Part shown: positions 1 through 37,433 of the stretch, piece after piece
Numbering within the stretch: position 1 is the first letter of the stretch
How the letters are laid out: each line of letters begins with the position of its first letter
Source of the DNA: Caldilineaceae bacterium
GTDB lineage: Bacteria > Chloroflexota > Anaerolineae > Caldilineales > Caldilineaceae
Direction: 5' to 3'
NCBI GenBank assembly: GCA_022824685.1
Contig: JAJDZJ010000232.1
Location: forward strand, 1 to 37,433
Length of the DNA stretch: 37,433 nucleotides
Notes under the pieces: model-generated
The model's input: the letters and a program-made list of their open reading frames with translations, nothing else
Told to the model about the DNA's origin: nothing
The model's database searches: none
Program-made: the position numbers and the translations under genes

Positions 1-314
1 CAGTTGATGCGGCGGCAGATCTCGTTGACCGCGTCGTATTCCCAGCCGACAGCCTCGCCGCTGGCCGGATCGATGAAGTTGAGCGGGATGTAGTCGTTGC
101 CCGTCACCGCGACGATTTCGGCGCCTCCCATGTCGGGCAGCGTGCGGTAGACGAAGTTTTTCATGCCGGTGGAATCACCGGCGCCGGCATCGGGGGCCGG
201 CGCGCCGGCTTCCGATGCCGGGGAGGGCGCTGCCGGAACACAGGCCGCGAGGACCAGCGCAAGCAGCGCCAGTATGAGCAGTGGCGGAAATCCTGTTGCA
301 GTTGTTCTCTTCAT
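1..314 (-). CDS. Family-3 solute-binding lipoprotein (ABC transporter), 3' end cut by window edge
   Basis: The visible 104 residues begin MKRTTATGF and form a lipoprotein signal: a basic start, a hydrophobic stretch at about 10-23, and the lipobox L22-A23-A24-C25, which predicts lipid anchoring outside the membrane. A low-complexity Ala/Pro/Gly linker follows (about 26-50). Then comes a segment with the pattern of the start of family-3 periplasmic-binding proteins: a beta strand, NDYIPLNFID, then GEAVGWEYDAVNEI. Such proteins deliver amino acids or other small polar ligands to an ABC permease. The start is ATG at 314, with GGAGG about 7 nt upstream. The gene lies 73 bp downstream of the aldolase-like gene on the same strand, so co-transcription is plausible. 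The ligand cannot be told because most of the protein is outside the window. Confidence 0.75.
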   Translation of the reverse strand, partial: MKRTTATGFPPLLILALLALVLAACVPAAPSPASEAGAPAPDAGAGDSTGMKNFVYRTLPDMGGAEIVAVTGNDYIPLNFIDPASGEAVGWEYDAVNEICRRIN

Positions 315-326
315 GGGTCCTCCGTT

Positions 327-356
327 CGCGTGCTTCATCCTTTGGACTTGCACGCG
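327..356 (-). terminator. Hairpin between aldolase-like gene and lipoprotein gene
   Basis: A perfect 7-bp inverted repeat, CGCGTGC (327-333) and GCACGCG (350-356), encloses a 16-nt loop that has a small inner TCC/GGA stem. It begins about 31 nt after the stop of the aldolase-like gene and ends just before the GGAGG of the lipoprotein gene. There is no U-tract, so it is more likely an intercistronic mRNA hairpin than a full intrinsic terminator. Confidence 0.3.
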
Positions 357-387
357 GGTTGGGCGTTTCCGAATTCAGATTGCTTTG

Positions 388-1269
388 TCAGACAGGCATC
401 CGGCGGTTGGTGTGGGCGCGGCCGATGCGAGCCGTTTCCGGGTTGTGGCCGCCGATCACACGGACGCCGGCGTCGATCCGTTCGACAACATTGTCGGGGT
501 TGGCGGGCTGCAAGAATGCGACGCCGTTGGCCTCACAGGCGGCTTTCACGCGATCGCTTGCTTCCTGCATTTCTGGCGGGAATGTGGGCGGACGCCGACG
601 GTAGCCAAGGGAGATGCTCAGGTCGCCCGGTCCCATTTCCGCGAATCCAATGCCGGGAACGGCCAGGATCTCCTCAATGCGGGGCAGGGCTGCGGCTGAC
701 TCGACCTTGAGGCCAAGCAGCAGCTCGCCATCGGGGTTGAGAGGCCAGGGGTCGGCCCTGTCAATGTAGGCGGCGTTGTCGATGCCCCAGATCTCGGCGG
801 CGGTCGGCTCGGAGCCGACGCCGCGGCGTCCCTGCTGGAGTCCATCGCCCACGCCCAGACGATTGATGGGATAGCGGCAGCCCTCGACAAAGGCCGCGAC
901 GGCTTCAGGTGTCTCGGCCTGGCAGAGCAGGATGCCGTGGACGCCGCGCGCCAAGATTTGTCGGAACTGCCAGCCGTTGGCGCGCACGATTTCGGGCGTT
1001 GTCCCCTCAACCGGCGCCTCGACGATCACTGTGGGCGTCCGATGCCCGCTGGGCGCGGGGCCGCCTTCCACCAGGCCCTGCATGTATCGCTCCAGCCCAC
1101 CCATGTCGAAAGAGCCATGCTCCATGCCGACGTTGATGTAGTCGGACCAGATGGAGGCATCTTTGCGGCCCTGTTCACGGGTGAGCACGTGGCCTGTATG
1201 CCCGCCGCTGTAGTAGATTGGCTGGCCCTGGTCCAGCAGTTCAATCGCCCGGTTTACGCGGTTTCCCAT
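388..1269 (-). CDS. HpcH/HpaI aldolase/citrate lyase family protein, catalytic residues atypical
   Basis: A 293-residue protein of the phosphoenolpyruvate/pyruvate-domain TIM-barrel family that includes class II pyruvate aldolases such as HpcH. The metal ligands are present: E190 in LKVES and D216 in GPGDLS. The catalytic-type histidine is H51 in MEHGS. However, the family VVRP arginine is absent (VEAP at 83-86), and the Asp residues of the IDGEH and LLDIGA motifs appear replaced. The length is somewhat above the usual 250-270. The start is ATG 1269, with AGGAGA about 7 nt upstream. It lies between a thiol-dioxygenase-like cupin and an ABC substrate-binding lipoprotein, which suggests catabolism of a small imported carboxylate. 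That role is inference; it could also be a non-aldolase member of the superfamily. Confidence 0.82.
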   Translation of the reverse strand: MGNRVNRAIELLDQGQPIYYSGGHTGHVLTREQGRKDASIWSDYINVGMEHGSFDMGGLERYMQGLVEGGPAPSGHRTPTVIVEAPVEGTTPEIVRANGWQFRQILARGVHGILLCQAETPEAVAAFVEGCRYPINRLGVGDGLQQGRRGVGSEPTAAEIWGIDNAAYIDRADPWPLNPDGELLLGLKVESAAALPRIEEILAVPGIGFAEMGPGDLSISLGYRRRPPTFPPEMQEASDRVKAACEANGVAFLQPANPDNVVERIDAGVRVIGGHNPETARIGRAHTNRRMPV

Positions 1270-1442
1270 TGATCGTCTCCTGTAAGAGGTTGCCCTTCAG
1301 CGTTGCGTTGGCGCGGGCCGCACGCGGTTCGATCCGGTAGATTTCAGATGTGTGCCCGCAGGATGCGGCGGAAGGCAGATTCGTGTTCTCCGGCTGTGCA
1401 TGGGCCGGCGGAACTGCTCTCGGTCTGCGATGGGCCCTGTTG

Positions 1443-2105
1443 TCATGCGCCGCTGTGGTCGTGATCATACTCCCGGCACTCGACGTTGAGCCAGCCGGAG
1501 CGAAAGGGAAGGGAGGAGTCGGTCTCCGGCTCGAAGCGGTGGCGCCAGATACAGCCGTTGTCGTTGCCCAGCAGATGGAGCGAGACTGAAGTTTCCGGGC
1601 TGGTCGTGCGGACGCGATGGATGTCATTTTCGGGAAGCAGCTCATAGAGGTCTCCCGGTCGCAGCATTTGCCGCACGGAGAGGGTCAGTTCGGCATGGGT
1701 CTCATCGCTGGCGTCGTCCATGCGGGTGAAGACATCCTCCTCCTGTTCACCACTATACAGACCTACGAGACCCCAGGCCAGATGATCATGTACGGGGGTC
1801 TGCGCCGCGGGGGGCACAACCAGAGCTGAGAACGCCAAGCCGCCGTCGCCCGCGCGGTAGAGCAACCACATGCCTACGCCGCCCCCCATGCCGCTCTCCT
1901 CGGAGGGCTGCCTGAACTTTAGTGGCAGCCAGTCCGGGTCAGCCAGCAGTTCTTCAAAATCCGGACGGATCGAGGCCACGATTTTACGGGGGTCTGCTTC
2001 CCGGGCCCGAACAGCGTTCACTGTTCCGATGAAGCGCCGCATCTGGGGATTGTCGAGCAGCCATTCATCGCCGTGTCGCCCTGGCGGAGACGTCAATTGG
2101 GTCAT
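1443..2105 (-). CDS. Cysteine-dioxygenase-like cupin (putative thiol dioxygenase)
   Basis: A 220-residue cupin with the signature of the cysteine/3-mercaptopropionate dioxygenase group. The first metal motif is PVHDHLAWG (H106, H108). The second is NDIHRV (H163). A Ser-x-His pair (S175, H177 in SVSLHLLG) matches the Ser-His of CDO active sites. The three histidines would hold mononuclear iron, which in the family oxidises a thiol to a sulfinate. The distal substrate-binding Arg or Gln cannot be assigned by eye, so the substrate is open. The start is ATG 2105, preceded by AAAGGAG. The gene is 173 bp upstream of the aldolase-like gene on the same strand and may be first in that operon. Confidence 0.75.
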   Translation of the reverse strand: MTQLTSPPGRHGDEWLLDNPQMRRFIGTVNAVRAREADPRKIVASIRPDFEELLADPDWLPLKFRQPSEESGMGGGVGMWLLYRAGDGGLAFSALVVPPAAQTPVHDHLAWGLVGLYSGEQEEDVFTRMDDASDETHAELTLSVRQMLRPGDLYELLPENDIHRVRTTSPETSVSLHLLGNDNGCIWRHRFEPETDSSLPFRSGWLNVECREYDHDHSGA

Positions 2106-2480
2106 ACAGAAATCTCCTTTAGCAGATGTCCAATAGGAACGGGCAGTCTTGGCGGCCTGCTAGGTGACACAACGCAACAGCACGACCTGGAGTCGTCAAT
2201 TCGTTCATAGCCCATGCGCGTTTTCGGGAGGCTGCGATGACGGTTGTACAGGAGACAGAAATTGTGAAGAATGGTCTTTCCTGCTGTAAACGAAAACACC
2301 AGCCAAATGGGCAAGACCGCCAGTCCCTATGAGATTTGCCCACCATGCTTTTGCCTTGCATGGTCTTATGCTTCTTCAACGTAGCGGCACAATATCATCA
2401 GGTCGGAAAGGAACCGATCAAGTCATTGAGGCAACTAACCGGCCGCAGCCTCAAATGGCACCTACATTTGATCTGGCTCG
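2106..2480. other. Intergenic region between methyltransferase end and cupin start
   Basis: This 375-bp stretch has no convincing gene. It must contain the promoter of the minus-strand cupin, but no clear -35/-10 pair could be recognised. It carries a short ACGAC-CTGGA-GTCGT inverted repeat near 2182-2196 and a longer hairpin next to the end of the methyltransferase gene, listed separately. Short open frames on the minus strand here have no ribosome-binding site and no recognisable protein character. Confidence 0.5.
2426..2454 (-). terminator. Hairpin downstream of the methyltransferase gene
   Basis: TTGAGGC (2426-2432) pairs with GCCTCAA (2448-2454) around a 15-nt loop. The flanking CAT/ATG extends the stem past a one-base bulge. 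It sits about 26 nt beyond the stop codon at 2481. No U-run follows on the minus strand, so a terminator role is only tentative. Confidence 0.3.
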
Positions 2481-3404
2481 TCAAGTAGATTCCTCTTGGG
2501 ACGGCGCTTCGAGCGAAAACTGGGCGAAGTGGAAGAATTCGGTCGGCTCAATGTCGGTGCGATCGCCCAGGTAGCGACTTCTTTGCTCTTCGGGCGTCAT
2601 CATTTCAACTTCAGTGTAACCATGCCTTGTCATCAGGTCTCGCAACAGTTGGGGCGTAAAGTCGGTCAGCATCGGTTCGCCCCTTCGCTCAACAAAGCCT
2701 TCCATCTTTTCGCAGAGCGTTCGCCATTCGTCATCGATCATGTGCTTGGCGATCTTGAAATCAAAGACGATCCGGCTCCCCGACGCTGACACTTCGGCGA
2801 TTCGTTCAAGCGTGTCGCGGATGGCTTCCTGGGTAAGATAGTATGTTACACCGAGCCAGGAGAAGAAAGCCGGTTGTTGAGAGTCGAAGCCGGCATTTGC
2901 CAACTCTTCGTCGAGCCGGTCGACTTCAAAATTGACCGGCACAAATGTCAGGTTATCGGGAACGCTTCCGTTCGCTTTCAGAACGCGTTGCTGTTTTACT
3001 TCCTGCGTGGCCGGGGTATCCACCTCAAAGACGCGCACTTTGTCGGCCAAATCCTTGCGCCGCAGGGCGAACGTATCATGCCCGGCGCCAAGGACCACAT
3101 ACTGGCGGGTCCCTTCTTCGATCGCCTTTACCAGCTCGTCTTCGGTATAGCGGGAGCGCAGGACAACCGCAGGGTAAACCGGTCTGTAGACACCCAGGAT
3201 GACATCGCCGACCAGCCACCGCAGAAACCTGTACTTGGCCACTGCATGCCAGAAAGGCGTCAGCATCTGGAGGGCATAGGTGTCTTCGAAAATGTGGGGA
3301 GGGTCGTGCCAGCGAAGGTGGACGGCGCGGATGGTTGCAACCAGAACGGCAGTCTTGCTGGTGTCTTTCAGGCGCGGACGCGTCTGGCTTTGCGAGTTCG
3401 TCAT
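2481..3404 (-). CDS. SAM-dependent methyltransferase, leucine carboxyl methyltransferase (LCM/PPM1) family
   Basis: A 307-residue class I methyltransferase. It shows the LCM-family hallmarks in order: the N-terminal VLVATIRAVH helix region, a SRYTEDEL segment near residue 85, glycine motif I YVVLGAGHDTFALR (about 102-115), the acidic motif FEVDTPATQ (about 126), and SWLGVTYYLT (about 183). Bacterial members methylate carboxylates of small molecules or polyketides; this substrate is unknown. Two starts are possible: ATG 3404, preceded by GGAGA at about 10 nt, or GTG 3410, which leaves the Shine-Dalgarno only about 4 nt away. ATG is preferred. It is a single-gene unit, divergent from the aldo/keto reductase. 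Confidence 0.85.
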   Translation of the reverse strand: MTNSQSQTRPRLKDTSKTAVLVATIRAVHLRWHDPPHIFEDTYALQMLTPFWHAVAKYRFLRWLVGDVILGVYRPVYPAVVLRSRYTEDELVKAIEEGTRQYVVLGAGHDTFALRRKDLADKVRVFEVDTPATQEVKQQRVLKANGSVPDNLTFVPVNFEVDRLDEELANAGFDSQQPAFFSWLGVTYYLTQEAIRDTLERIAEVSASGSRIVFDFKIAKHMIDDEWRTLCEKMEGFVERRGEPMLTDFTPQLLRDLMTRHGYTEVEMMTPEEQRSRYLGDRTDIEPTEFFHFAQFSLEAPSQEEST

Positions 3405-3807
3405 GGTCACAGGTCTCCGTTGCTTAGCGGGCCCCGGGGCAGGGGTGTCGCACCGCTTCTGGTTTGGTTGTGCAGGTTTCCCTCTGCGTGTACGGAATGG
3501 TATCAGGAGACAGTTTCATAGTAACATACAGACATAGCTGGTCTAAATCGGAAGCCGAAACAGGATCATGGATGGATATGCAGGCGTTCCGGAAAGGACT
3601 GGAATACGATTGGGGGCCAGCAAGATTTCATTCCCAATTGTTTCATTCTCTGCCTGATTCCGGCAGAACCGAGGACAGGCCCACTATATGCAGGCAATCG
3701 TTGGGCCGCATCGTTTTGGAAGCGGCGCGTTCAGATCAGGCGGCGCAAGTCGACTTTTCGGCGGGCGACATTATTATTAGGAAAGCCTTTTGTCCGGAGG
3801 GATACCA
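3405..3807. other. Divergent intergenic region, methyltransferase / aldo-keto reductase
   Basis: This roughly 400-bp stretch has no supportable gene. It should hold both divergent promoters. A candidate plus-strand promoter close to the reductase is listed separately. On the minus strand a weak TTTAGA-N18-TACTAT pair (about 3518-3547) could serve the methyltransferase, but each hexamer matches only 4 of 6 consensus bases. No repeat or RNA gene was recognised. Confidence 0.4.
3750..3777 (+). promoter_or_regulatory. Candidate promoter of the aldo/keto reductase gene
   Basis: TCGACT (3750-3755), a 16-bp spacer, then TATTAT (3772-3777). The -10 matches sigma-70 consensus at 5 of 6 positions and the -35 at 4 of 6. 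It would give a leader of about 24 nt ending in a strong GGAGG before ATG 3808. Assigned by eye only. Confidence 0.35.
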
Positions 3808-4830
3808 ATGAACAAGATACCGCGGAGAGAGGTTGGCAGAACAGGGGTCTCTGTAACCGAGTTTGGGTTGGGAACGGCGCCGTTGGGCGATCTGTTCGAG
3901 ACGCTGGATGAAGATGCGGCGCAGGGCGTGTTGAAGGCCGCCTGGGATGTAGGGGTGCGCTTCTACGATACGTCTCCGTTCTATGGCAACGGCAAGAGCG
4001 AGCACCGCCTGGGACACTTTCTGCGCCAAAAACCGCGTGACGAGTTTGTCATCTCGACCAAAGTTGGGCGGGTCTTTCGCCCGGTCCATGATCTGGCGGC
4101 TTTCGATCCCGGCCCCTTTACGGGCGCGCTGCCGTTTGAGTTCAAAGTCGATTACAGTTATGACGGGATCATGCGCTCATACGAGGACAGCCTGCAGCGG
4201 CTCAGCCTGCCCTCGGTGGACCTGCTGGTCATCCACGATCTCGATTTCTACTTTTACGAGACCGAGGCACGGGTCAACGCCTATCTGAACCAGCTGTTCA
4301 CGAGCGGCTGGCGCGCGCTTGATGAACTGCGCCGGCATGGGTTGGTGAAGGGCGTGGGCGCGGGCATCAATGAGCTGGGGATGATCCCGCGTTTTCTCGA
4401 TTTGGTGGACCTGGACTTCTTCCTGGTCGCCTACGGATACAACCTGTTGACCCAGGAGATGCTGGAAGAGGAGTTTCCGCTGTGTGAGGAGAGGGGAATC
4501 AGCGTCATCGTCGGCGCGGTGTTTGCGTCGGGGATTCTGGCCACCGGCGCCGTGCCCGGCGCACGCTACTTTTACGCGCCTGCGTCGGAAGAGATGCTGG
4601 ACAGGACCGAGCGTATCGAGCGGATATGCAGCCGCCATGGGACGCCTCTAGCCTGCGCGGCGTTGCAATTCCTTCTGGCGAACCCGGTCGTTTCGGCCAT
4701 CATACCGGGCGCGGTCGAAGCCGCCCATGTTCAGGGGAACTTCGAGATGCTACAGCATCCGGTTCCGGCTGAGTTGTGGGGCGCGCTCAGGGCTGAGGGA
4801 CTGCTGCGCGAGGATGCGCCGACGCCCTGA
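3808..4830 (+). CDS. Aldo/keto reductase, sugar-dehydrogenase-like
   Basis: A 340-residue NAD(P)-dependent oxidoreductase of the aldo/keto reductase superfamily. The TIM barrel starts with REVGRTGVSVTEFGLG. The catalytic tetrad is visible: D54 and Y59 in FYDTSPFYG, K85 in ISTKVG, and H143 in LLVIHD. The architecture (GNGKSEHRLG after the Tyr, a long loop before the His) resembles D-threo-aldose/L-fucose 1-dehydrogenases and pyridoxal 4-dehydrogenase, but the substrate is not decidable here. The start is ATG 3808, with GGAGG 7 nt upstream; an in-frame TTG at 3790 lies before that ribosome site and is not used. It converges on nuoN, with only 4 bp between the two stop codons. Confidence 0.88.
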   Translation: MNKIPRREVGRTGVSVTEFGLGTAPLGDLFETLDEDAAQGVLKAAWDVGVRFYDTSPFYGNGKSEHRLGHFLRQKPRDEFVISTKVGRVFRPVHDLAAFDPGPFTGALPFEFKVDYSYDGIMRSYEDSLQRLSLPSVDLLVIHDLDFYFYETEARVNAYLNQLFTSGWRALDELRRHGLVKGVGAGINELGMIPRFLDLVDLDFFLVAYGYNLLTQEMLEEEFPLCEERGISVIVGAVFASGILATGAVPGARYFYAPASEEMLDRTERIERICSRHGTPLACAALQFLLANPVVSAIIPGAVEAAHVQGNFEMLQHPVPAELWGALRAEGLLREDAPTP

Positions 4831-4840
4831 CCGGTCAGGG
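4825..4840. repeat. 16-bp perfect palindrome spanning two convergent stop codons
   Basis: CCCTGACCGGTCAGGG reads identically on both strands. It contains the TGA of the aldo/keto reductase (4828-4830) and the TGA of the minus-strand nuoN (4835-4837). It might help stop transcription from both sides, but there is no U-tract on either strand. Confidence 0.6.
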
Positions 4841-6340
4841 AACCACTGATAGCAGCTGGACCGAGGCGGTGCTGACCCAGTCGAGCACTGCGCTGGGATA
4901 GACGCCGATCCAGACCGTGGCGACGGTGCAGATGAGGAGACTGGTCTGCAACGCCATGGGTACCTCGAGGGTTTCGCCTTCGCCCTCGTGGGTGAAGAAC
5001 ATTTCCCGCACGACACGCAAATAGTAGAAGGCCGCGATGCCGGCATTGATCATGCCAATGCCGGCGAGCCAGAAGTATTGGCGCTGAATGGCTGCGCCGA
5101 AGACGTAGAATTTGCCGAAGAAGCCGCCTGTAAGCGGGATGCCGGTGAGGCTGAGCAGGAAGATGGTGAACATGACGGCCAGCCAGGGCGCGCGCTTGAT
5201 CAGACCGCGGTAGGCGCTGATATGCGTGCTGTCGACCGTTTCTTCCAGCGCCATCACGACCAGGAAAGCGCCGACGTTGGTAAACAGGTAGGCGAAGAGA
5301 TAGAGGAGGACGCCGTTGAGGCCGTCCATGGCGCTCGGCGAAGAGGAAGTGACGGCGACCAGCCCCATCAGGATGTAGCCGGCCTGGGCAACCGAGCTGT
5401 ATGCGATCATGCGCTTGACACTGCTCTGCCGCAACGCGGCCAGATTGCCCATTGACATGGTGATAATACTGAAGGCGGCCAGCACCGGCACCCAGTTGAC
5501 TTCGAAGGAGGCCATGGCCACGATGAAGAAACGGGCCAGCACGGCAAAGGCGGCGGCCTTTGAGGCAGTGGAAAGATAGGTTGCCACGGGCGTAGGGGAG
5601 CCGTCGTAGGTGTCGGGCGCCCACTGATAGAAGGGAGCCAGGCTTGCCTTGAAGCCCAGGCCAGCCAGGATCAGGAGCATGGCGGGCAGGCCGGCGAATG
5701 CCAGCCCGCTGATTTCGCGCGAGTCACCGATGATTTCGGTGAACGCGGCTGCGATTTCATGCAGGTAGAGTGAGCCGGTTGCGCCGTAAAGAAGGCTGAT
5801 GCCGTACAGCATAACCGCAGAAGCGATGGAGCCGTAAAGAAAGTATTTGAGCCCAGCCTCATTGCTGCGCCGATTCTCGCGCAGGAAACCGGCCAGCATA
5901 TAGCTTGTAATCGACAAGAACTCGATGGCGAGATAGACGAGGACAAGGTTATTGGCGCTGACGGCGATGCTCATGGCCAGGCTGACCATCAGGAAGAAGG
6001 TCCAGAATTCGCCCTGGTTGCCGGAGCGGCGGTTCATATAGCGGCCGCCGGCGATGGTGGTCAGAATCATGCCGGAGAATATGGTCAACTTGATGAAGCT
6101 GCCGAAGTTGTCGATGGTCATCATCGAGAAGGCCACCTTCGGCCCGGCCTCGGGGTCGGAGATGTTCAACTGCAACACGGCGGCAACCAGCGCGGCTGTC
6201 AGGAACAGGGCCGACAATGCCATGTAACTCAGCCCCGACTTCTTGCCCACGCCGGGGTCGTAGGCCACATCCAGACAGAAGATAAAGAGGGCCCCGATCA
6301 GAAGTATGATTTCGGGTGCGATATATCCTAGGTCGCCCAC
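4835..6340 (-). CDS. nuoN: NADH-quinone oxidoreductase subunit N (second, membrane-only cluster)
   Basis: A 501-residue antiporter-like membrane subunit of complex I with about 14 hydrophobic segments. Family motifs are visible: FLSITSYMLAGF with its glutamate just before (about 140), LGFKASLAPFYQWAPD with the central lysine, TPVATYLSTASKAAAF, and LRQSSVKRMIAYSSVAQAGY. The start is GTG 6340, supported by TGGAGA about 9 nt upstream. It is the last gene of the minus-strand cluster and is separated from nuoM by 109 bp holding a large hairpin. It is diverged from the plus-strand NuoN, so it is not a recent copy. In the complex it would form one of the three proton-pumping modules. Confidence 0.93.
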   Translation of the reverse strand: MGDLGYIAPEIILLIGALFIFCLDVAYDPGVGKKSGLSYMALSALFLTAALVAAVLQLNISDPEAGPKVAFSMMTIDNFGSFIKLTIFSGMILTTIAGGRYMNRRSGNQGEFWTFFLMVSLAMSIAVSANNLVLVYLAIEFLSITSYMLAGFLRENRRSNEAGLKYFLYGSIASAVMLYGISLLYGATGSLYLHEIAAAFTEIIGDSREISGLAFAGLPAMLLILAGLGFKASLAPFYQWAPDTYDGSPTPVATYLSTASKAAAFAVLARFFIVAMASFEVNWVPVLAAFSIITMSMGNLAALRQSSVKRMIAYSSVAQAGYILMGLVAVTSSSPSAMDGLNGVLLYLFAYLFTNVGAFLVVMALEETVDSTHISAYRGLIKRAPWLAVMFTIFLLSLTGIPLTGGFFGKFYVFGAAIQRQYFWLAGIGMINAGIAAFYYLRVVREMFFTHEGEGETLEVPMALQTSLLICTVATVWIGVYPSAVLDWVSTASVQLLSVVP

Positions 6341-6411
6341 AGATTGTTCTCCATTCAGAGGCGCCGGTTTATCCTTCGGCTGCCGACGGCGGGTCGAGTC
6401 GCGTCAAGTAG

Positions 6412-6446
6412 CGCGCGTCTGATCACTGCAGTGATTCAGATGCGCG
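6412..6446 (-). repeat. Large hairpin between nuoM and nuoN (minus cluster)
   Basis: The arms CGCGCGTCTGATCAC (6412-6426) and GTGATTCAGATGCGCG (6431-6446) pair over 15 bp, with one G-T wobble and a single bulged T, closing a TGCA tetraloop. It starts 3 nt after the nuoM stop codon. No U-run follows on the minus strand, which favours an mRNA processing or stabilising element over a terminator. Confidence 0.65.
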
Positions 6447-6449
6447 GGT

Positions 6450-8048
6450 TCAGATGAGATTCTGGACAAAGGCCAGGAGCTCCTGGGCTGACTTGTTGAA
6501 ATAGCTCACCAGAGGCGTTGGATAGATGCCGATCAGGAACATCGCTGCAATCAGGGGCCACATGGTGACCTTTTCGAAGCCGACCATATCGGTGGGGCCG
6601 TCGGCGTGTTCCCCTTGGACGGTTGTCCAGTGGGTGAGTTTGGCGGGGTCATATTCGCCCAGGAACACATTCTGGATGATGCGATAGAGAATGTAGACGG
6701 CTGTGATGACGATGCCGATGGTGCCGAAGGCGGCCCAGTAGGGCATGATGGCAAAGGCTCCGCGGAACGTGAAGAGCTCTGCCCAGAAGCCGGCGAGGCC
6801 GGGCAGCCCCAGGCTGGCGAAAGCGGCTGTGAGCATCAGGCCGTAGAAGTGCGGCGTTTTGGTCGCCAGGCCGCCAAAGCGAGACAGATCGCGCGTGTGC
6901 GCGCGTTCATAGATAATCCCAACGAGGAAAAACAGCGCCCCGGTTATGATGCCGTGGTTGAACATCTGCAGGGCGGCGCCGTTGAGCGCCATGGCCGCGC
7001 TGTCCTGGATGGCCTGGGGCGTGAGGCCGAAGCGGTTGACCGCGCTGGCCAGGCCCTCAGGCGTCATGACCGCGGCCGCGGCGCCGATGCCGAGCATGAC
7101 ATAGCCCATATGGCTGACCGAGCTGTATGCGATCAGCCTCTTGAGATCGGTCTGGGCAACGCAGACGAAGGCGCCGTAGACGATGGCGATCGCGCCGAGG
7201 CCGACCAGCCAGGTAGCCCAATAGACGGAGGCCTCGGGGAAGCTGGGCAACATGATGCGCAGCATGCCGTAGGCGCCCAGCTTCAGCAGAACGCCGGCCA
7301 GAATGACCGACCCGGCGGTGGGGGCCTCGGTATGGGCATCGGGAAGCCAGGTGTGGAAGGGGAAGCTGGGCACTTTGAACGCGAAACCCAGGAAGAATCC
7401 CCAGAAGGCGAGACTTGCCAGCGTCAGGTTGCCGGCGAAGGGCTTGGCTGCGGCCGCTTCGACGATATCGAAGGTGCCGGTGGCGAAGTAGACTCCCAGG
7501 ATTGCGAGCAGCATCGCCACCGAGCCGACCAAGGTGTAGATAAAGAACTTGGTGGCCGCGTAACCGCGGTTTTCGCCGCCCCAGATACCGATGAGGAAGT
7601 ACATCGGGACTAGGCTGATTTCCCAGAAGACATAGAACAGGACGTAGTCCAGGGCCAGAAAGACGCCCAGCATACTGAATTCCAGCAGGTGCATCAAGAA
7701 GAAGTATTCCTTGACGCGCTCGTTGATCACGCCCGCGCTATAGTAGAGGCTCAGGGTGCTGAGCAGGGCGGTGAGGAAGAGCAAGGGAATGCTCAGTCCG
7801 TCGACGCCGATGTGGTAACCGGCGTTGAGTTGGGGAATCCACTCTGCGAACTGCTCAAACTGCATGCCGCCCGCGGCGGAGTCGTAGGCAAAGAGCAGGT
7901 AGATGCTGAGGCCAAGAGGAAGCAGGCTTGCCCAGATCGAGCCTTTCTTGATCTGGCTGTCGCTCCTGCCAAGCAGGATCACCAGCAGCGCCGAGACCAG
8001 CGGCCAGAAGAGCAGTATTGTCAGGACGATTGAATCAAGTGATTCCAT
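6450..8048 (-). CDS. nuoM: NADH-quinone oxidoreductase subunit M (second, membrane-only cluster)
   Basis: A 532-residue antiporter-like subunit. The key charged residues for proton transfer are retained: E143 in VFWEISL and K225 in FAFKVPSFPFHTW, followed by LPDAHTEAPTAGSV. HMGYVMLGIG and the usual transmembrane pattern of about 14 helices are also present. A loop of about 20 residues (MTPEGLASAVNRFGLTPQA) in the region of residue 335 is absent from the plus-strand NuoM. The start is ATG 8048, with GGAGA upstream. Retained pump residues indicate that this second membrane arm is probably functional. Confidence 0.94.
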   Translation of the reverse strand: MESLDSIVLTILLFWPLVSALLVILLGRSDSQIKKGSIWASLLPLGLSIYLLFAYDSAAGGMQFEQFAEWIPQLNAGYHIGVDGLSIPLLFLTALLSTLSLYYSAGVINERVKEYFFLMHLLEFSMLGVFLALDYVLFYVFWEISLVPMYFLIGIWGGENRGYAATKFFIYTLVGSVAMLLAILGVYFATGTFDIVEAAAAKPFAGNLTLASLAFWGFFLGFAFKVPSFPFHTWLPDAHTEAPTAGSVILAGVLLKLGAYGMLRIMLPSFPEASVYWATWLVGLGAIAIVYGAFVCVAQTDLKRLIAYSSVSHMGYVMLGIGAAAAVMTPEGLASAVNRFGLTPQAIQDSAAMALNGAALQMFNHGIITGALFFLVGIIYERAHTRDLSRFGGLATKTPHFYGLMLTAAFASLGLPGLAGFWAELFTFRGAFAIMPYWAAFGTIGIVITAVYILYRIIQNVFLGEYDPAKLTHWTTVQGEHADGPTDMVGFEKVTMWPLIAAMFLIGIYPTPLVSYFNKSAQELLAFVQNLI

Positions 8049-8127
8049 GAAGCCGTCTCCACGCAGGGTTTAGGTAAGTCAAAAGGCAAGTCAGAAGGTG
8101 AGAGCCGGATGCGATTCCCCGGGAAGA

Positions 8128-8145
8128 CAGGGACTCGCGTCCTTG
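8128..8145 (-). repeat. Hairpin with GNRA-type loop after nuoL (minus cluster)
   Basis: On the minus strand CAAGGAC-GCGA-GTCCCTG forms a 7-bp stem (one G-T wobble) capped by a GCGA tetraloop, 7 nt past the nuoL stop codon. No U-tract follows. It is one of a series of hairpins at the gene junctions of this cluster. Confidence 0.5.
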
Positions 8146-8152
8146 CGACTCT

Positions 8153-10378
8153 TTACACCAGCGTCAGTATCATGGGCAAGACGTTCAGGAACAGCCACAC
8201 GGCCAGGATCAACATACCGAACAGCAGGTATGTCTGCACGCGTCCATCCTGCAACAGGCGGGCAAGGTGGCCGGCCTGGTCAGAGATCCAGCCGACACCG
8301 TCTACAAAGCCATCGACCACGAATCTGTCGAAGGCGGAAGCGAGATCGCCGAGGCGGAGGGCAGTCCGGCCTACGCCATTGACGAACCAGTCTATGATCC
8401 ACTCCCGGTCGAACAGCGCCAGGAAGCGGCTCAGCCACATCGTGAACAGAACGATGGTGCCGTTATACAGTTCGTCGATCCAATATTTGCGGTGCCACAT
8501 CCACCAGATTGGGCCGAGCACGCGCGCGACGGGATCGGTCTGGCCTTCCTTCAGCCCCTGGCCGTAAACAAGGTAGCCTGCGCCGAGTCCGCCCAGAGCC
8601 ACCAGCAGCGAAACAGCCAGCGGCAGGATATGAAAATCAGGGTGAACCGGATAGAGGTGCATATACTTCATATAGGGTTCAACGAAGTGCGCCAGCCAGT
8701 TGGGAACGATGCCGCCCAGGACAGGGAAGGTTTCGGGGATCCCGACCCACCCGGCCGCGATGGCGAAGAAGCTGATCAGGATCAACGGGGTCGTCATGCT
8801 GGCGACGCTTTCGGGGGCGTGCGAGGCGCCTTCGGTGCGGGCCTGGCCCAGGAAGGTCAGCCCAATTTGGCGCATGGTGTAGAAGGCGGTGAGGAAAGCT
8901 GACAGGGCAAGCGTCCAGAAAAGCCACTGATGGTTGCCGTGCCAGGCGAATGCAAGGATTTCATCTTTGGACCAGAAGCCGGCGGTGACCAGGGGGAAGC
9001 CCGAGAGGGCAAGGCCGCCGATGATAAAGGTCCAGCCGGTTCTGGGCATACGGGACAGGAGGCCGCCCATGTTGCGCATGTCCTGGGCGTCTTCAGTGTC
9101 GAGAATGCCGTCGGCGCGGCGAACGATGTGTGGTTCGCCGTGGTGTTCGTCGTGGTCGTCGTGCGCGTGCTCGTGGGCATGATGGTAGCCATGCTCAACA
9201 CCGTGAATCACGCTGCCTGAGCCGAGGAACAGGAGCGCCTTGAAGAAGGCGTGGGTCAGAAGGTGGAAGAGCGCGGCCAAATAGGCCCCCATACCGATGG
9301 CGGCCACCATGTATCCGAGTTGTGAGATTGTGGAATAGGCCAGCACCCGTTTGATGTCCCATTGGGCCAGTGCGATGGTCGCCGCGAACAGGGCTGTAAA
9401 CGCGCCGATGAAGGCGACGAACTGCAGGGTACCGGTGGAGACCTGGCCGGAGAATTCGTAGATGGGGAACATGCGCACGAGCAGGAATACGCCGGCCGAC
9501 ACCATGGTGGCCGCGTGAATCATGGCGCTGACCGGGGTCGGCCCTTCCATGGCGTCGGGCAGCCAGATGTGCAGCGGGAACTGGGCGCTCTTGCCGATTG
9601 CGCCGCAGAAGATGAGGACGCCGATAAGCGAAATCCAGTGAACTTCGCCGAAGACGGGAATGTTCACGAGCGTGTCGGCGAGCTGATCCAGGTTGGCTTC
9701 GGTGAACAGTTCGCTGAAGCGGAGGCTGCTGGGCTCGCTGCGGACGTAAAGCAGGATCAGGCCGATCATGAGAAGGGCGTCGCCGATGCGCGTGGTGATG
9801 AAGGCCTTAACGGCTGCGGCCCTCGCCGAAGCCTTCTCATACCAGAAGCCGATCAGCAGGTAGCTGCAGAGCCCCATCACTTCCCAGAAGATAAAGAACT
9901 GGAGCAGGTTGTTCGCGACGACCAGGCCCAACATGCCCGTTGCGAACAGACAGATGTAGGCCATGAAACGGCTGTAACGGGGATCCTTGCCCTGGGCGTA
10001 GGCGGTTGGATATTGGGCAGCCTGGAGGTGGTGGGGGTAGGTCATGTAGCCGCTGGAGTAGATGAAGATCATCAGGACCAGGAAGGGCACCATGAAGAGC
10101 ATCAGAGCATTGGAGGGATCCACGGCATAGCCGATGACGAATTCGGTTGCGCCCGTGGGAATGGTGTAGATCGCCTCGTCGATCGGGTGGTCGCCGAAAT
10201 GATCACGGAAGAAGGAGGCAAAGGCGATGCCCCAACCGAGGATGCAGCTGAGGAGGGCGGCGCCGATCGCGGTCAGGGCGCTGCCCCGCTTATTTTTGTT
10301 CAAAAAGAGCACGATCGCCAGGAATGCCAGGAAGGGAGGGATTGGCACAACCCAGGTGACGCTGAATAGTCCTTCCAT
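8153..10378 (-). CDS. nuoL: NADH-quinone oxidoreductase subunit L (second, membrane-only cluster), His-rich insertion
   Basis: A 741-residue distal antiporter-like subunit, about 100 residues longer than the plus-strand NuoL. Conserved elements include E166 in [15 protein letters not shown], the [16 protein letters not shown] segment with its lysine, [30 protein letters not shown], and GFWSKDEIL. Between HG and the DMRNMGGL segment there is an insertion with 10 histidines in 22 residues (396-417), mixed with Asp and Glu, a likely metal- or proton-binding loop. The C-terminus (about 640-741) contains the long lateral-helix region and a final membrane anchor. The start is ATG 10378, with GAGG upstream. 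Confidence 0.94.
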
Positions 10379-10447
10379 AGAGAAGCCTCAGGGTTAAGTG
10401 AAAATGTGACGGTCTTCCGTAGTCAGTTCAGAAGCCAGGCGAGCTGC

Positions 10448-10801
10448 CTAAGACGTAGCGGGCCTTCGTACCAGATTGGCAACGACATACCCTGCGAGCA
10501 GGCCGGCAAATGCCAGGGCAAAGAGCCACAGATCGTTCTGAAGCCCGGCGAAAGAACCAGCGGCCAGAAACAGGGCTGCGCCGGCAAGAGAGATGATCAG
10601 GCGAAATGATTGCGCTTTCTTGCGTTTTCGCGCGTCTTCCAAGAGCTGCGCCGCGTCAGCATATTCGGGCTTGTGCTTTACGATCTCTTTGAGCGCATAG
10701 ACTGCGCCGGTGTAGTTTCCGCTCGCCATTTTTTCCTGGGCGAGCTGGTAGAGAAAGTCGCACTGCTCTTCCAGTGTGCCCGTCAACTGCCTCTTGGCCA
10801 C
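10448..10801 (-). CDS. Small TPR protein with two C-terminal membrane helices, in the nuo cluster
   Basis: A 117-residue protein of unknown function. Residues 14-47 fit one tetratricopeptide repeat (LYQLAQEKMASGNYTGAVYA, then ALKEIVKHKPEY), followed by a basic stretch RKRKKAQ (58-64). Two hydrophobic helices follow at about 66-85 and 90-111, ending in RR. By the positive-inside rule, the TPR part should be cytoplasmic. The start appears to be GTG 10801; an upstream ATG at 10809 is out of frame. It is embedded between nuoK and nuoL on the same strand with gaps of 62 and 69 bp, so it is almost certainly co-transcribed. A role in assembly of this membrane arm, or in docking a partner, is inference only. 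Confidence 0.72.
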   Translation of the reverse strand: MAKRQLTGTLEEQCDFLYQLAQEKMASGNYTGAVYALKEIVKHKPEYADAAQLLEDARKRKKAQSFRLIISLAGAALFLAAGSFAGLQNDLWLFALAFAGLLAGYVVANLVRRPATS

Positions 10802-10840
10802 TGTTGCATTGACCTACCGGCAGCCGCCGCCATTGGGGCG

Positions 10841-10862
10841 CCCGCCGAGCTGTTCCGGCGGG
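10841..10862 (-). repeat. Hairpin directly after nuoK (minus cluster)
   Basis: CCCGCCG (10841-10847) and CGGCGGG (10856-10862) form a perfect GC-only 7-bp stem with an 8-nt loop, starting 1 nt after the nuoK stop codon. It lies upstream of the weak ribosome site of the TPR gene and could influence its expression. No U-tract. Confidence 0.5.
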
Positions 10863-10863
10863 A

Positions 10864-11178
10864 TCAGCCCGCAAGAACGTCCAGCTCGTCGACATCGATG
10901 GTGCGCCGCTCGCGGTAGACAGCGATAATCAGGGCCAGGCCGACGGCGGCCTCGGCGGCCGCAAGGCCGATGATGAGTACGGCAAAGGCCTGGCCGGTCA
11001 GGTCTTCCATGGGTCCGACGCCGTGGCGCCAGAAGGCCACCAGGTTGATATTGGCTGCGTTGAGCATCAGCTCGATGCCCATCAGCATGGCGATGGCATT
11101 GCGCCTTGCGAGCGCGCCGTACAGGCCGCACGAAAACAGGAAGGCGGCGAGCATCAGATACCAACTGAGCGGAACCAT
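10864..11178 (-). CDS. nuoK: NADH-quinone oxidoreductase subunit K (second, membrane-only cluster)
   Basis: A 104-residue protein with three transmembrane helices. It carries the conserved membrane glutamates in GIELMLNAANINLVAF (middle helix) and AAAEAAVGLALIIAVYR (third helix), which form part of the hydrophilic axis between NuoH/A/J and the antiporter subunits. The start is ATG 11178, with GAGGT upstream. It lies between nuoJ and the TPR gene. Length and motif spacing are normal for the family. Confidence 0.93.
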   Translation of the reverse strand: MVPLSWYLMLAAFLFSCGLYGALARRNAIAMLMGIELMLNAANINLVAFWRHGVGPMEDLTGQAFAVLIIGLAAAEAAVGLALIIAVYRERRTIDVDELDVLAG

Positions 11179-11202
11179 AGGATCAACCTCAAGGAAATGC
11201 GA

Positions 11203-11222
11203 AGGCCGGTGATCAGCGGCCT
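11203..11222 (-). repeat. Hairpin between nuoJ and nuoK (minus cluster)
   Basis: AGGCCG (11203-11208) pairs with CGGCCT (11217-11222) around an 8-nt loop, about 38 nt beyond the nuoJ stop and upstream of the nuoK ribosome site. Modest stem, no U-tract. Confidence 0.35.
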
Positions 11223-11259
11223 CTCATGGCGGCAGCGACCAAAGTTGAATGCCCTGCCT

Positions 11260-11790
11260 TTACCGATCGCGTGCCAGCATCACTGCCCCGACCAGGGCCA
11301 CCAGCAGCAGCAGGCCCAATACTTCAAATGCGATAACGTAAGTCGTGACGAACTCTCTTCCCAGTTGCCCTATCAGCGCTTCGTCAGCGACGACTTCCTC
11401 GCCGGCGGCGGGCCAGGGCGTTGCCCTGGCAAAAGCAAGCAAGGCGCTGAAAAAGAGAATCGCGAACAGAGACGACTTGCCCCACTGGTTGTTGAGCGGG
11501 GAGGTGCGCCCGAACATCATGCTGCGCGTGAGCATGATGGCGAAGGCGATCAGCATGGCGATCGCGCCGACGTACACAAGGACCTGGCTTACGGCGAGGA
11601 ATTCGGCCTCCAGGAAGATATAGACGCCGGCGACGCCGAAGAATGTCAACGTCAGGGCGAGGGCGCTGTGAAAGAGGTTGCGGCTGATCACCACCGCCAG
11701 GGCGGCGACCGCGGTCAGCAGCGCCACCTGGATGAACACGAACTGTTCGAATGTTGGAATCGGTACCTCGATACCCAGCGGTAACTGCAT
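11260..11790 (-). CDS. nuoJ: NADH-quinone oxidoreductase subunit J (second, membrane-only cluster)
   Basis: A 176-residue protein with five transmembrane helices. It shows the NuoJ signature of the third helix region (FLAVSQVLVYVGAIAMLIAF), where a helix bulge drives coupling in the family, preceded by SALALTLTFFGVAGVYIFL. The C-terminal helix reads FEVLGLLLLVALVGAVML. The start is ATG 11790. It follows nuoH directly; the nuoI that normally separates H and J is absent. The plus-strand NuoJ is similar in size but clearly diverged. Confidence 0.92.
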   Translation of the reverse strand: MQLPLGIEVPIPTFEQFVFIQVALLTAVAALAVVISRNLFHSALALTLTFFGVAGVYIFLEAEFLAVSQVLVYVGAIAMLIAFAIMLTRSMMFGRTSPLNNQWGKSSLFAILFFSALLAFARATPWPAAGEEVVADEALIGQLGREFVTTYVIAFEVLGLLLLVALVGAVMLARDR

Positions 11791-11819
11791 GAGAATCCCT
11801 GCCCTTCCTAATGAGAAGT

Positions 11820-11847
11820 AAGCCGGCGCACGCCCAAGAAACGGCTT
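11820..11847 (-). repeat. Weak hairpin between nuoH and nuoJ (minus cluster)
   Basis: AAGCCG (11820-11825) and CGGCTT (11842-11847) pair around a 16-nt loop, in the 69-bp gap where nuoI would normally be. A stem of only 6 bp with a large loop; it may be chance. Confidence 0.25.
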
Positions 11848-11859
11848 GCCATGCGCTGT

Positions 11860-13101
11860 CTAATACATTGTGCCTTTTTCGGACACCTGCATCCCGCCGA
11901 TGAGCGAGGTCGGTTCGAAAGAGCGCTTTGTCCGAATCTGTTCCTCGCGGAAGTATTTCTGCAGAACATAGGCAACGACGGCCATGACACCGACATTGGC
12001 GATGAAGATCAGCACGTATTGGATTGCGACCGGTGTGGGCAGCTTCTGGATGATGGCCTGGGCGACGATCAGGCCGATCATCAGCGGAACCAGGACCTTC
12101 CAGGCAAAGTACATCATCTGATCGATGCGGATACGGGGGAAGGTGCCGCGGATCCACTGCTGCAGTACATAGACGCCGTACACTTTGATCATAAAGTAGC
12201 CGAGGCCCAGGATGGGCCCGATGACGGGCAAGCCGACGCCGGGGCCCTGCCAGCCGCCGAGAAAGAGCGTGACGGCCACGGCGCCGAGGATCCAGGCATT
12301 CAGGAACTGGGCCAGGAAGAACATAGCGAACTTCATGCCGGAATACTCGATGTGGAATCCCGCGATCAACTCGGATTCGGCTTCGAGCAGGTCAAAGGGG
12401 GTGAGCTCGGCTTCGGCAAGGGAGCTGACGAAGAAGACGATCAGCGCGCCGGGCATGACGATACCAAGCCAGCCCAATCCGAGATTGAAGCCGGCCACGT
12501 GCAGCGACTGCATTTCGACGATCTGGCCGAAGCGCATCGAACCGGTGAGCAGCACAACCGTGAGGATGGCCAATACCAGGGGGATTTCATAGCTCAGGAG
12601 CTGGGCTACGACGCGAAAACCGGCCAGCAGCGCATACTTGTTGTTGCTGCCCCACCCGGCCATCAGCGCGGCCATAATGCCGATGGAGCCAAGCGCCACA
12701 ACGTAGAGGGCCGCGACGTTCAGATCGACGCCGGTCAGCCCCGGCGCGAATGGGATGACCGCCAGCAGCATCAGCACACCGAAAACCGCGAGGATGGGCG
12801 AAAGGTTGTAGGCGATTTTGTCTGCTTCGTAGGGCGTGATGTCCTCTTTGGAGAGCAGTTTTGCGGCGTCAGCAACGGTTTGGAGGAGTCCGTACTTGCC
12901 GACGCGGTTGGGCCCTATCCGATCCTGGATGCGGCTGATCGCTTTGCGGGTGATCCAGATAAGCAACAGCACAGACAACATGCCGTAGTTGATCAGGATA
13001 AAGGAGCCGACGGCGTAGACGAGAAAGATGGCCGCCCAGCCAGGAAGTCCCAGCCCCATGAGCCAGCCGGAGAGCGCTTCGCTCCATTGGGTTACCTGCA
13101 T
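11860..13101 (-). CDS. nuoH: NADH-quinone oxidoreductase subunit H (second, membrane-only cluster), C-terminally extended
   Basis: A 413-residue membrane subunit that, with NuoB and NuoD, forms the quinone site. The first loop is conserved: [19 protein letters not shown] (57-74) and KEDITP. The TM5-6 loop is altered: [17 protein letters not shown] (229-245), where the plus-strand copy has [17 protein letters not shown], so the conserved Arg and Pro are Leu here. The helix after it ends FFLAQF instead of FFIAEY. About 60 extra residues at the C-terminus add one membrane helix (about 359-381) and a charged tail. The start is ATG 13101, with GGAGG upstream. No nuoB, C, D or I gene accompanies it in this cluster. 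Confidence 0.93.
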
Positions 13102-13129
13102 AACGGTGCCTCCAGACAGGACGCTGTGG

Positions 13130-13151
13130 AAAAGCGGCCCTTCGGGGCCGC
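13130..13151 (-). terminator. Terminator-like hairpin between nuoA and nuoH (minus cluster)
   Basis: On the minus strand GCGGCCC-CGAA-GGGCCGC is a perfect 7-bp GC stem with a tetraloop, followed at once by TTTT. It has the layout of a rho-independent terminator with a short U-tract. It lies inside the cluster, 35 nt after the nuoA stop and about 30 nt before nuoH, so it could attenuate transcription of the downstream genes. Confidence 0.5.
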
Positions 13152-13186
13152 GCGATGGTTCAATGCACGCCGCAAAAAGGCGAAGA

Positions 13187-13543
13187 TTATTGCCACTCCA
13201 AGGCGCCCTTGCGCCAGTCGTACAAGAGACCGATCACAAGCAGCAGGACAAAGAAGATTGTGGCGAGAACGGCGAACATTTCCAGTTGCTGATATGCCAC
13301 CGCGATTGGAAAGAGAAACAGCGCTTCCACGTCGAATACGACGAATACCAGGCCTATTAGATAGTACTGGGCGCGAAATTGCACCCAAGTCTCGCCAATC
13401 GTTTCGACGCCGCTCTCATAGATGTCGTTCTTAATCTCATCGGGCCGGCGGGGACCAAGAAAGTGGCCCATCACGATGGCGGCGAGGGGCAAGACCACGG
13501 CCAGGCCGGACATGATCAGAATGAAGAAATATTGACTGAGCAT
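13187..13543 (-). CDS. nuoA: NADH-quinone oxidoreductase subunit A (second cluster), NdhC-like
   Basis: A 118-residue, three-helix subunit. The family core is present: [36 protein letters not shown] with the conserved Asp and Glu, and the ending [12 protein letters not shown]. The segments following YESG and at the C-terminus resemble cyanobacterial NdhC (a QF...YY pattern and WRKGALEW) more than the adjacent plus-strand NuoA. The frame is open further upstream, but the start ATG 13543 gives the normal length. The mapped extended -10 at 13587-13595 also excludes longer forms. The ribosome site is weak. It is the first gene of the minus-strand cluster. Confidence 0.9.
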
Positions 13544-13586
13544 TGCCGAGAATCCGTTTGTGTGGAAATTAACAATCTCCCGCAAA

Positions 13587-13595
13587 AGTATAGCA
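13587..13595 (-). promoter_or_regulatory. Extended -10 promoter of the minus-strand nuo cluster
   Basis: On the minus strand TGCTATACT gives a TG-N extended -10 with TATACT (5 of 6 consensus). The -35 region is poor, as is common for extended -10 promoters. Expected transcription start is about 13580, giving a leader of about 37 nt before ATG 13543. The same TGN-TATACT form occurs upstream of mreB. Confidence 0.5.
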
Positions 13596-13727
13596 TAGCG
13601 ATTTCTGATAGCGAAAGTCTGTACCCTTTGTAAACGCAAAAGGCGGGAGAGCAGGGGCGAGGGGACAGGGGCGACGGGCAGTCGGCGTTTGGTTGGCGGA
13701 ACTGAGAGCATTTGGCGCGGATGGGCT

Positions 13728-13757
13728 TTGACAGTCGATTTCGGTTCGTGCTAGAAT
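13728..13757 (+). promoter_or_regulatory. Sigma-70-type promoter of the plus-strand nuo operon
   Basis: A perfect -35 TTGACA (13728-13733), an 18-bp spacer, and -10 TAGAAT (13752-13757, 5 of 6). Expected start is near 13764, leaving about 64 nt of leader before nuoA ATG 13828. This placement rules out an in-frame ATG at 13756 as the nuoA start. Confidence 0.75.
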
Positions 13758-13785
13758 GAAATCGTTCGTGGAAAAATGCACGAAC
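13744..13785. promoter_or_regulatory. GTTCGTG repeat set: putative operator or 5' mRNA hairpin
   Basis: GTTCGTG occurs at 13744-13750 (in the promoter spacer, touching the -10) and again at 13764-13770 (at the expected start site), exactly 20 bp apart, or two helical turns. An inverted CACGAAC lies at 13779-13785. The last two form a perfect 7-bp inverted repeat with an 8-nt spacer. Either a repressor binds here, or the repeat folds as a hairpin at the mRNA 5' end. Confidence 0.45.
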
Positions 13786-13827
13786 AGTTCCCCAGGCCTA
13801 TCAGGAGCGCGGAAAAGGAATGTCGGG

Positions 13828-14184
13828 ATGGCAAGCGATTATCTGCCACTTCTCATTTTGATCCTGTTGGCGGCCGGATTCGGCGCGATCGCCATAGGGC
13901 TGCCAGCCCTGCTTGGGCCGCGAGAGCGCAACAAACAGAAGTTGGAGCCATACGAGTCGGGGATCATCCCTTTTGCCGACGCCCGTCGGCGGTTCCCGGT
14001 GAAATACTATCTTGTTGCGATGCTCTTCCTGATATTCGACATCGAAGTCATCTTCCTCTTCCCGTGGGCGGCAGTCTTGAGAGACCTTCGCCTGTTTGCG
14101 CTACTGGCGATGGTTCCCTTTTTCATTGTACTCGTGGTAGGTTTCCTCTATGAATGGAAGAAGGGCGCTCTCGACTGGGACTAG
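13828..14184 (+). CDS. nuoA: NADH-quinone oxidoreductase subunit A (complete operon)
   Basis: A 118-residue three-helix subunit at the junction between the membrane and peripheral arms. Motifs: LGPRERNKQKLEPYESG, FPVKYYLVAMLFLIFDIEV with the conserved Asp/Glu pair, and LYEWKKGALDW. The pattern is that of Nqo7-type bacterial subunits. ATG 13828 is chosen because AAGGA lies 8 nt upstream and the promoter -10 overlaps the alternative ATG at 13756. It heads the 12-gene operon; nuoB follows after 159 bp. Confidence 0.93.
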   Translation: MASDYLPLLILILLAAGFGAIAIGLPALLGPRERNKQKLEPYESGIIPFADARRRFPVKYYLVAMLFLIFDIEVIFLFPWAAVLRDLRLFALLAMVPFFIVLVVGFLYEWKKGALDWD

Positions 14185-14343
14185 AGGCTGGGGAATCGCT
14201 GGCCGCGCACGGTCTTTCTCAGGCAACGAACAACAGATAGTTTGGGACGAACAGCAATAGGGCATTGAAAGCCGAGTGCCAGACGCCGCCCCCCCAACCT
14301 GCCGCCGGCGACACGGCTGAAATGCAGATGCAAAGGAACGGAA

Positions 14344-14871
14344 ATGGGCATAGAAGAAAAGGTTCCTGAAGGCATTTTGACCACCTCGCTGGACAGCGTT
14401 GTCAATTGGGGAAGGGCCAATAGCACATGGCCCTTGCTCTTTGGTTTGGCCTGTTGCGCGATGGAGATGATCGCCACCGGAACGGCGCGACACGACATTG
14501 CCCGTTACGGTTCGGAGCTGTTTCGGGCCAGCCCGCGGCAGGCGGATCTGATGATCGTTTCCGGGCGCGTCAGCAACAAGATGGCCCCGGTCATCAAACG
14601 GATCTACGATCAGATGCTGGCCCCAAAATGGGTAATCGCGATGGGAATCTGCGCCAGCGCCGGCGGGCCATTCAACAATTACGCCATCATTCAAGGGGTC
14701 GACAAGATCATCCCCGTGGATGTCTACGTGCCCGGATGCCCTCCTCGACCTGAGTCACTTCTATATGCGATGGACATGTTGCGCGCGAAGCAGCGACGCG
14801 AGACGATCGGGGCCGGCCGCAAGGTAGAGGAGCCGCTGGCGGTTGATGAGATCATGCCCCTGGGCGTTTGA
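14344..14871 (+). CDS. nuoB: NADH-quinone oxidoreductase subunit B (N2 cluster)
   Basis: A 175-residue peripheral-arm subunit that carries the terminal [4Fe-4S] cluster N2, the direct electron donor to quinone. Ligands are visible: C37 and C38 in [10 protein letters not shown]103 in [13 protein letters not shown], and C132 in VPGCPPRPE. All four are intact. The start is ATG 14344, with AAAGGA upstream. This is the only nuoB in the window, so any complex built on the minus-strand membrane arm would need this copy or one encoded elsewhere. Confidence 0.95.
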
Positions 14872-14985
14872 AGCCGCGTTGAGAATAACGGGTCTGCCGC
14901 CGAGCGACGGGCCATCTTGCCCGCGTTGTGAACCGTATCTAGTATTTGTCCTGGCAGGCGTGGAATAGAGAGAGCGAGTTTAGCG

Positions 14986-16836
14986 ATGCCTCTTGATGTT
15001 GCACCAGTAATTCGTTCATACGAGACCCAGCGCACGTTGAACCCGCCGGGCATCCCCGCTTTGGCGCCTCCGCCAGAGGGCGAAACGGAGGATATTCGAC
15101 GAATTGCAGGACGGTTTGGGGAGGACATTCCGGCGGCCGGTCTGCATCACGGCAATCAGGTCGTGTATGCGCAGCCGGGGCAGCTGAAAGCGCTGGCGAC
15201 ATTTCTGCGCGACGATCCCCAACTCCAATACGAGACGCTGATCGACGTCACGAGCGTGGACCGATCCGAACTGCCGTTGGACGGGGAGGCCCGCTTTCAG
15301 ACGATTTACCAGTTTCGTTCCTACTCGAGAAACCAGCATTTGACGGTCGTCACGGACTGTCGAAGCGGCACGGAGGGCAATGGGACGAGCCCGCACGTCG
15401 ACAGCCTGACATCTGTATACCGGGGCGCGGAATGGCCCGAACGGGAAGTCTTCGACCTGATGGGGATCCGGTTCGACGGGCACCCCGACCCCCGCCGGAT
15501 CCTGATGCCAAAGAACTGGCCCAACCATCCGCTGCAGAAGCAGGCGCCTCTAGGCGGCGAGGAGGTCCCGTTTACCTTTACGTGGGACGACCCTGAGTTT
15601 GATACGCTCGGCACGCAGATTTTGGCGGCGGAGAGTGTCGCGCCGGACCTGCCGCCCGGGATGAGCCGCCAGAATATGGTGATCAACATGGGGCCCCACC
15701 ACCCGAGTACACACGGCGTGTTGCGTTTGGTGGTGGAGCTGGACGGCGAGCGCGTCGTGAGCATCGATCCGGATCTGGGTTTTCTCCACTCCGGGTTTGA
15801 AAAGACGGGAGAGAACAAGCGCTACAAGGACTTTGTCTATTATACCGACCGCATGGACTATCTGTCCTCGATGTCGAACAACCTGGGCTACTGTCTGACG
15901 GTCGAGCAAATGCTGGGGTTGGAGATTCCGGAGCGGGCGCAGGTGATCCGGGTCATCATGGCGGAGATGCAGCGAATCGCTTCGCATCTCTTCTGGCTGG
16001 CCACCCATGTGTTGGATGTTTCGGGCACGGGCATGAGCCTTCTGATGTACGCCACCCGCGAGCGGGAGCGGATTCTGGACCTGTTTGAGATGGCTTGCGG
16101 GGCCAGGCTGACGGTCAGCTATATTCGCATTGGCGGCGTTTGGCAGGATTTGCCGGACGCCTTTGTGGCCGAATTGAAGGATTTTCTGCGCCTGATGCCG
16201 CAGAAGATCAGCGAGTACGAGGCGATGGTGACTGAGGCGCCGCTGTGGCAGGAGCGCCTGAAGGGCGTCGGTCACGTCAGCGCCGAGGACGCGCTGGCCA
16301 TGGGACTGACGGGGCCGATGCTGCGCGGCAGCGGCGTGGACTGGGATCTGCGCCGGGACCGGCCGTACAGCGGCTACGAGGAGTATACGTTCGAGGTGCC
16401 GACCCGTGACAGCGGCGACTGTTACGGGCGCTTTACCCTGCGGTTAGAGGAGATGCGGCAGAGCGTGCGGATTTTGGAGCAGGCGGTGGACAATCTGCCC
16501 AGCGGCCTGTACAGGTCAAACAATCGCAAGGTGGCCCTGCCGCCGCGCGCCGAGCTGGACGTGAGTATGGAGGCGTTGATCCATCACTTCAAGCTGATGA
16601 CGGAAGGATTCCATGTTGAGCCCGGCTTCTTCTACCACGGCATTGAGAGCAGCAAGGGCGAGCTGGGCTTCTTCATCTACAGCGACGGCTCGGCCAAGCC
16701 GTACCGCCTGCATGTTCACGGGCCCAGCTTCAATAATCTTTATGCCATCGACCATATCAGTCGCGGCGAGATGCTGTCCGACGTTGTCACCAACATTGGG
16801 TCGATCGACATAGTCTTAGGCGAGGTTGACAGATAG
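14986..16836 (+). CDS. nuoCD: NADH-quinone oxidoreductase fused subunit C/D
   Basis: One 616-residue frame encodes both NuoC and NuoD. The NuoC domain (about 35-215) has IDVTSVDRSE and the WPEREVFDLMGIRFDGHPD signature. NuoD starts near 230 with NMGPHHPSTHGVLR (234-247), holding the quinone-pocket histidines. It continues with YTDRMDYLSSMSNNLGY and ends with DIVLGEVDR, the usual NuoD terminus. A short linker (about 216-232) joins them. The start ATG 14986 has only a weak purine-rich ribosome site. Fusion of C and D is known from other bacteria, including E. coli. It is followed directly by the fused nuoE-F gene. Confidence 0.95.
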   Translation: MPLDVAPVIRSYETQRTLNPPGIPALAPPPEGETEDIRRIAGRFGEDIPAAGLHHGNQVVYAQPGQLKALATFLRDDPQLQYETLIDVTSVDRSELPLDGEARFQTIYQFRSYSRNQHLTVVTDCRSGTEGNGTSPHVDSLTSVYRGAEWPEREVFDLMGIRFDGHPDPRRILMPKNWPNHPLQKQAPLGGEEVPFTFTWDDPEFDTLGTQILAAESVAPDLPPGMSRQNMVINMGPHHPSTHGVLRLVVELDGERVVSIDPDLGFLHSGFEKTGENKRYKDFVYYTDRMDYLSSMSNNLGYCLTVEQMLGLEIPERAQVIRVIMAEMQRIASHLFWLATHVLDVSGTGMSLLMYATRERERILDLFEMACGARLTVSYIRIGGVWQDLPDAFVAELKDFLRLMPQKISEYEAMVTEAPLWQERLKGVGHVSAEDALAMGLTGPMLRGSGVDWDLRRDRPYSGYEEYTFEVPTRDSGDCYGRFTLRLEEMRQSVRILEQAVDNLPSGLYRSNNRKVALPPRAELDVSMEALIHHFKLMTEGFHVEPGFFYHGIESSKGELGFFIYSDGSAKPYRLHVHGPSFNNLYAIDHISRGEMLSDVVTNIGSIDIVLGEVDR

Positions 16837-16903
16837 CGCCGGGTCCGTTGGAAAGGCCCCGCACGGGTCATCCCGGATTGTCCAGCGCCAACTGGGGTAT
16901 GCA

Positions 16904-18880
16904 ATGATCACGGAACAGATGCGGCAGGAGATCGACGAGATACTGGCACGGTATCCCGCGGGCCGGGAACGGTCGGGCATTCTGCCGGCGCTCTATGTGA
17001 TTCAGCGGGAGCACGGCTACTGCCCGGTGGAAGAGCAGGACGAACTGGCGGAGATTCTGGGCATCGCGCCGGCGGAGGTGGGCGCGGTTGTCGGTTTCTA
17101 CAACATGCTGCATGAGGAGCCGAAGGGCGAATATCATATCGAAGTGTGCACCAATGTGCCCTGTATGTTGCGGGGCGGCAACCGGTGCCTCCACAACTTC
17201 GAGACGACGCTCGGCATCCATCACGGCGAAAGAACCGAGGACGGCCAGTTTGCGCTTGATCATATGGAGTGCCTGGGTTCATGCGGCACGGCGCCGATGG
17301 CGATCGTCACCGACCAGAAGAGCGGTGAGATCCGGTATTTTGAGAACCTCAAATCGGCTGCGGATGTGGAGAAGGCGGTCGATGTGTTGAAGTCCGGCAA
17401 CGGATTCCGCAGCCTGGAGCGCTGGACGCCTGAGGCCGATCCTGACAACAAAGGCGCGGCAGACGGGCCCTACCTGACGGACGGCATGGAGCCCCGCTAT
17501 CTGATGGACCGTCTGAACGAGCCGGACAGCCACAAGATCGCGACATACGAGGCCTACGGCGGCTACGCCGCGGCGCGGCGGACGCTGGAAGAGATTGAGC
17601 CGGCCGATATGGTCGATCAGATCAAGGAGAGCGGCATTCGCGGGCGGGGCGGGGCCGGTTTCCCCACCGGCGTCAAGTGGGGCTTTCTGCCGCCGGAGAC
17701 GCGGCCCAGGTACATGGTTGTGAATGCCGACGAGTCGGAGCCGGGCACGTTCAAAGACCGCATCATCATGGAGTACGACCCGCACCAGCTGATCGAAGGC
17801 ATCATTCTGAGTTGCCACGCGATTGAGTCGGAGAAGGCCTTCATCTATATTCGCGGCGAGTATTACTTTGCTTATACGCGATTGGAGGAGGCTCTCGCGG
17901 AAGCCACGGCCAAGGGATACCTGGGCGAGAACATTTTTGGCAGCGGCAAGAACCTGGACATTGTGCTTCACCGGGGCGCGGGCGCGTACGAGTGCGGGGA
18001 AGAGACGGCCCAGCTTACGAGCCTGGAGGGCTACCGGGGCGAGCCGCGCCTCAAGCCGCCGTTCCCTGCCGTGGAGGGGCTGTACGCCAAGCCGACCATT
18101 GTGAACAATGTCGAGTCGATCTGCAACGTGACCCACGTCATGCGGCACGGTGTCGACTGGTACAAGGCGTATGGGACCGAGCGCAGCCCAGGCATGCGGA
18201 TTTTCTGCTTGAGCGGCAATGTGAAGCGGCCTGGACTATACGAACTTCCCCACGCCACGCCTCTGAGCGAGCTGGTGAACAGGTATGGCGGCGGGCCGGA
18301 GGACGAGAGTCACCCCATCAAGGCGATCGTGCCCGGCGGCCTTTCGATGAAGCTGCTGACTCCGGACCAGTTTGATACGCCGCTGGACTATGAGAGCGTG
18401 GCGGAGGCGGGGTCACTGCTTGGCTCGGCCGGCGTGATCGCGATTGACGACCGCACCTCGATGGTTGAGGTGGCGAGGCGCACGCTCAGCTTCTATCGCG
18501 AGGAGAGTTGCGGCAAGTGCACCCCATGCCGCGAGGGCACGGCCTGGTTGGAGAAGATCCTGCTGCGCATTGAGGAGGGGCAGGGCTTGGGCAGAGATCT
18601 GGAACTGATGGAGTACATCGCGGACAATATCGCCGGCAAGAGTTTCTGCCCCTTTGGCGAGGCTTCTGTCTGGGGCCTACAGAGCAATCTGATCAAGTTC
18701 CGCGGCGAGTTTGCCACCCAGAGCGAGAGCACCAATCCGGACGAGATTGGGCCGGTGCTGCCGATTCGCCCGGATTACCGCCCGAATACGCACGAGGAGA
18801 GCGGTTTGCGCGACAGCACATTTGCGCCGGTCGGCGGGAATATCGTGCTGCATGATGACCTGGTTCCCGGGGACGACTGA
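16904..18880 (+). CDS. nuoEF: NADH-quinone oxidoreductase fused subunit E/F (NADH-oxidising module)
   Basis: A 658-residue fusion. The NuoE part (about 1-165) keeps the [2Fe-2S] N1a ligands C82, C87, C123 and C127 (EVCTNVPC, ECLGSCG). After a linker of about 50 residues, NuoF carries the FMN/NADH motif GRGGAGFPTGVKWGF (about 246-260), NADESEPGTFKDR, and the [4Fe-4S] N3 ligands in ESCGKCTPCREG (about 533-544), plus a late Cys in FCPFGEA near 582. ATG 16904 is the best start because it places the first helix at the usual NuoE position. A TTG at 16826 would overlap nuoCD and add unrelated residues. The module transfers hydride from NADH to the Fe-S chain. Confidence 0.94.
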   Translation: MITEQMRQEIDEILARYPAGRERSGILPALYVIQREHGYCPVEEQDELAEILGIAPAEVGAVVGFYNMLHEEPKGEYHIEVCTNVPCMLRGGNRCLHNFETTLGIHHGERTEDGQFALDHMECLGSCGTAPMAIVTDQKSGEIRYFENLKSAADVEKAVDVLKSGNGFRSLERWTPEADPDNKGAADGPYLTDGMEPRYLMDRLNEPDSHKIATYEAYGGYAAARRTLEEIEPADMVDQIKESGIRGRGGAGFPTGVKWGFLPPETRPRYMVVNADESEPGTFKDRIIMEYDPHQLIEGIILSCHAIESEKAFIYIRGEYYFAYTRLEEALAEATAKGYLGENIFGSGKNLDIVLHRGAGAYECGEETAQLTSLEGYRGEPRLKPPFPAVEGLYAKPTIVNNVESICNVTHVMRHGVDWYKAYGTERSPGMRIFCLSGNVKRPGLYELPHATPLSELVNRYGGGPEDESHPIKAIVPGGLSMKLLTPDQFDTPLDYESVAEAGSLLGSAGVIAIDDRTSMVEVARRTLSFYREESCGKCTPCREGTAWLEKILLRIEEGQGLGRDLELMEYIADNIAGKSFCPFGEASVWGLQSNLIKFRGEFATQSESTNPDEIGPVLPIRPDYRPNTHEESGLRDSTFAPVGGNIVLHDDLVPGDD

Positions 18881-18891
18881 GAGAGTTTTCG

Positions 18892-19065
18892 ATGGCTTTT
18901 GTCGCGCGACCTGTTGCGCTGGGCGCGAGCGCAGAGGTCAGGAGCGAGCGGGATCCTATGCGGGACGCTGATTCCGCCTCGCCGCTTGCTTTTCCTGATT
19001 TCATGGTGAAGATTGGCGAACAACTGCCGCCAGCCGAAGTCGCGGCCCGATTCCGCCGCTCCTGA
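18892..19065 (+). CDS. Possible small protein between nuoEF and nuoG
   Basis: A 57-codon frame from ATG 18892 to TGA 19065 lies wholly within the 220-bp gap. GAGAG stands 8 nt before the ATG. The product begins MAFVARPVALGASAEV and ends MVKIGEQLPPAEVAARFRRS. It is Ala/Arg-rich, has no membrane helix, and is not a family I recognise. A strong hairpin lies within its first third. It may be real and co-translated, or just spacer sequence that happens to be open. Confidence 0.25.
   Translation: MAFVARPVALGASAEVRSERDPMRDADSASPLAFPDFMVKIGEQLPPAEVAARFRRS
18908..18939 (+). repeat. Two-part hairpin in the nuoEF-nuoG gap
   Basis: GACCT (18908-18912) pairs with AGGTC (18935-18939), and TGCGCT (18915-18920) pairs with AGCGCA (18928-18933). 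The result is an 11-bp interrupted stem with a GGGCGCG loop. It starts 27 nt after the nuoEF stop. No U-tract. It could be a processing or stability element in the longest gap of the plus-strand operon. Confidence 0.4.
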
Positions 19066-19100
19066 AAGAAATCTCTTCTGATTCGGAGACTTAACTGTCC

Positions 19101-21590
19101 ATGGCTGATCACGTAACGCTTACAATCAACGAGAAGGAAGTGTCGGTCCCTGCCAGGACGCTGCTGGTTGACGCGGCGCGCATGGCGGGTGTCGAGATTC
19201 CAGTTTTTTGTTCGCATCCCAAATTGGATCCGGTCGGCTGTTGCCGCATGTGCCTGGTGGAGGTGGATGGGCCGCGCGGGACAGCGATGATGGCCTCGTG
19301 TACGATGCCGGTGGGCGACGGCATGGTTGTGCGAACCGACACCGAGCAGGTGCGGACGGTGCAGGAGGCCAATCTGGGGTTTATCCTGCTGAATCATCCG
19401 CTCGACTGCCCGATCTGCGATAAGGGCGGGGAGTGCCCGTTGCAGGACCAGACGATGCGCTTTGGCCAGGGCATCAGCCAGTTGATCGAACCGAAGCGGC
19501 TGGCCAAAAAGCATTACGACATTTCGGATACGATCGTACTGGACCAGGAACGGTGCGTTCTTTGCTGGCGCTGCATCCGGTATCTGGAAGAGTGGGAGGA
19601 CAAGCCGCAGCTGGGTCTTTTCGAGCGGGGCAACGATACGATCGTTGACATTCAGGAAGGCCGGCCGGTCGACGCCAAGACGAGCGGCAACATCATCGAC
19701 CTTTGCCCTGTAGGCGCGCTGACGAATCGCGTCTCCCGCTTCTCATACCGTCCCTGGGAGATTGAACGGACGCCCAGTATTTGCATGCACTGTTCGGTGG
19801 GCTGCAATGTGCGGCTGGACAGCCGTACGCACCAGTTGCGGCGCATCGTTGGGCGTGAAAACATGCAGGTCAATGATCAGTGGATCTGCGACAAAGGACG
19901 TTTCGCGCACGGATGGGTAAACGACGAGAAGCGGCTGGCGGCACCGCTGCTGCGCAAGAACGGCAGGCTGACGCAGGTACAGTGGAGCGAGGCGCTGGCC
20001 TACATCGCAGGCAAGGCGGCCGGCATCAAGGAGAAGTACGGCGCTGATGCCATCGGCGCCATCGGCAGCGGCAAGATCAGCAATGAGAGCAACTACGCGC
20101 TGCAGCGTTTCATGCGCGGTGTGATTGGGACGAACAACATCGACCACCGCGATGGCGGTGATGTCGCGGCGCTGCCCACGGGCCTGCCGGCCCTGGCAGA
20201 GCTGATGAAACCGCAGTACGGGCCGGACCCGCAGGTGGATACGGTCCTGCTCTTTGGCGTGGACCCGAGCGAAGAGTTGCCGGTGCTGGACCTGCATCTG
20301 AAACGGGCCATCCTCCGGGGCGGTGTCAAGCTGATCATTGCCCACGCGCGCAAGATTGAGCTGACCCGCTACGAGGGTCCCTACCTGGCCTACAGACCGG
20401 GCGAGGAGATTCCGCTGATAGACAGCCTGAAGCAGGCTGTACAGGGATCGGGTGAAGCCGATGGTGATTCAGCGGCGCAAGCAGCCGCCGAACTGCTCTC
20501 GGAGAGCGAGAAGGCGTTGATCATCTATGGGCCGATGGCCGCGCGCGGGGAGAGCGGCCCCGGTGTCCGTCTGGGCCTGGAACAGCTCGCCCAGGCCGCC
20601 GGCGAAGGCACAAGCGTCGCCTACGTCGGGCTGGATGGAAACGCCCAGGGCTGCCGCGACATGGGCGTTCTTCCCGACCGGCTGCCCGGCCAGTTCCCGC
20701 TGGACGATGCAGAGGCAAAGGCCAGGCTGGAGAGGCTATGGGGCTGCACGCTATCCGGTTCGCCCGGGTATTCCTATAAGCAGATGCTGGACAGCCAGGA
20801 GATGAGAGGCCTCTTTGTGAACGGGGCCAACCCGGCCGCGGAATCGCCGGATTGGGCCGCCAGCCTTGATGACCTGGACCTGCTGGTGGTCACCGATTTG
20901 CTGCCGACGGAAACGGCAGAGAAGGCGGATGTTGTGTTGCCGGCGCAGGGATGGGCCGAGAGCGACGGCACCTACACCAACCTGGAAAGGCGGGTGCAAA
21001 GGGCGCCGAAAGCTGTGGCCGACCCCAAGTCACGCGCCGCGCCGGACTGGATGATCTTCATACACCTGGCCAGGCAGATGGGAGCGGCATGGCCGTTCAC
21101 CGACGTCCGCAGCGTCACTGAAGAGATCACATGGGCCGTGCCCGCGTATGCCGGCCTGAATTGGGAGGCGCTGGGCGATCAGGGCCGTCAATGGGCGGCA
21201 GAGGCGGCGCCTTCAACGGCGGAATCCATAGGGCGCGCCACAGCGGGGGTACCCGCCGCAGCCTCTGCAGAGGCCGACTATCCCCTCAGTCTTGTAACCG
21301 GCACCGTCCTCTACGACGGTGGCACGCTATTCGGTCTGACCGAGCAGATGCACGGAATGGCCCATAGCGCCACCGTTACGCTCAATCCCGATGACGCGGC
21401 CACATTCGGCGTGGAGGCGGGCAGTCCGGTCACTGTGCAAAGTGATCAGGGGCAACTTGAGGTGACCGCGGCGGTCGATGCCCAGGTGCAGCAGGGCACC
21501 GCCTGGATTCCGGAGAGTCTGCCCGGCGCGCCGGTAGGGGCGCTGCTCAACGGCAGCTATACCCAGCGCGTCAAGGTGGAAAGGCGTTAA
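19101..21590 (+). CDS. nuoG: NADH-quinone oxidoreductase subunit G
   Basis: An 829-residue peripheral-arm subunit with a full Fe-S chain. [2Fe-2S] N1b uses C37, C48, C51 and C67. [4Fe-4S] N5 uses H99, C103, C106 and C112. N4 uses C152, C155, C158 and C202. The optional off-path N7 cluster is also present: C228, C231, C235 and C263, with the C-x2-C-x3-C-x27-C spacing. A molybdopterin-oxidoreductase-like fold follows (about 270-690), and a C-terminal dinucleotide-binding-type domain closes the protein (about 735-829). The start is ATG 19101, with GGAGA about 11 nt upstream. Its TAA abuts the nuoH ATG without spacing, indicating translational coupling. Confidence 0.95.
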   Translation: MADHVTLTINEKEVSVPARTLLVDAARMAGVEIPVFCSHPKLDPVGCCRMCLVEVDGPRGTAMMASCTMPVGDGMVVRTDTEQVRTVQEANLGFILLNHPLDCPICDKGGECPLQDQTMRFGQGISQLIEPKRLAKKHYDISDTIVLDQERCVLCWRCIRYLEEWEDKPQLGLFERGNDTIVDIQEGRPVDAKTSGNIIDLCPVGALTNRVSRFSYRPWEIERTPSICMHCSVGCNVRLDSRTHQLRRIVGRENMQVNDQWICDKGRFAHGWVNDEKRLAAPLLRKNGRLTQVQWSEALAYIAGKAAGIKEKYGADAIGAIGSGKISNESNYALQRFMRGVIGTNNIDHRDGGDVAALPTGLPALAELMKPQYGPDPQVDTVLLFGVDPSEELPVLDLHLKRAILRGGVKLIIAHARKIELTRYEGPYLAYRPGEEIPLIDSLKQAVQGSGEADGDSAAQAAAELLSESEKALIIYGPMAARGESGPGVRLGLEQLAQAAGEGTSVAYVGLDGNAQGCRDMGVLPDRLPGQFPLDDAEAKARLERLWGCTLSGSPGYSYKQMLDSQEMRGLFVNGANPAAESPDWAASLDDLDLLVVTDLLPTETAEKADVVLPAQGWAESDGTYTNLERRVQRAPKAVADPKSRAAPDWMIFIHLARQMGAAWPFTDVRSVTEEITWAVPAYAGLNWEALGDQGRQWAAEAAPSTAESIGRATAGVPAAASAEADYPLSLVTGTVLYDGGTLFGLTEQMHGMAHSATVTLNPDDAATFGVEAGSPVTVQSDQGQLEVTAAVDAQVQQGTAWIPESLPGAPVGALLNGSYTQRVKVERR

Positions 21591-22571
21591 ATGGACTGGT
21601 TACAGCTCTTGGTCTTCCCGGCCGTCCGCGCACTGATATTGATCTTTGTCCTGCTGACGGGATTCGCCTACCTGACCTGGTATGAACGCAAGTTGCTGGC
21701 CCGTTTCCAGGTTCGATACGGCCCGAACCGGGCAGGGAAATTCGGCCTTCTGCAACCGGCGGCCGACGCGGTGAAGGCGTTTTTCAAGGAAGAGATCATT
21801 CCGAATCACGTCGACAAGCCGGTCTATCTGCTGGCGCCGGCGCTGGCCCTCGTTCCGGCGTTGATCATCTGGGCGGTGATTCCGATTGCCAAGGGGACTC
21901 CGGCCATTGCTGATGTGGGGATAGGCTTCTTGTGGATTCTGGCGGTAGCGGGGATCGAGAGTTACGGCATCATTCTGGCGGGCTGGAGCAGCAACAACAA
22001 CTACTCGCTACTGGGCGCGCTGCGCTCTTCGGCCCAGATGGTCTCCTACGAGCTGCCGCTGGGCCTGTTTCTGGTCAGCATACTGATCCTGGCCGGCAGC
22101 TTCAGCCTGGTGGAGCTGGTTGAGGGCTTCCGCCCCTGGTGGGAGTGGATCTGGCTGTGGCTGGCCTTTCCCTTTTTCTTTATCTGCATTCTGGCCGAGA
22201 CAAACCGCAGCCCGTTCGACCTGCCGGAGACGGAAAACGAGTTGGTGGCCGGTTTTCAGACCGAGTACGGCGGGATGAAGTTCGCGCTGTTTTTCATCGC
22301 TGAGTACGTCAACATGATCTCCACCAGCGCGATCATGGCGACCCTGTTCTTCGGCGGGTGGAAAGGCCCATTTGCCGACCAGTACATTTGGCTGGGTCCG
22401 ATCTATCTGTTGATCAAGGTCGTGATTTTGCTCTTCCTGTTTATCTGGGTGCGGGCAAGCATTGGCCGGCCCCGCTACGATCAGCTGATGAGGTTCTGCT
22501 GGCAGTTCATGTTGCCGCTGAGCCTGGTTTATGTGAGTGTTTCAGCTGTGTTGGCCGTGTTCCTGAAGTAG
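21591..22571 (+). CDS. nuoH: NADH-quinone oxidoreductase subunit H (complete operon)
   Basis: A 326-residue membrane subunit lining the quinone channel; normal length. Conserved features are intact: [20 protein letters not shown] (37-56), KEEIIP, the [17 protein letters not shown] loop (202-218), and [17 protein letters not shown]. Its ATG follows the nuoG stop immediately. Comparison with the minus-strand NuoH (413 residues, altered loop) shows two clearly distinct paralogues rather than a recent duplication. Confidence 0.95.
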
Positions 22572-22596
22572 GCGCAGCAAGGAAAAGAGGATTTCG

Positions 22597-23067
22597 ATGG
22601 AGTTTGGCGACTTTCTGAAGGGCGCATCCGAGATCGGGAAGGCGATGGGCGTGACGCTCAAACACCTTCGCCAGAGGCCGGTGACAGTGGAGTTTCCGCA
22701 CGAGGACATTCCGATCTACCCCCGTTTTCGCGGCCGCCATGAACTGCGGCGCTATGCCAATGGACTGGAACGCTGCATCGGCTGCTGCCTGTGTGAAGCG
22801 GCCTGCCCCACGGAGGCAATCTATGTGGAGGCGGCCGAGAACGATCCGGACGCGCCGCTTTCGCCGGGGGAACGGCACGCCAAGATTTATGAGCTGAATC
22901 TGTTGCGCTGCGTATTCTGCGGCGACTGCGAAGAGGCCTGCCCGACCGAGGCGATTGTTCTTGGACACGACTTTGCCATGGCCAACTACGAGCGCAAGGA
23001 TTTCGTGCTCACGAAAGAGCAGTTGCTCAATCCTGGTATGCCAAAGGTCATCATCCGACCGGAGTAA
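22597..23067 (+). CDS. nuoI: NADH-quinone oxidoreductase subunit I (two [4Fe-4S] clusters)
   Basis: A 156-residue ferredoxin-like subunit carrying clusters N6a and N6b. The ligands fall in two C-x2-C-x2-C-x3-C motifs, C60-C63-C66-C70 and C105-C108-C111-C115, each followed or preceded by the expected Cys-Pro. An N-terminal amphipathic segment (about 1-30) would contact the membrane arm. GAGG lies 7 nt before ATG 22597. It is the only nuoI in the window; the minus-strand cluster lacks one between its H and J genes. Confidence 0.94.
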
Positions 23068-23073
23068 CATTTC

Positions 23074-23619
23074 ATGAGTTGGTCGCTTCTGTTTTTCCTG
23101 CTTGTCGGGGCCGTCAGTCTGGCGGCGGCGTTTGGCGTGGTAACCAGCCGGCAGCCCGTTCACAGCGCGCTCTTTCTGCTCACCAACTTCGCCACCCTGG
23201 CGGTGCTATACATCACGCTTGACGCGCAGTTCCTGGCGGCGGCGCAGGTCATCGTATACGCCGGCGGCATCGTCATCCTGATCCTGTTCGTGATCATGTT
23301 GATTGGCGGCGAAACCAACGACTTCAGCGCCGCGCAACGGGCGTGGAGTCGTACGGTCGGCATCGCGCTGGGCGTCATCCTGCTGCTGGTCATCTCATAT
23401 AGCACGCTGTCGCGCATGATGACCCCGTCGGAGGAAACAGCGGCGCTGCTGCAGGGCGGCTCACCGAAGGCCGTCGGAATAGAACTGTTCTCAAAATATG
23501 TGCTGCCCTTTGAACTGATTGCGCTTCTGCTTCTGGTCGCGCTGATCGGCGCGCTGGTGCTGGGACGCCAGCAGGAAGGCGCCGGCGAAGGCATCCCGTC
23601 CGTGAAGGCGAATGAGTGA
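23074..23619 (+). CDS. nuoJ: NADH-quinone oxidoreductase subunit J (complete operon)
   Basis: A 181-residue membrane subunit with five helices. The third-helix motif reads FLAAAQVIVYAGGIVILILF, and the first loop contains SRQPVHSALFLLTNF. The C-terminal helix is FELIALLLLVALIGALVLG. It follows nuoI by 6 bp. Its TGA overlaps the nuoK ATG by one base, so J and K are translationally coupled. Confidence 0.94.
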   Translation: MSWSLLFFLLVGAVSLAAAFGVVTSRQPVHSALFLLTNFATLAVLYITLDAQFLAAAQVIVYAGGIVILILFVIMLIGGETNDFSAAQRAWSRTVGIALGVILLLVISYSTLSRMMTPSEETAALLQGGSPKAVGIELFSKYVLPFELIALLLLVALIGALVLGRQQEGAGEGIPSVKANE

Positions 23620-23921
23620 TGGTTGAGACAAGCTACTACCTGATTCTGGCTGCGATCATCTTTTCTATCGGCGCGACCGGTGTATTGTTGCGGCGAAACG
23701 CATTGATTATTTTCATGTGCATCGAAATGATGTTGAACAGCGTAAACCTGACTTTGATCGCGCTCGCCCGCCAGTGGGGCAGTCTGGAAGGGCAGATCTT
23801 TGTCTTCATGATCATGGCCGTGGCCGCTGCCGAAGTTGCCGTGGGGCTGGCGATTCTGATCGCCAATGTCCGCCACAGGCAGAGCATCAACATCGACGAA
23901 ATCAATTTGCTGAGATGGTGA
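23619..23921 (+). CDS. nuoK: NADH-quinone oxidoreductase subunit K (complete operon)
   Basis: A 100-residue three-helix subunit. The conserved glutamates sit in FMCIEMMLNSVNLTLIA and AAAEVAVGLAILIAN, the central proton-transfer axis. ATG 23619 overlaps the nuoJ stop (TGATG); a GTG three bases earlier is also possible. A 118-bp gap with a duplicated ribosome-site segment separates it from nuoL. Confidence 0.94.
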   Translation: MVETSYYLILAAIIFSIGATGVLLRRNALIIFMCIEMMLNSVNLTLIALARQWGSLEGQIFVFMIMAVAAAEVAVGLAILIANVRHRQSINIDEINLLRW

Positions 23922-24016
23922 ACACCCGCTTGCGGGCGGGACAGTCCTCCCTCCTGGAATTCATGGCGCAACCACGAGATGCCAGCAAATCCGGACGACC
24001 GACTTAGCGGCGCAAT

Positions 24017-24044
24017 GAGGAACCTATGCTGAGGAACCTATGCT
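24017..24044 (+). repeat. Tandem 14-bp duplication of the nuoL ribosome site and start codon
   Basis: GAGGAACCTATGCT occurs twice in perfect tandem (24017-24030 and 24031-24044). Each unit holds a GAGGA ribosome-binding site and an ATG. The second ATG (24040) starts nuoL. The first ATG (24026) is out of frame and opens an 8-codon frame ending at TAG 24052, overlapping the nuoL start. Confidence 0.85.
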
Positions 24045-25950
24045 GGAAATAGCTTGGCTGATTCTTGTCTTTCCCGCCCTGGGGGCTCTGGTCAACCTCT
24101 TTGTGGGCGACCGTCTGGGCGAGCGGGGAATCCATATCGTTGCGTCAGGCGCGGTGGTCCTCTCCTTTTTCGTCAGCATTGGGCTCTTTTTTGGCCTGTC
24201 GGGCATGGACCCACACCACCGCTATGAGACAGTTCATCTCTGGGATTGGATAACAATCGGGAGTTTTTCGGTGCCTGCGGCTCTTTTGATCGATCCGCTC
24301 AGTGTGACGATGGCCCTGATCGTGACCGGTGTCGGCGCGCTGATTCACGTGTACGCCGGCGGCTATATGCACGGCGAACAGAACTTTCAGCGATTTTTCG
24401 TCTATCTGAATTTTTTCATCCTCGCGATGCTGGTGCTGATACTCAGCGACAACTTTGTGGGGATGTTTGTCGGTTGGGAGGGTGTGGGGCTGGCCTCCTA
24501 TCTGCTGATCGGTTTCTACTTTGACCGGCATGACGAGTCCTACGGCCACTATGCCGACGCGGGCAAGAAGGCCTTCCTGGTCAACCGGATCGGCGACTTT
24601 GGCATGATGCTGGCCGTTTTCCTGATTTGGACCGGTGTCGGCTCGGTCGTATTCAAGGAGGTATTCGCGGGAGCAGGCGCGCTGGCCACAGGGACGGCGA
24701 CGGCGATCTGCTTGTTGCTCCTGCTGGCCGCCACCGGCAAGAGCGCGCAGCTGCCATTATTCGTCTGGTTGCCGGACGCCATGGCGGGGCCGACCCCGGT
24801 TTCGGCGTTGATTCACGCGGCGACGATGGTGACGGCGGGCATCTACATGGTGGCGCGTACACACGTTTTTTGGGAGATGGCGCCAGTGGCCGGCGGACTC
24901 GCCGCCTGGGTTGGCGGTCTAACGGCGTTGATGGCGGCGACGATCGCGCTGACCCAGATGGACATGAAGAAGATTCTCGCTTACTCAACGGTGTCGCAGC
25001 TGGGCTTTATGATGTTGGGGGTTGGCGTGGGCGCATACGCGTTTGCCATTTTTCACCTGGTGACGCACGCCTTCTTCAAGGCGCTTCTGTTCCTGGCGGC
25101 CGGCAATGTCATGCACGGCCTTCCTGACGGCGAGTTGGACATTCGCAAGATGGGCAATCTGCGCGCCAAGATGCCAACGACCTATGCGCTGTTCCTGATT
25201 GGCGCGTCAGCCCTGGCCGGATTTCCACTGCTTTCCGGCTTTTTCTCCAAAGATGGAATTCTGCTGCACGCCGCCAACTACAACATTCTTCTGTATTTGA
25301 TTGGCCTGTTCACGGCACTGCTCACTGCGTTCTACAGTTTTCGGGCCGTCTTCATGGCCTTCTGGGGCGAGGCGCGTGATCAGCACATCCATGAGCATGC
25401 GCACGAAAGCCCAGGAGTGATGACCAGGCCCCTCTGGGTCCTCGCGTTTCTGGCCGTGGTCGGCGGGGCGCTCAATCTTCCAATCCTGCTCACGATGGAA
25501 CATTACCTGGAGGCGTCGGTGGGGGTCCCTTCCTTCCATCCCAGCGTTCCGATGGAGTTGGTGCTGCTGGCGGTCAGCGCGCTTGTGGCACTGGCCGGAA
25601 TCGGACTGGCCTACGGGCGCTACGTCAAAGGCGCGGATACGGGCGTTGGGAGGTTGTCCGCGGGGATAACCAGGCTGGCGCGCCCGCTTGAGCCTATCGC
25701 CGCCAGAAAGTGGCTTGTGGATGAGCTCTACGCGGCGCTAATCGTCGGGCCGCTGCTCGAGCTTTCCAGCTGGTTCAGCCGGGTCGTGGATCAGGGTGTT
25801 GTTGACGGCGCGGTCAATCTTGTCGGACAGGCGAATCTGGCCGTGGGCGGCGCGTTGCGCAAAGTCCACAACGGGCTGGTGCCGACGTACGCGCTGAGCC
25901 TTTTCTGCGGCGTTGTGGCGCTGCTGTTGTGGTTCGTGATTGGCGGTTAA
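24040..25950 (+). CDS. nuoL: NADH-quinone oxidoreductase subunit L (complete operon)
   Basis: A 636-residue distal antiporter-like subunit. Conserved segments include E147 in [67 protein letters not shown], and FFSKDGILL. A short QHIHEHAHESPG motif occurs near residue 447, but it lacks the long His-rich insertion of the minus-strand NuoL. The C-terminal lateral helix region (about 500-610) and final anchor are present. ATG 24040 is used because it has the adjacent GAGGA; the upstream ATG at 24026 is out of frame. Confidence 0.94.
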   Translation: MLEIAWLILVFPALGALVNLFVGDRLGERGIHIVASGAVVLSFFVSIGLFFGLSGMDPHHRYETVHLWDWITIGSFSVPAALLIDPLSVTMALIVTGVGALIHVYAGGYMHGEQNFQRFFVYLNFFILAMLVLILSDNFVGMFVGWEGVGLASYLLIGFYFDRHDESYGHYADAGKKAFLVNRIGDFGMMLAVFLIWTGVGSVVFKEVFAGAGALATGTATAICLLLLLAATGKSAQLPLFVWLPDAMAGPTPVSALIHAATMVTAGIYMVARTHVFWEMAPVAGGLAAWVGGLTALMAATIALTQMDMKKILAYSTVSQLGFMMLGVGVGAYAFAIFHLVTHAFFKALLFLAAGNVMHGLPDGELDIRKMGNLRAKMPTTYALFLIGASALAGFPLLSGFFSKDGILLHAANYNILLYLIGLFTALLTAFYSFRAVFMAFWGEARDQHIHEHAHESPGVMTRPLWVLAFLAVVGGALNLPILLTMEHYLEASVGVPSFHPSVPMELVLLAVSALVALAGIGLAYGRYVKGADTGVGRLSAGITRLARPLEPIAARKWLVDELYAALIVGPLLELSSWFSRVVDQGVVDGAVNLVGQANLAVGGALRKVHNGLVPTYALSLFCGVVALLLWFVIGG

Positions 25951-26021
25951 GGGTCTTCCTTGACCGATCGGTTTTGACTTGGGTTGGTCTCGATAATCGT
26001 CTATAGATTGGTGTAGTCGCC

Positions 26022-27551
26022 ATGCTATCAGTTCTTACATTCTTGCCTTTGGTCGGCGCCGTGGTTGTTCTATTGGCGCCGAGCGACAGCCTCAAGCGAT
26101 GGTTGGCTTTCGGCGCGACCATTGCCACTTTTGTCGTGAGCCTGTTGCTTCTGCCCGGATGGCAAGAGATCCCGGACATGCAGTTCGTAGAGCGTTACGA
26201 GTGGATGCCGGGGTCGAACATCCACTATCATCTGGGCGTGGATGGGATCAGCCTGTGGCTTGTCCTGCTGACGACGCTGTTGATGCCGATTGCGGTGGCG
26301 TTCAGCAACCAGCATGTCAAGCAGAATCTTGGCGGCTTCCTGGCGCTGATGCTGATGATGGAGACGGCCGTGCTGGGGGTCTTTCTGGCGCTGGATCTTG
26401 TGCTCTTCTATGTGTTTTGGGAGTTCAGCCTGATTCCCATGGCATTCCTGATCGGCAAATGGGGGAGCGAGAACCGGGTTTACGCGGCGATCAAGTTTTT
26501 CCTGTACACGTTGGCGGGTTCCGCGCTGATGCTGGTGGCGATTCTGGCGCTCTATTTCCATGGGGGCACATTTGACCTGCTTGCGTTGCAGGAGGCGGGT
26601 CTGCCTCCGGGATTGCAGCAGCTGGCCTTTCTGGCGTTTGCGCTGGCTTTCGCGATCAAGGTACCTCTGTTTCCCTTCCATACATGGCTTCCCGATGCCC
26701 ATGTGGAAGCCCCGACCGCAGGCTCCGTCATCCTGGCGGGTGTACTTCTGAAGCTGGGAACATACGGATTTCTGCGCTTCGCCCTGCCCCTGTTTCCCGT
26801 GGCCGTCTCCAACTACGCTTCGCTCATCTCCGTGCTCGCGATTGTGGGAATCCTGTACGGCGCGCTGGTGGCGCTGGCGCAACGGGATCTGAAGTCGCTG
26901 GTCGCCTACTCTTCGGTGGCCCACATGGGATTCATCGTATTGGGCATCTTCGCTCTGAATGAGCAGGGCATCAGCGGGGCTGTACTGCAGATGGTCAATC
27001 ACGGTCTCAGCACGGGCGCGTTATTTCTGATGGTGGGGATGCTATATGAGCGCCGGCATACCAGGTTGATGGAAGACTATGGCGGCCTGTGGGCCAGCGT
27101 GCCTGTTTTTTGTTTCTTCTTCCTGGTGGTGGCGATGAGCAGCGCCGGCCTGCCCGGGCTGAACGGTTTTGTCGGCGAGTTTGCGATATTGCTTGGGACT
27201 TACAAGAGCTCCCCCGTTTTCGCCGTCCTGGGCACCTCGGGGGTGATCCTGGCCGCCTGGTATCTGCTGCACGCGTTCAGACAGGTGGCACAGGGAAAGC
27301 TGACGAATCCCGCCAATTTCAAGGACAAGCTGCCGGACCTGAATTGGGGGGAGATTGGGCAGCTGCTGCCGCTCGTGCTGCTCTTCTTTGCGATCGGCCT
27401 GGCGCCGAACTTCCTCCTGGACAAGATCAACCCTTCGGTGGCGGCGCTGGAGGTGGTTCAGACGCCAATGGTTGTTGAAGAACGCTATGCCGATCACAGC
27501 AGCCTGCCTACGTTTACCTCTGTCAACAATCCACAGACAACAGTCGACTGA
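26022..27551 (+). CDS. nuoM: NADH-quinone oxidoreductase subunit M (complete operon)
   Basis: A 509-residue antiporter-like subunit with E134 in VFWEFSLIPM and K213 in FAIKVPLFPFHTW, followed by LPDAHVEAPTAGSV. VAHMGFIVLGIFALNEQG is also present. The usual helix pattern is intact. The ribosome site before ATG 26022 is weak. It is preceded by a 71-bp gap that contains the palindrome ACCGATCGGT just after nuoL. nuoN follows 5 bp downstream. Confidence 0.94.
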   Translation: MLSVLTFLPLVGAVVVLLAPSDSLKRWLAFGATIATFVVSLLLLPGWQEIPDMQFVERYEWMPGSNIHYHLGVDGISLWLVLLTTLLMPIAVAFSNQHVKQNLGGFLALMLMMETAVLGVFLALDLVLFYVFWEFSLIPMAFLIGKWGSENRVYAAIKFFLYTLAGSALMLVAILALYFHGGTFDLLALQEAGLPPGLQQLAFLAFALAFAIKVPLFPFHTWLPDAHVEAPTAGSVILAGVLLKLGTYGFLRFALPLFPVAVSNYASLISVLAIVGILYGALVALAQRDLKSLVAYSSVAHMGFIVLGIFALNEQGISGAVLQMVNHGLSTGALFLMVGMLYERRHTRLMEDYGGLWASVPVFCFFFLVVAMSSAGLPGLNGFVGEFAILLGTYKSSPVFAVLGTSGVILAAWYLLHAFRQVAQGKLTNPANFKDKLPDLNWGEIGQLLPLVLLFFAIGLAPNFLLDKINPSVAALEVVQTPMVVEERYADHSSLPTFTSVNNPQTTVD

Positions 27552-27556
27552 CCGCT

Positions 27557-29023
27557 ATGGACACCGCTCTCCTTACCGAAAACGCTGTTGCTCTGCTGCC
27601 GGAAATTGTTCTGTCGGCAGGCGTGATGGTCCTGATGATCGTTGACATCCTGCGCCGCGAACAGAATGGCGCGTCGTCGCTTGCCGGTCTGTCGATTGCC
27701 ATCCTTTTACTGGGCATCGGCGCATCGCTGTTCATCTGGAGCAGGCCGCCGACCGAATATATGGAGGGAGCCGTCTCTGACGGTTTCGCGCTGAGCGTAC
27801 GGCTGGTCGTGCTGATTGCCGGCGTTCTGGGCGTTCTGTTGAGCCGCAACTATCTGCCTGCGATTGAGCGGCAAGGGGGGGCCTTCTACTCTCTGCAGCT
27901 GTTGGCAGTCATCGGAATGATGTTGATGGGGACGGCGACGAACCTGATCGTCCTTTTCATCGCCCTGGAGATTTTCTCGCTGGCGCTCTACATCCTCAGC
28001 GGCTTCTACCGGGAAAGCCCCCGCAGCATTGAAGCGGCGATGAAATATTTTCTGCTGGGCGCGTTTGCCAGCACATTCTTTGTCTACGGGGCGGCGCTGC
28101 TTTACGGCGCCGGGGGAAGCGCTCACTACGCGCGCATCCATGAAGCGCTCTCAGCGGGCGCAGGCAATCCGTCGCTCGTGTTGCCCGGCATTGCGCTCCT
28201 GCTGGTGGGCTTCGGCTTCAAGGTGAGCCTGGTCCCGTTCCACATGTGGACACCGGACGTATACCAGGGCGCGCCGACGCCGGTGACGGCATTTATGAGC
28301 GTCGGCACGAAAGCGGCGGCATTTGCCGGCTTCTTCCGGTTGATGATGACTGCGTTGCCTTCCTATCAGAGTCAGTGGGCCCTGCCCTTGGCCATTCTGG
28401 CCGTCCTGACAATGACGGTCGGCAATTTGACAGCCTTGCGCCAGAGCAGCGTGAAACGGATGCTGGCCTATTCGAGTGTTGCCCACGCCGGTTATATCCT
28501 GATTGCTCTTGTCGCGGGATCAGCTTCAGCATCGTCAGCCGCTCTCTTCTATCTCTTTACGTATGCCTTCATGAATGTAGGCGCGTTTGCGGTGATAATC
28601 GCCTTCGAAAAGAGGGGCGGGAATGAGAATGATGTGGAGCAGAGCGAACTGGCCGGCATCGCCGACAGTTCGCCGGCGCTGGCCGCGGCGATGGCGGTTT
28701 TCATGCTCAGCCTGAGCGGGATTCCGCCGCTGGCCGGGTTTTTCGGCAAATTTATGGTCTTCAAGGCGGCCGTGGAGGCTGGCTGGGCCTGGCTTGTGGT
28801 GGTCGGCGTCCTGAACAGCGCGGTGAGCGCGTACTACTATCTGCGAATTGTGGTGGCGATGTATTTCCAACAAGCGGAAGAAGACGGGGAAGCCCAAAAG
28901 CCGGGCGCGCTTCCCGCTGCGCGATCCCCGCAGTTTGTCGTCGCCGTCGCTGCGATCGCGGTGGTTGTCATCGGCTTACAACCTGGACTTTGGGTGGACC
29001 TGATGAGAGGGCTTGGCCAGTGA
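27557..29023 (+). CDS. nuoN: NADH-quinone oxidoreductase subunit N (complete operon)
   Basis: A 488-residue antiporter-like subunit, the last gene of the operon. Motifs: FIALEIFSLALYILSGFYR with the conserved Glu, GFGFKVSLVPFHMWTPDVYQ with the Lys, TPVTAFMSVGTKAAAF, and ALRQSSVKRMLAYSSVAHAGY. No clear ribosome site precedes ATG 27557, only 5 bp from the nuoM stop, so coupled translation is likely. It converges with rodA across an 86-bp gap. Confidence 0.94.
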   Translation: MDTALLTENAVALLPEIVLSAGVMVLMIVDILRREQNGASSLAGLSIAILLLGIGASLFIWSRPPTEYMEGAVSDGFALSVRLVVLIAGVLGVLLSRNYLPAIERQGGAFYSLQLLAVIGMMLMGTATNLIVLFIALEIFSLALYILSGFYRESPRSIEAAMKYFLLGAFASTFFVYGAALLYGAGGSAHYARIHEALSAGAGNPSLVLPGIALLLVGFGFKVSLVPFHMWTPDVYQGAPTPVTAFMSVGTKAAAFAGFFRLMMTALPSYQSQWALPLAILAVLTMTVGNLTALRQSSVKRMLAYSSVAHAGYILIALVAGSASASSAALFYLFTYAFMNVGAFAVIIAFEKRGGNENDVEQSELAGIADSSPALAAAMAVFMLSLSGIPPLAGFFGKFMVFKAAVEAGWAWLVVVGVLNSAVSAYYYLRIVVAMYFQQAEEDGEAQKPGALPAARSPQFVVAVAAIAVVVIGLQPGLWVDLMRGLGQ

Positions 29024-29047
29024 CGGCGGGCCTGCCAGGGTCCGCCG
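29024..29047 (+). terminator. Hairpin at the end of the plus-strand nuo operon
   Basis: CGGCGGGCC (29024-29032) pairs with GGTCCGCCG (29039-29047) over 9 bp (one G-T wobble) with a 6-nt loop, starting right after the nuoN stop codon. It sits between convergent nuoN and rodA. There is no U-tract, so termination may need Rho or be inefficient. Confidence 0.4.
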
Positions 29048-29109
29048 GCGGCAGATAACGAGCCTCTGCACTCTGTTCTGCTCTCACTATCCCCGCATTC
29101 AAATTGAGG

Positions 29110-30192
29110 TCAAGAGAAATCCATCTTGCGATGGCGCATGACGACGCTCTGCGCCAGCCCCACTGCCGCCATCATCGAGACGAGACTGCTGCCGCCATAG
29201 CTCAGAAACGGCAAGGTCATACCGGTGACGGGGAAGATCGCCAGGTTCATTCCCACATTGACAAAGGTCTGAAAGAAGATCAGTGAGGCAACGCCCAGCG
29301 TAATGAGGCGGCCAAACTGGTCCTGGGCCAGGTCAGCGATACGGACAAGGCGCCAGATTACGAAGAACAATATCAGCAGGACCAGAATCGTTCCCATAAA
29401 GCCCAGCTCTTCGGCGATGACGCTGAAAATGAAGTCTGTATGCCGGACCCGCAGGAAATGCAGCTGATTCTGTGTTCCCTCGCCCCATCCCAACCCTATC
29501 CACCCCCCATTGCCGATGCTGATCAGCGCCTGTTGGACGTTAAACGATGCATCGGGGTTTGAGCCTGGATCGAGGAAGATCTCGATTCGTTCAATCATGT
29601 AGTCCTGAAGCGTGCCCTGCAGAACCGGCCAGAGCGCGGCCGCGCCGGCGGCGCCAAGCATGACGTGGCTCAATCGAACGCCGTTGATGAGAATCAGTGT
29701 CCCGCTGATGAAGGCCAGTGTAACCGTCATCCCCAGGTCCGGTTGGACGTAGACGAGACCCAGAGGAATCAGCAGGAGGAGAATAACGCCCAACAGATAG
29801 GAGAGCCTGCGGATACGGTCTTGAAAGCGGCTGAGATACCAGGCAAGAAAAACTATGAGAAGAAATTTGCCGGCCTCGGTGGGTTGTACATCGGTTACGC
29901 CCAGATCCAGCCAGCGCTGTGCCCCGCTCTTGACCTCACCGACAAAGTAGACTGCCACCAGCGAAGCCAGCAGAAGGAAGTAACTTGGCTGGGCCAGCAG
30001 CTCCAGATGCCTGTAGTCGAAGAGCGCGGCGGTTACGAGCGCGATCGCGCCCAGCGCTGTGAAAAGGAGTTGCCTCTGCCAGTAGTCTGCCAGCGCGACG
30101 GTCGTGATTGTGGCGCTGTATGTCATGGCAATGCCGATGAAGCAGAGGAGCATCACGGCAAAGAAGAGGGGTTTGTCGAAGTGTCTGATCAT
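29110..30192 (-). CDS. rodA: Rod-shape peptidoglycan polymerase RodA (SEDS family)
   Basis: A 360-residue SEDS glycosyltransferase with about ten membrane helices. It polymerises lipid II together with a class B PBP in the elongation complex. Family motifs: GAQRWLDLG then VQPTEAGK, VQPDLGMT with the probable catalytic Asp D152, RHTDFIFSVIAEELGF, and PVTGMTLPFLSYGGSS. It is RodA rather than FtsW by context: it is the last gene of a mre/mrdA/min cluster and starts 22 bp after minD. The ribosome site at ATG 30192 is weak. Confidence 0.92.
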   Translation of the reverse strand: MIRHFDKPLFFAVMLLCFIGIAMTYSATITTVALADYWQRQLLFTALGAIALVTAALFDYRHLELLAQPSYFLLLASLVAVYFVGEVKSGAQRWLDLGVTDVQPTEAGKFLLIVFLAWYLSRFQDRIRRLSYLLGVILLLLIPLGLVYVQPDLGMTVTLAFISGTLILINGVRLSHVMLGAAGAAALWPVLQGTLQDYMIERIEIFLDPGSNPDASFNVQQALISIGNGGWIGLGWGEGTQNQLHFLRVRHTDFIFSVIAEELGFMGTILVLLILFFVIWRLVRIADLAQDQFGRLITLGVASLIFFQTFVNVGMNLAIFPVTGMTLPFLSYGGSSLVSMMAAVGLAQSVVMRHRKMDFS

Positions 30193-30214
30193 CGTTCAGA
30201 TTAATCGCCGCCAC

Positions 30215-31069
30215 CTAGAGACCAATCATGCGGCGGAGCCGCTCCGGCCAGCTGACCTCCTGGAAATGGATCAAGGGGACATTGTACCCTAACAGCCTTT
30301 GCGCGATGTTGTGATAGGCGCGGCTGACATATTTCTTTCTGTCAAGGGCGACAGGCCAACCTTTGTTGGCCGAAACGGTGATCTGGTCGTCGTCAGGTAC
30401 GATGCCAAGAAGGTCGATACCGAGGATGCTCATGATATCGTGTCGCGTGATCATCTCCTTGCGTCGGACCAGGCGGGGGTTGTACCGATTGATAATCAGT
30501 CGCGCCTCGGTGTTCAGATCCCGTTCCAGCAGGTAGATAACCTTGTCCGCGTCCCGCAGCGCGCTGACGTCGGGCGTGGTTATAATGATCACTTCGGAGG
30601 CTGCGGCGATCGCGTTCTGAAATCCCAACTCGATGCCGGCTGGCGAGTCTACAAGCACGAAGTCCGCGATGGCGCGCAACTCCTCGCAAAGCGTCATCAT
30701 CTGATCGGGCGCGACTGCGGTCTTGTCGCGCGTCTGTGAACTGGGCAGAAGGTACAGCTCTTTGGCGCGTTTGTCGCGTACGAGGGCTTCGTGGAGCGTA
30801 CAGCGGCCTTCGATGACGTCAACCAGGTTATGGACGACCTGGCTTTCCAAGCCCATGATGATATCGAGGTTTCGCAGGCCGATGTCGGCATCCAAGACGA
30901 TGACGCGTTGACCCGCCATTGCCAGGGCCGTGCCCAAGTTCGCGGTTGTTGTTGTCTTGCCCACGCCTCCCTTGCCAGACGTCAACGTCAATACGAGGCC
31001 GCGTTCCGTGCCGGATCCTCGGCCATCGGCGGGCGGTGCGCCGCCCTTCACAGGTTCACCTGTTTGCAT
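30215..31069 (-). CDS. minD: Septum site-determining ATPase MinD
   Basis: A 284-residue ParA/MinD ATPase. The deviant Walker A is SGKGGVGKTT (31-40, signature K33 and K38), followed by VIVLDADIGLRNLD. The C-terminus ends in an amphipathic basic helix, SWPERLRRMIGL, typical of the MinD membrane-targeting sequence. About 23 residues precede the usual MinD N-terminus. MinD recruits MinC to the membrane to block FtsZ rings away from mid-cell. The ATG 31069 overlaps the end of minC by 14 bp. No minE is visible in the window. Confidence 0.92.
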   Translation of the reverse strand: MQTGEPVKGGAPPADGRGSGTERGLVLTLTSGKGGVGKTTTTANLGTALAMAGQRVIVLDADIGLRNLDIIMGLESQVVHNLVDVIEGRCTLHEALVRDKRAKELYLLPSSQTRDKTAVAPDQMMTLCEELRAIADFVLVDSPAGIELGFQNAIAAASEVIIITTPDVSALRDADKVIYLLERDLNTEARLIINRYNPRLVRRKEMITRHDIMSILGIDLLGIVPDDDQITVSANKGWPVALDRKKYVSRAYHNIAQRLLGYNVPLIHFQEVSWPERLRRMIGL

Positions 31070-32009
31070 CCCACGGTTCCACGTATATTCGTTTGTCGAT
31101 GACCCTGGCCACTTCGGGCCTCCCGCCGCTCTCTCGCTTCCAGAACCAGTACCCGGGATTGCTGGACGCGCCCTTTGGCGACATGGCGATGTGCTGGGCG
31201 ATCCGCATCTGAACCGGTTCGAAATCCAGCGCGGCGACGATGGCGCGTGCGTCGCCCATGGCGCCTGCGTGCACGGTACCGCGCAAACGGCCCCAGATCA
31301 GAATATCGCCGGCGCTGATTACCTGCGCGCCGGGGTTGACGTCTCCCAGGATGACGACGGCGCCCGCGTGGCGAATGGCGTGGCCAGAGCGCAGGGTGCC
31401 GCGATGTATGTAAGGCGGCGGCGACACATCTTCGCCGGGTTCTTCCGCCCAGGGCGTGACGGCCGCCGATTGGCTTTCCAGTCCCTCCAGGGCGGGGTCC
31501 TCTGAGAGCGGGCTGGACTTTGCCGCTTCAAGGCCGCTGGCGTGTGTCATGCCGCCTTCGCCCAGAGGAAGGTCCAAGTAGAGTCTGCGCGCCGATGGGG
31601 AATGCAGCCGGTCCCCATTTCTTTGGGCGGCCCGGTCCATGCTGACCTCGGGCTGCGGCGAATCTCCCTCCCACACGACGTCCAGACCCAGTTGATGCGC
31701 GACAAGGAAGGCGTCGCGATTGCCGGTATGCAGGGAGACAAGGACGATGTTTTGTTCTTCCAACACCTCATTTACGGCTTGCAAATTGCCGGCCGTGACT
31801 GCCCTGTCGCCAATTGCGAGGGCCAGGCGCTCGTCTCTGAAAAACCCGTCAGCCTGCGAGATATGGCGGGCCAGGTAGTCCACGATTTCCGGCCAGTCGC
31901 CTCGATCGTCCGCGACTTCGACGACGGTATAGCCCCCGCGGCCTTTGATTCGGATATCCGGCCCTGCAGTCGACCTACCCTGCGGAAGGGAGAACCTGTT
32001 TGTACTCAT
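31056..32009 (-). CDS. minC: Septum site-determining protein MinC
   Basis: A 317-residue inhibitor of FtsZ assembly. The N-terminal domain (about 15-120) includes IRIKGRGGYTVVEVAD. A long, low-complexity linker rich in Ser, Glu and Pro follows (about 140-210). The C-terminal beta-helix domain reads HRGTLRSGHAIRHAGAVVIL, then GDVNPGAQVISAGDILIWGR and LRGTVHAGAMGD. The frame is open to 32078, but ATG 32009 has AAGGA close upstream and gives a normal N-terminus. It overlaps minD and is 123 bp downstream of mrdA. Confidence 0.9.
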   Translation of the reverse strand: MSTNRFSLPQGRSTAGPDIRIKGRGGYTVVEVADDRGDWPEIVDYLARHISQADGFFRDERLALAIGDRAVTAGNLQAVNEVLEEQNIVLVSLHTGNRDAFLVAHQLGLDVVWEGDSPQPEVSMDRAAQRNGDRLHSPSARRLYLDLPLGEGGMTHASGLEAAKSSPLSEDPALEGLESQSAAVTPWAEEPGEDVSPPPYIHRGTLRSGHAIRHAGAVVILGDVNPGAQVISAGDILIWGRLRGTVHAGAMGDARAIVAALDFEPVQMRIAQHIAMSPKGASSNPGYWFWKRESGGRPEVARVIDKRIYVEPWDANR

Positions 32010-32132
32010 TGTTTCCTTGTAGACATTGCGTGCAAACCAGTCGCGGCCAACAACGTTATCGAATTGAGGGAATCCCAAAGGTAGTTCGGGAAGCGATGGA
32101 TTTCACGACCCACGCCGCGGCCGACGGCGATG

Positions 32133-34298
32133 CTATGGGCGCAGATCATGGAACCATGCCTGCAGAATCTCCTGCGCGACCGGGATGGCAACAGCCGAGC
32201 CTTCGCCACCCGAATAGACAAAGACCGTTACGACGATTTCAGGATTATCATAGGGAGCGTAGGCTGTATACCAGGCGTGGAAAGGCAGATTGCCTTCGTC
32301 GTCCCGATCACTGCAGTCCTGGATTTCCGGGTCGTAGGCGCAGAACTCCGCCGTTCCCGTTTTGCCGGCAACTGTAACGCCTTCCACGCGGCTGTTGGGG
32401 GCCGTCCCGGAGATGCCATTGACAGCGTGCCACATGCCCTTTTGTACGAAGGCAAGCAGGCCTGGATCTACGGGCATCCGCTCCTGAAGGACGGGTTCGT
32501 ACTGCCAGTGCACGCGATTGTTCGTGTCCACTCTCTCCTGGACAAATTGGGGTTTGACGACATAGCCCCCATTGGCAACTGCGGCTGTGCTGACCATCAC
32601 CTGCATAGGCGTCCCCAGCACATCGCCCTGTCCGATCGACATGTTGTAGCTGTCACCAGTTGTCCATGCCTCGGCCTTGGTCAGCCTCTTCCACTGCTCG
32701 TCCGGGACCAATGCCCGCACCTCGCCGGGCAGGTCGACGCCGGTGAGCTCCCCGAAACCGAACAGACGCATCCACTTTGCCATACGTTCGCTGCCCAAGC
32801 CTACCATGAAGTCGGGGTAGCCTCCCCCTAGGTAGTAGAAGAAGATGTCGTTCGAAAGGCCGAGTCCCTCGACGATCGTCATGACGCCGTGCAGAATGTT
32901 CAGCTTGTGGTTCCAGCTGACGAACTCCTGGGCCTGGGTGGGATCATCAGGGAAGAAAAAGTTCGGGAGGTAGATTGGGCCCCTGTCCACGAGCGTGGTA
33001 TACGGAGTGATCACATTCTCGGCGAGGGCGGCCGTGGAGGAGACCAGCTTGAACGTTGAGCCGGGCGGGTAGAGTCCGCCGATGGCATAGTTGTAGAGTG
33101 GGCGCTTCGTATCGTCTTCCACTTCCAGCGCCTGATACTCCTCTCCCAGCCCTTCGGAAAAGATATTGTTGTCGTAACTGGGCAGGCTGACCATGCCCAG
33201 CATTGCCCCGTCACGGGGTTCCATGGCCACGGCGACGCCATGGGGCGCGCCCGTCTCTTCCAGCTGGCGGGCGAGGGCATCGTGCATGACCTGTTGCAGG
33301 CGAATGTCAAGGCTCAGGTTCAGGTTGAGTCCCGGCTCAGGTTCGCGGACGACGTTGACGGTGCGACTTTCCCGGCCAAGAATATCCACTTCGACAAGCC
33401 TTCTGCCAGGCGTGCCCCGCAGCGAGTCCTGGTATGTGTACTCCAGTCCGTTCAGGCCCACCGGTTCGTTCGGGTCCTCATAACCCTTGTCCTTGTAGTT
33501 TTCTGCCGCGAGCTTGGGGATCGGCCCGAGGAAGCCGAGCACGTGTCCGGCCAGGTCCCGGTAGGGGTATTCACGGACGGGTTTCTGTAGGACATGGACG
33601 CCGCGCAGCTGGTAAGTCTCCTCTGCGACCTGAAACGCACGCTCGCGGTCCACCAGCTCCAGGACTGAAATCGGTTTGTAGGAGCTGCCCTGCGCGCCGA
33701 GGGCCGTCGCGCGCTCCAGAAGCGCCAGCAGTCCACGGATTGGGAGTGGTTTGGAAAGGTCAGGAATCAGTGTCGGAACGACCTCGAGGATTTCATTGCC
33801 CTCTTCGTCCTGACGCAGCACTTCGAGGTCGATGAGGCGGAAGGACACTTCGATTCCTGTCGACTCGACGGTTTTGCTGAAGTCCTCGCGGCCCAGGTGC
33901 AGGAACATGACTTCGGCGATGCGGATCGCCATATCCGGATCAGAATTCGCTTCCAGGACCGCTAACAGCTTCTCAAGGGCGATACGTTGCTCATCGATCT
34001 CTGTACTGAGATCGTCCGGGGGCAGGTCTTCCGGTATGATGGCGATGACAAAGCTGGGACGGTTGCGGGCCAGAATTTCGCCGTTGCGGTCGTATATGAC
34101 GCCGCGCGGCGCGTAGGTATCGATCTCTCTCAGGCGGTTGACGGCTGCCTGCTCTTGATAGGACGCGCCGCGGACGATTTGCAGGGAGTATAGCCGCACA
34201 CAGAATACGACGAATGTCGCCGCCAGCGTGAGCCGGACAATTATAGAGGTTGCCGTCGCAGTACGGGTTGCCCGTTCGTCCATTGGTTGCTTCTTCAC
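32133..34298 (-). CDS. mrdA: Penicillin-binding protein 2, peptidoglycan transpeptidase
   Basis: A 721-residue class B PBP of the elongation complex. One N-terminal membrane anchor (about 18-37) is followed by a dimerisation/pedestal region and the transpeptidase domain. Active-site motifs: S-x-x-K as STFK with S414 and K417, S-x-N as SYN at about 550-552, and KTGT at 646-649. The length is above the E. coli PBP2 (about 630), with extra sequence around 120-190. The start is GTG 34298 or, equally possible, ATG 34283; neither has a good ribosome site. It lies between mreD and minC and would cross-link strands made by RodA. Confidence 0.92.
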   Translation of the reverse strand: MKKQPMDERATRTATATSIIVRLTLAATFVVFCVRLYSLQIVRGASYQEQAAVNRLREIDTYAPRGVIYDRNGEILARNRPSFVIAIIPEDLPPDDLSTEIDEQRIALEKLLAVLEANSDPDMAIRIAEVMFLHLGREDFSKTVESTGIEVSFRLIDLEVLRQDEEGNEILEVVPTLIPDLSKPLPIRGLLALLERATALGAQGSSYKPISVLELVDRERAFQVAEETYQLRGVHVLQKPVREYPYRDLAGHVLGFLGPIPKLAAENYKDKGYEDPNEPVGLNGLEYTYQDSLRGTPGRRLVEVDILGRESRTVNVVREPEPGLNLNLSLDIRLQQVMHDALARQLEETGAPHGVAVAMEPRDGAMLGMVSLPSYDNNIFSEGLGEEYQALEVEDDTKRPLYNYAIGGLYPPGSTFKLVSSTAALAENVITPYTTLVDRGPIYLPNFFFPDDPTQAQEFVSWNHKLNILHGVMTIVEGLGLSNDIFFYYLGGGYPDFMVGLGSERMAKWMRLFGFGELTGVDLPGEVRALVPDEQWKRLTKAEAWTTGDSYNMSIGQGDVLGTPMQVMVSTAAVANGGYVVKPQFVQERVDTNNRVHWQYEPVLQERMPVDPGLLAFVQKGMWHAVNGISGTAPNSRVEGVTVAGKTGTAEFCAYDPEIQDCSDRDDEGNLPFHAWYTAYAPYDNPEIVVTVFVYSGGEGSAVAIPVAQEILQAWFHDLRP

Positions 34299-34501
34299 TC
34301 AGTACACTGTCTGCTGTGCCCCGTAAAGCCCAGAGGCCTGCTGCCGCGTTGGCCTTGCCGCAGTGACGAAACAGCCGGGATAGAGGAGCAGAACCGCCTT
34401 GCTTTCTCTTTGTTTACTGAACAGGACCCGCGGCGCATTGTGGGCGCCAACGCCTGTCCAAGCGAACGCGGCAGAAAGCCTGCAAATGTGGAATCCGAGC
34501 C

Positions 34502-35146
34502 CTATGGAAAACCTGCCTGTTCGGGCAAACGATTCAGAATCGGTGTCGCGAGAAACATAAGAGCGCCATTGTACACGGTCGCAGGGATGATTAGATTGGC
34601 TACCAGCGGGACAGGGGGGAACCTGTATCCCACAGCGGTAAGGGTTGCCAAATAGATCATCGAAAAGAAAAGAGTGCCCGACAGCGCTGCGAGCAGCGGC
34701 ACAAAGGAATTGCGGCGGAATATCGCGTTGTGCCCGATTCCGGTCAGAAGGGCCGTTGCCATCAGCCCCAGGCTGGATGCGCCCATCGCGCCGCCGCTGA
34801 GGACATCCATCCACAGACCACCGACAAATCCCCACATGATGGCGCCGCGCCTGCCCGCGATCAGCGATCTGGCGACGACGAGCAGAAGGAGCATATCCGG
34901 GTATACGCCGCGCACCGCAAGTTTCGGGACAACGACCACTTGAAAGATGGCTGCCGCGCCGAGAATGGGAACGATAAGCCAGGAAGCGCTCGGGCCGGAT
35001 GGTGAAAACGAAGGGGCAGAGACGGCCCTTGCGCCGGTCTGTCGAATGCTGCCCTCGGCGGCCCCGACGGACTTAAAGAGGGACCCCCGACCCCACCTGA
35101 CGCCGGACATTCCTCCTCGGCCCAGGCCGTGTTCATCATTCGCCAC
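34502..35146 (-). CDS. mreD: Rod shape-determining protein MreD
   Basis: A membrane protein of about 214 residues with five to six hydrophobic helices, typical of MreD. Recognisable segments are VVPKLAVRGVYPDMLLLLVV, GFVGGLWMDVLSGGAMGASS, and a C-terminal helix with NGALMFLATPILNRL. The start is uncertain. GTG 35146 has GGGGGAG 4-5 nt upstream and overlaps mreC by 11 bp. ATG 35110 (202 residues) has a ribosome site that is too close. The N-terminal 50 residues before the first helix are not conserved-looking. It is part of the mreBCD core. Confidence 0.85.
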   Translation of the reverse strand: MANDEHGLGRGGMSGVRWGRGSLFKSVGAAEGSIRQTGARAVSAPSFSPSGPSASWLIVPILGAAAIFQVVVVPKLAVRGVYPDMLLLLVVARSLIAGRRGAIMWGFVGGLWMDVLSGGAMGASSLGLMATALLTGIGHNAIFRRNSFVPLLAALSGTLFFSMIYLATLTAVGYRFPPVPLVANLIIPATVYNGALMFLATPILNRLPEQAGFP

Positions 35147-36038
35147 TCGTCTCCCCCTCAGGCGGCGGCAGGGAGTCCAGCAGCGGGACGAACTCAGAAG
35201 GGTCGAAGTTGGTGACGACCATGACCAGTTCCAGGCGGCCAAAATTCACAGTCGGGCGAACCACCGCCTCTTGGAAAACGTTGACGTCCCGTTGCCAGAC
35301 CTCAACCACCTGCCCGATATGGATTCCCTTGGGGAATTTGCCGCCCATGCCGGAGGTGAGCACCACTTCGCCAACGCCGATCTCTGTGCCCTGGGGCAGG
35401 AAACCAATCACCGGATCGGCGCCGGGCCGGCCGCTGATGACTCCTGTCAACCGGCTGGACTGCAGAATTGCGTTGACAGTGCTGGAGGGGTCGGTGAGTA
35501 ACAGGACCTTGGCGGTCGTTTCCGTCACCTCGTTAATTCGGCCAACCAGGCCCTGCTCGTTTACGACGGGCATGCCAACTCTGATGCCATGCCTAGAACC
35601 CAGGTCGATCATCGCGAAATTGAGGAAATTGGTTGCGTTCTGACCGATTACGCGGGCGATGATCTGCCCGCCCTGCAGTTCGAAGCTGGGCCTGGTTTCG
35701 GCGAAAGCCAGCAGTTCGCGCAGGCGTTGATTCTCGCGCTCTACCTCCTGCAGGCGCAGGTTTTCAACGCTCAAACTCTGGGTAACGCGTTCCAGTTCGG
35801 TAAGCCGCCGCTGGAGGGATCGATAGTTCCGCAGATTGGTCAGGGAACTGGAAAGGCGGTTGGTCAGCGTCGACAGCCCGGACTGGCCCGGCGCGGTAAC
35901 CAATGTGACCAAGCCTTCCACGGTACCCAAACGGCCCGTCTGTTGTAACGCCAACAGGAGAACAGCCGTCAGAGAGAGGATGACGATTTTGAGCCCGAAG
36001 TTGACACCGCCCCAGCCTCGTTGATCGCTGTTACGCAT
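35136..36038 (-). CDS. mreC: Rod shape-determining protein MreC
   Basis: A 300-residue protein with one membrane helix (about 14-33) and a coiled coil (about 65-112, LQRRLTELERVTQSLSVENL and following). The extracellular double beta-barrel domain follows: RVIGQNATNFLNFAMID, then LGSRHGIRVGMPVVNEQGLV, GRI, LLLTDPSSTVNAILQSSR, and GEVVLTSGMGGKFPKGIHIG. MreC connects the cytoplasmic MreB filaments with PBP2 and RodA. The start is ATG 36038 and it follows mreB by 59 bp. Confidence 0.93.
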   Translation of the reverse strand: MRNSDQRGWGGVNFGLKIVILSLTAVLLLALQQTGRLGTVEGLVTLVTAPGQSGLSTLTNRLSSSLTNLRNYRSLQRRLTELERVTQSLSVENLRLQEVERENQRLRELLAFAETRPSFELQGGQIIARVIGQNATNFLNFAMIDLGSRHGIRVGMPVVNEQGLVGRINEVTETTAKVLLLTDPSSTVNAILQSSRLTGVISGRPGADPVIGFLPQGTEIGVGEVVLTSGMGGKFPKGIHIGQVVEVWQRDVNVFQEAVVRPTVNFGRLELVMVVTNFDPSEFVPLLDSLPPPEGETSGE

Positions 36039-36097
36039 AGGCGTCTCGATGCTCGTCTATAGGGGGCCGCACAGAATGTGCCTACTCGAACCAGGAC

Positions 36098-37204
36098 CTA
36101 TCGAATGGTACTCTTACGCTGCATCGTTGTCAGAGTTTCGGCATAGTGCTCCGGCTTTTCCAAAATCATGCCCGTACCCAGCACAACGGAGGAAAGTGGA
36201 TTGTCGGCGACGTAGACGTGCATCCGGTTTTCGTCCTGAATCCGCTGAGCCAGTCCTTGCAATAGAGCGCCCCCGCCGGCCAGAACAATGCCGTGCTCCA
36301 TCAAGTCGGCCACCAGTTCCGGCGGCGTCTCATCCAGGGTATCTTTGACCGCGTCGACAATTACCTCGACTGAACCGGTCAGGGCTTCTCTGATCTCTAC
36401 CGAGCTGATCTCGATCGCCTCTGGCAGACCGGTGATCAGATTGCGTCCCCTGATGATCATGGTCCGCTCATTTTCGAGAGGGTATGCCGAGCCGATATCG
36501 ATTTTTACGCGCTCGGCCATTCTTTCGCCGATCAGGAGATTGTATTTCTGGCGACTATAGTTGATTATGTCCTCATTCATCTCGTCACCGGCGACGCGGA
36601 TCGAGCGTGAGACCACGATCCCACCCATGGAAATTACTGCAACCTCGGTCGTTCCACCGCCAATGTCTACGATCATCGAGCCCACCGACTCGGTGACCGG
36701 CAGCCCTGCGCCGATGGCCGCGGCCATCGGCTCTTCGACCAGTCCCGCCTCCCTTGCGCCGGCGCTGACGGTTGCATCACGCACCGCCCGCTTTTCGACC
36801 TCGGTCACGCCGGAAGGGATACCGATTACGACTCGAGGGCGGGCCGTTCCAAATGCCCTGTTGCCGTGGACCTTGCCGATGAAGGCATGGATCATCTCCT
36901 CTGTCATCTTGAAATCTGAGATGACTCCGTCCTGCAAGGGGCGCACGGCAACGATATGGGAGGGCGTCCGGCCAACCATCTCCTTTGCCTCCTGTCCAAT
37001 TGCCTTGACCGAACTGCGCCGCTTTGACGACTTATCGATCGCCACCACCGACGGTTCGTCAATGATGACCCCTCGCCCTTTCACATGAACCAAGGTATTC
37101 GCAGTGCCCAAGTCTATGCCAATGTCGAGCGAAAACAGCCCCAACAGCCAATCTAACGGGTTCGCCACTCCGGGGACATCTCCATTTCTTGCAGGGACAG
37201 ACAT
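36098..37204 (-). CDS. mreB: Rod shape-determining actin homologue MreB
   Basis: A bacterial actin with intact nucleotide-site motifs: DIGIDLGTANTLV, IGIPSGVTEVEKRAV, VDIGGGTTEVAVIS, and IVLAGGGALLQGL. It polymerises under the membrane and directs lateral wall synthesis. The frame is open to 37282, but the promoter -10 at 37258-37263 puts that GTG upstream of transcription. ATG 37204 gives 368 residues without a ribosome site. GTG 37168 gives 356 residues (MANPLDWLLGLFSLDIG), has GGAGAT upstream, and is closer to the family length of 335-350, so it may be the true start. First gene of the shape/division cluster. Confidence 0.93.
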   Translation of the reverse strand: MSVPARNGDVPGVANPLDWLLGLFSLDIGIDLGTANTLVHVKGRGVIIDEPSVVAIDKSSKRRSSVKAIGQEAKEMVGRTPSHIVAVRPLQDGVISDFKMTEEMIHAFIGKVHGNRAFGTARPRVVIGIPSGVTEVEKRAVRDATVSAGAREAGLVEEPMAAAIGAGLPVTESVGSMIVDIGGGTTEVAVISMGGIVVSRSIRVAGDEMNEDIINYSRQKYNLLIGERMAERVKIDIGSAYPLENERTMIIRGRNLITGLPEAIEISSVEIREALTGSVEVIVDAVKDTLDETPPELVADLMEHGIVLAGGGALLQGLAQRIQDENRMHVYVADNPLSSVVLGTGMILEKPEHYAETLTTMQRKSTIR

Positions 37205-37257
37205 ACGGTGGGGGGCCCGCGCCACCCACTGCTTTTGCAACTTCATTTGACAGTTCA

Positions 37258-37266
37258 AGTATACCA
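37258..37266 (-). promoter_or_regulatory. Extended -10 promoter upstream of mreB
   Basis: On the minus strand TGGTATACT gives TG-N-TATACT (5 of 6 consensus), with a weak TTTTGT 17 bp upstream. Expected start is near 37250. The form matches the extended -10 before the minus-strand nuoA. This promoter would drive the mreB-to-rodA cluster. Confidence 0.45.
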
Positions 37267-37433
37267 TAGGGGCATTTGACACAAAATACGTAACAGCCAG
37301 GGCAATCGCATCTAAATCTGTAGGCCGATTCAGTTGAAATTGTGGCCAGAAGAAAGCGAGAATAAGTGGAAATCACCCTGCGCTTACTGAATATCGACGG
37401 GAAGACGCCGCGGATCAGGCCCTCAGTCGGCGA

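Follow-up and report, generated by a model that had tools for sequence, protein, structure and literature searches.

A TPR/two-helix protein encoded between nuoK and nuoL, a probable accessory component of a split 11-subunit complex I in Caldilineaceae

The nuo genes of the window and orf117

As outlined in Table 1, the window (the whole stretch of DNA analysed here, 37,433 nucleotides from a Caldilineaceae bacterium) holds a membrane-only nuo cluster in the order A-H-J-K-orf117-L-M-N, which runs on the minus strand from position 13711 down to 4835. The ORF named orf117 is flanked on the same strand by nuoK at a distance of 62 bp and by nuoL at 69 bp; its coordinates and its placement with short gaps, both given in the initial annotation, proved correct. 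NuoH and NuoK of the cluster align to solved homologues over conserved stretches, and its NuoL carries a His/Asp-rich loop of 22 residues. A complete nuo operon, of which the initial annotation made no mention, runs divergently from a point 44 bp outside the minus-strand nuoA ORF. It is separate and no part of the split complex described below. Its nuoC and nuoD are fused, as are its nuoE and nuoF (14986-18880, plus strand), and its genes J to N were named from order and size only.

Table 1 Features of the window around orf117
Feature	Position	Strand	Remarks
nuoN, membrane-only cluster	4835-6340	-	PF00361 and position
nuoM (single M), membrane-only cluster	6450-8048	-	PF00361; TIGR01972 NuoM above cut-off
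nuoL, membrane-only cluster	8153-10378	-	PF00361/PF00662; NCBIfam NuoL above cut-off
orf117	10448-10801	-	ORF of 117 aa, GTG start; TPR hairpin and two hydrophobic helices
orf117, two probable membrane helices (residues ~66-84 and 90-111)	10469-10606	-	hydrophobic helices in model
orf117, TPR hairpin (residues 14-47)	10661-10762	-	Pfam matches, AlphaFold2 model, structure comparison
orf117, N-terminal signature LxG[TSP][LVI]xxQ (residues 6-13)	10763-10786	-	regular expression and reading by eye
nuoK, membrane-only cluster	10864-11178	-	PF00420; best solved match cyanobacterial-type subunit 4L, 6hum_E
nuoJ, membrane-only cluster	11260-11790	-	PF00499
nuoH, membrane-only cluster	11860-13101	-	PF00146; 13-residue stretch aligned to solved ND1/NdhA
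nuoA, membrane-only cluster	13187-13711	-	PF00507 at residues 77-173; true start probably further inside
Complete nuo operon A-B-CD-EF-G-H-I-J-K-L-M-N	13756-29023	+	nuoA by Pfam, EF and G by NCBIfam, nuoH

In nearly all orthologue rows the start codon of orf117 (ATG or GTG) occupies the same position, the alignment A1 (47 rows) has a mean column identity of 57%, and dN/dS varied between 0.04 and 0.24 in all 17 pairs examined. Because of this common start, column identity and dN/dS, orf117 is more than a chance ORF; it is a real, conserved gene.

The AlphaFold2 model of orf117, calculated on A1 with a mean pLDDT of 90.2, consists of helices at residues 10-26, 30-43, 50-84 and 90-111, the long one at 50-84 leading from the TPR cap into the first hydrophobic helix and the last two being hydrophobic as judged by eye. 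In Pfam the protein of the window gave weak TPR matches alone, below the curated cut-offs; TPR_19 was matched at E ≤ 0.01 in 31 of the 47 aligned orthologues. One unit of a 34-residue helix-turn-helix with the TPR residue pattern is present, and the model hairpin fits TPR structures in the structure comparison. The single TPR-like unit proposed initially is thus borne out, together with two C-terminal helices that probably lie in the membrane. As basic residues flank this hydrophobic pair, ahead of its first helix and behind its second, sequence and model suggest that both ends of orf117 are cytoplasmic and that the TPR faces the cytoplasm. The expression G.[LVI][DE][EKR]Q is true in 46 of the 47 rows of A1, the exception being L087. 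The signature LxG[TSP][LVI]xxQ is common to the orf117 rows of the families f1 (Caldilineaceae), f15 and f21 (further rows of f15 and f21 were read by eye) and is lacking in f27 and f31.

No nuo family was matched by orf117 in Pfam or NCBIfam, nor was homology to NuoA-N found, in agreement with the earlier statement that it is not a known complex I subunit. A Foldseek search against the PDB returned no match at E ≤ 0.001. The first solved match of the model was Fis1 (1nzn, Z 9.2, 1.5 Å over 54 residues), with designed TPRs and 14-3-3 chains scoring equally; the structure matches listed were mostly TPR and 14-3-3 chains, with no complex I accessory chain among them. Furthermore, Fis1_TPR_C was matched in 7/47 members, and the family profile reached Fis1 chains in the PDB at E of about 0.09-1. 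In tail-anchored TPR proteins of the Fis1 type a TPR hairpin and a capping helix precede a C-terminal membrane anchor, as in orf117, which we regard as a resemblance of fold only. Fis1 has more TPR helices than one hairpin and a single anchor helix, whereas orf117 has fewer TPR helices and two hydrophobic C-terminal ones.

The two loci of the complex and the distribution of orf117

In the same genome, nuoB2-nuoCD2-nuoI2 are encoded on another contig (C104; L163:149-4039), apart from the window. Since A, H, J, K and three antiporter-type subunits are found in the window and B2-CD2-I2 on C104, the subunit set A, B, C, D, H, I, J, K, L, M and N is complete in this genome. Because the second module is encoded on that contig, the window cluster is, judged by gene content, the membrane half of a split 11-subunit complex I, with no E, F or G of its own seen. 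The initial annotation had proposed orf117 as an accessory or assembly factor or as an adaptor to a missing peripheral module; with the quinone module on C104 the word missing has to be dropped, whereas the adaptor gains from the co-loss described below. At the second locus B2 and I2 carry long charged C-terminal extensions, and the next gene resembles a hydrolase of the metallo-beta-lactamase type, as judged by eye.

No own copy of E or F was seen, and the locus of the second module, which was examined for them, contains no E, F or G. Outside the complete operon, a single E/F-like gene was found in the genome at E ≤ 1e-5, in a formate-dehydrogenase-like cluster on contig C146. There (L183:1636-6509) a NuoEF fusion and NuoG/FdhA-like genes resemble a soluble NAD-dependent formate dehydrogenase, and these nuoEF-like genes were set aside as a donor module on account of that resemblance.

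In order to survey the second nuoB, the nuoB of the window was compared with 80 genomes chosen for a membrane-only cluster. Among the matches listed, at least two nuoB matches were obtained in 73 of these genomes; five of the other seven (G016, G124, G063, G301 and G358) had, by identity, the second nuoB type only, and two (G042 and G321) the first type only, yet orf117 is present in both. Neither a second nuoB nor NuoI2 was found in the assemblies of these two. As a second B-CD-I module exists, and as in the assemblies of G063, G301, G124 and G358 only that nuoB type was matched, we rejected as the main reading that the membrane-only module is an orphan or relies on the quinone module of the 14-subunit enzyme. 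The second-nuoB loci read B2-CD2-I2 in 35 of 39 cases; two end at the contig edge after CD2 and two (L168 and L179) hold nuoB only. On L168 (9486-10256, genome G029) a further nuoB2-like gene stands alone, without CD or I in 20 kb.

Membrane genes of the same kind occur unsplit with B, C, D and I and without E, F and G in 8 of 40 loci, some of them cut, from several other families. In the tree, B2 groups with the nuoB of these unsplit 11-gene clusters at 100/100, apart from the nuoB of the 14-subunit enzyme. None of the eight unsplit 11-gene loci seen contains orf117. In two unsplit clusters of f9 (L144:3361-4179 and L145:12871-13186) the nuoK-nuoL gap holds an unrelated nucleotidyltransferase-like frame, as read by eye.

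The subunits A, B, C, D, H, I, J, K, L, M and N, with no own E, F or G seen, are those of the 11-subunit enzymes without NuoEFG, i.e. the Nuo of Desulfitobacterium and the cyanobacterial and chloroplast NDH-1, from which the present enzyme differs by its two loci, the C-D fusion, a long-tailed NuoI2 and the TPR/two-helix gene between nuoK and nuoL. NDH-1 has small membrane accessory subunits such as NdhL, and small Ndh subunits occur in cyanobacteria. Such NdhL-type subunits are likewise small membrane proteins added to an 11-subunit complex in one lineage; orf117 is set apart from them by its TPR hairpin, not by a direct comparison, and no NdhL-type accessory subunit was among the best 60 of 80 PDB chains for the orf117 family profile. 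For Chloroflexi with two NuoM, a passage in PMC7117926 (citing Chadwick 2018) describes nuoBCDI as lying apart and nuoCD as fused. This split 2M complex I of Anaerolinea-like Chloroflexi shares both the nuoBCDI separation and the fused nuoCD with our case, but here a single nuoM and orf117 are found, and that passage mentions no TPR gene.

By profile searches, which scored at most 11 candidates per genome and may miss very diverged copies, orf117 was found in 44 of the 46 genomes of its own family (f1) in a sample of 100 genomes, own included; the assemblies of the two exceptions (G028 and G033) also lack NuoI2. Within the class (Anaerolineae) 50 of 396 genomes gave a full-length match at E < 1e-32, namely 36 of f1, 8 of f15, 5 of f21 and 1 of f27. 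Weaker matches were a frame-broken copy in G226 (f15), a damaged copy in G075 (f31) and TPR-only matches, the latter mostly in long proteins. Among the 400 genomes sampled across the phylum orf117 was found only in its own genome, and four others gave TPR-only matches.

Every copy found was compared, amounting to 60 loci from other genomes. A prevalence of orthologues outside nuo contexts had been named at the outset as the observation that would speak against a tie to the nuo cluster, but all 60 loci adjoin nuoK or nuoL: 56 have orf117 between the two in the same orientation, in L084 and L110 it borders on one of them where the contig ends, and L060 and L087 have nuoK on one side and unrelated genes in the place of nuoL. 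The L060 genome shows 9% contamination and contains a second complete copy. On L087 (228-1901; G071, f27) the place after orf117 in which nuoL is expected is taken by a DNA-methyltransferase-like gene and a further ORF (by eye), and on L117 (8256-10515; G150, f21) about 2.3 kb with other ORFs is inserted between orf117 and nuoL.

The expectation that orf117 always accompanies such clusters did not hold, and its reading as a universal part of split clusters was rejected, many of them lacking it. Membrane-only clusters without orf117 were found in f17, f24, f32, f14, f16, f19, f45, f55, f10 and the f15 genus g78 (here from the profile search and the nuoK-nuoL gaps of three genomes). In the genus g31 the gene has decayed in place: the copy of G226 is broken over two frames, and in G059 no more than a remnant (E 7e-5) is left between nuoK and nuoL. 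The other subunits of G226 are open over the aligned stretches except for one stop in nuoM; the breaks in f31 and G226 may partly be assembly errors. In the nuoM tree one clade (100/99) holds all clusters with orf117, unsplit clusters lying outside. At least five changes are required to map the orf117 label on this tree, in keeping with a single gain and repeated loss. In the membrane-only clusters of two f32 loci (L138:4914-9264 and L140:5802-11217) a 4-5 kb insert separates nuoL and nuoM.

Co-occurrence of orf117 and the NuoI2 tail

NuoI2 of the genomes bearing orf117 mostly has a long C-terminal extension, which is lacking in NuoI of the complete operon of the window (156 aa) and of the eight unsplit clusters (152-178 aa). 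In f1, NuoI2 consists of the Fe-S core, a variable linker and a terminal helix like ARMEELKRKAQERARQRK (18/18, with 7 invariant positions). The last 40 residues gave no other match in their own genome at E ≤ 10. For NuoI2, AlphaFold gave a poor model (pLDDT 55, pTM 0.31), in which the last helix at 256-283 falls in blocks of mean pLDDT 55-78.

A 64-residue NuoI2 tail was used as query for the comparison of 19 genomes of f15. The whole tail was found in seven genomes, all with intact orf117; an eighth genome with intact orf117 (G321) has neither NuoI2 nor a second nuoB in its assembly. None of the 11 genomes without intact orf117 contains the whole tail, G226 giving a partial match in a frame that differs from that of the NuoI2 core, so that in this genome orf117 and the tail are both frame-broken. 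Where NuoI2 is complete, the tail is present in 7/7 genomes with intact orf117 and in 0/8 without (6 of g78, 2 of g31), three genomes of g78 (G263, G281 and G297) whose NuoI2 is cut by a contig end being outside this count. Within f15, orf117 and the 64-residue tail are kept and lost together, which is new here; the Fisher value of 1.6e-4 is uncorrected for ancestry and stands for few independent events. In the tree of concatenated membrane subunits, which includes four of the nine g78 genomes, the intact G214 is placed beside g31 (94.4/90), with g78 apart. Because G214 groups with g31 and g78 is separate, at least two co-losses would have occurred in f15 if that branch holds.

Outside f15 the NuoI2 helix was judged by eye, and f31, whose assembly is frame-broken in several genes, was left out. 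In the presence of orf117 the terminal helix was observed in 18/18 cases of f1, 4/4 of f21 (a fifth is cut) and 7/7 of f15, and in 0/1 of f27, whose single NuoI2 thus lacks the helix just as its orf117 lacks the N-terminal signature. In the absence of orf117 it was found in 0/5 cases of f17, 0/6 of g78, 0/2 of g31, 0/1 of f19 and 0/1 of f55, yet tails of the PEEIERRRxEAxxRR type occur without orf117 in f24 (2/2) and f32 (3/4). Since these two families keep tails without orf117, the link is not strict across families. The NuoB2 tail as partner of orf117 was not supported, because in f15 it does not differ in length between loci with orf117 (37-43 residues, 5 loci) and loci lacking it (38-44 residues, 5 loci).

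Possible role of orf117

With respect to the sequence data as a whole, orf117 is very probably an accessory component, either subunit or assembly factor, of the split 11-subunit complex I and specific to this clade. The f15 comparison makes the NuoI2 tail its candidate partner, and we give an even chance to the mechanism in which orf117 would serve as a membrane-tethered TPR receptor for that tail. In the model, a single TPR with a capping helix on a membrane hairpin suits the binding of a short helical peptide. The two C-terminal helices would fix orf117 in the membrane, probably near the heel of the membrane arm, with the TPR hairpin toward the cytoplasm, where it most likely would receive the C-terminal helix of NuoI2 hanging on its long variable linker. 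Capture of NuoI2 would then tether or stabilise the separately made B2-CD2-I2 quinone module on the membrane arm. Both modules of the split complex are also retained where orf117 is absent (e.g. in G122 and G096); because such lineages keep the complex, orf117 would not be essential for docking but may help the module to dock or to stay docked. Tentatively, and with rather less than even confidence, we propose that this two-part docking device arose once in the class after the split, diversified together with the tail in each family and was co-lost more than once.

The fixed place of orf117 in the membrane operon, its small size and its two hydrophobic helices would also suit a structural accessory of the membrane arm only, comparable to the small Ndh subunits of cyanobacteria, with a TPR that braces NuoK, NuoL or NuoH. 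In that case the NuoI2 tail would have a different binding partner, and the co-loss would follow from constraint being relaxed across the entire heel region. This reading appears rather unlikely to us: NuoK of the cluster is closest to a cyanobacterial-type NDH-1 subunit among the solved chains, and f24, f32 and f27 break the tail rule, but a pure membrane-arm role gives no account of why the NuoI2 tail, encoded at another locus, is lost with orf117 in g78 and g31. It is improbable, on the other hand, that orf117 is the receptor for a soluble electron donor, a ferredoxin or another oxidoreductase, in place of the absent NADH module E-F-G. The lack of E, F and G beside the second module is in line with such a role, and PMC11238625 leaves the donor of the 11-subunit enzyme open and proposes a docking platform; however, the membrane-only cluster holds no donor gene, the unsplit 11-gene loci do without orf117, and NuoI2 is the partner that correlates with orf117, even if a donor site might be formed in part by the NuoI2 tail. 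Finally, the lineages that keep the complex without orf117 would be compatible with an operon hitch-hiker of unrelated membrane function, which we consider very doubtful, as no full-length orf117 was found outside the cluster, its dN/dS is low (see above) and it is correlated with the NuoI2 tail in f15.

The TPR fold, the 11-subunit enzymes and the split in Chloroflexi are already known; the orf117 family, its confinement to this type of cluster and the co-loss with the NuoI2 tail in f15 appear to be new. None of these three was found in the literature searched, which covered few subscription papers, and no bacterial TPR subunit is named in the one set of titles examined for it. In bacteria, complex I is mostly regarded as a machine with a set complement of 11 or 14 subunits. 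For this form of the enzyme, orf117 now provides a candidate for an accessory subunit and, together with the NuoI2 tail, a receptor-tail pair that can be put to the test. If the proposed docking is true, the split of the genes, followed by a TPR protein matched to the NuoI tail, would serve as a natural experiment on the way in which the arms of complex I come together.
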